In this document: piece after piece, positions 1 to 54,265 of the stretch
Layout of the letters: the number at the start of each line of letters is the position of its first letter
Numbering within the stretch: position 1 is the first letter of the stretch
From: Vibrio neptunius
GTDB taxonomy: Bacteria; Pseudomonadota; Gammaproteobacteria; Enterobacterales; Vibrionaceae
DNA length: 54,265 nucleotides
Reading direction: 5' to 3'
Assembly: GCF_000967495.1 (NCBI RefSeq)
Contig: NZ_JXXU01000004.1
Location: forward strand, 1-54,265
Translations under genes and position numbers: made by a program
The notes under the pieces: generated by a model
What the model saw: only the letters and a program-made list of their open reading frames with translations
Told to the model about the DNA's origin: nothing
Database searches by the model: none

Positions 1-534
1 ACTAAATCCATCCATAGACTCGATGATAGCGTTGCTCAGATTGATCCCCATATTATTCGTTCGATGAAAAACACCCAAAAAGGGATATATGGTGAGATTA
101 TTAGCGATCACCATATGAAAACGCGAGGCTTTATTAACTTGTTACCTGAAGACCGGCAAGTTAGGAAGATGACAGACAAACCTCGTGGGCGAGGTATTGA
201 CGGGGTTTATCAAAATTCCAATCCGCCACCGCCTTATGTTGTTACTGAAGCCAAGTACCGGACTGAAACTGGAAAATACATTGATCGCGATGGTATCGCA
301 CGAGATACCATGTTGACTACAACGAAAGGCAGCAAAGGTTATGAGTCTGCCAAACAAATGAGTGATAGGTGGATTTTAGATAGACTTGACGATGAAGTAC
401 CTCCCAAAATTCGAAGAGATATTGAAGATGAGGGCTATCAAAGATGGTTAATGATTGTTGATTCATCGGGCAGTGTGGTAAACGTGAGCCAATTGGATAA
501 GAATGCAAAAGCTATAGGTATTGTAGAGCTATGA
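1..534 (+). CDS. C-terminal part of a polymorphic toxin with PoNe-like PD-(D/E)xK nuclease domain
   Basis: The frame is open from base 1, so this is the 3' end of a longer gene cut by the window edge; the internal ATG at 64 is probably not the real start. The visible 177 residues hold a restriction-endonuclease-like core: GxxGE (E32), GIDG (D67), then VVTEAKY (E83, K85) and a QMSDxW segment. This is the pattern of PoNe-type DNase domains found at the C-terminus of type VI secretion and other polymorphic toxins; DNA cleavage in a rival cell is inferred from the family. The stop overlaps the start of the next gene by 4 nt (ATGA), and that gene looks like the matching immunity protein, which supports the call. 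The N-terminal delivery domain lies outside the window, so the secretion route cannot be told. Confidence 0.72.
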   Translation, partial: TKSIHRLDDSVAQIDPHIIRSMKNTQKGIYGEIISDHHMKTRGFINLLPEDRQVRKMTDKPRGRGIDGVYQNSNPPPPYVVTEAKYRTETGKYIDRDGIARDTMLTTTKGSKGYESAKQMSDRWILDRLDDEVPPKIRRDIEDEGYQRWLMIVDSSGSVVNVSQLDKNAKAIGIVEL

Positions 535-1514
535 AGTTGAAAGTTGCAGATTTCGAAAAAATACGTAGAGAACCGTTATTAGTGTATGCTGAATATGAAG
601 AATTGAACGATTTTTTTTGTGAAGACGATTCGTATAGGTATGATCTTTTAAAAGATAATAATAAAGAGTTAACTCACAGAGTTCGTATAAGTTGGTCTAT
701 GGTGAGTTCTCGGTTCCAAAGAGCGCTTTTAAATTATTCAGCAGGTAATAAGCTTGACGAGGTGAACATTTTATCTGACATTGCTCTGAGAGAATTACGA
801 AGACATAAATCCGATTTCCATGATGAAAATTTCCTTTTCTGGGAACCCGATTCCTTTCAATTCTTGCTATGGTGCTTAAGCTTTGTAGCGCTAGCGGGAA
901 AAACAGAGTACCTATCCACTATTACTCGCCTATATGGCACATCACCGGAAGTAAGTGGCGAGGCCTGTATGGCGCAGTTGTTCCGCTTGTTTAATGTACG
1001 TGGTATTCCAGACAACACAGAAGAAGCATTGGTCTTTCCCGACAGCTATCAGCATTTGTACAACGCGATAAAAACAGGGCCGCTCGAACCGAGCAAAAAA
1101 GAGCGTGAAGAAAGTGTAAAAGCTTACCTTCGTGGTTGGTATAAAGGCATGAAAGATTGCTATTGGTATGGCAGACACAAAAGACCTGTCGCTAATTTCT
1201 TTGGTTACTGGTCACTGGAAGCTGCCATGGTGACCTTGCTATTTGATTTAGACGATAGTAGTTACAGCCATTTGCCTTATTACCCTAAAGATTGGGTAGC
1301 AGAAGCACGCAAACAGGGCTTTGATGAAAGTCTATCGAAAGATAAGCTACCACCCATTTACATTGCTTTTCCTGAAACACCCTGCCCAATCAGTGGGTTA
1401 TGGCAATCTAACCTGACTTCGGACGTTATCTCTCTCAAACAAGGGGAAACAATGCCCGGGCCGATACAAGATGATAATGACACCGCTTATTTCTGGGTGT
1501 TACAAACATCTTAA
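531..1514 (+). CDS. PoNi-like immunity protein (DUF1910/DUF1911 type)
   Basis: 327 residues, translationally coupled to the upstream toxin (4-nt overlap). The C-terminal half carries the features I associate with DUF1911 proteins: a RGWYKGMKDCYWYGRHK stretch, then GYWSLEAAMV and a DDSSY...YYPKDWV motif. Proteins of this family neutralise PoNe DNase effectors by binding them directly in the cytoplasm (family knowledge). No signal peptide or membrane segment is visible, as expected for an immunity factor against a cytoplasmic nuclease. The N-terminal third (DUF1910-like) is less clear. AT-rich codon use at the 5' end is typical of effector/immunity cargo. Confidence 0.72.
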   Translation: MKLKVADFEKIRREPLLVYAEYEELNDFFCEDDSYRYDLLKDNNKELTHRVRISWSMVSSRFQRALLNYSAGNKLDEVNILSDIALRELRRHKSDFHDENFLFWEPDSFQFLLWCLSFVALAGKTEYLSTITRLYGTSPEVSGEACMAQLFRLFNVRGIPDNTEEALVFPDSYQHLYNAIKTGPLEPSKKEREESVKAYLRGWYKGMKDCYWYGRHKRPVANFFGYWSLEAAMVTLLFDLDDSSYSHLPYYPKDWVAEARKQGFDESLSKDKLPPIYIAFPETPCPISGLWQSNLTSDVISLKQGETMPGPIQDDNDTAYFWVLQTS

Positions 1515-1559
1515 TAACACGCGCCAAGCCTTACTAGATTGATTTAGAAGGACAAATTG

Positions 1560-1826
1560 ATGGCTAAGGTTTTAAAAATTGGCGCTATATTGATAGCGCT
1601 CTGGGCCGCGCTTTTTTATGTGGTTTACCCAGCCTTTGAGTGATATGAGAGCACCAAGCCACCGTTTGGTTCATCTCCTGAAGATAGCTATATCTCAATC
1701 CAAGGGGCAAAACCCAAAGATGCCAAGGTCAAAGCCTACGGCACATTTTGTGGGTCTTGCAGAAAGCATAATACCTCACCGTTTATCCACGTTAGTGAGG
1801 CAATAAAGTGTATTTACTCTTCGTAG
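1560..1826 (+). pseudogene. Small membrane-anchored ORF, possibly interrupted by an in-frame TGA
   Basis: An ATG at 1560 with an AGAAGGA ribosome site 9 nt upstream opens a 27-residue hydrophobic peptide (one membrane span, ends PAFE) that stops at TGA 1641-1643. The same frame then stays open for 60 more codons to TAG at 1824, reading a hydrophilic tail with a CGSC pair and an IQGAKPKDAK stretch. Either the 27-residue peptide is the whole product, or an originally 88-codon gene has a nonsense change. Another frame (1618-1806) is also open, so the signal is weak. It overlaps the end of the convergent acyltransferase gene. Not recognised. Confidence 0.3.
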
Positions 1827-2458
1827 TTAGTGACGATACACGCTTGTGCCAATTGCTGATATTCGGTTTGCATGGTCACGAGAAAATCATCCGCACTGTC
1901 AAACGTCGCAATCGGTGTACCCAATACCACATCACAATTAAAGGGGACAAACATCGCGGTGCCTTTCGGTAGCGCGCGCCCTAACCCTCGCATCACAACC
2001 GGAACAACAGGGCAAGCTTGATGTTGATTAATCAAATGATAAATGCCTTTCTTTAAACCGCTCATGGTTTCCGGTGCACCGCGACTGCCTTCAGGGAATA
2101 TGATCAAAATATCGCCCTGGTTGAGTGCCTTATGACACTCATCAAAAACCGCGTGACGATCACTGCTACTCGGAGAACGATGAATGGGAATAATGCCTAA
2201 CACATTGAGTGACAGCCATGCCGAAACTTTGTTTTTAAGGAAGTAGTCCGCCGCCGCTACCGGGCGCACTCTGTGTACCATACTGATGGGAAAAAGCGCC
2301 AGCAACACCAAGGTATCTAGATGGCTGTTGTGATTCGCTGCGACCACCACTGGGCCCTTCAGCGGCAAGTTTTGCCTATTGATAAGGTTTAACCCTAAGC
2401 CAACAAACACCAATGGTTTCACGAATAGCAGGACGAACAGAACTTTGAACATTCTCAT
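1814..2458 (-). CDS. 1-acyl-sn-glycerol-3-phosphate acyltransferase-like protein (PlsC family)
   Basis: 214 residues. An N-terminal hydrophobic segment is followed by the LPLAT signature: NHNSHLD (HX4D catalytic pair, about residues 42-48) and FPEGSRG (about 121-127), the phosphate-binding motif. The family moves an acyl chain from acyl-ACP or acyl-CoA to a lysophospholipid, here presumably making phosphatidic acid at the inner membrane. It is the last gene of a three-gene run in which the previous product would use phosphatidic acid (CdsA type) and the one before would use CDP-diacylglycerol. The gap to the upstream cdsA-like gene is 9 nt. A housekeeping plsC is presumably elsewhere, so this is likely an accessory copy. 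Confidence 0.85.
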   Translation of the reverse strand: MRMFKVLFVLLFVKPLVFVGLGLNLINRQNLPLKGPVVVAANHNSHLDTLVLLALFPISMVHRVRPVAAADYFLKNKVSAWLSLNVLGIIPIHRSPSSSDRHAVFDECHKALNQGDILIIFPEGSRGAPETMSGLKKGIYHLINQHQACPVVPVVMRGLGRALPKGTAMFVPFNCDVVLGTPIATFDSADDFLVTMQTEYQQLAQACIVTNYEE

Positions 2459-2467
2459 CGCGTCCTC

Positions 2468-3406
2468 CTAGTAGTAGAGATAGTAAATGAAATGGAAAAA
2501 CAAAGGCGCCGTAAACATCAGGCTGTCAATACGATCCAGAATACCACCATGCCCAGGAATAAACTGGCTGGTATCTTTAATTTGTAAGTCGCGTTTGACT
2601 GATGAAATGACCAAATCACCAATAAAGCCGCTGAAGGTGATGATCATACCAGCGACTAAACCCTGCACGGAAGTTAGCGGTGTCAGATAAGGTGCAACAA
2701 AATAGCTGGTGATGATGATGGTTGCTGCACCACCGATAAAGCCTTCCCACGTTTTATTTGGACTGACTTTCGGTACAATTTTATGTTTACCAAAGCTCTT
2801 GCCCCACACGTATTGGCACACATCATTAAACTGGGTAAAGACTAACAAGAACAGTAGCATACCCATGGAGCCCGCCTCTGGGTTCTTACTAGGCAGTACT
2901 AAGAGATAGGCCATGTGGCTAACACAAAACACCGTTAGCATCAGCGCCCAATGAATGATACCAGCTGAGCGAATGAAACCTTTGGTATCACCAATCAATA
3001 CCGCCACCATTGGCAGGTATAAGAACATGTAGACCGGAATAAAGATGATAAACATGCCATACCAACCGATCGACAACCAATAGTATTGAAATGGGATAGA
3101 GAGGTATGCCCAGAAAATCACTCGTCGATCGGCCATGCGGGTAGGCACTATTGAAAGGAACTCTTTCAGCGCCATAAAACTCAAGAAAGCAACAAAGATC
3201 AGCGTGTATTGGGTCGGCAGGTAGAGTACAACGAACACAATCCCTATCATCCACCACCAAGAGCGAATACGCAGTTTGAGTTCGTGATAATCTTTGCTTG
3301 GGTTACGGCGTGATAAATACAGATAAACCAGCGTACCAATCACCAGCACAAGTGTGATCGCCGCCATCATATGTAGCGAATGCATTGGGATATTAATCAT
3401 GATCAA
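2468..3406 (-). CDS. Phosphatidate cytidylyltransferase-like (CdsA family) integral membrane protein
   Basis: 312 residues with about eight hydrophobic spans. The C-terminal end carries the complete CdsA signature: SVKRDLQIKDTSQFIPGHGGILDRIDS, shown here by its key residues S-x-x-K-R, K-D, H-G-G and D-R-x-D. The enzyme converts phosphatidate and CTP to CDP-diacylglycerol. The start overlaps the end of the upstream CDP-alcohol phosphatidyltransferase gene by 14 nt, so the two are probably translationally coupled. Together with the neighbouring acyltransferase they form a mini-pathway for making or remodelling a phospholipid. This is likely a second copy beside the essential cdsA. Confidence 0.88.
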   Translation of the reverse strand: MIMINIPMHSLHMMAAITLVLVIGTLVYLYLSRRNPSKDYHELKLRIRSWWWMIGIVFVVLYLPTQYTLIFVAFLSFMALKEFLSIVPTRMADRRVIFWAYLSIPFQYYWLSIGWYGMFIIFIPVYMFLYLPMVAVLIGDTKGFIRSAGIIHWALMLTVFCVSHMAYLLVLPSKNPEAGSMGMLLFLLVFTQFNDVCQYVWGKSFGKHKIVPKVSPNKTWEGFIGGAATIIITSYFVAPYLTPLTSVQGLVAGMIITFSGFIGDLVISSVKRDLQIKDTSQFIPGHGGILDRIDSLMFTAPLFFHFIYYLYY

Positions 3407-4148
3407 TCTCCCCTATTGGCTTTTGGTCTGATTCTTTGGTTGGCGATTCGTCTTGTTGACAACCTTGTTCCGTCGCAGAAAGGGGGCTCAGTTGCGCTTT
3501 GGTATTAAAAATGAACACCAAACGACGCCAACAGGTCAATGCACAGCCAAGCACCATAACCAGCAGCGCGATATCCATTAAGTAGGCACTAATAAAGATT
3601 GGTAGGAAGCCAAACCATTGATTAAATGCCATCAGTAACAAGGTGACTGTCAGCAGTGCCATACGATGCTGTTTTGCCATTGGTCCACGAAAATCCGCAG
3701 GGCAATCCATACTCACGCCTAATACGCGAATATAAGCGGAAAGTACCGCAAGCAGTGCCGCTACCCAAGCAAGTGGCATAGCAAACGCAGAGTTAGCCAC
3801 CAGGCCAGCAGCGATGATCAATAGAGGATCGGCGATGCGATCGGGCACATCGTTAAACAATTCCCCAGCAGGCGTTTTCTTACCGCCTTCTACAGCGACC
3901 ATGCCGTCAAAAAGGTTACATAACAACCTCATTTGAATCATCAGAGCAAACAGCACCAACCAAATTGCCATTGGCCATAGGTGGTAGCCAATCGCGAAAA
4001 TAAGACCAACTGCAGCAAAGGCCATACTCATTAGTGAAATTTGGTTAGGGGTGATGTTTTTCTGACTTAACCAAACGGCAATACGTTTGGCCACTGATAT
4101 TTCACGCACCGCTAGAGGGCGACGATTAGGCTCATGCTGGGTTGGCAT
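3393..4148 (-). CDS. CDP-alcohol phosphatidyltransferase family protein with altered active-site motif
   Basis: I chose the ATG at 4148 (251 residues) because an AGGAG lies 9 nt upstream; the frame stays open to 4331 but the added residues look non-coding. The protein is a multi-span membrane protein. The family motif D-x2-D-G-x2-A-R-x8-G-x3-D-x3-D is present with exact spacing but with changes: N78-x2-D81-G82-x2-A85-V86-x8-G95-x3-N99-x3-D103. The first and third aspartates are asparagine and the arginine is valine, while the last aspartate, the usual base, is kept. It probably uses CDP-diacylglycerol from the next gene, but head-group choice or activity cannot be read. It leads the operon pgsA-like / cdsA-like / plsC-like. 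Confidence 0.78.
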   Translation of the reverse strand: MPTQHEPNRRPLAVREISVAKRIAVWLSQKNITPNQISLMSMAFAAVGLIFAIGYHLWPMAIWLVLFALMIQMRLLCNLFDGMVAVEGGKKTPAGELFNDVPDRIADPLLIIAAGLVANSAFAMPLAWVAALLAVLSAYIRVLGVSMDCPADFRGPMAKQHRMALLTVTLLLMAFNQWFGFLPIFISAYLMDIALLVMVLGCALTCWRRLVFIFNTKAQLSPLSATEQGCQQDESPTKESDQKPIGEIDHD

Positions 4149-4738
4149 GTGGGGCATCTCCTGAAAAAGTACTGTTCCGATATCAAAACTCTGGTTCGTT
4201 GAGGCCTCGTGGATATTCAATTGACGATAATTGGCGGATGAGTTTGAATTCGGTCGCTGTCCCAAAAACCATAACATCCTGTTCACAGGCGTCCTAATTA
4301 TGCCTGTTGCGTTAATCATAATTAAGCCCAAATAATATTTTATTTAGTGAGCTCGATACCATTAAATCGTAAAGGCTATTTTTATTTAGCAAAAAGAAGT
4401 TCAACCACCTAACCAATACCCTGTGTAATGGGAGCTAGATTCACTGACTGACAAGCGCTTTACTGATATATCATCTAGGATAAAAATAAATAACAATATA
4501 ATCATTAAAACCGTAAGGTGAATAAGTGGAGTGAAGCGCATCAAATCGGTTTGGGCAAATCAATGAAATTGACGTGAAGCAACCGAGAGAAATATCTTCG
4601 ACGACTCAATATTTCAAATAGCATTGTAAGAAAACAAGAGTACAAGATAATACTTGGTAGCTATTAGTTTTTACTCTTGCAGAATACAAAGCGAATCGTG
4701 TACCGATGTTTGTTCAAGCCACTGTGTGATAGAAGCAC
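4149..4738. other. Intergenic region, no gene seen
   Basis: About 590 bases of AT-rich sequence upstream of the phospholipid operon and downstream of the small gene ending at 4822. No start codon with a ribosome site opens a credible protein, and no tRNA-like or repeated sequence is visible. It must hold the operon's promoter, but I could not single out boxes with confidence. Confidence 0.5.
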
Positions 4739-4766
4739 AAAGAGTCAGCTAACGCTCTGACTCTTT
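4739..4766 (-). terminator. Rho-independent terminator
   Basis: A 10-bp perfect stem (aaagagtcag / ctgactcttt) around an 8-base loop lies downstream of the small minus-strand gene that ends at 4822. The minus-strand copy ends in TTT, so it probably ends that transcript; the flanks are weakly bidirectional. Confidence 0.6.
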
Positions 4767-4821
4767 ATATTAGAAACAGGATTTATTTCGGGATAGGGTA
4801 AAGATACCAAGCGGGTTACCC

Positions 4822-5067
4822 TTAGGAATTGGGCTGATAACCCTTCTTCATCATTAGTGTTTGCATCGCCTCTGCAAAGGTTGTTGTTCTGCCTTTGGCC
4901 TGAACCTGCACCACCTTAAACCCCATCTCTTCTAACGCTTGTCGTTCTTCCAAGACGGCGTGGTCATCTTGCTGGCTACCTTGGGCTGGCTGATGGATGT
5001 AGCACCCCTCCAATTGACCATCTTCAACCAATTGGTGATGTCTCAAGGTTTCAATATCAAAGTTCAT
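4822..5067 (-). CDS. Small hypothetical protein
   Basis: 81 residues, no signal peptide or membrane span. The sequence is mixed charged, with Q/E-rich middle, a MGFKVVQVQAKGRTTTFAEA stretch that could form a strand plus helix, and a C-terminal helix. I do not recognise the family. It sits 28 nt downstream of the DUF3820 gene and probably shares its transcript, followed by a terminator. The ribosome site is weak, so expression may depend on coupling to the upstream gene. Confidence 0.6.
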   Translation of the reverse strand: MNFDIETLRHHQLVEDGQLEGCYIHQPAQGSQQDDHAVLEERQALEEMGFKVVQVQAKGRTTTFAEAMQTLMMKKGYQPNS

Positions 5068-5095
5068 AGTAAGTCTTTTATTTAAGTTCTTCGGG

Positions 5096-5311
5096 TTACA
5101 TGCGTTTCAACGGCTTAACAACGCTGTCTAATCCTTCAATTTTTAGCGCAAGGCATAGCTTGAGGAGATCGCCCAGCTCGCCATTGGGAAAGCCCTTCTT
5201 GTCAAACCACAACAAATATTCTTCAGGAAGATCAATCAAAACGCGTCCAGCATATTTGCCAAATGGCATCTGTACGCGTGCTAATTTCAACAGGTTTTCT
5301 TTTTCTAACAT
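5096..5311 (-). CDS. DUF3820 family protein
   Basis: 71 residues from the ATG at 5311. The core MPFGKYxGRxLIDLPEEYLLWF followed by FPNGELGDLLxLxLxxKIxGL is the DUF3820 signature, a small conserved proteobacterial family that has been annotated as a putative quorum-sensing-regulated virulence factor; no biochemical role is settled. A longer version from a TTG at 5368 is possible because AAGGTGAG lies upstream, but family members usually begin near the methionine at 5311. It lies between an XRE regulator gene and a small hypothetical gene, probably one transcript. Confidence 0.82.
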   Translation of the reverse strand: MLEKENLLKLARVQMPFGKYAGRVLIDLPEEYLLWFDKKGFPNGELGDLLKLCLALKIEGLDSVVKPLKRM

Positions 5312-5383
5312 GGTCTTGCTATTCAGAAACAACAGGGAGACTAGAGTACCATCGAAATCGACGACCAAACAGAAGAACTCACC

Positions 5384-5737
5384 TTATATTTGATTCAGAG
5401 TATGCGCGTACTCAACCACAATTTGGTTGCCTTCTATGTAAGCGTTTTGAATCTCACCATCAACACTCATACGGCTTTGAAGATAAACGATCTTAGGACC
5501 GGTTTCACTGGTTTCCTTGAGAGAGGGAAAAACCAGTTTAGCATCGAGATGGAGTAGTCGGCAGAATTGATTAATGAAGGACATGGTCAAAGGCTCGTCC
5601 CCACGCAAGAGCTGCGAAAAGCTCAGCTGGTTCATCCCTAATTTTTTAGCAAATTCCATTTGCGTAAGACGCATTTTGGACTTCTGAGACATCCATGTAT
5701 TGTATAGTGCCTCTCTATCCTTCTCGGTAAATTCCAT
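5384..5737 (-). CDS. XRE-family transcriptional regulator
   Basis: 117 residues. Residues about 20-70 form a Cro/CI-type helix-turn-helix: MRLTQMEFAKKLGMNQLSFSQLLRGD, with the usual hydrophobic spacing. The C-terminal part (PKIVYLQSRMSVDGEIQNAYIEGNQIVVEYA) is beta-rich and may bind a ligand or mediate dimerisation. It is the first gene of a small minus-strand run with the DUF3820 gene. Its targets are unknown; self-regulation would be usual for the family. Confidence 0.8.
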   Translation of the reverse strand: MEFTEKDREALYNTWMSQKSKMRLTQMEFAKKLGMNQLSFSQLLRGDEPLTMSFINQFCRLLHLDAKLVFPSLKETSETGPKIVYLQSRMSVDGEIQNAYIEGNQIVVEYAHTLNQI

Positions 5738-5908
5738 TGAGTGAATCCTTGTATCGCTTAGTATGATGAATTCTGAGCGTTATCATTCACTAAGATGTCA
5801 GCGAGGAGTTAACGTTAGTTAAAAGTTTGGTTTGTTCACTGCCTGTCTAGACATCACTTCGTCTGATAAAAAATAGCAATGTGCTTAAATCATGCCTTCA
5901 ACACTAAG

Positions 5909-5940
5909 AAAAAAAGCGGCGCTTTACGCATCCGCTTTTT
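5909..5940 (-). terminator. Rho-independent terminator of dacA
   Basis: Stem aaaaagcgg / ccgcttttt with a 12-base middle, followed on the minus strand by a long run of T. It lies directly after the dacA stop. Confidence 0.85.
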
Positions 5941-5947
5941 CAGTCAA

Positions 5948-7114
5948 CTAAAACCAGCTCGAGATCAATCGTTTAAACCAGTCGACCAATTGTTTAAACA
6001 GGCTACCTTCTTCCACATCTGTCTGAGCAATGAGGTCAGTCGTGGCAACCTCATCTCCATCAACACTGTAAATGATGGTCCCAACTTTCTCCCCTTGACG
6101 AATCGGGGCGACCAATTCACGATCAAACTCGACTTCAGCCGTGAGCTTTGCTGCATTGCCTTTTGGTAAGGTCATGTAAATATCTTCTTCAACACCTACG
6201 CTCAGCTGATCTTGTTCACCCATCCAGATTTTTGCTTCGGTTACCGTCTCACCAGCTTTTGTAGGTGCAACTGTTTCAAAGAAGCGAAAACCATAACTTA
6301 GTAGCTGCTTACTTTCCGATTCACGGCTTTTGCTGCTGCTTGCCCCCATCACGACGGCTATCAAACGCATATCACCGTTGGTTGCCGATGTGGTTAAACT
6401 GTAGCCAGCACCACTGGTATAGCCCGTTTTCATACCATCGACATTCATACTGCGATCCCGTAAAAGACCATTTCGGTTATATTGTGTAATGCCGTTGTAC
6501 GTGTACGAAGTCTCACTATAAAGAGGGTAGATATCGGGTAGATCACGAATGATGGCCTGGCCCAGCTTCGCGATATCAAGAGGGGTAGAATAAAGGCCAC
6601 GACTGTCTAAGCCGTGTGGATTGGTGTACGCGGTATTCTCCAAACCCAGTTTTTCAGCCCAAGAGTTCATCAAATTGACGAAAGCCCCTTCACTGCCAGC
6701 GACGTATTCTGCTATCGCCACACTCGCATCGTTGCCTGACTGAACAATTAGGCCGCGATATAGATCCATCATAGGTACAGTGGTACCCACTTCAATAAAC
6801 ATCTTCGACGAATCTGGAAAGTTCTTTGCCCAAGCATTTTTGCTGATCACAACTTGATCATCCAAGGTGATATTACCGGCTTTCACTTCCTGCCCCGCAA
6901 CATAAGCGGTCATCAGTTTGGTCAAACTCGCTGGGTTTAACCTAGTATTCGCATTCTTTTCAACCAACACCTTTCCAGTGTTGTAGTCAATCAATACATA
7001 CCCCTTAGCCCCTAATGTCGGAGGATCAGGGATAATTGTAGGCGCCGCATTGGCATTGCATGTCGCAGCGATAGAGGAGAAAAGTACTGCTTTTAGAAGA
7101 AACGTTTTTTTCAT
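5948..7114 (-). CDS. dacA: D-alanyl-D-alanine carboxypeptidase (PBP5/6 type)
   Basis: 388 residues, the usual length for DacA/DacC. A signal peptide (MKK then a hydrophobic run to about residue 24) sends it to the periplasm. All three penicillin-binding motifs are present: SLTK (S63, K66), SGN (126-128) and KTG (229-231). The C-terminal domain ends in an amphipathic stretch QLVDWFKRLISSWF, the membrane anchor typical of PBP5. The enzyme trims the terminal D-Ala from peptidoglycan pentapeptides, limiting cross-links and keeping cell shape. It stands alone with its own terminator. On the second chromosome it may be a paralogue of the main copy, so the symbol is by family. Confidence 0.93.
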   Translation of the reverse strand: MKKTFLLKAVLFSSIAATCNANAAPTIIPDPPTLGAKGYVLIDYNTGKVLVEKNANTRLNPASLTKLMTAYVAGQEVKAGNITLDDQVVISKNAWAKNFPDSSKMFIEVGTTVPMMDLYRGLIVQSGNDASVAIAEYVAGSEGAFVNLMNSWAEKLGLENTAYTNPHGLDSRGLYSTPLDIAKLGQAIIRDLPDIYPLYSETSYTYNGITQYNRNGLLRDRSMNVDGMKTGYTSGAGYSLTTSATNGDMRLIAVVMGASSSKSRESESKQLLSYGFRFFETVAPTKAGETVTEAKIWMGEQDQLSVGVEEDIYMTLPKGNAAKLTAEVEFDRELVAPIRQGEKVGTIIYSVDGDEVATTDLIAQTDVEEGSLFKQLVDWFKRLISSWF

Positions 7115-7274
7115 GGGACGTTACCAACTCTAGTCACAATCGGAGTATTTATGATGAATTTGAGTATAAACAAACATCAATGAAATTTATTCGCTTTGTA
7201 ATCAATCGTTACGCTTATTGAAAAGTTTTATGAAATTATGAGAGTGTGACTCCACATACGGTTAGATTAATACA

Positions 7275-7303
7275 AAAAAGCCAGTGTTCACAACACTGGC
7301 TTT
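7275..7303 (-). terminator. Rho-independent terminator
   Basis: Perfect stem aaagccagtgtt / aacactggcttt with a short loop, flanked by A run on one side and T on the other; it ends the 7327-7689 gene. Confidence 0.85.
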
Positions 7304-7326
7304 ACCCGTCTAGTTTATTTCAACGA

Positions 7327-7689
7327 TTATGTCTGAGCTTCTTGGACCTTATTGGGCTTAGGGGTAATGCTGTCTCGGTAGCTGAACCACAAATAAGTCA
7401 CGATTAAAGAGAAGAAGAGGTAGGACAATGCGAATACCAATGGAGACGTAATCAACTCTTCCGACATACTCCAACTCACACCGATCACCGTAATGGTTAA
7501 CTTAGAGAGCATACCGCAGATAAGTAATAGCAATGCAAGCTGAGGGAAACGTGTGGTTCTGAACGCAAACCAGTAACAACTACCCACAGCCAACGCAGAG
7601 ATAGAAAGCCCCAACATGAAAGAGTGAAGGTGATCAGCGGATAGTATACCTGCTGAAATCGATGCCATTATTACCAGAAATAGTTTCAT
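7327..7689 (-). CDS. Small inner-membrane protein with four predicted spans
   Basis: 120 residues, almost wholly hydrophobic with about four membrane segments (residues 1-20, 25-45, 50-72, 82-105) and a short polar, lysine/proline-containing tail. There are no charged residues inside the spans and no motif that I recognise. It is a single gene with its own terminator. A transporter accessory or a stress-related membrane protein are equally possible; the function is unknown. Confidence 0.7.
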   Translation of the reverse strand: MKLFLVIMASISAGILSADHLHSFMLGLSISALAVGSCYWFAFRTTRFPQLALLLLICGMLSKLTITVIGVSWSMSEELITSPLVFALSYLFFSLIVTYLWFSYRDSITPKPNKVQEAQT

Positions 7690-8158
7690 CTTTAACCTCG
7701 CTTTTTAAATGGGAAAAAGCTTCCTTTCATTCTTGCAAACTCATTTTGCATATATTTTCGCCGTTTTAACACTAAATTCAACCCCTAAATTGATACATTT
7801 TTTGTCCACCATATACCCCCACTCCACATGTAAAATAACGGTTAACAAAACAATAGGTAAGGTTCCAGACAGTTCAAGCTTTTAAGACACTAAAACAGCA
7901 AAAAGAGAAATATAAGGTTACATTTTAGTAACAATATTTACATCTATAGTTATTGCCAATTTTGTGATCTGGTGCGTTTTCGCTCATCGATTAGCGAGTC
8001 AAATAGCCGCTTGAAATCTAAGTTCTCGCTTTTGGTTCTGTTACTTTGTGAAATATCAGAAAGAGTGTGACTCTAGCCACTGTTCAATAGATTGACACTC
8101 GAATAGAACATATCGCTCTGGTACCTTTGCGCGCATTCGATATTTCGTACTACATACC
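7690..8158. other. Intergenic region between divergent genes, no gene seen
   Basis: About 470 AT-rich bases. It separates the four-span membrane protein (minus) and the ThrE-like exporter (plus) and must carry both promoters. I see no ORF with a ribosome site and no clear operator. Confidence 0.5.
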
Positions 8159-9322
8159 ATGCCTTCAGAGTACAGAATCAAAAAGATCGTCGAGATCGGT
8201 GATACCTTACATCGTAGTGGCTGCGCTCCCTACAAATTAGAAAAATACACTCAATTTTATGCTCGTAAACATGGCGTCGATGTCATGATTCAAGCAACGC
8301 CAACCACGGTTAATTATCAGTTTCCCGACGATAACAATGCTGTGGTGATGAAACGCCATCAACCTGCTTCGATTAATCTCAGTTTACTGGCTAATACCAT
8401 CATTAGAATTAACCAACCGAGTAAGGAGCCCGTTCCGGAACCTGTCGGCTACCCCAAATGGGTGATCGCACTTGCGAACATGGGCATTCCTCCAGCATAT
8501 CTGATGCTAGTAGGCAGTACGTTAGAGGCGGTGTATATATCCATCTTTCTCGGTTTTCTCGCTTGGGGTGCACAACAAGTCTGCAAAGCTAGACGCTCCA
8601 TTGCGGTGGAGTTTGTGGCTGCCTTGGTGACTGGTGTTCTCGTCGCCTTTTTCGCAAGTACCAGTGTCGATCTTCCCGTATGGGCGTTGTGTATCGCCGC
8701 TATCGTCCTATTTGTCCCTGGTTTATCCATCGCTAACTCACTCGAATGTCTGGCATTTAACGATTTGGTATCTGGAACAAGCCTGCTAGGTCAGAGCTTT
8801 CTCACCCTAATCAAATTGTTTGTCGGCATTATGATGGGTTTGAACATCGGAGAAGCCATTTGGGGGCAGCCGGATATCACTTCTTACGTCAATGAGATAC
8901 CGACTTGGCTCCATATCTCAGGCCTATTTCTCATTTCAGCCTCCCTTGGCATCATTTTTAATGCCAGACCAACAGACATTCTGCTTGGTTTGCCAGTTGC
9001 TGTACTTGGCATGTGGGGACCGTTTTACCTAGGTTTCGAAAGTGGTTGGGTCGTGGGGACTTGGATTACCACCGTACTGATCACGCTCTACGGCACTTGG
9101 GTAGCGAAGAAGATGGAACTCACAGGGTCTATCTATATTGTCCAGGGCATCATCATCTTGGTACCAGGTAGTCGAGTTTTGGTCAGTGCTGGGCAATCTG
9201 TGTTTGAGCAATCCATTTTACCTATTCCCAGTATTGGTCTTTCAGCACTGTTTATGTTTTCAGCGATCGTCGCTGGTCAGGTAACGGCTTATTCTATCTA
9301 CTCTCCGCGAATCGAACGATAG
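8159..9322 (+). CDS. Threonine/serine exporter family protein (ThrE type, fused halves)
   Basis: 387 residues. The N-terminal about 110 residues are cytoplasmic (EIGDTLHRSGCAPYKLEKY...), the part conserved in ThrE proteins (DUF1212). Then come about ten membrane spans forming the two halves of the transporter, including VPGLSIANSLECLAFNDLVSGTSLLGQSFLTLIKLF and a second VPGSRVLVSAG repeat. Both halves being in one chain matches Corynebacterium ThrE rather than the split YjjP/YjjB pair. Export of threonine and serine, or in the split relatives succinate, is family knowledge; the substrate here is not known. No good ribosome site precedes the ATG at 8159. Confidence 0.85.
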   Translation: MPSEYRIKKIVEIGDTLHRSGCAPYKLEKYTQFYARKHGVDVMIQATPTTVNYQFPDDNNAVVMKRHQPASINLSLLANTIIRINQPSKEPVPEPVGYPKWVIALANMGIPPAYLMLVGSTLEAVYISIFLGFLAWGAQQVCKARRSIAVEFVAALVTGVLVAFFASTSVDLPVWALCIAAIVLFVPGLSIANSLECLAFNDLVSGTSLLGQSFLTLIKLFVGIMMGLNIGEAIWGQPDITSYVNEIPTWLHISGLFLISASLGIIFNARPTDILLGLPVAVLGMWGPFYLGFESGWVVGTWITTVLITLYGTWVAKKMELTGSIYIVQGIIILVPGSRVLVSAGQSVFEQSILPIPSIGLSALFMFSAIVAGQVTAYSIYSPRIER

Positions 9323-9343
9323 TTACAACCCGTAGCGATAAAT

Positions 9344-9392
9344 AGAGCCCTATTCGAAAGCAGCTGTTTAAGCAGCTTTTGAATAGGGCTCT
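9344..9392 (-). promoter_or_regulatory. Long hairpin spanning the arfA stop codon
   Basis: About 20 paired bases (agagccctattc and reverse complement, continuing into gctg/cagc) with the arfA stop codon in the loop. On the minus strand the 5' arm lies within the last arfA codons. Such hairpins in arfA genes cause transcription stop or RNase III cleavage before the stop codon. It may also serve the convergent exporter gene. Confidence 0.75.
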
Positions 9393-9580
9393 TTGCCCTT
9401 ATGTTTTAGCTTGCGTGTAAAGCTTCCCTTTCCTTTTCCTGCCTTTTCGACACGTGTTTTAAATAGTTGACTGGTGACAACCGCTTTTAGCGCATTATCT
9501 TGTACTTCACCTCGCCCGACGTCTAAATTCGCTCGAAGAGAAGCGACATCATTCTTTTTTTTTCTGGCACTCTTGCCCAT
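9368..9580 (-). CDS. arfA: Alternative ribosome-rescue factor ArfA
   Basis: 70 residues. The middle part VQDNALKAVVTSQLFKTRVEK followed by GKGKGSFTRKxKHK matches the conserved ArfA segment of E. coli ([34 protein letters not shown]). ArfA binds the empty mRNA channel of stalled ribosomes and recruits RF2 to free them when trans-translation fails. The N-terminus is lysine-rich and the C-terminus short, without the hydrophobic degron tail of the E. coli full-length form. A strong hairpin covers the last codons and the stop, matching the known control in which arfA mRNA is itself made as a non-stop message and is thus silenced by tmRNA. Confidence 0.9.
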   Translation of the reverse strand: MGKSARKKKNDVASLRANLDVGRGEVQDNALKAVVTSQLFKTRVEKAGKGKGSFTRKLKHKGKEPYSKAA

Positions 9581-9959
9581 AATTTTGTCCTGCTTTGATT
9601 TTACAAACGACTACCATTCGATGATAAATTACTCATCAAGGCCATATTTGGTAGAATAAATCACTAAACAAACGAATGTTACACTATCTACAGCCCATAC
9701 AGTAATATTTCCGAAACTATACATAGCGCAAGTTTCGGATGAAAAGAGCATAGTAACGGAAAACTATCATATGAATTTTATTGACTTAGTGCCACTTAGC
9801 TTTAGACTAGAGGGCAGCTAGAAAACGGTTCTTGTTTTTATTTCGCCGTTTCGTTGGATTTCTTGTATTTCTTCCGTAACGTCGTGCGCAATAGCAATCT
9901 CCTTTTCCACGCTATCGTTGCCGTCATGGCTTTTACAAGATTTATCAAGGATATACATT
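9581..9959. other. cspV promoter and long 5' leader
   Basis: About 380 bases between arfA and the cold shock gene. The long gap is in line with the extended, structured leaders of cspA-type mRNAs, which act as cold sensors. A 67-residue antisense frame here (9818-10021) has no independent support. The transcription start is not assigned. Confidence 0.45.
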
Positions 9960-10169
9960 ATGTCTAACACTGTTACTGGTACAGTTAAATGGTTCAACGA
10001 AACTAAAGGTTTCGGTTTCATCCAACAAGAAAACGGCCCTGACGTTTTCGCTCACTTCTCTGCAATCACTGGCGACGGTTTCCGTACTCTAGTTGAAGGT
10101 CAAAAAGTTGAGTTCACTGTATCTCAAGGTCAAAAAGGCCCACAAGCTGAGAACATCAAACTAGTTTAA
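9960..10169 (+). CDS. cspV: Cold shock protein (CspA family)
   Basis: 69 residues from the ATG at 9960, preceded by CAAGGAT; an upstream in-frame ATG at 9918 is rejected because the added residues are not of the family. The single cold shock domain shows RNP1 KGFGFI and RNP2 DVFAHF. The protein is an RNA chaperone that melts secondary structure in the cold. The symbol follows the Vibrio gene located close to hmp. A strong terminator follows directly. Confidence 0.92.
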
Positions 10170-10197
10170 TTTTTAACTAGCTAGATAAAGTTTTATA

Positions 10198-10227
10198 ATA
10201 GCCAGCTTCAAGCTGGCTATTTTTTTA
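10198..10227 (+). terminator. Rho-independent terminator of cspV
   Basis: Stem atagccagctt / aagctggctat followed by seven T. Confidence 0.93.
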
Positions 10228-10243
10228 TGTGTAGTAAACGACT

Positions 10244-10783
10244 ATGGCACTCAAACCCACTATCTATAAGTTTCGAATTTCGCTCTCGGACACTAACCGT
10301 GACGTCTACGACTCTCCGCAACTAACTATCGCACAGCACCCATCAGAAACCATTCCACGAATGATGGCGCGTATTCTGGCTTACTGTATTCAATATCAAC
10401 CAGAACTTGCATTCACTAAAGGCCTATCTTCGATTGAAGAACCGGATCTCTGGATCAAAGCACTTGATGATACGATCCTACACTGGATTGAAATTGGTGA
10501 ACCTTCCCTTGATCGTATTAAGAAAGCCACTCGCTTAGCTAAAAGGGTCGACATCTTCACCTTTACCAGCAAATCTGACGTTTGGTGGGCACAAACCAAA
10601 AACAAATCTCACCAATATGACGCCAATATATATCGACTCAGTGCAGAAGGCATCGATGCTTTGTCCGAAGTCGTTGAACGCGGAATGGATTTATCCGTGA
10701 TGATTACTGGCAGCAGTTTGTTTATTGACTGTGACAAAGGCTCATTTGAAGTTCAGATCGAGACTCTACAATCTAATGACTGA
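10244..10783 (+). CDS. yaeQ: YaeQ family protein
   Basis: 179 residues, the normal length for YaeQ. It opens with MALKPTIYKFRISLSDTNRDVYDS and contains HPSETIPRMMARILAYCIQY, EEPDLW and DIFTFTSKSDVWW, which match the family. YaeQ proteins have a PD-(D/E)xK-like fold; an early proposal linked E. coli YaeQ to hemolysin expression, but no enzymatic role is settled. It overlaps the next gene by 8 nt, so the two are coupled, and a bidirectional terminator follows that gene. Confidence 0.92.
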   Translation: MALKPTIYKFRISLSDTNRDVYDSPQLTIAQHPSETIPRMMARILAYCIQYQPELAFTKGLSSIEEPDLWIKALDDTILHWIEIGEPSLDRIKKATRLAKRVDIFTFTSKSDVWWAQTKNKSHQYDANIYRLSAEGIDALSEVVERGMDLSVMITGSSLFIDCDKGSFEVQIETLQSND

Positions 10784-11312
10784 TCTGGAACAGGCATTCA
10801 CAGCTATTAGCGCAGAGTCACTGGACGCCGTAAAGGAACATCCCAAACTGTGGCAGCAGTTTTTGCAGCAACAATCGGCCTTGTTTGACAAAGTAAAACA
10901 GAATAAACCCAATAGCGCCGACGAATCCCATTTACTCGGCATCATGACGAAAGCGCATATTGAGTGCCTGTCTCGCGTTGAAACCAACCGAGAAGCGGTT
11001 CAAGCCATGTGGAAAGCATTACACGATAACCTTGGTGAGCAAAATGCCAAGCAATTCGAGTATCAAGATTATCAAATGCTAACTCTGGTAACACATGTCT
11101 GGCTCTATATTCAGGGTTATCTGAAAATGGATTTCAGCCTGGCTAATGACCACGCTGCAACAACCGCTAATCTACAAAACGACCTTTCTGGTCTAGATGT
11201 CAATGCCATCCGGACACAGTATCTCGCGAGCTACTACTTAGGAAACGACAACTCCCCAGTAACGCAACGAAGCAATCCTATCTGGAGCTGGTTCAAACGC
11301 ACCTTCGGTTGA
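10776..11312 (+). CDS. Hypothetical protein coupled to yaeQ
   Basis: 178 residues from the ATG at 10776, which overlaps the yaeQ end by 8 nt; the open frame further upstream lies within yaeQ. It is helical, cytoplasmic and without a known motif. The middle has GEQNAKQFEYQDYQMLTLVTHVWLYIQGYLKMD, a likely amphipathic helix pair. The C-terminal WSWFKRTFG is basic and aromatic and could touch membrane. I do not recognise the family. The overlap suggests that it works with YaeQ or is balanced with it. Confidence 0.7.
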   Translation: MTDLEQAFTAISAESLDAVKEHPKLWQQFLQQQSALFDKVKQNKPNSADESHLLGIMTKAHIECLSRVETNREAVQAMWKALHDNLGEQNAKQFEYQDYQMLTLVTHVWLYIQGYLKMDFSLANDHAATTANLQNDLSGLDVNAIRTQYLASYYLGNDNSPVTQRSNPIWSWFKRTFG

Positions 11313-11314
11313 TT

Positions 11315-11345
11315 AAAAAGGGCTTCCCAATGGGAAGCCCTTTAT
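11315..11345. terminator. Bidirectional rho-independent terminator
   Basis: Stem aaagggcttccc / gggaagcccttt with an AAT loop, A run before and T run after, between the yaeQ pair (plus) and hmp (minus). Confidence 0.92.
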
Positions 11346-11350
11346 CAATC

Positions 11351-12523
11351 TTAAAGATTGGTATGAGGTCCAAACACTTCGTAGTGAATTCGATCTCTTG
11401 TCACACCCAATCCTTCTAACTGCTTAACCACCACTTCCATAAACGCGACCGGCCCACAAAGATAAAAGTCAGCACTGCTTAACGGTAACTCGCGTTCCAC
11501 TAAAGACAGGTTCATCTGTCCTTCGAAATGAGCCTGATCGTTTAAGTACCATGTAAACTGCTGCCAACCGCGCTGTGAAATCAGCTGTTCTGTTTCACTC
11601 TTGAAGGTATGTTGTTCAGCGTTATTACAAGCGTAAAGGTACGAGACGTCTTTTTTATTAGCCGCAGCCAATGTTTGCAGCATCGACTGGATTGGTGTCG
11701 CGCCAACGCCGGCAGAAATCAGAACCACTGGCGCGTCTTTATCTTGATAGTAGAAATCACCTGCTGGTGCATATAAATGAACTGTATCGCCTTCATTTAC
11801 TTCGTCATGCATGAAATTAGATACCAATCCATTGTATTCCCCAACTTCACGTTTAACAGAAATTCGGTAGTTTTTGCCATTAGGTTTCTGAGACAGAGAG
11901 TACTGACGAATTTCATTGTGCTCGCCTGCAGACGGCTTAACTTCAACACCAACGTACTGGCCAGGGTTGTAATCCAACACATCACCACCATCCTTTGGTT
12001 CAAGCACAAAACTGGTAACGTATTCTGATTCAGGTTGCTTCTGTTTAACCACAAACTGACGTGCGTTTTCCCAGCCACCAATGGCTTGCTTACGCTGAAG
12101 ATACAGCTCGCCTTCACGATCAATAAACACTTTTGCCAAGAACAGATATGCCGCTGTCCATGCCTCTTCCACTTCTTTGGTAAATGCCTCTGAAGCCAAT
12201 TCGCGCAAGGTTTCAATTAGGTGATGGCCAACAATCTGGTAGTGTTCAGCTTGAATGTTAAAGCTGGTGTGTTTGTGTGCAATGCGTTCAACTGCTGATG
12301 TCAGTGCTTCAAGGTTTTCAATATTCTTGGCGTAAGCCGCTACCGCTTCAAACAGAGCAACACTTTGACGACCGGTTTTCTGGTGCGTCATGTTGAAGAT
12401 ATCTTTCAGCTCTGGGTTGTGCGAAAACATTCGTTGATAAAAATGCTGTGTTAAAGCCGGGCCAGCATTTTCTAACAAAGGGATGGTACTTTTTACGACT
12501 TCGATATGTTGATTGTTGAGCAT
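11351..12523 (-). CDS. hmp: Flavohemoprotein, nitric oxide dioxygenase
   Basis: 390 residues, full family length. Residues 1-140 are a globin domain with the proximal histidine region AHKHTSFNIQAEHYQIVGHHL. Residues about 150-260 are the FAD domain with RQYSLS, and the C-terminal third is the NAD domain with ISAGVGATPIQSML and YLCGPVAFMEVV. The enzyme oxidises NO to nitrate with O2 and NAD(P)H in the cytoplasm. It is divergent from norR, with a sigma-54 promoter and NorR-type boxes between them, so it is very likely NorR-activated under nitrosative stress. A clear GAGGAG ribosome site precedes the start. Confidence 0.96.
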   Translation of the reverse strand: MLNNQHIEVVKSTIPLLENAGPALTQHFYQRMFSHNPELKDIFNMTHQKTGRQSVALFEAVAAYAKNIENLEALTSAVERIAHKHTSFNIQAEHYQIVGHHLIETLRELASEAFTKEVEEAWTAAYLFLAKVFIDREGELYLQRKQAIGGWENARQFVVKQKQPESEYVTSFVLEPKDGGDVLDYNPGQYVGVEVKPSAGEHNEIRQYSLSQKPNGKNYRISVKREVGEYNGLVSNFMHDEVNEGDTVHLYAPAGDFYYQDKDAPVVLISAGVGATPIQSMLQTLAAANKKDVSYLYACNNAEQHTFKSETEQLISQRGWQQFTWYLNDQAHFEGQMNLSLVERELPLSSADFYLCGPVAFMEVVVKQLEGLGVTRDRIHYEVFGPHTNL

Positions 12524-12567
12524 CTTGATTCTCTCCTCAGTGGGGGGGTTATCTTTTCCCTTCTATG

Positions 12568-12584
12568 AGCACAATTGATGCCAA
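12568..12584 (-). promoter_or_regulatory. Sigma-54 promoter of hmp
   Basis: On the minus strand: TTGGCA-TCAAT-TGTGC, i.e. GG and GC dinucleotides exactly 10 bases apart in a -24/-12 consensus. It lies about 45-60 bases upstream of the hmp start. Confidence 0.75.
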
Positions 12585-12637
12585 GTTTAAAAACTACCTA
12601 ATTACTTGGATTTTATAGTATTATCCTTTGACATAAT

Positions 12638-12672
12638 GTCATTATGACACAGTTGAATTATGTCCAAATGAC
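12638..12672. promoter_or_regulatory. Two NorR-type enhancer boxes
   Basis: Two GT-N7-AC elements: GTCATTATGAC (12638-12648) and GTCCAAATGAC (12662-12672), 24 bases apart and upstream of the sigma-54 promoter. The pattern matches the known NorR half-sites; three are common in E. coli, a third is not clear here. Confidence 0.65.
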
Positions 12673-12767
12673 TCTAAAATATAATAATCACACATTCGTA
12701 TTGGTTACTTTTACTTCACTGCATTTTGCACATAAGTAACCGACGCACTCTGGAGCTTAGCCTTACC

Positions 12768-14357
12768 ATGCAAGACATTTCAGTTTCTACACTGATCGAT
12801 ATGACCATTGGCCTCGCGACGGGTCACAACGAACATGACCGATTCAATAAGTTGCTTGATGCGATTCGTAAAGCCATCCAATGTGACAGCGTCGCTTTAC
12901 TGTCTCTGCAAGGTGACACTTTGGTTCCACTTGCCATTCAAGGTTTAACAAGAGACACACTAGGCCGTCGTTTTAAAGTTGAGGAACACCCAAGATTCGA
13001 GGCGATCTGCGCATCAAAAGCCGCAGTGCGTTTCGACGCTGACTGTGAACTGCCTGATCCATTCGACAACCTCCTTCTCGATTACGATGGTGACCTGCCG
13101 ATGCACGCCTGTATGGGGTTACCTTTGCTATACTCGGACAAACTACTTGGCATCCTGACGCTTGATAGCTTAACACCCAACGTTTTTGACCAAATCCCTA
13201 CTCGCAGTTTAGACGCCCTGTCCGCAATATTAGCTTCAACGCTTAAAGTGGCAATGACCGTTAACCAACTAGAACACCAAGCTAAGCAGACACAGCAAAG
13301 ATTTGAAGAACTCAATGAAGATGCATGGGAGCGTGATGGAGGAGAGATCATTGGAACCAGCAGTAAAATGATCTCGTTGAAATCGGACATTGATGTAGTC
13401 GCTCCATCCAACTTTAACATTTTGATCAACGGAGAAACAGGGGTAGGCAAAGAGCTTGTAGCGCGTAGCCTCCATCATTTATCTCATCGTCGTAAGCAGC
13501 CCCTGGTCTACGTCAATTGCGCGGCTATCCCAGAAAGCTTGGTCGAAAGTGAATTGTTTGGCCATGTAAAAGGCGCCTTTACCGGGGCAGATAAATCACG
13601 CCTTGGCAAGTTTGCCCTTGCCGATGGCGGTACCCTATTTCTCGATGAGATTGGTGAACTGCCACTCGCGGCACAAAGTAAGATTCTACGGGCCTTGCAG
13701 AACAATGAAATCCAGCCAGTTGGGCAGGATAAGGTCGAGACCATCGATGTGCGTGTGCTTGCAGCGACCAATCGTGACCTAAAAGAAGAAGTCAGCGAAG
13801 GCCGTTTCCGTTCTGATCTCTACCATCGCCTCAGTGTTTATCCGATCAGCGTGCCGCCACTCCGACAACGTGAAGGCGATATCGTTTTGCTAGCGGGTTA
13901 TTTTTTAGAGCAGGCTCGTCGTAAACTGGGAATAGTGCAAATAAAGCTCGGGAAAGATGCCCAACTCGTACTTTCGCGTTATAACTGGCCGGGTAACGTG
14001 CGAGAGCTGGAACATGTCATTAATCGCGCGGCTTTAAAAGCCCGAGCAAAGGGCAACAATGGCAAATTGATCACCGTATCCATTGACGATATCGGTGAGC
14101 TCCATTCTCTGCCCACCGAAAACTCGGTGGCGATACCAAGCCCTGCAAAACAGATTGAAGCGATAAATGGAACTCAGGGGCTACGTGAGTCGACAGAAGC
14201 TTTTCAGCGAGAACTCATTACACTTGCGTTAACCGAAGCAGAATTTAACTGGGCTAAAGCGGCCAGACAGCTAAAAACCGACCGAGCAAATCTAACCAGG
14301 TTGGCAAAACGATTAGGTATTACTGTCACTAAGCAGCACAAGATAAGTACTAATTAA
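12768..14357 (+). CDS. norR: NO-responsive sigma-54 activator NorR
   Basis: 529 residues from the ATG at 12768 (MQDISVSTLIDM...), which matches the start of known NorR; the upstream extension to 12726 is rejected. An N-terminal GAF domain (1-180), where the NO-sensing iron is bound, contains LGRRF, RFDADCELPDPFDNL and ACMGLPL. The AAA+ domain shows Walker A GETGVGKE, the sigma-54 contact loop GAFTGA, Walker B LFLDEIGELP and an arginine finger region. A Fis-type helix-turn-helix ends the protein. Divergent from hmp, which is the expected target. Confidence 0.95.
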   Translation: MQDISVSTLIDMTIGLATGHNEHDRFNKLLDAIRKAIQCDSVALLSLQGDTLVPLAIQGLTRDTLGRRFKVEEHPRFEAICASKAAVRFDADCELPDPFDNLLLDYDGDLPMHACMGLPLLYSDKLLGILTLDSLTPNVFDQIPTRSLDALSAILASTLKVAMTVNQLEHQAKQTQQRFEELNEDAWERDGGEIIGTSSKMISLKSDIDVVAPSNFNILINGETGVGKELVARSLHHLSHRRKQPLVYVNCAAIPESLVESELFGHVKGAFTGADKSRLGKFALADGGTLFLDEIGELPLAAQSKILRALQNNEIQPVGQDKVETIDVRVLAATNRDLKEEVSEGRFRSDLYHRLSVYPISVPPLRQREGDIVLLAGYFLEQARRKLGIVQIKLGKDAQLVLSRYNWPGNVRELEHVINRAALKARAKGNNGKLITVSIDDIGELHSLPTENSVAIPSPAKQIEAINGTQGLRESTEAFQRELITLALTEAEFNWAKAARQLKTDRANLTRLAKRLGITVTKQHKISTN

Positions 14358-14459
14358 CAGGGAACTTGGTTACAATGCCAACACTCATTATTCGAGATAC
14401 AAAAGTGGGAGAAAACCCACATTAAAGTCGCTCAATTTGTTGTTTTTGAAAGGAAGATT

Positions 14460-14819
14460 ATGAAGTTCATCCGTTGGTTCCTTGGCCGTGTTATCCTATT
14501 GCTTAACTTTGTCTTCTCACCAAAAGGCGTGAAGCGTACGCAAGAAGACCAGCAGGCGGTCAATGAAAAAGCTCAGTCTCTTGCCCTCTATCAGTTTGAG
14601 GCGTGCCCATTTTGCGTCAAAGTTCGTCGTGCTATGAAGCGTCAGTCAGTCAATGTTGAGCTGCGCGATGCTAAAACAAATCAGGCACACCGTTCTGAAC
14701 TCGAAGCTGGCGGTGGCAAAATCAAAGTGCCATGTCTGAGAATCGAGAAAGAAGGCAAAGTAGAATGGATGTACGAGTCTTCTGATATTGTGGCTTACTT
14801 GGAGCAAGAGTTCGCCTAA
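14460..14819 (+). CDS. Membrane-anchored glutaredoxin-like protein
   Basis: 119 residues. A short hydrophobic N-terminal anchor (FIRWFLGRVILLLNFVFSP) is followed by a glutaredoxin fold with the active site CPFC and the glutathione-side features KVPCLRI and SSDIVAYL. It is a thiol-disulfide oxidoreductase, probably facing the cytoplasm given the positive residues after the anchor. The next gene (HAD) begins 20 nt downstream and likely shares the transcript. It follows norR by 100 bases with its own GAAAGGAAG ribosome site. Confidence 0.87.
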   Translation: MKFIRWFLGRVILLLNFVFSPKGVKRTQEDQQAVNEKAQSLALYQFEACPFCVKVRRAMKRQSVNVELRDAKTNQAHRSELEAGGGKIKVPCLRIEKEGKVEWMYESSDIVAYLEQEFA

Positions 14820-14839
14820 ATTGCGCTAAGGAAAAGTTC

Positions 14840-15460
14840 ATGGATGTTGTTGTGCTGGAAATTCCCGAGATTAAAGCGATCGTCTTTGATCTGGACAATA
14901 CTTTAGTCAGCTCAGACTTGGACTTTCAATGGTTACGAACACAAGTCGGCTGTCCCAAGGACGTCGACTTGTTGACTTTTATCGATGAGCTGGAGTGCAC
15001 TCAATCTGCTCTAAGGGCCAAACAGTTAGTCCTTCAACACGAGCTGGATGATGCAGATCATTCCTCGCCTATGCCCGGCTGTCATGAGTTACTTGACTTC
15101 ATCGCCAAACAGCAACTTCACACCGCGATCATTACTCGCAACTGTCAACAAGCTTCTCAGCGCAAGGTTGCCCACAATCAGCTTAATATTTCTCGTATCA
15201 TCAGTCGCGAACATTTCCCACCTAAACCGGCTCCAGATTCACTTCTAGCACTCGCAAAAGAGTGGCAATTGGATCCGCAACAAATTCTCTACGTAGGTGA
15301 TTATGTCTATGACCTACAAGCAGCAAGTAACGCGTGTATGCCGTCTTGTCTCGTGACTCATGGTAAACCGAGTACATTTACTCAACATGCTTCATTGACC
15401 GTGAATCATCTCAGCGATCTATTGGACTTGTTCTCAACTTTTTATCAACAAAAAAACTGA
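14840..15460 (+). CDS. HAD-superfamily hydrolase
   Basis: 206 residues. Motif I is VFDLDNTL (nucleophile D and acid/base D), motif II the IITRN segment, motif III the lysine in FPPKPAPDSLL, and motif IV GDYVYDLQAA. A helical cap lies between motifs I and II, so a subclass I phosphatase of the phosphoglycolate phosphatase type. The substrate cannot be told. An AAGGA ribosome site lies 8 nt upstream of ATG 14840; it follows the glutaredoxin gene closely. Confidence 0.87.
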   Translation: MDVVVLEIPEIKAIVFDLDNTLVSSDLDFQWLRTQVGCPKDVDLLTFIDELECTQSALRAKQLVLQHELDDADHSSPMPGCHELLDFIAKQQLHTAIITRNCQQASQRKVAHNQLNISRIISREHFPPKPAPDSLLALAKEWQLDPQQILYVGDYVYDLQAASNACMPSCLVTHGKPSTFTQHASLTVNHLSDLLDLFSTFYQQKN

Positions 15461-15554
15461 AACTATTTCATGACTTAGCAGAAAGTAACCAATGGTTAAA
15501 AGTTGATCTGTGTGCAACAATAAAGTTCTAAACCTAAGATCTGCGAACTGGATA

Positions 15555-16175
15555 ATGTCAAAGAATAAAGTTTTAGTACTCTATGCCCACCCCTCTCAGC
15601 GACGCTCTGAAGTTAACCAACCACTGTTTAAAGCCTGTCATGCAGTCGAAGGAGTTACAGCGGTTGATCTGTATTACGAATACCCGACCTACAACATCAA
15701 TATCGATCGTGAGCAACAACGCCTAATCGACCACGATGTAATCGTATTTCAATTCCCACTTTACTGGTATTCAACACCTTCAATTTTAAAAGAGTGGCAA
15801 GACTTGGTATTGGAGTACGGCTTTGCTTATGGCCACGATGGTACTGTATTACACGGTAAAAAGTTTCTTTGTGCTCTCACTGCGGGTGGTCAAGAAGAAG
15901 CGTACCAAACAGAAGGATACAACCACTTCACCATACGTGAATTACTCCAACCTCTTGAACAAATGGCGACACTGACAGGTATGGAATACCTTGCTCCATT
16001 CGCTCTGTTTGGTGCACGTACCGCGAAAGAAGACGGTCGTATCAAAACACATGTTGAGGCTTGGCAAGCACTGTTATCGGCATTGGTTGAAGATAGAGTC
16101 GATTACGACAAAGCTGCAAAAGTCGAAAAACTCTGCCACTGTTTGGATGAAATTATTGTAGGAGGTTTACAATGA
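15555..16175 (+). CDS. kefG: KefF/KefG-type NAD(P)H quinone oxidoreductase, K+ efflux ancillary protein
   Basis: 206 residues from the ATG at 15555. Flavodoxin-like fold: LVLYAHPSQRRSEVNQ at the N-terminus (FMN phosphate site), FQFPLYWYSTPSILKEWQD and LCALTAGGQEEAY. These match the ancillary subunits KefF and KefG that bind and activate glutathione-gated K+/H+ antiporters. Its stop overlaps the start of the antiporter gene by 4 nt, as in kefG-kefB. I chose the symbol by this arrangement; kefF cannot be ruled out. Confidence 0.85.
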   Translation: MSKNKVLVLYAHPSQRRSEVNQPLFKACHAVEGVTAVDLYYEYPTYNINIDREQQRLIDHDVIVFQFPLYWYSTPSILKEWQDLVLEYGFAYGHDGTVLHGKKFLCALTAGGQEEAYQTEGYNHFTIRELLQPLEQMATLTGMEYLAPFALFGARTAKEDGRIKTHVEAWQALLSALVEDRVDYDKAAKVEKLCHCLDEIIVGGLQ

Positions 16176-18091
16176 CCGGTTATTTCCTACAGGCATTTAT
16201 CTATCTTGTTGCCGCTGTCATCGCTGTTCCTATTGCAAAGCGACTTGGGCTCGGTTCTGTACTCGGTTATTTAATTGCAGGCGTCGTCATTGGACCGATC
16301 ATAGGTTTAGTTGGAGAAGAAACAACCACCATCCAGCATTTTGCTGAATTTGGTGTTGTGATGATGCTGTTTTTGGTCGGCCTTGAGTTAGAGCCAAAGA
16401 TGCTCTGGTCAATGAGAAATCGCTTGCTTGGCTTAGGAGGATTACAAGTCGGTGGGACAACAGCGGTCATCATGGGTGTCGCTTTACTGTTTGACCAACC
16501 ATGGACTATTGCCCTTGCAATTGGTTTGATCTTCGCACTTTCTTCAACAGCTATCGTACTACAGACCTTTAATGAAAAGGGCCTCAACAAAACAGAGGGG
16601 GGGCAGAATGCCTTCTCGGTATTGCTGTTCCAAGACATCGCCGTTATTCCTATGCTGGCGTTTATCCCACTATTGGCACTCCCCGAGTTGGTGGAACAAG
16701 CTCAGGCGGCGGTCAGCAGTGCAGCCGATCACCATGATGAGCTCAGTTTAGTCACAGGTTTACCGGGTTGGGCGTATGCCTTGGTGATTATTGGCTCTGT
16801 TATTGGTCTGGTCGTTGGAGGACATTATTTAAGTCGTCCACTATTTCGTTTCGTCGCCAGTTCAGGGCTTCGTGAAATTTTTACCGCTACGGCATTAATG
16901 TTAGTTGTCGGTATCGCGGCACTGATGAGCTTAGTTGGTTTGTCCCCAGCACTAGGGACTTTCCTTGCAGGCGTTGTTCTGGCAAACAGTGAATTTCGCC
17001 ACGAGCTTGAGTCCAACATCGATCCGTTTAAGGGCTTATTGCTTGGCCTGTTCTTCATCACCGTTGGGGCTGGCATCAATTTTGGTATCCTGTTCGACGA
17101 CTTTGCACTTATCATCGGTTTAACACTGGGCGTAATGTTGCTCAAAGCGACCATTCTTTACGTGTTAGCGTTGATATTCCGTATTAAAAACAGCAACAAG
17201 TGGCTGTTTACACTCAGCTTGGCCCAAGCAGGCGAATTCGGTTTCGTCTTGCTTAGTTTTACGGTGCAGAATCATGTCATTCCACAAGATATTGCTCAAA
17301 CTCTGTCACTGGTGGTCGCCCTTTCGATGTTCCTGACTCCGGGTTTATTTATCCTGTTCGATAAAGTCATTTTGCCAAGATTTGAGCTTGAGTCGAATGA
17401 CCGTGAAGCCGATCAGATTGAAGAAAAAGGCACCGTCATCATTGCGGGTATCGGCCGCTTTGGACAAATTGTAAATCGATTACTTGTTGCTAATGGGGTC
17501 AAAACTGTGGTGCTTGATCATCAGGCTGCTCAAGTGGATGTCGTACGACGTATCGACACCAAAGCTTACTTTGGTGATGCCACTCGGCCTGACCTACTTC
17601 ACACGGCTGGTATTGAAGAAGCCTCTATGCTGGTTATAGCCATTGATAACCCTGAAACCAGCGTTGAGCTGACCAAGTACGTCAAACACACGTATCCAAA
17701 GGTCAAAGTGTTGGTTCGTGCCTTCGATCGAGGCCATGGCTACCTATTACGTCAGGCTGGCGCTGACATTATCGAGTCAGAAACTTACCATTCTGCGCTT
17801 GAACTTGGAGCACAGGCCTTGAAATCTCTTGGATACCACCCATTTCATGTAGAGCAACAACGAACTGCGTATCGCCGAATTGAAGACAAGAAATCCGACA
17901 TGCTTTATCAGGCTTGGGAAGATGACTCTGAAGGCGAACGATTTGATAACAACTACCGAAAACTCTTTATGCACCTCGAAGAGCAAATAAAACTGGCGAT
18001 GAATACCGATCGCTCAGACAAACATGAGGGTGGTGAGCGAGGCTGGACACCGCCACCCAAAGGTTATGCTGAAGAGTTCAAGGAAGAATAA
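16172..18091 (+). CDS. kefB: Glutathione-regulated potassium/proton antiporter (KefB/KefC type)
   Basis: 639 residues. The first about 385 form 12-13 membrane spans of a CPA2 antiporter (LGYLIAGVVIGP, FLVGLELEP, LLFQDIAVIPML). Residues about 410-530 are an RCK/KTN domain with Rossmann motif IAGIGRFGQIVNRLL and FGDATRPDLL. A charged tail follows. The family expels K+ and takes up protons when glutathione adducts form, which acidifies the cell and protects it against electrophiles. Coupled to the KefG-type gene. A terminator follows. Confidence 0.93.
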   Translation: MTGYFLQAFIYLVAAVIAVPIAKRLGLGSVLGYLIAGVVIGPIIGLVGEETTTIQHFAEFGVVMMLFLVGLELEPKMLWSMRNRLLGLGGLQVGGTTAVIMGVALLFDQPWTIALAIGLIFALSSTAIVLQTFNEKGLNKTEGGQNAFSVLLFQDIAVIPMLAFIPLLALPELVEQAQAAVSSAADHHDELSLVTGLPGWAYALVIIGSVIGLVVGGHYLSRPLFRFVASSGLREIFTATALMLVVGIAALMSLVGLSPALGTFLAGVVLANSEFRHELESNIDPFKGLLLGLFFITVGAGINFGILFDDFALIIGLTLGVMLLKATILYVLALIFRIKNSNKWLFTLSLAQAGEFGFVLLSFTVQNHVIPQDIAQTLSLVVALSMFLTPGLFILFDKVILPRFELESNDREADQIEEKGTVIIAGIGRFGQIVNRLLVANGVKTVVLDHQAAQVDVVRRIDTKAYFGDATRPDLLHTAGIEEASMLVIAIDNPETSVELTKYVKHTYPKVKVLVRAFDRGHGYLLRQAGADIIESETYHSALELGAQALKSLGYHPFHVEQQRTAYRRIEDKKSDMLYQAWEDDSEGERFDNNYRKLFMHLEEQIKLAMNTDRSDKHEGGERGWTPPPKGYAEEFKEE

Positions 18092-18095
18092 GTTG

Positions 18096-18124
18096 AGACC
18101 GGGGCACTGCCTCGGTTTTTCTTT
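18096..18124 (+). terminator. Rho-independent terminator of kefB
   Basis: Stem accggggc / gcctcggt with an ACT loop (imperfect), followed by TTTTTC. Confidence 0.75.
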
Positions 18125-18143
18125 TACAGAATGATTGAATGAT

Positions 18144-19478
18144 ATGACTGCTACAAACATTGAAAACTCCCCATCACTGGGTCAACAGCTGTTCAAAATG
18201 ACATGGCCAATGCTATTTGGTGTCTTGTCTTTGATGAGCTTTCAGTTGGTCGACAGTGCTTTCATCGGCCAGCTTGGCGTACTACCGCTTGCAGCACAGG
18301 GGTTTACCTTACCAATACAGATGATCATTATCGGCATTCAAGTCGGATTAGGTATCGCAACAACCGCCGTAATCGCCAAGGCTATCGGGGCTAACAACAC
18401 ACGCTTTGCCCACCAGCTTGGAGGTTTGGTGATTGCCATGGGAACTATTGGCGTTGCGGTTATCTCTGTGTTTATTTACCTTATTCGAGTCCCTATCCTA
18501 CAGTTACTCAGTGCTCCAGAAACCCTGTTTCCTGTGATTGACAGCTACTGGATCTACTGGCTGATCAGCGCTTGGACAGGTGCTCTACTCTATTTCCTTT
18601 ACAGTGTTTGTCGAGCCAATGGTAATACTATGTTGCCAGGCACAATGATGATGGTCACCAGTGTGCTTAACCTGATCCTAGATCCCATTTTCATCTTTAC
18701 TCTCGATCTCGGGCTAAACGGCGCTGCCATCGCAACCATTATCGCCTTTGGTATCGGTATCCTGATCGTTGCACCTAAGGTTACACGCAAACATTGGATG
18801 AGCTTTGACTGGCATGATCTCAACATCGCGCAAAGTGTTAAGTCGATTGGTAATATCATGGGGCCAGCGATGATCAGCCAGTTGCTACCACCTTTGTCTT
18901 CGATGTTAGCCACCAAATTACTTGCAGGGTTTGGCACTGCCGCAGTCGCTGCTTGGGCGTTGGGATCAAGGTTCGAGTTTTTTGCTATCGTCTCAGTGCT
19001 TGCTCTGACAATGTCAATGCCACCAATGGTCGGTCGATTGCTAGGGGAGAGAAACATCACGGATATACGTCGACTCGTAGTCATCGCCAGCCAGTTTGTG
19101 ATTGGACTTCAACTCCTGATTGCTGCCATTACCTGGCTATCAGCAGATTGGCTAGCTTCATTGATGACCAGTGAATCTCAAGTCACTGAGATTTTAATCT
19201 GGCACTTATTGATTGTCCCTGTCAGCCTTGGACCACTAGGCATCTGCATGCTAATGGTATCCATTGCCAATGCATTGGGTAAATCCTACACAGCCTTAAC
19301 CATGTCAGCGCTGCGTCTATTCGCGTTCTTCTTGCCTTGTCTATGGCTGGGAGCACATTTTGGCGGAATAGAAGGGCTATTTTGGGGCTCTATGGTTGGT
19401 AACCTATTAGCTGGTATCTGTGCATGGCACATGTATCAAAAAGCACTGAGGCAGATTGAAGCCAATCTTGAGCGATAA
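18144..19478 (+). CDS. MATE-family efflux transporter
   Basis: 444 residues from the ATG at 18144; an in-frame TTG at 18135 would add three residues. Twelve hydrophobic spans in two similar halves, starting LGQQLFKMTWPMLFGVLSLMSFQLVDSAFIGQLG, where the P, D and G positions match MATE pumps. The family exports cationic drugs or metabolites using Na+ or H+. It follows kefB after a terminator and precedes a DMT transporter with its own leader, so it is probably a single-gene unit. The substrate is unknown. Confidence 0.9.
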   Translation: MTATNIENSPSLGQQLFKMTWPMLFGVLSLMSFQLVDSAFIGQLGVLPLAAQGFTLPIQMIIIGIQVGLGIATTAVIAKAIGANNTRFAHQLGGLVIAMGTIGVAVISVFIYLIRVPILQLLSAPETLFPVIDSYWIYWLISAWTGALLYFLYSVCRANGNTMLPGTMMMVTSVLNLILDPIFIFTLDLGLNGAAIATIIAFGIGILIVAPKVTRKHWMSFDWHDLNIAQSVKSIGNIMGPAMISQLLPPLSSMLATKLLAGFGTAAVAAWALGSRFEFFAIVSVLALTMSMPPMVGRLLGERNITDIRRLVVIASQFVIGLQLLIAAITWLSADWLASLMTSESQVTEILIWHLLIVPVSLGPLGICMLMVSIANALGKSYTALTMSALRLFAFFLPCLWLGAHFGGIEGLFWGSMVGNLLAGICAWHMYQKALRQIEANLER

Positions 19479-19541
19479 AACTGATTGCCTTTCCTCACTA
19501 TGCTGGTTAATCTGGTTTTTCATCACTAAGGAATATCTCTG

Positions 19542-19595
19542 ATGCAAATTTCGTTTACTTACCTTTGGCTCCTTCTCATTGCCTGTAGCCGGTAG
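19542..19595 (+). CDS. 17-residue leader peptide upstream of DMT transporter
   Basis: ATG at 19542 with an AAGGAA ribosome site 8 nt upstream opens MQISFTYLWLLLIACSR and stops at 19593. It is hydrophobic with a Trp-Leu-Leu-Leu core and an LIAC box-like end. Fifteen bases after the stop begins a set of alternating hairpins that ends next to the transporter start. The position fits a regulatory leader peptide; its role as a sensor is inferred. Confidence 0.55.
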   Translation: MQISFTYLWLLLIACSR

Positions 19596-19608
19596 GTAAA
19601 CCTGTGCC

Positions 19609-19674
19609 TGGCTACGAGAAAACGTAGCCAGCCTAATTCTTCTCGTAGCCCAACTCTCAATAAAGGATACGAGA
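19609..19674 (+). promoter_or_regulatory. Candidate translational attenuator with four pairing segments
   Basis: Segment 1 (ggctacgagaa, 19610-19620) can pair with segment 2 (cgtagcca, 19623-19630) or with segment 3 (ttctcgtagcc, 19640-19650, 11 perfect pairs). Segment 3 can instead pair with segment 4 (tacgaga, 19668-19674), which brackets the AAAGGA ribosome site and lies 4 bases before the transporter ATG. Structures 1:2 + 3:4 and 1:3 exclude each other. Confidence 0.6.
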
Positions 19675-19677
19675 ATA

Positions 19678-20601
19678 ATGACCGAAAACACCCAGACGAT
19701 TCGACCTCCTGCTTTTCGCGCCACTCAAGTTGGCCTATTGCTGGCTCTAGCGGGTTGTCTACTCTTCTCCATTAAACCTGTACTGATCAAGATCGCCTAC
19801 CAATACGATGGTGACGCAACTTCTATCATGGCACTACGTGCATTCAGCTCTCTGCCTCTTTATCTGGCCATGTTGGTGTATTTGTGTCGCACACCAGACA
19901 ATCGTACCAAGGCCAAGCAACATGGTCTTAAAGCCGCAGCTATCGGTATCATGGGCTACTACATCGCAAGCTATCTGGATATCGCCTCATTGGAGTTCAT
20001 CTCTGCTCAATTAGAGCGACTACTGATTTTCTTGTTCCCCACTTTTGTCGTGCTCATTAGTTGGGCTCTGTATCGGCAGGTCCCAAGCCGTCGGGTCATT
20101 GTGACCACATTGCTTGGCTATATTGGTATCTCTTTGATCTTTGTCCATGACTTTAACACCCTTGGCAGCTTTGTTTTATTCGGCAGCGGTCTCGCCATCA
20201 TGTCAGCCTTAGTGTTCGCCTTTTATCTTGTGTGGAGTAAGCCGCTCATCTCAAAAATGGGTAGCTCTCTGTTCACGAGCATTGGCATGGGAAGTGCCGG
20301 AGTCGCAATCGTCATTCACCTGCTATTAAGTCAGGCAGAAATCTACAGTTGGAGCTCAGAGCTTATTACCATCGGCGTTACATTAGGTATTTTTTGTACG
20401 GTTGTTCCTTCCTATTTGATTGCGGCCGCGATGGCGCGCTTGACACCGACTCAATTGAGCCTAACCAGTAATATTGGCCCTGCGATCACTGCGATATCTG
20501 CAGTACTCGTATTAGGGGAAGCATTTACTGTTTGGCACGCTATGGGAATGACTTTGGTTGTATTTTCGGTTTACCTGCTCAATAAACCTAAAACCCACTA
20601 G
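19678..20601 (+). CDS. EamA/DMT-superfamily transporter
   Basis: 307 residues with ten hydrophobic spans in two EamA repeats (first: LLLALAGCLLFSIKPVLIKIAY; second: LFGSGLAIMSALVFAFYLVWSKPLI). Members export amino acids, drugs or metabolites. The gene is preceded by a leader peptide and switchable hairpins, so its translation is probably conditional. Substrate unknown. A second, distinct DMT gene follows 140 bases downstream. Confidence 0.88.
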   Translation: MTENTQTIRPPAFRATQVGLLLALAGCLLFSIKPVLIKIAYQYDGDATSIMALRAFSSLPLYLAMLVYLCRTPDNRTKAKQHGLKAAAIGIMGYYIASYLDIASLEFISAQLERLLIFLFPTFVVLISWALYRQVPSRRVIVTTLLGYIGISLIFVHDFNTLGSFVLFGSGLAIMSALVFAFYLVWSKPLISKMGSSLFTSIGMGSAGVAIVIHLLLSQAEIYSWSSELITIGVTLGIFCTVVPSYLIAAAMARLTPTQLSLTSNIGPAITAISAVLVLGEAFTVWHAMGMTLVVFSVYLLNKPKTH

Positions 20602-20744
20602 CCCGTCATCGCTAGCGTCGCAATACCGTAAAAGGAAGCAGGCTGTTTCTTCGGTTTTTTTGATGAAGTACAACAAGATAGATAGATGACGTACTACCAA
20701 GAACATCGTATGATTCAGCCTACTATTTTTCTACCACGACGATT

Positions 20745-21635
20745 ATGGCTTCAAGACCCCATCACCCTATACAAGGCGCAAGCTGGATGCTTACGGCTGG
20801 TTTAGCCTTTGCCTTGGTTAATAGCCTCGCTCAGGTCGCCAGTATTAATTTCGGCTTATCTTCCACGACTGTCGCATTGATCCAATATGCGATCGCTCTG
20901 GTTGTCATTCTGCCCTATTTAAAAACATTGGGCATTCGACATTCTCTGCGTACTCAACATCTCGGAATGCACATCTTCCGGGTATTTCTTTCTGTAATCG
21001 GAATTCAACTCTGGCTATGGGCTCTGGCTTATCCGGTGCCAATCTGGCAAGGAATAGCCCTACTGATGACGTCACCACTTTTCGCAACGGTTGGTTCAGG
21101 GTTGTTCCTTAAGGAAAAAGTGGGTATCGCACGATGGGGAGCTACGCTGTCCGGATTTATCGGTGCTATGATCATTCTGGAACCTTGGGCCGATGACTTC
21201 AGTTGGGCAGCACTACTCCCCGTAGGCGCCGCTTTCTTTTGGGCTTGTTATTCCTTAATGGTTAAAAAGCTCTCTTCTGATGATTCTCCATCCACTATGG
21301 TGGTATATCTCCTGATCCTCATCACCCCATTCAACATCTTACTCGCTATTCCTGACTGGCAAACCCCTGTAGGCGGCACCATCTGGATGGTGTTGTTCGC
21401 CGCAGGCGTACTGACAGCATTAGCTCAATGGGCTATTGTGAAAGCATACTCGGTTGCAGATGCATCGTTTGTTCAACCCTTTGATCATGCCAAATTACCA
21501 TTGAATGTACTGGCGGGGTGGATCGTATTCAGTTGGGTGCCACCTGGTCGATTATGGCTGGGCGCGGCGATCATTATCGTATCTGTTGCTTTTATTACAC
21601 ATTGGGAATCAAAAAAATCTCGCCAAATGAAATAA
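20745..21635 (+). CDS. EamA/DMT-superfamily transporter
   Basis: 296 residues, ten spans, two EamA domains, with GASWMLTAGLAFALVNSLAQVA at the start and FFWACYSLMVKKLSSDD opening the second half. It resembles S-adenosylmethionine/RhaT-type DMT proteins in general layout, but the substrate cannot be read. It is not a recent duplicate of the previous DMT gene. The ATG at 20745 lacks a strong ribosome site. The glutaredoxin gene downstream lies about 50 bases away and may be co-transcribed. Confidence 0.87.
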   Translation: MASRPHHPIQGASWMLTAGLAFALVNSLAQVASINFGLSSTTVALIQYAIALVVILPYLKTLGIRHSLRTQHLGMHIFRVFLSVIGIQLWLWALAYPVPIWQGIALLMTSPLFATVGSGLFLKEKVGIARWGATLSGFIGAMIILEPWADDFSWAALLPVGAAFFWACYSLMVKKLSSDDSPSTMVVYLLILITPFNILLAIPDWQTPVGGTIWMVLFAAGVLTALAQWAIVKAYSVADASFVQPFDHAKLPLNVLAGWIVFSWVPPGRLWLGAAIIIVSVAFITHWESKKSRQMK

Positions 21636-21687
21636 ATATCCGCCATTACCGTTCTATTAACTAAAGGTAACTATGGGAGAGAGCTCT

Positions 21688-22311
21688 ATGACAGATCCAA
21701 TCAAATTAACACTCTATCGCTGGGGCGGCAGTTGGGGGCCGTTCAGTGTTAAAATTCCATGTGGTGAGTGCACACTAACAAAAGACATTCTTAAAGATAC
21801 ATTTGAGAATGAGTTAGCGGGTATCCCTGTAGAATTGGAAGTAAAAGATTGGCTCTCTCATTGGTGGGAACCTTTGAAAGTGGGTGCGTGGCATGCACCT
21901 ATTCTGATGGTAGAAGGCAAAGTTGTCAGTCAAGGTGAAGCCTTAAACCGCGGTGTTTTGGTCCAATCGATCATTCAGGAATGGACCAAGCGTGATACGT
22001 TGAAAGGCAACATTGTTTACGGCAAAGCGACCTGCCCTTACTGTGTGAAAGCAAAGAAATTACTTGATGACGCTGGGATTGATTACCAGTATCACGATGT
22101 CGTTAAAGACAGCGCGGCTCTGTATCGCATGATCCCAGAAGTGAAAGCCATTATCGGTGAAAAAACACCAGTGACTGTACCTCAGATATGGCTTGATGGT
22201 CATTACATTGGTGGCGCAGATAACCTGCAAGCTTGGCTAGCAGAAAAAGGCTTAAGTAATGTGCCCGATAACGTGGTAACCATAGACAACAGCCAAAGCT
22301 CCGTTGGTTAA
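21688..22311 (+). CDS. Glutaredoxin-domain protein with extra N-terminal redox-like domain
   Basis: 207 residues from the ATG at 21688, preceded by GGGAGAG; an ATG at 21673 would add five residues. The first about 100 residues are a thioredoxin-fold-like module with IPCGECTLTKDI, WLSHWWEPL and GAWHAPILMVEGKVVSQGEALNRG. The second half is a glutaredoxin with active site CPYC, TVPQIW and GGADNLQAWL. Probably a cytoplasmic glutathione-dependent thiol reductase. The CGEC in the first half may be a second redox pair. A terminator follows. Confidence 0.85.
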   Translation: MTDPIKLTLYRWGGSWGPFSVKIPCGECTLTKDILKDTFENELAGIPVELEVKDWLSHWWEPLKVGAWHAPILMVEGKVVSQGEALNRGVLVQSIIQEWTKRDTLKGNIVYGKATCPYCVKAKKLLDDAGIDYQYHDVVKDSAALYRMIPEVKAIIGEKTPVTVPQIWLDGHYIGGADNLQAWLAEKGLSNVPDNVVTIDNSQSSVG

Positions 22312-22318
22312 AAAGAAA

Positions 22319-22347
22319 CAAAGCCCCAAATATGGGGCTTTGTTTTT
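22319..22347 (+). terminator. Rho-independent terminator
   Basis: Stem aaagcccca / tggggcttt followed by GTTTTTA; lies between convergent genes and may serve both. Confidence 0.9.
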
Positions 22348-22366
22348 ATAGAAAACGTAAACTCGA

Positions 22367-22720
22367 CTATTTTGCGCGTTTAGGTTGTTGGTATGTTTTA
22401 CCTGCTGCCTGATAGGTATCTTTGCGCTTTACATCAAACATCACTTCAAAGAACCAAGCTACAAATCGAATCAAGTCATCGCCTTCATTCATCACATGCT
22501 CAACGTATTCTTGCTCTTCACCGTGATCGTTTTCTTGCATCGTCACATGGTAAATGCGTTGTTCACCGTCAACTTCTGCCAAAGCAAACTGACCTGTTAG
22601 AGACTGCGCCGCCTCAGCAACTTCTTCATTTTCATGTTGTTTCAACACTTCAAGTGCTTGTGGTAAGTTCTCTTTTTCACAAAGCGCAGTGACTAACTCT
22701 TCAAATTGTTTGTGTTCCAT
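22367..22720 (-). CDS. Acidic hypothetical protein
   Basis: 117 residues, strongly acidic and helical in the N-terminal half (MEHKQFEELVTALCEKENLPQALEVLKQHENEE), with a beta-like middle (GEQRIYHVTMQEN) and a basic tail ending QQPKRAK. No signal peptide or span. I do not recognise the family beyond a feeling that it is conserved in vibrios. A GAGAGG site lies upstream. Single gene. Confidence 0.65.
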   Translation of the reverse strand: MEHKQFEELVTALCEKENLPQALEVLKQHENEEVAEAAQSLTGQFALAEVDGEQRIYHVTMQENDHGEEQEYVEHVMNEGDDLIRFVAWFFEVMFDVKRKDTYQAAGKTYQQPKRAK

Positions 22721-22783
22721 CGTCGACCTCTCAGATCGTCATTTCAATCATTGAGGCGCATTGTAGCAGGGGCTTTACTCCTT

Positions 22784-23962
22784 TCAAGCAAACTCTTGGC
22801 CTACAGCGCGTCTCACACGGCTTGAATACAGTACCATTGCCATTAGGCTCGCAGAGATCAGATAGACCATGCCTAACGCTAATTGGCTCTCTATCCAGTT
22901 TTCAACCAAATATCCCCCCAACACACCAGCCAAACACATCTGAATAGCTCCCGACAAGGCAGAGACTGATCCCGCTTGCCGTTTATGTGGTCCAAGCAAC
23001 ATGCTAATTGAGAGAGGGAAAGACAAGCCCTGCGCAATGGTCATCCAGGTAAAGGCCCAGATGATATTAAACAGTGTCAAACCTGTCACTATCAGCCAAG
23101 TACCAGACGCCAACATGATCGCTATCGCTAAGACCATCAGTTGATGCGCGTTCAGATAGCGATTGAGTACATTCAGAGCCAGCGTACCAATCAATAGCCC
23201 CGCGGACGGTATCACCATGACCGAACCATATTCGGCAGCCGTTAAGCCCAATTCATGCTGTAACATGAAAGGCATTACAGACAAAGAAACCATACAAGCA
23301 AGGTAAGTAATCCAGTTATAGCTTGCGCTACTCAATACCTGTTTGTTGGTGATCAATTCTCCATAGTTTTTGACTACTTGGCCTACCTTGAATGATGTTC
23401 GGCCGTAGTTCATGGTCTCAGGTAAGATGAAGTAACCCAGTGTAAAAATTGCAGCTAGGTAGACCAGAACAAAAATAAACACGGCTTCCCAACCCAGATA
23501 GAATGCTGCCCAGCCACCAAAGACAGGCGCGATCACGGGCATAATTGAGGCCGTAACAGACACATAAGAGAGAGCTTTGGTTAGCTCTGCGCCATCGTAG
23601 CAGTCACGCAGCACACTTCGGCCTAATACAGATGCACTGCCCGCCCCGAGACCTTGCAGAAGACGGCCCAACGCCAATATCCATAAGTGATGAGAAAACA
23701 GCAAACAAATCACCGTCCCGATCAGGTATATCCCTTGGCCAAGAAGAAATACCGGACGACGTCCAATCGCATCCGACAGTGGGCCATAAAAAAGCTGTGA
23801 AACACCAAAGCCAACTAGAAACAAAGTGACGAGAAGTTGGACATCAGCTTGGTTAACCTGAAGCGTCTCACTGATCATGGGTAATGATGGTAGATAGATA
23901 CTCACACCTACCTGACCCGTTGCAATTATCATCATCGCCAGCAGAATCGGCGTTCTCTTCAT
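22784..23962 (-). CDS. MFS multidrug transporter, EmrD/Bcr-like
   Basis: 392 residues from the ATG at 23962, preceded by GAGGTGA; the open frame to 24031 has no such site. Twelve spans; the first loop carries QLFYGPLSDAIGRRPVFLLG (MFS motif A), and motif C is present near PVIAPVFGGW. The start TPILLAMMIIATGQVGVSIYLPSLP matches drug/H+ antiporters of 12 spans such as EmrD. A LysR regulator gene lies divergent and a palindrome between them suggests local control. Export of hydrophobic toxic compounds is inferred from the family. Confidence 0.88.
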   Translation of the reverse strand: MKRTPILLAMMIIATGQVGVSIYLPSLPMISETLQVNQADVQLLVTLFLVGFGVSQLFYGPLSDAIGRRPVFLLGQGIYLIGTVICLLFSHHLWILALGRLLQGLGAGSASVLGRSVLRDCYDGAELTKALSYVSVTASIMPVIAPVFGGWAAFYLGWEAVFIFVLVYLAAIFTLGYFILPETMNYGRTSFKVGQVVKNYGELITNKQVLSSASYNWITYLACMVSLSVMPFMLQHELGLTAAEYGSVMVIPSAGLLIGTLALNVLNRYLNAHQLMVLAIAIMLASGTWLIVTGLTLFNIIWAFTWMTIAQGLSFPLSISMLLGPHKRQAGSVSALSGAIQMCLAGVLGGYLVENWIESQLALGMVYLISASLMAMVLYSSRVRRAVGQEFA

Positions 23963-24033
23963 AACATCACCTCGTTTACTCTTTATGCAATTGAGTTTAA
24001 ATTCGATGCTAATGAATGATAATATCCTCAATT

Positions 24034-24050
24034 GGAAACTAATTAGTTCC
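24034..24050. promoter_or_regulatory. Palindrome in the MFS/LysR intergenic region
   Basis: AACTAATTAGTT is a perfect 12-base palindrome inside GGAA...TTCC (24034-24050), between the divergent pump and LysR genes; a candidate LysR-type operator. Confidence 0.45.
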
Positions 24051-24074
24051 TATAAAGAATCAATTGGGGGAAGG

Positions 24075-24968
24075 ATGGATTGGATTCAAAGTGTTCAAAG
24101 TTACATTCGAGTGGTCGATGAAGGCAGTTTCAACGGCGCCGCAAGAAAGATGAATACCACCAGCTCGGCGATCAGTAAGCGGGTTCATTGGCTCGAAGAA
24201 CGTATTGGGGTGCAGTTACTGAAACGCACGACACGTACCGTAACTCAAACTGAAGCAGGGGCCCTATTCTATGAACGTGCAAAAGTTCAGCTCGAAGGCT
24301 GGCAATCCATTGTCGATGAAACCCGCTCGGTAAATCAGACACCCGCCGGGCTACTCAAGATTGGCGCAACCATTGCCGTCGGCTCTAAGTTTTTGGTCCA
24401 ATACCTCGATGACTTTTTGCAAATGTACCCGGAAATTCGAATCCAGCTCATCACCACCACACCAGGTCAGTTGCCTGAACTTAGTTTGGATCTGTTTATC
24501 AGTCGAGAAATTGAGCAGTTGAATTCACTTAGCTTTAAGGCATCTGCCCTATTCGAACACAAGGCAGGTTTCTACGCGTCACCAGACTATTTAGAAAAAT
24601 ATGGCGAACCTAAAACCATTGACGAGCTGACACAGCACAACGCGTTAGTATGGGGTGAACGTCCACAACGTGAAATCACCCTGACCAACGGAAAAAAAAT
24701 TGTCCTTTCAGGCAACCTCGCCACCACCAATCCAGAAGCACTGTTCTATGCAGCAAAAAATGCTATGGGTATTTTGATCTCCAATGATGTCATGATCAAA
24801 GATGAAATCAGATCCGGCACATTAAAGCGTATTTTGCCCCGAATAACCGCTGATGAAGCAACAGTTTACGCCTATTATCCGAAGCTTGACTATCAACACA
24901 CCCGAACCAAATTATTCTTGGACTATCTGAAACAGCGTTTAGCGAGAGAACAAATGCAGGAACATTAA
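24075..24968 (+). CDS. LysR-family transcriptional regulator
   Basis: 297 residues from the ATG at 24075; the extension to 23985 is rejected. The N-terminal winged helix-turn-helix is typical (SYIRVVDEGSFNGAARKMNTTSSAISKRVHWLEERIGVQLLKRTTRTV). The C-terminal two-lobe substrate-binding domain runs from about 90 to 290. Divergent from the MFS pump, so it probably controls it and itself; the inducer is unknown. The gene ends well before the GGDEF-EAL gene. Confidence 0.9.
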   Translation: MDWIQSVQSYIRVVDEGSFNGAARKMNTTSSAISKRVHWLEERIGVQLLKRTTRTVTQTEAGALFYERAKVQLEGWQSIVDETRSVNQTPAGLLKIGATIAVGSKFLVQYLDDFLQMYPEIRIQLITTTPGQLPELSLDLFISREIEQLNSLSFKASALFEHKAGFYASPDYLEKYGEPKTIDELTQHNALVWGERPQREITLTNGKKIVLSGNLATTNPEALFYAAKNAMGILISNDVMIKDEIRSGTLKRILPRITADEATVYAYYPKLDYQHTRTKLFLDYLKQRLAREQMQEH

Positions 24969-25079
24969 TCTAAAAAAGTGGCTGAGGTGATTTGAATTAT
25001 TATGAGATCTATACCATATTTTGGTTGAACCAATACCAACAAATAAGTGATTACAGTCACGGCAAGGTAGGTTACTCAA

Positions 25080-26939
25080 ATGGCTAGGTTACAACAACAA
25101 ACCACATCGATGGATTTAGATGTGGTGAACAAAACGCTTCAACTCGATGGGCCTGCGTTACTCGACAAGGTCACGCTTGTACTACACAAACACTTTGAGT
25201 CCTTTTGCACCTGCATTATTGAAATTGATAAGTTCAATTCAAATGCGCAAACCTTGTCCCATGCGTGCAACAATACGTTAGGTCAAACCATCTCCTATGC
25301 CCTGCGGGGCACACCTTGTGAGCATGTCAGAAAGTCGGACCGCGATTATATTCTTTATGATAACAAGGTTGATCAAGAATACCCGCAAGACCCTTACCTC
25401 ATACAGCACCAAATAAAAGCTTACTTGGGGGTACCAATAAGAACTCGCTCTGGAGATGTGCTCGGTGTACTACTGTCTACGTTCAAAACCCCTATCGAAG
25501 ATAGTGACGCACTCATTTACTACCACAAGTTATTTGCTAACGTGGTGGTACATAGCTTGAGATCTAAATGGCTTGCTGCCCGCTCTGAGAGTTTGGTCAA
25601 TCAGCTGAGTTACGAAGTCTCTCATGATAATCTCACTGGTTTACTTAACCGCAGTTTCTTGTCAGACAAACTAGAACGACTATCTGAAGAGCGGAAGGAT
25701 GGATTTACACTCGCTTACGTCGATATTGATAGCTTTAAATCCGTCAATGACTTGTATGGCAATTACATCGGCGATCAAGTGATCAAGTTTGTCGCCAACG
25801 CAATTGAGTCCTCAATTCAAGACAGACAATTAGCATTTAGAATTGCTGGCGATGAATTCGCCTTCATCACCTACAACGGTGACCCGCTTGAAGTATGTCG
25901 GACTATTCTTGGCAAATTGGAGGGTGGTTACAAAGACTCGGCGCACAATATTAAAATTAGCGTCAGTATTGGTATTGCCAGAAAAACGGATCATAGACTA
26001 ACCGCCGATCAGTTGATTCTTAACGCTAGCCTCGCGCTCAAAGATTGTAAGCGTTCAAGAAACTCTCAAGTCCAGTGCTACGATACTCATTTGAGTGCGC
26101 AATATTATCGACGAACCATGGTGATAGATGCACTTCGTAACGAATTGTCACCTGCCAACCTTAAACCCAGTGAAATCTACGTGCTCGCCCAACCAATTGT
26201 GCATTGTGATCAAGATAACTGGGACTACTTCGAAATTTTAGCACGTTGGGAAAGCAAAACTTTAGGTATGATTTCGCCTTTAGAGTTCATCGAAGCGGCT
26301 GAACAGTCTGGACTCATTGTAGAATTGGGAGAACGTATCATCGATCTCGCCTGCCAGGCGAAAAAAGAGCTTGAACAAGGTTTAGAGTATCAGGTTAAAC
26401 TTGGCATCAATTGCTCGGCTCATGAACTCAATGATACCAATCGCTATCTGGCACATCTCACGTCAACCATTAGCAAATATGGTTTCAAGCCGAGTGAGTT
26501 TACCATTGAACTCACAGAAACCGTGCTTCTCTCACGCACCAGCGAAATAAGATTCATACTCAACCAGCTTAGAGTACTCGGTTTCACAGTGGCGTTAGAT
26601 GACTTCGGTACCGGATATTCGAGTTTGAATTACATCCACAGTTACCCGATTGATTGCATCAAAATCGATGCCACTTTCATTCGTAATATGCTGTGTAACG
26701 AAACCTCTGAACACGTGGTCTGGCTCATCATTCAATTAGCGAAGCAGCTCAACGTTGAGCTAGTCGCAGAGGGTGTGGAAAGTAAAGAAGCACTCGATAA
26801 GTTGCATGAAATGGGCTGTAACCAGATCCAAGGCTATTTCTACTCACGTCCCGAAAAGCCTCAAATCCTGATTGAGCGACAGGAAGAACTCACTATGTCC
26901 AGTGAACCATCAACCGTGGTCAACATGTTTGACTCATAA
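25080..26939 (+). CDS. GAF-GGDEF-EAL cyclic-di-GMP protein
   Basis: 619 residues. Residues 1-165 look like a GAF sensor (GVPIRTRSGDVLGVLLSTF). The GGDEF domain (about 180-345) carries AGDEF near residue 256 in place of GGDEF and NLTGLLNR at its start. The EAL domain (about 365-610) has EIL in place of EAL near 385 but keeps NCSAHEL, ELTET, DDFGTGYSS, KIDATFI, EGVES and QGYFYSRP. So phosphodiesterase activity is likely and cyclase activity is uncertain; the GGDEF half may regulate. No membrane spans, so cytoplasmic. A CsgD/VpsT-like regulator gene 2 kb away could be a readout. Confidence 0.9.
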   Translation: MARLQQQTTSMDLDVVNKTLQLDGPALLDKVTLVLHKHFESFCTCIIEIDKFNSNAQTLSHACNNTLGQTISYALRGTPCEHVRKSDRDYILYDNKVDQEYPQDPYLIQHQIKAYLGVPIRTRSGDVLGVLLSTFKTPIEDSDALIYYHKLFANVVVHSLRSKWLAARSESLVNQLSYEVSHDNLTGLLNRSFLSDKLERLSEERKDGFTLAYVDIDSFKSVNDLYGNYIGDQVIKFVANAIESSIQDRQLAFRIAGDEFAFITYNGDPLEVCRTILGKLEGGYKDSAHNIKISVSIGIARKTDHRLTADQLILNASLALKDCKRSRNSQVQCYDTHLSAQYYRRTMVIDALRNELSPANLKPSEIYVLAQPIVHCDQDNWDYFEILARWESKTLGMISPLEFIEAAEQSGLIVELGERIIDLACQAKKELEQGLEYQVKLGINCSAHELNDTNRYLAHLTSTISKYGFKPSEFTIELTETVLLSRTSEIRFILNQLRVLGFTVALDDFGTGYSSLNYIHSYPIDCIKIDATFIRNMLCNETSEHVVWLIIQLAKQLNVELVAEGVESKEALDKLHEMGCNQIQGYFYSRPEKPQILIERQEELTMSSEPSTVVNMFDS

Positions 26940-26971
26940 AAAGCACTATGGGTGTCGTTAAACTGCTAGGT

Positions 26972-27460
26972 TTAGAATGGGAGTTCTAGCTGCATGATAA
27001 CATCACGTTCGTAGTCATCATGCCAGCGATAATCCAACCTTAGCCTTGGCTCGCCTGGCTTCTTTTCGCCGAAACCAACACTTAACTGCAGCCCATGACT
27101 CATGATCCAATCTTCTGTCTCTGCAACATTGATTTTGTCTTCTAGTTCCGACGGAACCCAAACACCAATGCCAATATAATTAGAAGCAAGACTTTGACTC
27201 AGGATTGGGCTGGTCTCTGTTTGCAAAACCCAGTCAGCCCAGTATGAGGAATAGTCCGTAGAGCGCTCCTCCGATATCCACTCATCAAAAGCATCGAGTT
27301 TATTCGCAGTATATTGAATGCCATCGAGTAAAGAGAAGCAGATCCCGCGTGAAGAATGAAACAACACCGAATCAGACGAATAGCCAGTATTATACAGCTC
27401 GCATGCACCAGCAGAGGAAGACACTACCCCAATCATCAATATCAATGAGCGACCTTTCAT
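26972..27460 (-). CDS. Exported hypothetical protein
   Basis: 162 residues. A short signal sequence (MKGRSLILMIGVVSSSAGA) ends just before a cysteine, so a lipoprotein is possible though the box is not classic. The rest has a CELYNTG start, an acidic middle and beta-rich C-terminus (GLQLSVGFG...LRLDYRWHDDYERDVIMQLELPF), ending in phenylalanine as outer-membrane barrel strands do. I do not recognise it. It is convergent with the GGDEF-EAL gene. Confidence 0.6.
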   Translation of the reverse strand: MKGRSLILMIGVVSSSAGACELYNTGYSSDSVLFHSSRGICFSLLDGIQYTANKLDAFDEWISEERSTDYSSYWADWVLQTETSPILSQSLASNYIGIGVWVPSELEDKINVAETEDWIMSHGLQLSVGFGEKKPGEPRLRLDYRWHDDYERDVIMQLELPF

Positions 27461-27490
27461 TCACACCCCGAATAATTAGTACAGCATTCG

Positions 27491-28003
27491 TTAATAATAC
27501 CCTTTTTCGGCTAACATTTGGCAAACTTTAAGCGTCGTCAGTGAATTAATGTTTTTTTTGTCACTTATTGCATTTCTCACGTCCGTACTACGGACCTTGA
27601 CAGTTTCAGGACATGCCATCACTGACCATCGACTAAGTATTTCATCTGCTTTATAAAATTTAGCAAAATTAAATAGATTGTCAGGGCCAATGACAAAAGT
27701 AATGTCATATTCTGGGCACTGACGCTGCAATTCATTCAAAACTGCAAAGGTTGTGACACTTTGGTTTGGTTGATAAATCGTTTCTTCAACTCGACACCGT
27801 TCAACATTACTAGGTTGCAGATCTTCGATAAATGCATCGACCAATTCACATCGAGCTTGGTAGTCAAGCATTGCTTTCCCCCAAGCATGAGAAATACTCG
27901 GCAGCAGTAAAACCCGATCGAAATGGGTCAGTGAGTCGATCACACTCTTGTGGCCAAGGGTCGGTGGGTTAAATGCGCTGCCGAATACTGCGATTTTGTT
28001 CAT
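27491..28003 (-). CDS. NadD-like nicotinate-nucleotide adenylyltransferase family protein
   Basis: 170 residues from the ATG at 28003, preceded by GGAAAG; upstream codons to 28030 are rejected. The nucleotidyl transferase motif [12 protein letters not shown] near the N-terminus and the C-terminal STDVRNAI (relative of ISSTxIR) define the family, and [14 protein letters not shown] lies between. It would join a nicotinate or nicotinamide mononucleotide to AMP. It is divergent from nadE, the next step in NAD synthesis, which supports the call. It is shorter than typical NadD (about 210), so it may be an accessory paralogue. Confidence 0.8.
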
Positions 28004-28030
28004 TTTCTTTCCTGATGATTGTGAAATCAC

Positions 28031-28055
28031 TGTTCACCGTGTTCAAATCTGTTCA
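28031..28055. repeat. Three TGTTCA repeats between nadD-like and nadE genes
   Basis: TGTTCA at 28031, 28040 and 28050, spaced 9 and 10 bases, in the 109-base divergent promoter region. About one helical turn apart, so a possible operator. Confidence 0.4.
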
Positions 28056-28112
28056 ATTAGGTATGATATTACCATTATTTTTGAAAATCATTGCTTGCAG
28101 GAAGGAAACATA

Positions 28113-28940
28113 ATGGAACAGCTAATTCGCGACGAGATGCGTGTATTGCCATCAATCGACCCACAGTTTGAAATATCGCGTCGTGTCGAATTTATTAAGC
28201 GTAAATTGCAGGAAGCAAAGTGCAAAGCGTTAGTGCTTGGTATCAGTGGCGGAGTCGATTCAACAACCTGTGGCCGCCTAGCACAGCTTGCCGTCAATGA
28301 ACTGAACGAAGAAACGGATGGCGGCTATCAATTTATTGCGGTTCGTCTGCCCTATGGCGAACAAAAAGATGAAGACGAAGCACAAATCGCGCTTCAGTTC
28401 ATTCAGCCTTCACACTCAGTATCGGTTAACATCAAAGCCGGTGTAGATGGCCTACATGCCGCTTCACATCAAGCGCTAGCGCACACAGACCTCTTACCCA
28501 AACAAGCCTCTAAGATCGATTTTGTAAAAGGTAATGTGAAAGCTCGAGCGCGCATGGTTGCTCAATACGAAATTGCTGGGTATGTCGGGGGGCTAGTACT
28601 TGGTACGGACCACTCAGCGGAAAACATTACTGGTTTCTACACCAAGTTCGGTGATGGTGCCTGTGACCTAGCGCCATTATTTGGTTTGAGCAAACGTCAG
28701 GTACGTGAAGTCGCAGCAACATTAGGAGCGCCAGAACTTCTTGTTAAAAAGACACCCACCGCCGATCTAGAAGAACTGGCCCCGCAAAAAGCCGATGAAG
28801 ATGCGCTCAACCTCACTTACGACCAGATTGATGACTTCTTGGAAGGAAAGCCAGTGTCACAAGAAGCATCAGACAAACTGATCGCCATCTACAAAGCGAC
28901 ACAACATAAACGTCAACCAATTCCGACCCTATACGACTAG
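28113..28940 (+). CDS. nadE: NH3-dependent NAD+ synthetase
   Basis: 275 residues from the ATG at 28113 (site AGGAAGGA); the longer frame from 27948 is rejected. PP-loop ATP-binding motif SGGVDST near residue 46, then [49 protein letters not shown] and KKTPTADLE, all typical of NadE of E. coli type. It amidates nicotinate adenine dinucleotide to NAD with ammonia and ATP. It is divergent from the NadD-like gene and has its own terminator. Confidence 0.96.
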
Positions 28941-28945
28941 TAACA

Positions 28946-28973
28946 AACGGGAGCAATTCAGCTCCCGTTTTTA
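28946..28973 (+). terminator. Rho-independent terminator of nadE
   Basis: Stem aacgggagc / gctcccgtt with an AATTCA loop, followed by TTTT. Confidence 0.9.
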
Positions 28974-28999
28974 AATCACGACCCTAAAACTAAACGCTT

Positions 29000-29668
29000 T
29001 TAAACTCTTTCTTCGAGTGCAATGTTATTATTCGCCCACAATAGTGCCTGAAGACGGTTCTTAGCATTAATCTTCTTAAAAATATTGTGTAGGTGGGTTT
29101 TCACTGTATTCTCGCTAACAAACAACTCATCGGCAATTTGCAGATTGGATGCACCATGGCCCAGCAAGCGCATAATTTCTTTCTCACGCTTGGTTAAGTT
29201 GGCGTAAGCTTGCGATGTGGTTACATTGTTCGCACAACGAAAATGCTCAATGTAATCTTGAGCGACTTTGCGCGACAACCACATCTCATCCTGCATGATT
29301 TTTTCCATACCTTTTAACAGTAAAGAAATGTCGTCATCGACATAGAAAACCCCGACGAGATTTCGCCATTTAAAAAGTTGTGTCGAAGGCACAGCTTTCG
29401 GACAGTTAATCACAATTTCCTTTGAGTTCTTGCTACTTAGAGAACGAATGTGGCTATAGAAATCAAATCTCTCGTCGTCAAGATAGTGGTAGTCAAACAG
29501 AATGTAATCGCCAAGAACGGCACTCTTACCTTCACATTCTTCCAGCGTTTCAATCGGAACAATAGTGACGTCCAATTGAACGCCTTGTTCTAAAGAATCT
29601 TTAAACAATTTGGATTGCATGCTCACGTCTGAAAGAAAGGTTATTTCGTGGGTACATTTATTTGCCAT
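29000..29668 (-). CDS. CsgD/VpsT-type LuxR-family regulator with c-di-GMP motif
   Basis: 222 residues. The N-terminal receiver-like domain lacks a clear phospho-acceptor set but has FDYHYLDDERFDFY. W130-L-S-R133 matches the W[F/L/M][T/S]R c-di-GMP binding motif of VpsT. The C-terminal helix-turn-helix (about 158-215) is LTKREKEIMRLLGHGASNLQIADELFVSENTVKTHL...NRLQALLWANNNI, close to CsgD and VpsT. Such proteins turn on matrix or polysaccharide genes when c-di-GMP is high. Which of the several Vibrio paralogues it is cannot be fixed from sequence alone. A GGDEF-EAL gene is 2 kb away. Confidence 0.85.
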   Translation of the reverse strand: MANKCTHEITFLSDVSMQSKLFKDSLEQGVQLDVTIVPIETLEECEGKSAVLGDYILFDYHYLDDERFDFYSHIRSLSSKNSKEIVINCPKAVPSTQLFKWRNLVGVFYVDDDISLLLKGMEKIMQDEMWLSRKVAQDYIEHFRCANNVTTSQAYANLTKREKEIMRLLGHGASNLQIADELFVSENTVKTHLHNIFKKINAKNRLQALLWANNNIALEERV

Positions 29669-29836
29669 CTGCGAACTCTCCGGCTCAACTTATTCTGTCA
29701 TTTAAAACTATCGTTTAGTTGTAAATAGTCAACACAGTAAATCATTGATAGCGATTCAAACGCACAATTTATCGTCTTTATTTTAGATACTTACCACTCA
29801 GTCTCATTTTTGAGATTCGGTTTATATATCTCGTAT

Positions 29837-30835
29837 CTATTTGAATAGGCGAGTTAGGATGCCTTTTCTCCTTGAATAAATCATGCCCATGGACACTAAA
29901 ACGACAAGGTTGAGGGTTCCGCCACTACCACCCTCAGACGTCGCACTGGTGTAACTGCCATTGACATTGCTGTTCAAAACCCGGACCCCATTGACGGTCG
30001 TCACATAGTACTTTGGTGTGACTTGCCCATTGACAACACTGTTTATCCAACCGATGTAATCATAGACATCAGTAAAAACGGAAGTCACGTTCAGTGACGC
30101 ATCCCCACACGTACTCGGCCCGAAGCTAGTAATACCAATCTGAATGTACTGACTGCCATCATACCAATAGATTGGCCCACCTGAATCACCATTACAGGTT
30201 GAGTTTTGCAAGCTGCCAACCAGTGGTCCACCAAAACAGATTTGTTTATCTGTCACCTTACTGTATTGGGTTTGACAACTCGCCAGTGAGATATATTCCA
30301 GTGACGTTTCCAACAACCGAGTACCATTCGAACCACCCTCTATCAGGCCATGGCCTATTGCTTTGTAATCTGCTGGGCTAGGAAAGTTATTGTTTAACGT
30401 CGTATTTAGGAGTGACGTATAATCGGATACAGAAAGTGCGGTCTCGAGTTTAATAATCGCGATATCGTTAGGCCAAAGTTCTGACGCTGAGTCAACATAA
30501 TCATCCGGATAATAAAATTCTGAAGCTTTTGCCTGCTGAGTGCTGAGAAAATTGGATTCATCCTCTAATTGGGGCACCACAACCGTGTATAACATGGTAC
30601 TTTCATTACCGTAAATGCAGTGAGCTGCGGTCAACGCATATTGGCTGTTTATCATTGTCGCGCCACAATAACTAGAGGTACTGTAAGTGTTTCCGTTGCG
30701 GTAAAAAAGGCTGGCAAAAGAAGGATAATTAACGATGTTTGCGTTGCTCCCGTTAACAATATAGGGCGAGACATCAAACGCCATTAATCGGGAGCTGAGT
30801 AGTATCAGGCTAAGAAACCAAATTGAGTTTTTCAC
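29837..30835 (-). CDS. Trypsin-like serine protease with GlyGly-CTERM tail
   Basis: 332 residues. Signal peptide (to about residue 19), then PYIVNG marking the start of an S1 protease domain. The triad is H72 (TAAHC), D124 (NDIAI) and S218 (GDSGGP). The end has the GlyGly-CTERM layout: GGSGG, a hydrophobic span and RRK. Such proteins leave through type II secretion and are cut and modified by rhombosortase. The family includes the V. cholerae Ves proteases. The residue before IVNG is tyrosine, not lysine or arginine, which is odd for a trypsin zymogen. Tandem with the next gene. Confidence 0.92.
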   Translation of the reverse strand: MKNSIWFLSLILLSSRLMAFDVSPYIVNGSNANIVNYPSFASLFYRNGNTYSTSSYCGATMINSQYALTAAHCIYGNESTMLYTVVVPQLEDESNFLSTQQAKASEFYYPDDYVDSASELWPNDIAIIKLETALSVSDYTSLLNTTLNNNFPSPADYKAIGHGLIEGGSNGTRLLETSLEYISLASCQTQYSKVTDKQICFGGPLVGSLQNSTCNGDSGGPIYWYDGSQYIQIGITSFGPSTCGDASLNVTSVFTDVYDYIGWINSVVNGQVTPKYYVTTVNGVRVLNSNVNGSYTSATSEGGSGGTLNLVVLVSMGMIYSRRKGILTRLFK

Positions 30836-30897
30836 ATTCCCGTCTCCCTTTCGTATCCGTCAACGTTAAGTTTAGCTCACGAAAGGACAAACGGTAT

Positions 30898-31872
30898 CTA
30901 ACTTGTTAACTTCCTTCTGGAAAAAGCGCCCAGTATTAACAATAAAGACAGATAGCCCAGTGAGCCACCACCGCCTCCACTGCTGTCGCTACTGCTTTGC
31001 ACTGTGTTGTCGACGAGAGAACGTGTACCACCATTGCTCGTAGAAACATAATATTTAGGAGTTTGCCCACCAGAAATAACACTGCTGATCCATGAATTAT
31101 AATCGTACACTTCTGTAAATACACCGGTGGCGGGCTGAGAAGGATCGCCACAAGTTTCAGGGCCAAAGCTGGTAATGCCAATCTGAACAAACTGACCACC
31201 ATCATGCCAATAGACCGGGCCGCCTGAGTCACCATTACAGACTGCGTTCTTGTACGAGCCATTTTGGACACCATCAAAACACAGCTGCTTATCGGTAGAA
31301 CCACACACTGATTTATCTTCTAGCTCCAAACTCGTTTCCAACAAGGTGCCACTCGAAGCCACATTGCCTTGAATCAAACCATGTCCTACCGCCTTGAACG
31401 AATTCGTTCCATTATTCAATGCGTAGCTATCATTTTGTGTGGTATTAAGAAGATATTGATAATCCGAAATATTGAGTGGGGATTCTAGTTTGATAATAGC
31501 GATATCGTTGGGCCACCTTTGCGCTTTAGAATCGACATAATCATCCGGAAAATAGAACTCTTTGGCTCGAGAGGCTTGAAAGCTCCCGCTTGGGTACTGA
31601 CTCTGATCTGTTAACTGGGGAACCACCCAAGTATGCAAATTCTGGTAACTCTCATTGTAGATACAGTGTGCGGCGGTCAACACATATTGAGAGTTGATGA
31701 CTGTAGCGCCACAAAAATTCCCATACTGACTACCATTATTGAAATACAAACTGGCAAATGAAGGGAATTGATTGATATCCGCAGCGGTGCCATTGACAAT
31801 ATAGGGGGTTACATCCAGCGCATAACTCTTGGATACAATCAACAGCGGCAAGAGTATGGGTAGCTTTCTCAT
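30898..31872 (-). CDS. Trypsin-like serine protease with GlyGly-CTERM tail
   Basis: 324 residues, clearly a paralogue of the neighbour (same PYIVNG, AAHCIY, PDDYVDS, WPNDIAIIKLE and CNGDSGGP stretches). Triad H69, D123, S216. Signal peptide to about residue 18. The tail SSDSSGGGGGS, hydrophobic span and SRRK is the GlyGly-CTERM signal. It lies 62 bases upstream of the second protease on the same strand, so a tandem duplication is likely. Expected at the cell surface or in the medium through type II secretion; substrate unknown. Confidence 0.92.
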   Translation of the reverse strand: MRKLPILLPLLIVSKSYALDVTPYIVNGTAADINQFPSFASLYFNNGSQYGNFCGATVINSQYVLTAAHCIYNESYQNLHTWVVPQLTDQSQYPSGSFQASRAKEFYFPDDYVDSKAQRWPNDIAIIKLESPLNISDYQYLLNTTQNDSYALNNGTNSFKAVGHGLIQGNVASSGTLLETSLELEDKSVCGSTDKQLCFDGVQNGSYKNAVCNGDSGGPVYWHDGGQFVQIGITSFGPETCGDPSQPATGVFTEVYDYNSWISSVISGGQTPKYYVSTSNGGTRSLVDNTVQSSSDSSGGGGGSLGYLSLLLILGAFSRRKLTS

Positions 31873-32093
31873 TCAGATTTCCATTCAAATTTAAGTCACA
31901 TAATGATGATACCCATCGGAAAATCCCCACGTCGAGTGATTTCAGAGCGTCGAGCTATCTTTTGCGCCAAAATGTTAACTTGCTTGAAACTATGACGCTA
32001 AAAATTTAACTATCAATTAAAGCGTGAGGCTGGATAAGAAAAAAGCCCACCTTAGTGAGCTTTTCAATAGCGAGACTATCTTATGGGCTATAA

Positions 32094-33212
32094 CTAGCCG
32101 CGGTAGTAGCGTTGAGGTACAAATGGCATTTTTTCAATCGTCATCGGCAGCTTTTTACCGCGAACGTCTGCAAACAACTCCGTACCAATAGCGGAAAGGT
32201 CAGCACGTACATAAGCCATCGAAACCGGCTTACCTGCGTTTGGACCCGCTGTACCGCTGGTAACAACACCAACTTTATTGTCATCAGCATCAAACAGCTC
32301 CGTACCTTCACGCACTGGCGCTTTCGTCTGCCCCACTAGGCCAACACGCTTACGTGATACATCTTTCGTTTCAATCTGCTTAAGAATGATATCGGCACCG
32401 GGGAAGCCGCCTGCTCGCTCACCATCTGTGCGGCGAATTTTCTGAATGCCCCATAGAAGGCTTGCTTCTACAGGTGTCGTTGTTGTATCAAGATCGTGTC
32501 CGTACAAACACAGACCACACTCTAGACGAAGAGAATCACGTGCACCGAGGCCAATCCACTCCACTTCTTCTTCCGCTGTCAGCTTTTGTGCAAGTTCTTC
32601 AGCGTGCGTGTTCGGAACAGAGATTTCGTAACCATCCTCACCCGTATAACCACTGCGGCTGACGATACACTCAACACCTAGGATGTCTAACTTCTTCACA
32701 TCCATAAATAGCATCTCAGCCACTTCTGGGTTGAAACGTTTCAGCACATCAACGGCTTTAGGACCTTGAAGCGCCAGCAATGCGCGATCATCGATGATCT
32801 CTAGTTCTACACCTGCAGGTAGGTGAGCTTCAAGGTGATTGATGTCTTGCTCTTTACATGCGGCGTTAACCACCACAAAAAGGTGGTCACCTAGGTTTGC
32901 CACCATAAGGTCATCCATAATGCCGCCTTCTTCATTGGTAAAGAAAGCATAGCGCTGGTTACCCTGTGGTAAGTCAATGATATCAACAGGAACTAACGAC
33001 TCAAGAAATGCCGCGGCACCTTCACCGTGCAAACGAAGTTGCCCCATGTGGGACACATCAAAAAGACCCGCAGCGTCGCGAGTATGCAAGTGCTCTTTCT
33101 TTACACCCAGCTTATATTGGACTGGCATGTCATAGCCTGCGAAAGGAACCATTTTCGCACCAGCTTCCACGTGAAGTGTATGAAGTGGTGTTTTGAGTAG
33201 ATCTTGAGTCAT
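32094..33212 (-). CDS. gcvT: Glycine cleavage system T protein (aminomethyltransferase)
   Basis: 372 residues from the ATG at 33212, chosen because GGAG lies 6 nt upstream; an ATG at 33224 would add four residues. Family marks: LHxxHVEAGAKMVPFAGYDMPVQY, DVSHMGQ, GYTGEDGYEISVP and GLGARDSLRLE. It takes the aminomethyl group from lipoyl-GcvH and makes methylene-tetrahydrofolate and ammonia. It is transcribed away from glyA-gcvH-gcvP, with the XRE-cupin regulator gene between. A palindrome that also occurs before glyA lies 38 bases upstream. Confidence 0.96.
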   Translation of the reverse strand: MTQDLLKTPLHTLHVEAGAKMVPFAGYDMPVQYKLGVKKEHLHTRDAAGLFDVSHMGQLRLHGEGAAAFLESLVPVDIIDLPQGNQRYAFFTNEEGGIMDDLMVANLGDHLFVVVNAACKEQDINHLEAHLPAGVELEIIDDRALLALQGPKAVDVLKRFNPEVAEMLFMDVKKLDILGVECIVSRSGYTGEDGYEISVPNTHAEELAQKLTAEEEVEWIGLGARDSLRLECGLCLYGHDLDTTTTPVEASLLWGIQKIRRTDGERAGGFPGADIILKQIETKDVSRKRVGLVGQTKAPVREGTELFDADDNKVGVVTSGTAGPNAGKPVSMAYVRADLSAIGTELFADVRGKKLPMTIEKMPFVPQRYYRG

Positions 33213-33249
33213 TGTTGTCTCCATTTAATCAGGTTCGTTTTCCGTTCAA

Positions 33250-33269
33250 GGAAACCTTGTTTCCAATAA
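33250..33269. promoter_or_regulatory. Operator-like palindrome upstream of gcvT
   Basis: GGAAAC-CTT-GTTTCC is a perfect 6-3-6 palindrome, followed by AATA. The 18-base string GAAACCwTGTTTCCAATA recurs at 34206-34223 on the glyA side. Likely site of the neighbouring XRE-cupin regulator. Confidence 0.65.
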
Positions 33270-33359
33270 TAAACACGAGTGGAGAATTTTTGCACCATTA
33301 ACCGTAGGAGAACAGTCCAAAGTGTGACATTTAACATCATATTCACATTAGAAGGCGCC

Positions 33360-33403
33360 AAAAGAAAACGCCACCCCAGACTGATAAAGCCCGAGATGGC
33401 GCT
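33360..33403 (-). terminator. Terminator of the XRE-cupin gene
   Basis: On the minus strand AGCGCCATCTCGGG pairs with CTGGGGTGGCGTT (imperfect), followed by TTCTTTT. Separates the regulator from gcvT. Confidence 0.6.
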
Positions 33404-33470
33404 ATTGTACTCATCCAAACCCCGATAGCAAACGTTTGCCTTCACTATAGGAAATTGTATTTAAATCATG

Positions 33471-34094
33471 TTATTTAGCGGTCACCCACAAAATATTGGC
33501 ATCCTGCTCGCTGGTTGAGATCAGCATATGACCCATATTCGCGTCATAGTAAACGCTGTCTCCTTCACTCAACTCAACCGGTTCATAAAACTCCGAATAG
33601 AACATGACAGAGCCAGACAAAATCAGCAAAAACTCTTCACCGTCATGACGAACCCAATCACCGTATTCCTCAAAGTTTCGAGCATGCACTTGGCTTTTAA
33701 AAGGCATCATCTTTTTATTGGAAAGCTGAGTCGCTAACAGCTCGTGTTCGTAGGTCGGTGTCGGGTGAGGTTTCCCCTGCAAATTTTTGGTAATATCCCT
33801 ACGCCCTGTTGCCACCTTTTTTCTAGGTGGTTCAAAGAGTTGTGGCATATCTATTTGCAATCCAAGCGCCAACTTTTGCATCGCCTGAAACGTAGGAGAA
33901 ATCTGCTCGTTCTCGATCTTACTTAGGGTTGAACGAGCGAGACCAGTGCGTTGACTTGCCTCTTCTAAAGTGATCCCTAACTTACCGCGAATATCCTTGA
34001 TTCTCTCACCCAATTTCAGGGGCTCGATATTTTGATCGGCGGCCTCTTTTGCCAGAGTCAAAGATGGGTACTCATCATAGATATCTTCGGGCAT
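33471..34094 (-). CDS. XRE-family regulator with C-terminal cupin domain
   Basis: 207 residues. The helix-turn-helix (about 27-82) reads LGERIKDIRGKLGITLEEASQRTGLARSTLSKIENEQISPTFQAMQKLALGL. The cupin sensor (about 125-207) has GEEFLLILSGSVMFYSEFYEPVELSEGDSVYYDANMGHML. Its place inside the glycine cleavage locus, and the same palindrome before gcvT and in the glyA/regulator intergenic region, suggest that it controls the locus, probably with glycine or a related ligand in the cupin. This is inference. It is distinct from the LysR-type GcvA of enterics. Confidence 0.88.
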   Translation of the reverse strand: MPEDIYDEYPSLTLAKEAADQNIEPLKLGERIKDIRGKLGITLEEASQRTGLARSTLSKIENEQISPTFQAMQKLALGLQIDMPQLFEPPRKKVATGRRDITKNLQGKPHPTPTYEHELLATQLSNKKMMPFKSQVHARNFEEYGDWVRHDGEEFLLILSGSVMFYSEFYEPVELSEGDSVYYDANMGHMLISTSEQDANILWVTAK

Positions 34095-34476
34095 GCTTCC
34101 CTCTTATTAAACGTCCACTTCCTGTTTCATTTTCATTGTGCACCAACCCACTAAGAGAGGAAAGATAACAATAGGAAATAAAGCGTGCTCTTTGTAACAG
34201 TTTTAGAAACCATGTTTCCAATAGGAAATTTTTGGTTGATTGTTCCTTCGACAACCGTTATGTTACCAACTTGTTAGTTGTAGAGATGCTATTTCCGAAC
34301 TGGCTGATAAAGTGATTTAGCAGTGAGATTCGGCTTTTCCCCTAGATTTTGAAACATCACTTGGGGGTATAGAATTCACCCTGTCTTCAGTTTTGAGGGC
34401 AGTAAATAGAAAAAGGACTGACGAGAGCGATAACCCTATTAATAATCTCGTTGGCGCGAATGGAAGGTCATCTACC
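34095..34476. promoter_or_regulatory. glyA / XRE-cupin divergent control region
   Basis: Holds AGAAAC-CAT-GTTTCC (34205-34219) overlapping TTTCC-AATA-GGAAA (34216-34229), matching the gcvT operator, plus two AGGAAA-type half-sites at 34158-34180. A 150-base leader before glyA shows a cgagag / ctcg hairpin. I checked for a glycine riboswitch and did not find its conserved boxes. The open frame from 34393 is not taken as coding. Confidence 0.55.
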
Positions 34477-35772
34477 ATGAACAACACTTACCAAAATCAC
34501 AGCCTAGAGAACTTTTTCTCGACGAATCTTGCTGCTACAGATGACGCGGTTTTCGCTGGTATCCAAGCGGAAAATAGCCGTCAGAACGAACAAATCGAGC
34601 TCATTGCTTCAGAAAACATTGTTTCTAAAGCCGTAATGCAAGCTCAAGGCACTTGCCTAACCAACAAATACGCAGAAGGTTACCCTGGTCGTCGTTACTA
34701 CGGCGGTTGTGAGCATGTTGATACCGTAGAAACCATTGCCATTGAGCGAGCTAAGCAGCTGTTCAAATGCGATTTCGCTAACGTTCAACCGCACTCTGGT
34801 GCACAAGCAAACGGTGCAGTTAAACTGGCCCTGCTTCAACCTGGCGATACCATTCTAGGCATGTCTCTCGATGCGGGTGGTCACCTGACTCACGGTGCGC
34901 GACCTGCTCTTTCTGGTAAATGGTTCAATGCCGTTCAATACGGTGTGGATCGTGAAACCCTAGAAATCAACTACGAAGACGTTCGCGCTCTGGCACTGGA
35001 GCACAAACCCAAAATGATCATCGCTGGTGGTAGTGCTATTCCGCGTACTATCAACTTCGCTAAGTTCCGTGAAATCGCGGATGAAGTCGATGCGATTCTA
35101 ATGGTTGATATGGCGCACATCGCGGGTCTTATCGCTACAGGCGCTCACCCTAGCCCACTGCCACATGCACACGTTGTAACCACAACGACGCACAAAACAT
35201 TACGTGGTCCTCGTGGTGGCATGATTCTGACTAACCACGAAGACATTATTAAGAAAATTAACTCAGCGGTATTCCCAGGCCTTCAGGGTGGACCTCTGAT
35301 GCACGTTATCGCAGCTAAAGCCGTCGCATTCGGTGAGGCGCTAGGCCCAGAATTCAACACTTATATTGATTCAGTGATCAATAACGCAAAAGTTCTAGCA
35401 GAAGTATTGCAAACTCGCGGTTGTGACATTGTGACTGGCGGCACCGACACGCACTTAATGCTGGTTGACCTTCGCCCTAAAGGCTTGAAAGGTAACAAAA
35501 CCGAAGAAGCACTGGAGCGTGCGGGGATCACATGTAACAAAAATGGCATCCCTTTCGATTCAGAGAAGCCTATGATTACATCGGGCATCCGTTTAGGGAC
35601 GCCTGCGGGTACAAGCCGCGGCTTTGGCGCTGAAGAATTCAAACTCATCGGTAACTGGATTGGCGATGTACTGGATGGATTGGTGAACAACCCAGAAGGT
35701 GACGCAGAAGTAGAGCAACGCGTTCGCAAAGAAGTGAAAGCGCTGTGTAATCGCTACCCACTTTACCAATAA
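34477..35772 (+). CDS. glyA: Serine hydroxymethyltransferase
   Basis: 431 residues from the ATG at 34477, preceded by GGAAGGT. PLP lysine K240 in [14 protein letters not shown]; also [27 protein letters not shown] and QPHSGAQAN. It interconverts serine and glycine with tetrahydrofolate. Placed upstream of gcvH-gcvP it likely works with glycine cleavage rather than being the housekeeping copy, and is probably a paralogue (glyA2) on the second chromosome. gcvH follows 37 bases downstream on the same transcript. Confidence 0.96.
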
Positions 35773-35809
35773 ACAATTTAATCAAATTTATATTTTTGGA
35801 GATGAAGCA

Positions 35810-36190
35810 ATGGACAACACACTGAAGTTTGCAGATAGCCACGAGTGGGTACGCGATAACGGTGACGGCACAGTAACTATCGGTATTTCAGAGCATGCAC
35901 AAGAAATGCTAGGTGACGTTGTATTCGTAGACCTACCTGAAGTTGAAGCAGAAATCGAAGCGGGTGACAGCTTCTCTTTGGTTGAATCTGTAAAAGCCGC
36001 TTCAGATATCTACGCGCCAATCACTGGTGAAATTCTGGAAATCAACGAAGAGTTAGAAGATAGCCCAGAGCTTATCAACGAAGAACCTTTCGAAGGCGGT
36101 TGGATTGTTAAGGTGAAGATGTCAGACGCATCAGAGCTAGACAATCTAAAAAGCGCAGAAGAGTACCTAAACTCGATCGAAGACGAGTAA
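35810..36190 (+). CDS. gcvH: Glycine cleavage system H protein
   Basis: 126 residues, usual length. The lipoylated lysine is K62 in [10 protein letters not shown]. It shuttles the aminomethyl group from GcvP to GcvT. Site TTTGGAGATG upstream. A strong terminator lies between it and gcvP. Confidence 0.97.
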
Positions 36191-36203
36191 TTAGGACCCG
36201 TTT

Positions 36204-36237
36204 AAAGCTGCCCCCAACTGGGAGGCAGCTTTTTTTC
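36204..36237 (+). terminator. Rho-independent terminator between gcvH and gcvP
   Basis: Stem aaagctgcccc / ggaggcagcttt with a short loop and seven T. It implies that gcvP relies on read-through or its own promoter in the 70-base gap. Confidence 0.92.
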
Positions 36238-36310
36238 AAAGTTCGGACGTATAATTATTTATATCAGTAATGATATCCGATACCCGGAATGACGGAGTAG
36301 GTAAAGGACA

Positions 36311-39175
36311 ATGACTGAATTACTTCAAAGCCTCAGCACACAAAATGAGTTCGTTGCTCGCCACAACGGACCAAACAAATCTGACCAACAAAAAATGTTG
36401 GATGCGATCAATGCTGTCAGTCTTGACGCACTGATCGACGAGACCGTACCAGCTCAAATTCGCCTAGAACAGCCAATGACCATGGCTGAAGCATTAAGCG
36501 AAGCAGACATGCTGGCTGCAATGCGTCAATTCGCAGATCAAAACCAAATTAAACGTACATTCATCGGTCAGGGTTACTACAATACCTTTACGCCAAACGT
36601 GATTCTACGTAACGTATTGGAAAACCCAGGCTGGTATACCGCTTATACTCCTTACCAACCAGAAATTTCTCAAGGTCGTTTAGAAGCATTGCTGAACTAC
36701 CAACAAATGGTAATGGACTTGACGGCAATGGATATCGCTAACGCGTCTCTGCTCGATGAAGCAACAGCAGCTGGCGAAGCGATGACCCTATGTAAGCGTG
36801 CAGGCAAGAGCAAAAGTAACGTATTCTTCGTTGCCGACGATGTTCACCCACAAACGATAGAAGTGGTCAAGACTCGTGCTAAATACATCGGCTTTGACGT
36901 ACAAATCGGTTCGCTTGAATCACTTCCGGAGCAAGACGTATTCGGTGCGCTGGTGCAGTACCCTGGAACTACGGGTGAAGTTCGTGACCTAACAGACATC
37001 ATCGCCAAAGCGCAAGCCAACAAAACATTGGTGGCTGTCGCCACTGACCTACTTGCTTGTGCACTGTTGAAACCAGCTGGCGAAATGGGCGCAGATGTTG
37101 TCATCGGTTCCGCTCAACGTTTCGGCGTGCCTATGGGGTACGGCGGTCCACACGCCGCCTTCATGGCAACACGTGACAAGCACAAACGTACCATGCCTGG
37201 TCGTGTCATCGGTGTGTCTATTGATACGAAAGGCAACCAAGCGCTGCGTATGGCAATGCAGACTCGTGAGCAGCATATTCGCCGCGAGAAAGCGACTTCA
37301 AATATCTGTACGGCTCAAGCACTGCTAGCAAACATGGCTTCATTCTATGCGGTTTACCACGGCGCAGAAGGTCTACGTACCATTGCTCGTCGTACTCACC
37401 ACATGACCGCTATGCTTGCAGCAGGTCTGACTAAGTCAGGCTACGAGCTCGCACACAATAGCTTCTTCGATACCATTACGATCAACACGGCTGGTAATAC
37501 AGAAGAGCTGTACGCGAAAGCACAAGCGGCAGACATCAACCTGCGTAAGCTAGACGGCAAGCTAGGTATCAGTTGCGACGAAACGACAACGACTGACGAT
37601 GTGGAAGCACTATTTGCTATATTTGGCGTAAAAGAAGCAATCAATGCACTGTCTTCTGAAATCGCAGCCAACGAGTTCGCGGCTATCCCCGAAGCACTGC
37701 GTCGTACTTCAGAGTACCTAACTCACCCAGTATTCAATACGCACCACAGCGAAACGCAGATGATGCGTTACCTCAAGCAGCTAGAGAACAAAGACTTCTC
37801 ATTGACGCACGGTATGATTCCACTGGGCAGCTGTACCATGAAGCTGAATGCGGCGGCTGAGATGATCCCGGTGACTTGGCCTGAATTCGGCTCAATTCAC
37901 CCATTCGCTCCCATCGAGCAAGCAGCAGGCTACTCAGCTCTAGCGAAAGACTTGAAAGAGAAGCTGTGTGAAATCACAGGCTACGACGATTTCTCCCTAC
38001 AACCAAACTCGGGGGCATCTGGTGAGTACGCTGGTCTTATCGCGATTCAACGCTACCATGACAGCCGCGGTGAAGGTCACCGTAACGTTTGTTTGATCCC
38101 AAGCTCAGCACACGGAACTAACCCTGCAACAGCTTCTATGGTGTCAATGAAAGTCGTCGTGGTGAAGTGTGATGACGACGGTAACATCGATATCGACGAT
38201 CTCGCGGCAAAAATCGAGAAGCACAAAGACAACCTGTCTAGCATTATGATCACTTACCCTTCTACGCACGGTGTGTATGAAGAGCAAGTAAAAGAAGTGT
38301 GTGAAATGGTTCATGCTGCTGGCGGTCAAGTTTACCTAGACGGTGCCAACATGAACGCTCAGGTTGGCTTGACGTCTCCAGGCTTTATTGGCTCTGACGT
38401 TTCTCACCTGAACCTGCACAAAACCTTCTGTATCCCGCACGGTGGTGGTGGTCCGGGTATGGGGCCTATCGGTGTTAAATCACACCTAGCACCATTCCTT
38501 CCTGGCCACATCGAAAACGGCGTGGAAGGCGAAGACTTTGCTGTCTCTGCAGCAGATCTCGGTAGCGCTTCTATTCTGCCTATCTCTTGGGCTTACATCG
38601 CCATGATGGGTGAAGCTGGCCTGACTGATGCGACCAAGGTTGCGATTCTAAACGCGAACTACATGATGGAGCGCCTACGCCCTCACTACCCTGTTCTTTA
38701 CCGTGGTACAAATGGCCGCGTAGCACACGAATGCATTATTGATATTCGCCCGCTGAAAGAAGACACAGGCATCAGTGAAGAAGATATCGCTAAGCGCTTG
38801 ATGGACTACGGATTCCACGCACCTACTATGTCGTTCCCTGTTGCCGGCACGCTTATGGTTGAGCCAACAGAGTCTGAAGATCTGGAAGAGATCGACCGTT
38901 TCTGTGAGGCAATGATCGCGATTCGTGAAGAGATGGCGAAAGTGAAGAAGGGTGAATGGCCACTAGAGAATAACCCTCTGGTTAACGCACCGCATACTCA
39001 AGTTGATCTGTCGGCTGAAGAATGGGATCGCCCATACTCGCGTGAACTTGGCTGTTTCCCATCACCTGCCACTAAGTCTTGGAAGTACTGGCCAACAGTA
39101 AACCGCGTAGACAACGTATACGGTGACCGTAACCTAATCTGTTCTTGCCCTAGCATCGAGAACTACCAAGACTAA
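36311..39175 (+). CDS. gcvP: Glycine dehydrogenase (decarboxylating), P protein
   Basis: 954 residues, full-length fused form (both halves in one chain). The PLP lysine is in [18 protein letters not shown], near residue 704; GSCTMKLNA and the glycine-rich loop are intact. It decarboxylates glycine and hands the aminomethyl group to lipoyl-GcvH. Site AAAGGA before the ATG. Its own terminator follows. Confidence 0.97.
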
Positions 39176-39225
39176 TTAGGTTGTTGATCACAGAGAACCA
39201 AGTTGGAAACTAACTTGAAAACAAA

Positions 39226-39249
39226 AGGCGAACCATTTGGTTCGCCTTA
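39226..39249 (+). terminator. Rho-independent terminator of gcvP
   Basis: Stem aaggcgaacc / ggttcgcctt with an ATTT loop, followed by AATTTT. Confidence 0.9.
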
Positions 39250-39355
39250 ATTTTAAGGGATGACTGGTTTAAAAAAGCAAACGCCCAAGCCCTTCCTAAA
39301 CTGAGTTTGCAACTCTGCTTTCAACACAACTTTGCTGTCCGGAATTATTAAACCA

Positions 39356-39928
39356 CTACAAGTCGAAATGCCCCATTTTATGAGCCTTTGTTTTTAGATA
39401 ACCCTCATTAAAAACATTTGCCTTATGAAGAGTTGGAATTCTGTCAGCGACATGGATCCCAAGGCTCTTCAGTGCATTTACTTTCAACGGGTTGTTTGTG
39501 ATCAGGTCGACCTCTATGACACCCAAGAAAGTTAATACTTCAGCAACGTCATCATAAACTCGACTGTCTTGCTCCAAGCCCAGTTCATGATTGGCCTCAA
39601 CCGTATCTAACCCCGACTCCTGAAGCTTGTAAGCTTTAATTTTGTTCGTTAAACCAATACCTCGGCCTTCTTGCGGCAGATACACGACAATTCCTGACCC
39701 TTCCGCAATCATTTGTAAGGCGGAATCTAGTTGCTGAGAACAATCACACTTCAATGAACCAAATAGCTCCGATGTGGCACAAGCAGAATGCATTCTCAGG
39801 CTAACTTTTTCGCCTGAAACGTTGTTTGTTGCAACCATTAGCTCTTCATAGTTACTGGTTTTGAAAACAGATAGGGATAAGACACCCCATTTTGTAGGTA
39901 GCTTTGTAGATGCTTTCAGTTCGACCAT
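39356..39928 (-). CDS. ribA: GTP cyclohydrolase II in the peptide/WD40 operon
   Basis: 190 residues. Zinc cysteines C50, C61 and C63 (SACATSELFGSLKCDC), then YLPQEGRGIGLTNKIKAY and DDVAEVL...TNNPLKVNAL, all needed for opening GTP to the diaminopyrimidine used for riboflavin. All catalytic features look intact. It is the last gene of a seven-gene operon (9-nt gap to the WD40 gene), not next to other rib genes, so it is probably a pathway-specific copy that feeds a pyrimidine, pterin or flavin-like building block. Toxoflavin clusters use such a copy (ToxB). Whether a housekeeping ribA exists elsewhere cannot be seen. Confidence 0.92.
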   Translation of the reverse strand: MVELKASTKLPTKWGVLSLSVFKTSNYEELMVATNNVSGEKVSLRMHSACATSELFGSLKCDCSQQLDSALQMIAEGSGIVVYLPQEGRGIGLTNKIKAYKLQESGLDTVEANHELGLEQDSRVYDDVAEVLTFLGVIEVDLITNNPLKVNALKSLGIHVADRIPTLHKANVFNEGYLKTKAHKMGHFDL

Positions 39929-39937
39929 AACTACCCC

Positions 39938-41620
39938 TTAAATTTCAACTTTGTATAGATTGCCGTCATATGAACTGGCATAAAAAGCTTGCTCAGACTC
40001 ACTCCAATCGAGAGATGAAATACCCCAGTTCGTAAGTCTAGTTGGTTTGTTTAACCAACAACCATTTTGAAGGTCATATATATCTACAAAGCCAGTGTAG
40101 CTTCCTGTTGCGATATATGTTCCGGCACCGTTGGACGCTATACATTTTATTGAGTTTAAATGACGAGATGGAACCCTTAGGATTAAGCCATCAACACCCC
40201 ATAACCCCAGATGAAGATCTCTGGAGATTGTGGCAAATCCGTCTCTGAATGGAGCGCAGTCGTTGAGGATTCCCTCGTGAGCACCCTCGATTTTCTTCTT
40301 GATATCGAAGTCATGAATATCTAGAACAGAAAGCTCTCCATCGGCACAACCAGAGAACACAAAGTCACCATCAAACGAAATTCCTTTAATTGCGTTCTCA
40401 TGGACTTGAACCTCTTTGATTTTGCTTAGCTTACCGGATGGCTCTTTATCAAAGATGTACATCTTGCCCGAATAAGTACCTACAACAAGCTTGTCTCGAA
40501 CGACTACAGCGCAGTTGATCGGTGAATCTGTGAAGTGCAAATCTGACGGATGACTAACATTGAACAGTTGGCACCCTTGACCTCCGGCGTATAGGTCGCC
40601 ATTAAAATCTACCACGGTATTACATAGGGAATTTACATTGGCAACCTCTTGATTATTTTTATAAATAACACCTGAGTCACCAACAGAATAAATGTCTTCT
40701 CCAGACACATGAACAGCATTCAAGCTTGATGACGGAGTGATGTCGTAATCAGACCACTGCTCTTTCTCAAGGTCAAATATCAAGAAACAAGATCCAAAAG
40801 TACCCACAACCAAAGTTGTTTCATTTAAAAATGAAACAGATCGAGGCCATGCGATTTGTGGCAATTTGGTGCGTGAAATTGCAGATATTGTAAAATCTGA
40901 CTCTAGATACCAGTAAGCCAATGTTCCGTCATATGAGGTACTAACAAACTTTGTTCCGGCTTTATTTACTACAATGCTTTTTACGGCACTTTCATGAGCC
41001 GCAAATGAATACTTCTGCTCGTTCGACATAAGTGTAATGAAGCCATCATTGTCACCAAACAAGCGGTCACCATTCATCAAGTATGCTATCGCATCGACAT
41101 CAGTGTTCGAGTCATCTTTGATACCGACTTGAGAGCCACTATGAGCACACCATGTCCGGATTGTCCCATCGGTGCCAACTGAAGTTACGTTTTTGTCGTT
41201 GGCGCTCCATGCAAAGCTTTCTACCAAACCCTGATGGCCGTGCATTTCACACTGCTTTTCGCCAGCAAGAGTATGAACCGACAAGCTCCCGTCATAAGAA
41301 CAAGCTGCTATAAACTCATCGTTGTGACTAAATGACACATCAAGAACGTCATCTTTGTGTGTGGTAATTAATGTGATTAATCGCATCTCTGGAATAGCCC
41401 ATACTCGAATTGAGTAGTCACTGCTTGCTGTCACCAACATTTTTCCATCAGAGGAAAAGTCGCAAGCATTTACCAAGTGGTCGTGGGTGGCTTTTCCAAG
41501 GGCACTCGGATTATTCCCTAACACCTCCCATAGAATCACTTGGTTGTCGTATCCGCATGTAGCAACAAGCTTATTCTCTAGAGTTGCTACACCACTAATC
41601 GGCGCACTGTGTTTTAGCAT
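39938..41620 (-). CDS. WD40 beta-propeller protein
   Basis: 560 residues made of repeated WD40 blades from end to end (for example GYDNQVILWE, SSDYSIRVWAI, SYDGSLSVHTL, GTDGTIRTWC, TSYDGTLAYWYL, GCADGELSVLDI, GSYTGFVDIYDL, SYDGNLYKVEI), enough for two seven-blade propellers. No signal peptide, span or enzymatic domain. Likely a cytoplasmic scaffold or binding platform. It sits 9 nt after the SUMF1-type gene and 9 nt before ribA. WD-repeat proteins of unknown role occur in toxoflavin clusters (ToxC), which is the closest parallel I know. Confidence 0.88.
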   Translation of the reverse strand: MLKHSAPISGVATLENKLVATCGYDNQVILWEVLGNNPSALGKATHDHLVNACDFSSDGKMLVTASSDYSIRVWAIPEMRLITLITTHKDDVLDVSFSHNDEFIAACSYDGSLSVHTLAGEKQCEMHGHQGLVESFAWSANDKNVTSVGTDGTIRTWCAHSGSQVGIKDDSNTDVDAIAYLMNGDRLFGDNDGFITLMSNEQKYSFAAHESAVKSIVVNKAGTKFVSTSYDGTLAYWYLESDFTISAISRTKLPQIAWPRSVSFLNETTLVVGTFGSCFLIFDLEKEQWSDYDITPSSSLNAVHVSGEDIYSVGDSGVIYKNNQEVANVNSLCNTVVDFNGDLYAGGQGCQLFNVSHPSDLHFTDSPINCAVVVRDKLVVGTYSGKMYIFDKEPSGKLSKIKEVQVHENAIKGISFDGDFVFSGCADGELSVLDIHDFDIKKKIEGAHEGILNDCAPFRDGFATISRDLHLGLWGVDGLILRVPSRHLNSIKCIASNGAGTYIATGSYTGFVDIYDLQNGCWLNKPTRLTNWGISSLDWSESEQAFYASSYDGNLYKVEI

Positions 41621-41629
41621 AATATGTCC

Positions 41630-42631
41630 TTATATAGTTCTTGCTAAGCGAAAGCCCATTGCAAAAATATCGCGATCAAACTTAGGGAATTTTCCATGCC
41701 TTCTAGGCGTTCTTGCTAAGTCTGCGAATCGAGCAAAACTACCACCTCTAGCTACTCGATACTCATCTGTGTTCTCGTTGAGGTGATCTACTTGAAGTTC
41801 GCCGCCATCGTAAGGCTTGTAATTACATGCCACGTATTCTTCGACATTTCCCGCCATATCATGGACTTCAAACTGGGAACAACCGTTCGGGAAAATACCA
41901 ACTGGTGTAGTTTGATAGATCTGAGTCTCAACCGTATTTGTCCGTGTAGCCTCAAAGGCACCACCCCAAGGGAACTGTAGATGATCAACACCAGATGCCG
42001 CCGCCTCCCATTCCGCCTCTGTTGGCAGTCGGTATCCAGCGCCAGTCTTGTCATTTAACCAAGAAATGTAAGCATCAATCGCTTCAAGCGACACGGTATG
42101 AACAGGGTGATTTGCTTTTTCGATTGGGTAAATACCAAGAGGCCATGAAGACGGAAGTTCAGGGAATCCTGTTTCTAACAAAAACTCTCTATATTCTTGG
42201 TTTGTAACCGGATACTTAGCAATCTCAAAAGCATCAATCTGCTGATCATGCTGAGGAACTTCCTTCATGATCCAAGCAATCTCAACCCCAACCGACTCGT
42301 AATCTTCAGTTACCTTTTTAGCTTCTTCTTTTGAAACGCCAATTTGATACACCCCATATGGGATCTTGACCATTGCTGGCTGAGTCGCAATCAGTCGTGG
42401 GTCTCCATATAAACCTAATAAGCTTGCTGCTGCGTACCGAGTTTCTAGAGGCTGAGATGATTGGCAAAAAATCGATATTAGCTCTTCATTGGTGGCTGCT
42501 CGTAATTTTGAGAACTGTTCGCAGTTAGAGGCGAATTTGTTATCCACATATGATTCAGGCAGCCCCATTGCTTCTCGGTCTGTCATTTCAGTCTGACATG
42601 CTTTTGGGGAAGAGATAGTTGCATTACTCAT
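41630..42631 (-). CDS. SUMF1/FGE-fold protein (PvdO/ToxD-like)
   Basis: 333 residues. An about 85-residue helical N-terminal part precedes the SUMF1 domain (about 87-333): MVKIPYGVYQIG, FEIAKYPVTNQEYREFL, NHPVHTVSLEAIDAYISWLN, YRLPTEAEWEAAASG, EVHDMAGNVEEY, RVARGGSF and GFRLAR. The cysteine pair that binds copper in true formylglycine-generating enzymes is absent: the stretch after GGSF is ARFADLARTPRRHG. So it is not a sulfatase activator; related domains in EgtB, PvdO and ToxD carry out other oxidations or binding tasks. It is adjacent to the FMN reductase gene (1-nt gap) in the operon. Confidence 0.87.
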   Translation of the reverse strand: MSNATISSPKACQTEMTDREAMGLPESYVDNKFASNCEQFSKLRAATNEELISIFCQSSQPLETRYAAASLLGLYGDPRLIATQPAMVKIPYGVYQIGVSKEEAKKVTEDYESVGVEIAWIMKEVPQHDQQIDAFEIAKYPVTNQEYREFLLETGFPELPSSWPLGIYPIEKANHPVHTVSLEAIDAYISWLNDKTGAGYRLPTEAEWEAAASGVDHLQFPWGGAFEATRTNTVETQIYQTTPVGIFPNGCSQFEVHDMAGNVEEYVACNYKPYDGGELQVDHLNENTDEYRVARGGSFARFADLARTPRRHGKFPKFDRDIFAMGFRLARTI

Positions 42632-42632
42632 A

Positions 42633-43214
42633 TTAAGACTCCCCGAACTTGAACTTAGGGTTCATCACACGCTCATCTTCACGCAATGGCTTCATGCACT
42701 CTGCATAAGCAAATAGCATGTTTGTGTGATGCTCTAGTCGCTCTAGACTCAAACACTCTTCTGGAGCTTTATCATCATCAATACCACGAACAATGATATG
42801 GTCTGGAATGAAACACATGTGGTTATTTTTATAGCCAGTGGCTCGAAGTTCGTGCACAGGGTTTGTGCCACCTTTGCCAGCAGAAACAGATACTATCAAG
42901 CATGGCTTATGCCCAATCTCAGTCCCGCTACATAGAAGCAAGAAGTTCTTAAGGGCTGGAGGCACCATCCCCGCCCACTCCGGTGCTATCAAAACCAATG
43001 CATCAGCATTCTGTAGAGTAGCTGCCACATCATCCCAGAAATCCCACTGATCTGTACCATCCCAGAACCCTTCATTCCACATTGGAATGTTCAACTCTGC
43101 CAAATCGAGAATCGTTGCTTCATGGCTTGAGCCAATTGATTTCTTAATATACTGCGCAATAGCAGAACTTTTTGAACCTTCTCTGTGACTTCCAGATACG
43201 ATTACGGTATTCAT
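42633..43214 (-). CDS. NADPH-dependent FMN reductase-like flavoprotein
   Basis: 193 residues, flavodoxin-like fold: VIVSGSHREGSKSSAIAQYI (FMN phosphate loop), LNIPMWNEGFW, ADALVLIAPEWAGMVPPALKNFLLLC and PCLIVSVSAGKGG. The family reduces FMN, quinones or other small molecules with NAD(P)H. Between the MFS exporter (2-nt gap) and the SUMF1-type gene it likely supplies reduced flavin or a redox step for the product of the operon. Substrate unknown. Confidence 0.85.
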   Translation of the reverse strand: MNTVIVSGSHREGSKSSAIAQYIKKSIGSSHEATILDLAELNIPMWNEGFWDGTDQWDFWDDVAATLQNADALVLIAPEWAGMVPPALKNFLLLCSGTEIGHKPCLIVSVSAGKGGTNPVHELRATGYKNNHMCFIPDHIIVRGIDDDKAPEECLSLERLEHHTNMLFAYAECMKPLREDERVMNPKFKFGES

Positions 43215-43216
43215 TA

Positions 43217-44410
43217 TTATGCCTCCTTGCTAAAAATGGCCTTAGACTTCTTAAACTCCACCATCACCATTAAGGCGACTAGAGAAATCACCAACGTGAT
43301 CACGTACAAATTGAATGAGATTTCAAACTTAATAAGACTCAACAGAACTAGAGAGATAAGTGTCCTGAGGATGTAAATGACAGCTTGAATGACTGAGAAA
43401 TATTGCCCGATCTGATGTTGAGCCACTTGCTTCATTACTACCGTGTTGTATGAAACCTTACAAATTGCATTAGTCGCACCCCAAACGAAGGAGGCAACAA
43501 TTACAGCGATCTCACCACCAACAACGGTTGCCAAAAACCCAGCCCCAAGAGACAAAGCCAGCGCCAGAGCAACAATCGTATTGATTGGATACATTTTGGA
43601 TAACTTGGGAAATGCTGAAGCCCCCACCATTGCCGAAATTGTGTAGACAACGCTAATTGTTGCGATGATTGAAATATCAGATAGCTGAACACCGTTGAAG
43701 TAGACTGGATTTATGATGTTTGTCGCCATCACAATTAAAAACGGCGCATTCACAGCCACCCCGAAGAAAATTAGAGGTTTGTAAGTCGAGATTATTGTTT
43801 GAACGCTCTGTTTCTCTTTCTGTATAGGCTCTGCTTTATCACCTGTTTTCACTTTTGAGGTGAAGCATAACAATACGGCGACTGCCGCTAAAACTAACGC
43901 AATGGAACAAAAAATGATTGTTTGAGAAAAGTCTCCTTCAGTAAGGAAGGTAATCGTAATAACAGATGACAGCAGCGTGGCTAGCTGTGTCTCAAACTCC
44001 ATCAGAGAATTAACATTATTGCGCTCATCTTCAGAAAAACGCTCTTGAATGAAAGCCCCACGAACATTGTAGTAGAGCATGAAGAATAGCTGAGTAAAGC
44101 CGAAGTAGGCCATTAGAATCAATGCTTTATGAAGGCCGCTATCTATCGCTGTTCCCGCTGCATAGAGGGCAACACCCATGAAAAGCAATAACGAAAACAT
44201 GAAGTTTTTTCGAGAGTATGAGTCGATGAACTTCCCTGCAAACGGGGAGGCAAAGGCAAGTAGAACGGTAGTGATCAGAGAAGCGCTAACAAGCACCTCT
44301 CCAGTACCATCAATCGATACGATGCTCCACGGAATAACTATCAGCGAAACACCAATTGCTACCGATGCAACAAAGTTGAAGAAAACAAATATCAGGATTT
44401 TAGATGTCAT
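43217..44410 (-). CDS. MFS transporter, probable exporter of the operon product
   Basis: 397 residues with about twelve spans. The first loop holds ASPFAGKFIDSYSRKNFMF (motif A type) and the central loop (about 200-215) is charged. It overlaps the upstream WD40 gene by 11 nt and almost touches the next gene, so it is an integral part of the operon. As MFS proteins in such operons usually do, it probably exports the final product and gives self-protection; this is inference. Confidence 0.87.
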   Translation of the reverse strand: MTSKILIFVFFNFVASVAIGVSLIVIPWSIVSIDGTGEVLVSASLITTVLLAFASPFAGKFIDSYSRKNFMFSLLLFMGVALYAAGTAIDSGLHKALILMAYFGFTQLFFMLYYNVRGAFIQERFSEDERNNVNSLMEFETQLATLLSSVITITFLTEGDFSQTIIFCSIALVLAAVAVLLCFTSKVKTGDKAEPIQKEKQSVQTIISTYKPLIFFGVAVNAPFLIVMATNIINPVYFNGVQLSDISIIATISVVYTISAMVGASAFPKLSKMYPINTIVALALALSLGAGFLATVVGGEIAVIVASFVWGATNAICKVSYNTVVMKQVAQHQIGQYFSVIQAVIYILRTLISLVLLSLIKFEISFNLYVITLVISLVALMVMVEFKKSKAIFSKEA

Positions 44411-46217
44411 CTTTATACCACTCTATACTTGTAGATAGTAGTTGGTCGCAATCAATCCGATACGACATAGCACAACCGCTTCTTCCTAGAATGGTGAATG
44501 AATTTTCGCTAGTAATAACAATGGACTTCATGTATTCCGAACCATAGAAGCTTGAATCCAATAACTCCCCTGTACGGGTATCTGCCAGCCATAGTCGATT
44601 GGCATACGTTATCATGACCATATAGCCACCCCACACAACAAAGTCTTCAACAGTGTTGCTAGATGGATCTATGAAGCGGTGAGAATGGTTCCATTGCTCA
44701 TTTTCAAAGTAAATCTTGTCCACTGAATCACTGTAAGTGCAATAAAGCGTGTTGTTATCAACCCACTTCATTCGCTTCGGAAGCCTAGAGAAAGTTTGTT
44801 CTATGATCTTTCCAGACTCTACGTCCATCAGATAGATTTGCCCCATCCTTTCGCCAAAAGCGAGAATGTCGCCTGCGGGATTTAGCGCAAGTGACCATAT
44901 AGGCTCTTCGGACTGCCACAAGGTGCGAATCTTACCTGAAGCGAACGCAGCCAGACGACCATCCTCAAGGCATAAAAAATACGTATTCGAATCATCCGAG
45001 TAACATATGTCTCGAACCGGACTACCAACATCAATTATTTCTTGCCCGTTAGATCCATTGAGTACGAAGTGCCCTTTTGTAGACCCTGCGGCAAATTCAC
45101 TCTCATTGCGTATGCACAATCTCTTAAAGTAGCCACCTTTAAGGTCTACGTTGCAAGTTTTGACGAAATGAAGGTCTCCGTTAGCGTGAGGCTTTTCGAT
45201 GTTAATAATGGCACCCTCTTCGCCGACTGCGAGAAAACGACCATCCGAAAGCTTTTCACAAGACCAGATTGTAGGAGGCATTTCATGAAACTTTCTCAGA
45301 ACTTCGCCTGTTTCGATATTGATTTTTTGCAAGCTACCGTTTCTTACTTGCAGCAATATTACATCCGGCTCACTGCGGTGATAATCGATCCAACGAAGTT
45401 TATATTCGGCCTCGTAGCATACCCCGATATTCTGAAGAGTATCTATGTCGACTTTGTATACGTGTCGGTCAAAGCTGGTGGCAAGGGCGTATGTTTCACC
45501 TTGCTTATAGGTAACATGCTCCAAGTCATCTCTGGTAAAAGAATCCCCTTGAGCAGTCGATAGCTTGAGTGTTTCTGGATCTACTGCTGCCGATACAATC
45601 TTTCTGGCATCACACGCAATTACAAAGAAATTTTCAGAAACTTCCTCGAACCAGTGCATAGACTCAGCAATTCCTTCTGGAATAACGTTGTCGACCACCT
45701 TGTAATTGCTAACAACAGTAATCTCACCATGGTTGCCGCCGACCATTAGATATGAGCCACACTTACTGTATTTAACGGTAATTATGTCGGACTCATGCAG
45801 ACGTAAGCAGTGAGTTTGATTCCCCTCAAAATCCATAAATACGAGAGAGCTATTACCAGCCCTTGTCGCAATTTCATTTTTAGTTGGGGAAATATCCACC
45901 GCTTGAGATACGCTGTGGATTGCAGGGAAATCATCTAGGCCGAGGTCTCTTGTACATATGTACGATAATTTTTCGAGACTGGCGGGGTTTGAGTTGTATT
46001 TGAAAAGAGAAACGTGGCGGTCACCACCAACAAGAGCAACAAGCTTCCTCTTTTCACAAATTGAGATACCCTCGACAGCACCAAAGTGCGCCTGAATAGA
46101 GCAGACCATTTTTAAATCTTGGTCTTCCAGCATTAGCAAGCGTCCATTCTTGCACGCAGCAAAAACAATTCCAATTTGACTGGCATAAGCCGTGGTGTAG
46201 ATGCTATCTGAGTACAT
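44400..46217 (-). CDS. Large WD40 beta-propeller protein
   Basis: 605 residues, beta-propeller repeats throughout (GRLLMLEDQDLKMVCSIQAHFGAVEGISI, GGNHGEITVVSN, TSFDRHVYKVD, GSLQKINIETGEVLRKF, GQIYLMDVESGKIIEQ, LADTRTGELLDSS), probably two propellers. The repeats are more diverged than in the 560-residue protein. No enzymatic motif, no signal peptide. It is the first large gene after the IRANK peptide and hairpin, with an AGGA site upstream. Two propeller proteins in one operon suggest a scaffold that holds the peptide or other enzymes; inferred. Confidence 0.83.
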   Translation of the reverse strand: MYSDSIYTTAYASQIGIVFAACKNGRLLMLEDQDLKMVCSIQAHFGAVEGISICEKRKLVALVGGDRHVSLFKYNSNPASLEKLSYICTRDLGLDDFPAIHSVSQAVDISPTKNEIATRAGNSSLVFMDFEGNQTHCLRLHESDIITVKYSKCGSYLMVGGNHGEITVVSNYKVVDNVIPEGIAESMHWFEEVSENFFVIACDARKIVSAAVDPETLKLSTAQGDSFTRDDLEHVTYKQGETYALATSFDRHVYKVDIDTLQNIGVCYEAEYKLRWIDYHRSEPDVILLQVRNGSLQKINIETGEVLRKFHEMPPTIWSCEKLSDGRFLAVGEEGAIINIEKPHANGDLHFVKTCNVDLKGGYFKRLCIRNESEFAAGSTKGHFVLNGSNGQEIIDVGSPVRDICYSDDSNTYFLCLEDGRLAAFASGKIRTLWQSEEPIWSLALNPAGDILAFGERMGQIYLMDVESGKIIEQTFSRLPKRMKWVDNNTLYCTYSDSVDKIYFENEQWNHSHRFIDPSSNTVEDFVVWGGYMVMITYANRLWLADTRTGELLDSSFYGSEYMKSIVITSENSFTILGRSGCAMSYRIDCDQLLSTSIEWYKDDI

Positions 46218-46250
46218 ACTTCATCCTGAAATATTAAAAAACTGTTTAAA

Positions 46251-46278
46251 TTAGCTAGGGTGAAACCACCCTAGCTAA
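46251..46278 (-). terminator. Terminator-like hairpin between peptide gene and enzyme genes
   Basis: Perfect 12-bp stem (TTAGCTAGGGTG / CACCCTAGCTAA) with a 4-base loop, starting 9 nt after the peptide stop. On the minus strand it is followed by TT, seven mixed bases and then six T, so probably a leaky terminator that raises the peptide-to-enzyme ratio; it may also protect the short mRNA. Confidence 0.75.
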
Positions 46279-46287
46279 AAGGCTTAC

Positions 46288-46380
46288 TTACTTGTTTGCA
46301 CGAATCTTATTTGCACGGATCTTGTTAGCTCGGATAGCGCCTTTTTGCTCACCTTTCTGATTTGGGATGATTACTTTCAT
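46288..46380 (-). CDS. 30-residue peptide with three IRANK repeats, candidate precursor or scaffold peptide
   Basis: ATG at 46380 with AAGGAG six bases upstream, the best ribosome site in the neighbourhood; stop TAA at 46288-46290. The peptide has a 15-residue front part (MKVIIPNQKGEQKGA) and then IRANK three times up to the stop. The three repeats use different synonymous codons (ATC CGA GCT AAC AAG, ATC CGT GCA AAT AAG, ATT CGT GCA AAC AAG), so selection acts on the protein, not on DNA repetition. It is the first gene of the operon with WD40, MFS, FMN reductase, SUMF1, WD40 and GTP cyclohydrolase II genes, separated by a leaky-terminator-like hairpin. This is the layout of a leader-core RiPP precursor. 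Alternatives are a regulatory leader or a carrier peptide. Not a known family to me. Confidence 0.78.
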   Translation of the reverse strand: MKVIIPNQKGEQKGAIRANKIRANKIRANK

Positions 46381-46902
46381 GTTTATCTCCTTGAAATGAA
46401 TTTAATAATCAAGCACGCTTCGTTGCGTGCAAACTTTTTATATCAAACCGATTACATATAAACTAACCTTGCGGTAAGATAATTAAAGTTTGTTCACAAA
46501 ATTAAATATTTATTAACATTTGAGATTTTATTGGTTTGAAAGATAAATATTTGTGGTGATATAAATATCGGTTGCTTTTGGTGTGGGTGGGTTAAGATTT
46601 TGTTTTTTATGCTCTATTGTGAGCCTTATCTTTCTACGAAGTGGGGCCTGCAAGTCCTTATATTGACATTATTAGGGGATGAATTCAGGACACACACCCA
46701 TCATTAGTGGCGAAGGCTCTTTGGCAATAGAATAATATCTGCGCCTAACGCATACCTATGGGTTGGGGAAATGATTAGGGGTTCTGCCCGTGCCTTACTA
46801 ACAGGCGATAAAGTGATCACACCCAACCTGAACATTGTGCCATAAAATCAGTTATGAACTCGCCATATGTCAGGAGTCCCTGTTTAGTAATTTTTTATGC
46901 TT
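46381..46902. promoter_or_regulatory. Upstream region of the peptide operon and repeat remnant
   Basis: About 520 bases without a gene. The first 120 are the operon's leader and promoter zone: an inverted repeat gcacgc / gcgtgc at 46413-46430 and very AT-rich sequence beyond. From about 46600 the composition changes, with a GATGAATTCAGGACACACACC repeat (46678-46698) marking the start of the cassette and repeat region. No regulator gene is adjacent. Confidence 0.5.
46678..46698. repeat. GAATTCAGGACACACACC repeat, copy 1
   Basis: GATGAATTCAGGACACACACC; near-identical strings occur at 51227, 51582 and 53108. The shared part ends abruptly, so these are remnants or ends of a dispersed element. 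Confidence 0.7.
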
Positions 46903-47427
46903 TTACTTTCGAATGAGACCGAGTAGATCAGTACAATACGAATTGTCACCACTTTGACTAATTAGGGTTGTCACTTGACCTCGATGATGAGTTTGGTGAT
47001 TAAAAAAGTGCAGTAACACCGATGCGAAGGGTTCTGAAAACTCCTTACCTGAAGAGTTTTGATAAACCACATTAGAATCAAATTCAGTATCACTAATGGA
47101 ACTTATCCAGTCAGCAATTACAGCATCTAATTTACCACGACTTGCACGCAATTCATCTAGAGTCTCGAAGCAATGCGTACTAATAGAAGTTGGATGAGGA
47201 AACTCATTCAGACTTTCATTCAAGTCATAGGAACTCTGAACATTGGTAAATCGATGTAACCACATCAAGTCGCAAGTAAAAATATGACTCATCGTTTTGA
47301 AAGCTGAGCCCCAAAACGCGCCTTTTTCCTCGTAAATATCAAGGTCGACTCCCTCATTTAAATGCGAGAGTAATGACTCATTCATCCATTGATTGTACTC
47401 AGACATTAGAATAAATTGCTGTTTCAT
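46903..47427 (-). CDS. DinB-family protein
   Basis: 174 residues from the ATG at 47427, preceded by AGGAAC; the longer frame to 47517 is rejected. A four-helix DinB fold with the metal-binding histidines: H48 in MSHIFTCDLMWLHR and the HFFNHQTHHRGQ segment near residue 141. DinB proteins include metal-dependent thiol transferases and the N-terminal domain of EgtB/OvoA. Here it is a stand-alone protein upstream of the SUMF1-containing operon but separated by 520 bases with repeats, so it may simply be a cassette gene. Confidence 0.82.
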   Translation of the reverse strand: MKQQFILMSEYNQWMNESLLSHLNEGVDLDIYEEKGAFWGSAFKTMSHIFTCDLMWLHRFTNVQSSYDLNESLNEFPHPTSISTHCFETLDELRASRGKLDAVIADWISSISDTEFDSNVVYQNSSGKEFSEPFASVLLHFFNHQTHHRGQVTTLISQSGDNSYCTDLLGLIRK

Positions 47428-47663
47428 CTGTGTTGTTCCTAATTCAACATAATGCCATGCTGTTACGCATCTCCTCAGAATTTTAATATAAACAATGAGT
47501 GGACGCGCGACGTTCAAATTCTACAGCCAAACTCTTGAGCATCAATACCCCGACATTCAAAAAAACGGCTTAGTTATCTGGTAATTGCCACTTAAGTATC
47601 ATTGATACTGCAGACCAGAAGCGCTACCAGTTGGCTATCGGTTTGAGGCTACCGTTAGCTTAA

Positions 47664-48350
47664 TTACTGAACTGCGGCAAGCTTCAAGCCTAATGTCGTT
47701 TCATCTACAAAACCTGCCATTATCTCTACATCAGCAACAACCTGTTTGTATACTTTACCGGTTTCTAACGTGTTATATATACTTTTGATGAGGTCTTGTG
47801 CGTTGACTTTATTTTGTAGCTGAAATACTGAACCAATATAGATAAACTTCGCCACCAGAGTCTTATCTAAACATTCATCCTTTCGGTCATAAGGAAACAT
47901 TAAGACTATCTCAATAACCATATCTCTACTGTTTTTCTCAATAGTCACAATGTCTACGTGCAAACACTCATTAGGGTATGTGTACTCGAAAACATTCATT
48001 GGACTATCAATTTCGTCAGCTAGATAAGCTACGTCGCTAGCCGAAGAGAGATTTAATTGTTGGGCTGCACTACCATCTATTTCACGAGCAAGCTGTATTT
48101 CCGCCTCAAACTCACTAGCTTCTTTTCCAGTGAGATTACCAATATAGTCTTGCAGCGAAGATACTGTAACATCTTCCTTCCGAACGATTAGTTCTTTATC
48201 GATCGCATCCGAAACTTCATTGTAAAAGTTATATAAATTAACAATACTGACATCGGTTGTATTTATATTCCAACCATCAGTTTCACTTAAAAAAGCCTCT
48301 CTGGGAAAAAGTAAAAGAAGTAACAACAATTTTATTTTACGCAAAATCAA
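47664..48350 (-). CDS. Exported hypothetical protein
   Basis: 228 residues. A clear signal peptide (MILRKIKLLLLLLLFPREAFL) is followed by an acidic, helix-rich chain with two cysteines (NECLHVD, DECLDK). No known motif. It appears to be cargo of an integron-type cassette: attC-like sequence lies on its 5' side (48370-48456), and the 150 bases after its stop hold degenerate inverted repeats that may be its own worn attC. Confidence 0.6.
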   Translation of the reverse strand: MILRKIKLLLLLLLFPREAFLSETDGWNINTTDVSIVNLYNFYNEVSDAIDKELIVRKEDVTVSSLQDYIGNLTGKEASEFEAEIQLAREIDGSAAQQLNLSSASDVAYLADEIDSPMNVFEYTYPNECLHVDIVTIEKNSRDMVIEIVLMFPYDRKDECLDKTLVAKFIYIGSVFQLQNKVNAQDLIKSIYNTLETGKVYKQVVADVEIMAGFVDETTLGLKLAAVQ

Positions 48351-48369
48351 ATGCTCCCTATATATCTCT

Positions 48370-48456
48370 AGCGGAACCCCTCATAATCTTCCCAAACCAA
48401 CGATAAAGTGAAAATCCTAAGCGTTGGGATTCCTTCTTGAACGCTTTCATATCAGC
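48370..48456 (-). repeat. Degenerate attC (integron recombination) site
   Basis: Read on the minus strand it runs AAGCGTTCAAGAAGGAATC, CCAACGCTT, TTTTCACTTTATCGTTGG, then a poor right end (GGGTTCCGCTAG instead of GGCGTTAG). The order matches the better site at 50604-50729. It follows the stop of the 48460-48975 gene by a few bases, as cassette sites do. Confidence 0.6.
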
Positions 48457-48459
48457 CAA

Positions 48460-48975
48460 TTACTTCACAGACTTGCGCATTTCATCTAATAACTTAAGGG
48501 ACGCTTGGTAAAGTAACACTTCCATATCCTGATTGTTATATAAAGATCCAAAGCGAAACAGCCCTCTAATGCTAAATAATCTTGAGATAAATTCTCGCCA
48601 TGTAATTGACTGAGATACTTTAAAGGTCTTAATCGTCTTACCTGATTTCAAATGGTATAAGCGGGATACTAGTTTTATTTTAGGTCGCCAAAATATTGGT
48701 ATGCTACCTGGCCCCCATCCTATAGCAAAGGCATCACCACCATGTAGAGTAACAATGACAACGTCCAACCCAATGTCGGACGACTTGGTTTCTTGAATAG
48801 ACGTTATGCTAGTAAGGCAAAAGATATCTTCTAATTTACAGCGCATATGGTCTTGCAGCGAGCTACCACTGAAAGAAAAGAAGCGTTCAATTTTTGATAA
48901 ATTATCTTCAGACACTACAGCCAAAGAGCCCAAATATACATTAGGCTTATCTGATTTGAACCAGTCAAAAAGCAA
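48460..48975 (-). CDS. Hypothetical cassette protein
   Basis: 171 residues, cytoplasmic, no signal peptide. Contains a beta-rich middle (VVIVTLHGGDAFAIGWGPGSIPIFWRP) and a helical, basic C-terminus. I do not recognise it. It is bounded by an attC-like site on each side (48370-48456 after its stop, 48993-49117 before its start), i.e. a complete gene cassette. Confidence 0.62.
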   Translation of the reverse strand: MLFDWFKSDKPNVYLGSLAVVSEDNLSKIERFFSFSGSSLQDHMRCKLEDIFCLTSITSIQETKSSDIGLDVVIVTLHGGDAFAIGWGPGSIPIFWRPKIKLVSRLYHLKSGKTIKTFKVSQSITWREFISRLFSIRGLFRFGSLYNNQDMEVLLYQASLKLLDEMRKSVK

Positions 48976-48992
48976 ACTAAATCTCCTTTTAG

Positions 48993-49117
48993 CTTATAAC
49001 GCTAACTTAAACCGCAGACAACGCACAAACAAAACCGCTGAATTACGCCTTAAACACTAAACTGACTTGAAGTGAAAGCACCAAGCGTTGTGAATCACTC
49101 TTAAATCTTGTTATGAG
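48993..49117 (-). repeat. attC site
   Basis: About 125 bases with attC ends: CATAACAAG at one end and GTTAGCGTTATAAGC at the other (minus strand), with CACAACGC / GTGCGTTGT inner boxes. Imperfect self-complementarity over the whole length. The 49120 repeat begins directly beside it. Confidence 0.7.
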
Positions 49118-49119
49118 TC

Positions 49120-49136
49120 TAATTGGGACAGACACC
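49120..49136. repeat. TAATTGGGACAGACACC repeat, copy 1
   Basis: Exactly repeated at 52152-52168. Here it abuts an attC end, followed by ACCCCAATAAGAGATCCTCA; the string GAGATCCTCAATATGTGTT recurs at 52211. Confidence 0.75.
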
Positions 49137-49169
49137 ATAACAACCCCAATAAGAGATCCTCAATATGTG

Positions 49170-49484
49170 TTAGCCGCTCATTCCCAGCTTGCTCAATAGG
49201 AACTTACGCAAGTCTCTCTCAGAACGCCTAACAAACAGAATAACTACTTTGTCGCCGTCTTGTTTATAGAAAATACGGCACGGACTAACTACAACTTCAC
49301 GATAACTTAGATGTTCTAGTTCAAGCGGAATGCGACCCGATTCAGGGGAAGCCTCTAAGCGCTCGACTTTAGAAAAGATCGCTTGAACCAATTCTTTTGC
49401 AGCTGCGATATTTTCAAGTGCGATGTATTCAGCGATATCATTGAGGTCAGATAGCGCTGGCTCAGTCCAGATTATTTCAGCCAT
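49170..49484 (-). CDS. RelE/ParE-family toxin
   Basis: 104 residues: MAEIIWTEPALSDLNDIAEYIALEN opening helix-strand, SGRIPLELEHLSYREVVVSPCRIFYKQ and VVILFVRRSERDL, the ParE/RelE signature order. It overlaps the antitoxin gene by 13 nt. ParE members poison gyrase, RelE members cut mRNA on ribosomes; the sequence is closer to ParE in layout. Cargo of the cassette region, where such modules stabilise arrays. Confidence 0.88.
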   Translation of the reverse strand: MAEIIWTEPALSDLNDIAEYIALENIAAAKELVQAIFSKVERLEASPESGRIPLELEHLSYREVVVSPCRIFYKQDGDKVVILFVRRSERDLRKFLLSKLGMSG

Positions 49485-49729
49485 TTTGACATTTTGTCCT
49501 TGGCTTCATCGTGACTCACCACTTTACCGTCAGCTAATGCACGTTCACCTCGTGCAATCCCCTCAAGAATCGCCAAACGATTTTGCATAAACTCGTAATC
49601 ATCAACATCAACCAGATATGCCGATGGCTTACCATGTTCGGTAATTAACACTGGTTCTTTAGTTTCGTGGAGATCGGCAAGGATTTTTGTTGCTTGGCGC
49701 TTGAGTGATGTAACGAGTTCTACTTTCAT
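49472..49729 (-). CDS. Phd/YefM-family antitoxin
   Basis: 85 residues. N-terminal Phd fold VTSLKRQATKILADLHETKEPVLITEHGKPSAYLVDVDDYEFM binds DNA; the C-terminal helical part (GERALADGKVVSHDEAKDKMSKWL) binds the toxin encoded directly downstream. Gene order antitoxin then toxin with overlap is usual; autoregulation expected. Confidence 0.9.
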   Translation of the reverse strand: MKVELVTSLKRQATKILADLHETKEPVLITEHGKPSAYLVDVDDYEFMQNRLAILEGIARGERALADGKVVSHDEAKDKMSKWLK

Positions 49730-49796
49730 GAGAGCTGCTCTAAAGGAATACTAAAGTGATACTATTCTATCACTTTGAGTATAGCAATCTCCATGA

Positions 49797-49922
49797 CGGC
49801 TAACATTCTTGATAACAGGCAGCCTCATTTTCTCTCTACCTGCTTTCTAGTCGATAACTTTGTTGTTCGAAAAGCATTGGCTGATCACGCAGCCAATAGG
49901 AATTATTGCCTATTGACAGGCA
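49797..49922. repeat. Two fused dispersed repeats (families A and B)
   Basis: 49801-49840 (ttcttgataacaggcagcc...ctctctacc) matches the left end of the repeats at 52982 and 53627. 49849-49922 (gataactttgttgtt...gcctattgacaggcagaaggc) matches 52273-52350 over about 75 bases. So the sequence is a join of two elements. Confidence 0.65.
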
Positions 49923-49995
49923 GAAGGCTCATTTGTGTCATAAGCGTGATTAGGAGTAGTGTTCCATCAATATCTAGCATTACATGATGTTTCAT
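49903..49995 (-). pseudogene. Truncated HAD-hydrolase gene
   Basis: ATG at 49995 with AAAGGA upstream opens MKHHVMLDIDGTLL, the HAD motif I (DIDGTL), but within 20 codons the frame runs into repeat family B (the gcctattgacaggc string) and stops at 49903 after 30 residues. No cap or later motifs are left. A GTTATAAG attC-like end precedes it. A remnant of a cassette gene cut by a repeat. Confidence 0.65.
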
Positions 49996-50033
49996 TTTAG
50001 TCCTTTTAAACTTATAACATTTTTATTAGTTGG

Positions 50034-50591
50034 CTATTCCCAAGGCTTCACGGTAATGTCAGGCCAACGCTTACGATAGCCATCAACCATTTGGTTGTAG
50101 CTTTCGCGCGTCATGGCAATGGGGTTTGGCTTTACCCGTTTATTGAATGCATCAGTTAGCCCATAAGGCGAGTAAATACGCATTGTACCGTTTGAATTTA
50201 ACCTAAATCCGATCGCAAATGCAGATAACCAAGAATCAATGCCATGCTCTGCTTTTGTATATGCAGATATAGTTTGGCCACACCTATGAGGGTACCATTC
50301 ATGAACACGTGCTTGGTTTACCACATCAATTGGGATTTTATGGTTCACGACACTGTTAATTCGGCTGCTGTAGCTTTCTTCATTAGATGTACTAGCGATA
50401 TCGAAGTAAATAATATCGAAGTCCTTAACATTCTTGAGTGGACTTTCACCTGATAGTGAGTTCCAAATCAATTGTGTGACTGAACCTCCAGCAATATAGT
50501 AATCAGGTAATCCAACCTCAATGCATGCTTGTGCAGTTTCCATTAGCTCAGGAGTATTTCTAATTAACTTTTCTAGTTGACGTTCTAACAT
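50034..50591 (-). CDS. Nucleotidyltransferase family protein (DUF925/COG3575 type)
   Basis: 185 residues from the ATG at 50591, preceded by GGGGG; the extension to 50651 would lie in an attC site and is rejected. Motifs: PDYYIAGGSVTQLIWN, NVKDFDIIYFD (paired acidic residues of nucleotidyltransferases), VNQARVHEWYP, SPYGLTDAFN. Function of this family is not established. Its start is 17 bases from the GGGCGTTAG end of an attC, as in typical cassettes. Confidence 0.82.
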   Translation of the reverse strand: MLERQLEKLIRNTPELMETAQACIEVGLPDYYIAGGSVTQLIWNSLSGESPLKNVKDFDIIYFDIASTSNEESYSSRINSVVNHKIPIDVVNQARVHEWYPHRCGQTISAYTKAEHGIDSWLSAFAIGFRLNSNGTMRIYSPYGLTDAFNKRVKPNPIAMTRESYNQMVDGYRKRWPDITVKPWE

Positions 50592-50603
50592 GTTCCCCCA
50601 GTT

Positions 50604-50729
50604 AACTAACGCCCTGTAGGGGTAAGCAACGCAATACAAAAGCCGCCGCATACCACCTTAATCACTTAAATCAACGCATAGTGAAAATGCCACGCGCACC
50701 AAGTCCTTCTTCAACGCTTTATTAGCTGT
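50604..50729 (-). repeat. attC site (best preserved in the window)
   Basis: On the minus strand: AACAGCTAATAAAGCGTTGA at the left, CGCGTGGCATTTTCACTATG and TGCGTTGATTTAAGTG in the middle, GTATGCGGCGGC and CAGGGCGTTAGTTA at the right. This is the vibrio superintegron attC style, about 126 bases. It lies between the stop of the GFA gene (50730) and the start of the nucleotidyltransferase gene. Confidence 0.82.
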
Positions 50730-51143
50730 TTACCCTTCAGCTTCAAAATGAGCAAACACTTCAGCACCAGTCATATTCTGAGTTTCGTTTTTGAAATCAT
50801 AATATTCGGGCTTCTCATCAACAAATATTTGATGAGTAAACTGAAAATGGTCTTCGCCTTGAAGTAAGCCAACTGGCAGGTGGTACTGATTTGCAGGCTT
50901 AAGGTAATAAAACAGATGTGTTCCACACTTATTGCAAAACCCTCTGTCTGCCCACTCTGAGGATGCGTATCTTGTGATACTTTCTTCACCTGTTATTTGT
51001 ACTGAATCAGCACAATCGATGGCTAGCATTGGACCACCGCCCCAATTGCGACATATGCTACAGTGACATGCCGCCACCTCATTACTAACATATTCAACTT
51101 CTAGTGCGACTGAGCCACATAAACATTTAGCATGACCTTTCAT
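50730..51143 (-). CDS. GFA/CENP-V family protein
   Basis: 137 residues with the zinc cysteines CLCG, CHCSICR and CNKCGTHLF, the signature of glutathione-dependent formaldehyde-activating-like enzymes. The family binds small thiol adducts; most members have no proven substrate. It is a cassette gene: its stop leads directly into attC 50604-50729, and GGCGTTAGCTG lies before its start. Confidence 0.9.
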   Translation of the reverse strand: MKGHAKCLCGSVALEVEYVSNEVAACHCSICRNWGGGPMLAIDCADSVQITGEESITRYASSEWADRGFCNKCGTHLFYYLKPANQYHLPVGLLQGEDHFQFTHQIFVDEKPEYYDFKNETQNMTGAEVFAHFEAEG

Positions 51144-51171
51144 AAATCCTCCAATAACTTATAGGTAGACA

Positions 51172-51256
51172 CTTTTTAACAGCTAACGCCGGGTTCTTAC
51201 GAATCCCTTCATAATTTCTCTATCGATACATTCAGGACACACACCAAAGGGCTTAA
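51172..51256 (-). repeat. Truncated attC joined to the GGACACACACC repeat
   Basis: On the minus strand GAAGGGATTCGTAAGAACCCGGCGTTAGCTG (ends shown only as key boxes GAAGGGATTCG and GGCGTTAG) is a much shortened attC. It is followed at 51227-51245 by ATTCAGGACACACACC and then AAAGGGCTTAATT, which recurs at 53129. Confidence 0.6.
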
Positions 51257-51529
51257 TTACGTAAACGCTGGCTTGCCATATCGAGCAAAACTGCAGAAAT
51301 TGAAATATTCGTCTTCGATTTGTGGCAACCAATCTCTAGTCATTTGGTCAAAGTGAGGGATACAAGTCATTGGATACTTGGCATCGCCATCAATCACCGA
51401 AACCAAAATTTCCCCTAGCTCCCCGGCCAAAATTTCATTGGCAAGTGGATCCTTACATTCGACTAGCGCTCTTTTTAAACAAACCGCAGAATCATAGACC
51501 AAAGATTTTTGCTCAGCGGTGAAATTCAT
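51257..51529 (-). CDS. Small hypothetical cassette protein
   Basis: 90 residues, acidic, helical, cytoplasmic, with LKRALVECKDPLANEILAGELGEILVSVIDGD and a C-terminal FCSFARYGKPAF. I do not recognise it. An AAGGAGAAG site precedes the ATG, and the GCGGCGTTAT end of an attC lies 20 bases further up. Its 3' end touches the GGACACACACC repeat, so the last residues may derive from the junction. Confidence 0.65.
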   Translation of the reverse strand: MNFTAEQKSLVYDSAVCLKRALVECKDPLANEILAGELGEILVSVIDGDAKYPMTCIPHFDQMTRDWLPQIEDEYFNFCSFARYGKPAFT

Positions 51530-51546
51530 AGCTTCTCCTTAATCAC

Positions 51547-51598
51547 ATAACGCCGCGGATGAGCAACGCTAAATTCGACTAAACTCAGGACACACACC
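51547..51598 (-). repeat. attC right half joined to the GGACACACACC repeat
   Basis: AGCGTTGCTCATCCGCGGCG TTAT on the minus strand is the right end of a vibrio attC; the other half is missing and replaced by ACTCAGGACACACACC (51582-51598). Confidence 0.65.
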
Positions 51599-51775
51599 AA
51601 TAGTCTTCTGAACTCACTAAGCACGCCGGACTTCATACCAAAAATGCCGAGTGCAATGCATCACTTTGATTATTACGTATGGTTAACAAGCACTCAAATC
51701 GCACGATTTAATTAAATTAACCATTTTGTGCGACTAGCTATAATCTTACTGTAATTCCAAACTTGGAGATTGAGC

Positions 51776-52018
51776 ATGCAAACACTAACAGCAAATGATG
51801 CTAAACGTAACTTTGGTGAGCTGCTTCTAATCGCTCAACGTGAGCCAGTAAAGATTAGCAAAAACAGTAAAGATGCCGTGGTGGTAATGTCTATCAAAGA
51901 CTATGAAGAACTAGAGGCAATGAAAGCTGATTACCTTAAACATTGTTTCGAGTCAGCTAAACAAGACTTAGCACAAGGCAATGTAGTTGATGGTGAAGAT
52001 TTCCTAAACGCCTTGTAA
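51776..52018 (+). CDS. Phd/YefM-family antitoxin
   Basis: 80 residues from the ATG at 51776, with TTGGAGA upstream. MQTLTANDAKRNFGELLLIAQREPVKISKNSKDAVVVMSIKDYEEL is the DNA-binding Phd fold, the tail binds toxin. The toxin gene directly after it is truncated, so it is an orphan antitoxin now. It lies on the plus strand, opposite to the neighbouring cassettes. Confidence 0.88.
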   Translation: MQTLTANDAKRNFGELLLIAQREPVKISKNSKDAVVVMSIKDYEELEAMKADYLKHCFESAKQDLAQGNVVDGEDFLNAL

Positions 52019-52024
52019 CCCACT

Positions 52025-52180
52025 ATGCAAAAGAATAAGTACAAGCTGAGTAAATTGGCTCAGGCTCATTTACGAAAAATTAAAAGCTATACCATCAACA
52101 ACTTTTCTGAAATGCAGTGGAACAACTATAAAGATACATTGTTAACGAAACTAATTGGGACAGACACCTTAACACTATGA
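52025..52180 (+). pseudogene. ParE-type toxin truncated by a dispersed repeat
   Basis: ATG at 52025, 6 nt after the antitoxin stop, opens MQKNKYKLSKLAQAHLRKIK and on to MQWNNYKDTLLTK, the N-terminal third of a ParE toxin. At about 52150 the coding sequence passes into TAATTGGGACAGACACC and ends at TGA 52178 after 51 codons. The catalytic/gyrase-binding C-terminal part is gone. Confidence 0.8.
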
Positions 52181-52350
52181 CAAGTCATAGGCAGCGGCGA
52201 AGTCGCAACAAGAGATCCTCAATATGTGTTTGTGGTAAGCAATACTTAATGACCGAAATGACAAAGCGAAGTAGATAACTTTGTTGTTTGAAGAGCATTG
52301 GCTGCTCACGCTGCTATTAGGATGTTATTGCCTATTGACAGGCAGAAGGC
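52152..52350. repeat. Mosaic of dispersed repeats
   Basis: TAATTGGGACAGACACC (52152-52168, copy of 49120), GAGATCCTCAATATGTGTT (52211, copy of 49151), and about 75 bases at 52273-52350 matching 49849-49922 (family B, with the inverted gcct...aggc). The 49120 copy looks like a version with the middle part deleted. Confidence 0.7.
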
Positions 52351-52369
52351 CATATGAGTTTTGCTGCTG

Positions 52370-52657
52370 TTACGAGGACCTCGTTGCTAGCTTTTTGTAC
52401 ACTGCATCTTTGTCTCTTTTACCAATAGCCAACACATACACCACGATTTCATCGTCGATCACTTCGTAGGCTAAACGATAACCCGCAGTACGTAGCTTGA
52501 TCTTGTAAACTGAGTCATAGCCGCGAAGTTTAGATGCGGGAACATGCGGATTTTCGAGACGTTCTTTAAGCTTCTTTTTAAACTGACTTTGAATTGGTGG
52601 AGCTAACTTGCTCCACTCTTTCTTCGCGGCAGGTAGAAATTTAAGCTTATAAGTCAT
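52370..52657 (-). CDS. relE: RelE-family toxin
   Basis: 95 residues: MTYKLKFLPAAKKEWSKLAPPIQSQFKKKLKERLENP, SKLRGYDSVYKIKLRTAGYRLAYEV, VVYVLAIGKRDKDAVYKKL. All basic and tyrosine positions typical of ribosome-dependent RelE mRNases (K, R in KLR.AGYRL, Y at the end) are present. Overlaps its antitoxin gene by 11 nt. Confidence 0.92.
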   Translation of the reverse strand: MTYKLKFLPAAKKEWSKLAPPIQSQFKKKLKERLENPHVPASKLRGYDSVYKIKLRTAGYRLAYEVIDDEIVVYVLAIGKRDKDAVYKKLATRSS

Positions 52658-52898
52658 CGATATTTACTTCAACCGCTTCAGATAACTCACCGCGACGACT
52701 TTCAACAAGTTTAGCCAGCTCGTAATCATCGAGCATATCCATCAGAAACTCATAAGTTTCCGCAGGAACAAGATAAGCTGCTGGCTTATTGTGGTTCAGA
52801 ATAGCAATAGCAGAACCATCAGCTTCATTTAGCAAAGCGGTAGGATTTTTCTTTAACTCAGAAATACTTGCTGAATAATCAGCTAAAACCTGTCTCAT
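52647..52898 (-). CDS. relB: RelB/Phd-type antitoxin
   Basis: 83 residues. The N-terminal fold DYSASISELKKNPTALLNEADGSAIAILNHNKPAAYLVPAETYEFLMDML is Phd/YefM-like; the acidic C-terminus (ESRRGELSEAVEVNIDDL) would wrap the RelE toxin. Standard antitoxin-first operon with autoregulation expected. Confidence 0.9.
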   Translation of the reverse strand: MRQVLADYSASISELKKNPTALLNEADGSAIAILNHNKPAAYLVPAETYEFLMDMLDDYELAKLVESRRGELSEAVEVNIDDL

Positions 52899-53251
52899 AA
52901 CAACACCAATTCAGCACTTAAATAAGTGCTAATTTTAGACCTTATTTTCAGTCTAGACCAGAAGTTTCTGATTGTAGATATAACATTTTTAATAACAGGA
53001 AGCCTCGTTTTTCTCTCTACCTAGCTTACCACCAACCTATCATATGTTACTAAAAATTAACGTAAATTTACCAAGCTATACATTCTGTCATTATATAAAT
53101 ACGATCGGATGAATTCAGGACACACACCAAAGGGCTTGATTGCATGTGTGCGAAACATGGTAATACTCAATTCGATGCTAAGAGATGGCGTCGTGTGGGT
53201 TGAGAATACAGCTAAAATTAGCTATTAGTGCTATCGTCGTTTGTTCGCCCT
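52899..53251. repeat. Gene-free stretch with repeat families A and GGACACACACC
   Basis: 52982-53107 is repeat A (taacatttttaataacagg...), about 125 bases similar to 53627-53752. It is joined at 53108-53128 to GATGAATTCAGGACACACACC, then AAAGGGCTTGATT as at 51246. No gene seen. Confidence 0.65.
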
Positions 53252-53599
53252 TTACAACAAAGGAAACCATGGGCTTAAATCCTTTAAGCGATGTCCTTTA
53301 TAGTGTTTAGAGTTAGCGATTGCCTGATAAGAACTAGTTAAACTCACTGTGGCTGGAATAATGAGCAAACAGAGTAGCCACTGAACTGGATCCGAAAAGC
53401 CTAGTACCATTGCCAATAAATTAGCAGAGCATAATACCAAAACGCCCCAATTCCATCTGATCATTGCTCTCTTAAATCTGCAGTATCCTGCCCAATCATA
53501 AACAACCCAGTCATTTGAGAACTCTCCACATTGAGAACACTTTTGGCTAAGAGGAATCGATTCAGATTTTGCATTGCAGTTTGGGCAACATCCTTTCAT
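53252..53599 (-). CDS. Zinc-ribbon membrane protein
   Basis: 115 residues from the ATG at 53599. An N-terminal zinc ribbon (CCPNC...CSQC), a polar linker (DWVVYDWAGYCRFKRAMIRWNW) and two membrane spans (VLVLCSANLLAMVLGF, WLLCLLIIPATVSLTSSY), then a basic tail. The open frame to 53680 runs into repeat A, so those residues are doubtful. Not recognised. Confidence 0.62.
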   Translation of the reverse strand: MKGCCPNCNAKSESIPLSQKCSQCGEFSNDWVVYDWAGYCRFKRAMIRWNWGVLVLCSANLLAMVLGFSDPVQWLLCLLIIPATVSLTSSYQAIANSKHYKGHRLKDLSPWFPLL

Positions 53600-53626
53600 T
53601 ACTACATGTACCTTTTCGAGAGGGCT

Positions 53627-53752
53627 AACATCCTTAACAACAGGCAGTCTGGTTTTCCTCTCTGCCCAACTTATTAGCAAACTATCATAAGTGACTAAAA
53701 ATTAATGTAAATACACAGAACCATACAGCCTATCAATATATAAAAGCGAGCG
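53627..53752. repeat. Repeat family A, second full copy
   Basis: Similar to 52982-53107 over about 125 bases: aacaacaggcagtctgg, ctctctgcc, ctatcata, gactaaaaattaatgtaaat, tatataaa. It contains the upstream region of the zinc-ribbon gene. Confidence 0.65.
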
Positions 53753-53860
53753 TGTGGGTTATCTTAGTAAGAAGAGTAAAAATTCTATTACTAATAATAA
53801 TTTAGAGCGACCACCCTACTCCAAAGCTCAGTGATTCTGTGCCTGCTCGTTGATGGCCAA

Positions 53861-54265
53861 TCAACGCGAGGTGAGAGTTTGCTCTGCCTTAAGCGTTTTC
53901 ACGATGCCGTCTCGCTGACTATCGCTCAATGGAAACCAACGGTTTTTCTGGATCTGCGGTTCAGACAGTACCTCAAGCAATGCATCTGGGCTCAGTTTCG
54001 CCTTCCCGTACGCTACCAGCTCAATCGGCTGTTCACACAAAGACTGCAAACGACAAATACATTGGTCAACGTCTTGGGTAAAACACAAGTTATAGGCATT
54101 TTGGTTCTGCATCTTAATTAAACAGAGATCGGTAGTGTCACAAGATGGGGAGCAGTGCTCGGTAAAGCGATTGAGTTGCGCTTGTCTAATAATTGCTTCG
54201 AGCCAGCTATATTTGGACGTTTGTTTAGGGTCGGGCCCATTGAGGAGCGTCGATAAATCACGCAT
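53861..54265 (-). CDS. Hypothetical protein at the window edge
   Basis: 134 residues visible; the ATG is at the very last bases, so a longer N-terminus cannot be excluded. Polar, cytoplasmic, with CSPSCDTTDLC and CICRLQSLC cysteine groups and QNKNRWFPLSD-like text near the end (exact: QIQKNRWFPLSDSQRDGIVKTL). Not recognised. It lies beyond the last repeat and may be the first gene of the stable chromosome again. Confidence 0.6.
   Translation of the reverse strand: MRDLSTLLNGPDPKQTSKYSWLEAIIRQAQLNRFTEHCSPSCDTTDLCLIKMQNQNAYNLCFTQDVDQCICRLQSLCEQPIELVAYGKAKLSPDALLEVLSEPQIQKNRWFPLSDSQRDGIVKTLKAEQTLTSR

What the first reader, a model, noticed from the sequence alone, without database searches (positions are those of the whole stretch)
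46288..46380. 30-residue peptide with three perfect IRANK repeats heads a seven-gene operon
The sequence shows a short ORF with an ideal ribosome site, a distinct N-terminal part and three C-terminal IRANK repeats ending at the stop. The repeats differ only at synonymous positions, which points to selection on the peptide. Behind it, with almost no gaps, lie genes for two WD40 proteins, an exporter, a flavoprotein, a SUMF1-fold protein and GTP cyclohydrolase II. This is how a RiPP precursor or a carrier peptide with repeated cores is arranged. I know of no described family with this repeat. Each repeat could be a core that is modified and cut out, or a docking site for the propellers.
Basis: partly seen in the sequence, partly recalled or inferred. 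Interest (0 to 1): 0.93.

Follow-up and report, generated by a model that had tools for sequence, protein, structure and literature searches.

The report
Repeat peptide heading toxoflavin-type operon
A bacterial operon, likely from a Vibrio, that carries relatives of three enzymes of the toxoflavin pathway begins with a tiny open reading frame for a 30-residue peptide ending in three identical IRANK units, and that peptide is likely the material the enzymes act on, which would be a kind of ribosomal-peptide chemistry of which our searches found no report.

Summary
In detail: ORF 46380-46288 (-) encodes MKVIIPNQKGEQKGA-IRANK-IRANK-IRANK with an ideal ribosome site; the copies differ at four bases, all synonymous. 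The same genome also holds a canonical tox cluster that lacks the peptide, the first WD40 protein (WD40-1) and the flavoprotein. WD40-1 is rare; in Nitrosovibrio, Sphingomonas and an alphaproteobacterial MAG the gene directly before it encodes an 86-88-residue protein with conserved helices, a variable linker and a conserved C-terminal HGFTIRxxI, again followed by a hairpin. Best reading: a peptide + WD40-1 + flavoprotein module joined to ToxB/C/D chemistry, the peptide likely being the substrate (RiPP-like precursor). Against it: the IRANK peptide shows no significant similarity to the 86-residue family, was found in 1 of 227 genomes of its genus, and the other genome of that genus with WD40-1 has no such ORF that we could find. 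Translation, modification and product are untested.

The parts
46413..46430 (-). GC-rich inverted repeat just 5' of the ribosome site; terminator-like on both strands
46387..46392 (-). ribosome-binding site AAGGAG, 6 nt before the ATG
   Evidence: sequence
46288..46380 (-). 30-residue peptide ORF, likely substrate/precursor
46291..46335 (-). three tandem 15-nt units encoding IRANK
46251..46278 (-). 12-bp perfect hairpin between peptide and WD40-1 (-20.3 kcal/mol, z -4.0)
44400..46217 (-). WD40-1, 605-aa predicted double propeller of a rare family
43217..44410 (-). MFS transporter, predicted exporter
42633..43214 (-). FMN_red flavoprotein
41630..42631 (-). ToxD homologue (SUMF1/FGE fold)
39938..41620 (-). 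WD40-2, ToxC-family protein
39356..39928 (-). GTP cyclohydrolase II, ToxB-like

Best explanation
The operon joins an open reading frame for a 30-residue peptide with three IRANK repeats to homologues of the toxoflavin enzymes ToxB, ToxC and ToxD, a flavoprotein, a transporter and an extra WD40 protein, and the peptide is likely the ribosomal substrate of these enzymes, predicted to be coupled to a GTP-derived pyrimidine and then exported. Shown: the ORF and the synonymous-only divergence of its repeats, the Tox homologies, a small ORF directly before WD40-1 in other lineages, and a canonical tox cluster of the same genome that has neither. Inferred: WD40-1 would bind the small protein and present its tail; ToxB would supply the diaminopyrimidine; ToxC/ToxD with the flavoprotein, proposed in toxoflavin-type pathways to make the N-N bond to glycine, would act here on the peptide, most likely at the basic residue of the core (R of IRANK; R/K in HGFTIR) or, in the 86-residue proteins, at the invariant Gly before it. 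Each IRANK would be one core, and the hairpin would keep peptide in excess over enzymes.
For: ToxD: PDB 7SPQ E 1.2e-93, next best (EgtB) 1e-15. WD40-2 lies in a family where two of the 120 listed relatives are named ToxC. By tblastn at 1e-10, WD40-1, FMN_red and ToxC occur together in 7 of 7 WD40-1 loci examined (window, L005, L006, L007, L008, L011, L019), ToxD in 6 of 7, ToxB in 4 of 7. The canonical cluster of the same genome (L023: ToxA, ToxD, ToxB, ToxC) has no WD40-1 or FMN_red match and no IRANK peptide; same-species G144 has its ToxC (99%) and no WD40-1 or peptide. Small ORF directly before WD40-1 in 5 of 7 loci (window, L005, L006, L007, and L019, found through the small protein, so not independent, and with a frame change near residue 71); 1 not assessable (L008, contig end); 1 without (L011). 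In the 86-residue family (30 rows) mean column entropy is 0.35 bit at 42-62, 1.95 in the linker 63-75, 0.70 at 76-86; G79 and F80 invariant, position 83 R in 28, K in 2. In Nitrosovibrio it is one colinear set: small protein, WD40-1, ToxD, ToxB, ToxC, FMN_red. Hairpin after the small gene: z -4.0 window, -5.3 L006, -2.3 L007, -1.8 L005. Synonymous-only repeat divergence. PsdC (SUMF1) and PsdE (WD40) are needed for pseudoiodinine and proposed for its N-N bond (PMC9911603, passages).
Against: The peptide does not align to the 86-residue profile better than shuffles (core 91/1000, tail 291/1000, whole 253/500), so a shared place, operon and hairpin are the links. It was found in 1 of 227 genomes of its genus; the other genome of that genus with WD40-1 (G214) has a transposase-like ORF 263 bp upstream and no such ORF found. 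No known RiPP-class enzyme or protease is in the operon. The IRANK units lack the Gly invariant in the 86-residue tails. In the 86-residue family the helical part (0.35 bit) is more conserved than the tail (0.70 bit), which also fits a docking protein. The hairpin is weak support in L005 (13 of 200 shuffles as stable). No translation, modification or product data.
Confidence: 0.42

Rival explanations
1. The small protein is not consumed: it is a docking subunit or reusable carrier that holds ToxC/ToxD and WD40-1 together or shuttles an intermediate, and the product is a small molecule.
For: The helical part of the 86-residue family is its most conserved part (0.35 bit at 42-62); two propellers offer binding surfaces; no protease in the operon.
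Against: The 30-residue peptide has no room for that helical part, and its perfect triple repeat and the conserved free tail of the relatives fit a modified core at least as well.
Confidence: 0.25
2. The ORF is a regulatory leader peptide: ribosome movement over the repeats controls the hairpin behind it (attenuation).
For: Short ORF directly before a stable hairpin.
Against: No antiterminator signal: pairing of the hairpin's 5' arm with the upstream region is matched by 103 of 300 shuffles; the repeated codons are of five amino acids; other lineages have an 86-residue conserved protein at this place.
Confidence: 0.1
3. The peptide is an unrelated cationic peptide (for example a bacteriocin or regulator) that shares the transcript by accident of acquisition.
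For: No sequence kinship with the small proteins of the other clusters; one genome only.
Against: Operon and peptide lie in one block absent from same-species G144; same position and hairpin as in other WD40-1 clusters.
Confidence: 0.13
4. The ORF is not translated or has no function.
For: Not seen in other genomes of the genus; no translation data.
Against: Ideal ribosome site and synonymous-only divergence of the repeats.
Confidence: 0.1

Closest known systems
Toxoflavin cluster toxABCDE (gene roles recalled; ToxA and ToxD matched to solved structures here)
   Same: ToxB-, ToxC- and ToxD-type enzymes in one operon
   Different: No ToxA methyltransferase and no RibD/ToxE in the window operon; adds a peptide ORF, a second WD40 protein, a flavoprotein and an MFS transporter
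Pseudoiodinine operon psdABCDEFG (PMC9911603, passages read)
   Same: SUMF1 protein, GTP cyclohydrolase and WD40 protein in one operon; N-N bond proposed for PsdE and/or PsdC
   Different: Seven genes reported as sufficient in P. putida; one WD40 protein, two methyltransferases, a dioxygenase-family protein and RibD; no peptide in the passages read
RiPPs with repeated cores, and cofactor RiPPs such as PQQ and mycofactocin (recalled)
   Same: Small ORF first in a biosynthetic operon; leader-linker-core pattern in the 86-residue proteins
   Different: No enzyme of a described RiPP class in the operon; modification unproven
Peptide-scaffold pathways such as pearlins (recalled)
   Same: A small ribosomal peptide as scaffold for a small molecule
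   Different: No ligase of that kind among the products scanned

Membership tests
Toxoflavin-type cluster | ToxD (SUMF1-fold) homologue | tested here: met
   7SPQ ToxD, E 1.2e-93 over residues 15-333
Toxoflavin-type cluster | ToxC WD40 protein | tested here: met
   P0107 and P0127, named ToxC by a source, 39% and 37% identity; 40% to the ToxC of L023
Toxoflavin-type cluster | ToxB GTP cyclohydrolase II | tested here: met
   41% to the one in L023
Toxoflavin-type cluster | ToxA methyltransferase in the operon | tested here: not met
   No methyltransferase among the seven products; the L023 ToxA query has no window match at 1e-10
Toxoflavin-type cluster | ToxE/RibD deaminase in the operon | tested here: not met
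   None among the seven products; the L023 RibD query has no window match at 1e-10
RiPP | Small precursor ORF next to modifying enzymes | tested here: inconclusive
   Small ORF heads the operon; that the enzymes modify it is untested
RiPP | Leader, variable linker and conserved core across homologues | tested here: inconclusive
   Seen in the 86-residue family; the IRANK peptide has no alignable homologue
RiPP | Enzymes of a described RiPP class | tested here: not met
   Pfam and NCBIfam scans of all seven products
RiPP | Post-translational modification and release of the core | not testable with these tools
   needs mass spectrometry
Attenuator leader peptide | Antiterminator alternative to the hairpin | tested here: not met
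   energy gain matched by 103 of 300 shuffles
Sulfatase-maturing FGE | Active-site cysteine pair (requirement recalled) | tested here: not met
   No cysteine among the invariant columns of six SUMF1 proteins

The most novel reading that the evidence does not exclude
A new class of ribosomal natural product: ToxC/ToxD-type chemistry forms N-N bonds between a GTP-derived pyrimidine and residues of a gene-encoded peptide core, so that an azapteridine-like heterocycle is built on the peptide, three times per peptide here and once per 86-residue precursor in alpha- and betaproteobacteria.
Probability: 0.2. Interest if true: 0.93.

Novelty: new variant of a known kind. Interest (0 to 1): 0.72.

Why it matters
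How ToxC- and ToxD-type proteins make the N-N bond of toxoflavin-type molecules is called unclear in the passages we read (PMC9911603). A branch of these enzymes that travels with a ribosomal small protein offers a gene-encoded, taggable candidate substrate, so the step could be followed by protein mass spectrometry. If the peptide is the substrate, N-N-bond chemistry would be added to ribosomal peptides.

Tried and rejected
RiPP with known tailoring enzymes: none found. IRANK-like repeats in relatives: none; the 86-residue family has one tail. Homology of the IRANK peptide to that family: not significant. Attenuator: no antiterminator signal. Known RNA family near the ORF: none in 46000-46900. 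WD40-1 on plasmids: no match. WD40-1 in 61 relatives: full-length only in the own genome, plus two weak partial WD40 matches; in 369 genomes drawn evenly from the class: own genome only at 1e-20. Small-protein profile: 3 of 397 genomes in the family of G618, 1 of 125 in that of G617 and 1 of 43 in the order of G619, the starting genomes included. Pfam, NCBIfam and PDB-fold matches of the 86-residue protein: none significant. WD40-1 versus ToxC: a profile match (E 2e-14, 12% identity) that may reflect only the shared propeller fold. PDB fold matches of WD40-1 are WD40 propellers in general and do not tell a function. The first genome-contig scan, with the single protein, found nothing; the one with alignment A1 found four loci. 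Equal contig lengths of a few WD40-1 and small-protein hits were not used as evidence. A weak second match of the peptide in the own genome (contig C22, E 0.014, two stops inside) was taken as chance. Literature: the listings showed no title or abstract start on a ribosomal peptide in a toxoflavin-type cluster; Song et al. 2023 and Fenwick et al. 2016 are not held, and most subscription journals are missing, so this absence is weak.

Full report
OBSERVATION. The ORF 46380-46288 on the minus strand reads MKVIIPNQKGEQKGAIRANKIRANKIRANK, stop TAA, with AAGGAG 6 nt before the ATG. The three 15-nt units differ at four sites, all third positions and synonymous. If four variable sites fell at random the chance of that is 0.0037, and simulated random changes leave all copies IRANK in 0.0006 of trials. 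No other frame in the window ends in three perfect units of 3-8 residues, and none in 1.09 Mb of random sequence with units of four or more; among the loci fetched by then one other frame does (QKLA in L006, low-complexity DNA). So the repeat is not chance, and what has been kept is the peptide and not the DNA. Translation itself is not shown.

ORIGIN.

OPERON. Six genes follow on the same strand: WD40-1 (605 aa), MFS, FMN_red, FGE-sulfatase/SUMF1 fold, WD40-2 (560 aa), GTP cyclohydrolase II. They overlap by 11 nt or are 1-9 nt apart, but 70 nt separate the peptide from WD40-1. That gap holds a 12-bp perfect hairpin (-20.3 kcal/mol, z -4.0, 0 of 200 shuffles as stable). The terminator scan did not list it; its T run does not follow at once.

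WHAT THE OPERON IS. The SUMF1 protein matches the solved ToxD protein (PDB 7SPQ) at E 1.2e-93; the next best, EgtB, is at 1e-15. WD40-2 belongs to a large family (456 proteins, 120 listed) in which two listed relatives carry a source's name 'toxoflavin biosynthesis protein ToxC'. The cyclohydrolase is ToxB-like. A methyltransferase (ToxA) and a RibD (ToxE) are not among the seven products. Passages of PMC9911603 say that the SUMF1 protein PsdC and the WD40 protein PsdE are needed for pseudoiodinine and propose them for the N-N bond with glycine, while calling that step unclear. A passage of PMC12154649 says ToxC has been proposed as a new oxidase family for the N-N bond, citing Song et al. 2023 (reference list), which I could not read.

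A CONTROL IN THE SAME GENOME. The same assembly holds a second cluster on contig C47 (L023) with a ToxA-type methyltransferase (best match 5JDZ, E 4e-105, deposited as 'Methyl transferase' and recalled as Burkholderia ToxA; 8RDL, deposited as 'ToxA protein', E 8e-79), ToxD (7SPQ, E 9.7e-87), ToxB and ToxC, and, named by eye only, a transporter, a nitroreductase-like gene, a LysR-type regulator and a RibD. It has no WD40-1 and no FMN_red match at 1e-10, and the IRANK peptide occurs nowhere else in the genome but for one weak match with stops. Same-species genome G144 has the ToxC of that cluster at 99% but no WD40-1 and no peptide. In a 13.9-kb stretch of G144 both flanks of the window operon align (37739-39261 and 46669-47537) while 39262-46668 does not, so operon and peptide lie in one block present in one strain and absent in the other.

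WD40-1 AND ITS SMALL PARTNER. WD40-1 is rare: 24 proteins in the large protein search, which scored only the candidates sharing most words; 2 of 227 genomes of the genus; 1 of 369 genomes of the class, its own. Its 25-row alignment has invariant residues such as H188, W189, E191, D203, D230, D231, E233, H234, K273 and W276, and it is predicted with high confidence as an all-beta propeller protein (pLDDT 92.5; PDB matches are WD40 propellers). A scan of genome contigs with this alignment gave four loci, the genus search a fifth, G214, and a search with the small-protein alignment a sixth, G896. In L005 (Nitrosovibrio), L006 (Sphingomonas) and L007 (alphaproteobacterial MAG) the gene directly before WD40-1 encodes an 86-88-residue protein with a purine-rich ribosome site. 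A database search with the L006 protein lists 28 proteins, itself included. L019 (G896) has it too, with the frame changing near residue 71; it was found through that protein, so it is not independent. L008 begins about 100 bp before WD40-1; its genome has the protein's first 70 residues elsewhere. L011 (G214) has a transposase-like ORF 263 bp before WD40-1, no such small ORF was found, and its MFS gene is split into two frames. Count: 5 of 7 WD40-1 loci with a small ORF directly upstream, 1 not assessable, 1 without.

ANATOMY OF THE 86-RESIDUE FAMILY. In 30 rows the mean column entropy is 1.51 bits for residues 1-41, 0.35 for 42-62 (LNDAEFRYVMQTLFNEQ...), 1.95 for 63-75 and 0.70 for 76-86 (LAHGFTIRAVI). 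G79 and F80 are invariant; position 83 is R in 28 and K in 2. The model shows three helices and a less certain tail. No Pfam, NCBIfam or PDB-fold match is significant. Helices, variable linker and a conserved C-terminus ending at the stop is the anatomy of a precursor or carrier; that the helical part is the most conserved also fits a docking protein. A hairpin also follows this gene: z -5.3 in L006 (0 of 200 shuffles as stable), -2.3 in L007 (2 of 200), -1.8 in L005 (13 of 200).

LINK TO THE IRANK PEPTIDE. Place, operon and hairpin agree; sequence does not prove kinship. The peptide scores 9.25 against the core profile and 91 of 1000 shuffles do as well (tail 291 of 1000, whole 253 of 500). 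The shared I-R-A and a preceding Gly are suggestive only. The peptide was found in 1 of 227 genomes of the genus; the DNA of the closest WD40-1 relatives (P0001-P0003) was out of reach.

GENE SETS. By tblastn at 1e-10, WD40-1, FMN_red and ToxC occur in 7 of 7 WD40-1 loci; ToxD in 6 of 7 (not seen in L007); ToxB in 4 of 7 (window, L005, L007, L011). Loci are cut at about 10 kb either side or at contig ends, so absences are local. L006, L007 and L019 add proteins with O-methyltransferase-like halves (Pfam for L006 and L007; L019 by tblastn). Nitrosovibrio has the simplest form as one colinear set: small protein, WD40-1, ToxD, ToxB, ToxC, FMN_red.

MECHANISM (inferred). ToxB would make the diaminopyrimidine from GTP. 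ToxC and ToxD, proposed in the known pathways to join it to glycine through an N-N bond, would here act on the peptide held by WD40-1, with the flavoprotein as redox partner and the MFS protein as exporter. The basic residue of the core is the commonest shared candidate site; in the 86-residue proteins the invariant Gly, matching the free glycine of the known pathway, is the other. Three IRANK units would give three products per peptide. None of these steps is tested.

RIVALS. A reused docking or carrier protein is the strongest (0.25). An attenuator leader lacks an antiterminator signal (103 of 300 shuffles as good). An unrelated peptide on the same transcript, or an untranslated ORF, explain less but are not excluded.

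VERDICT. A new variant of the toxoflavin-type cluster with a likely ribosomal peptide component; the bolder reading, a new class of ribosomal product with N-N bonds, stays open at about 0.2.

Noticed in passing
G000 contig C47, locus L023:8271-15841: A second, canonical toxoflavin-type cluster (ToxA, ToxD, ToxB, ToxC by homology; RibD and LysR-type genes by eye) in the same genome; its ToxC is 99% identical in same-species G144.
   Followed up: partly
window 39262-46668: The block holding the operon is absent from the same place in same-species G144, which has instead about 4.3 kb with an ABC-transporter-like gene that looks interrupted by a transposase-like gene (by eye).
   Followed up: partly
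window 48400-54000: Several small gene pairs that look by eye like toxin-antitoxin modules, with recurring 25-127-nt repeats between them (families D1-D8): looks like a cassette array; not typed.
   Followed up: no
window 46413-46430: GC-rich inverted repeat just upstream of the peptide's ribosome site, terminator-like on both strands.
   Followed up: no
L011 (G214:C2:1641000-1660000): WD40-1 cluster of another genome of the genus with a transposase-like ORF directly upstream and a split MFS gene: may be decaying.
   Followed up: partly
L006:7259-9364, L007:7211-9364, L019 about 6583-8424: Proteins of about 700 aa with two O-methyltransferase-like halves beside the small-protein gene in alphaproteobacteria.
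   Followed up: no
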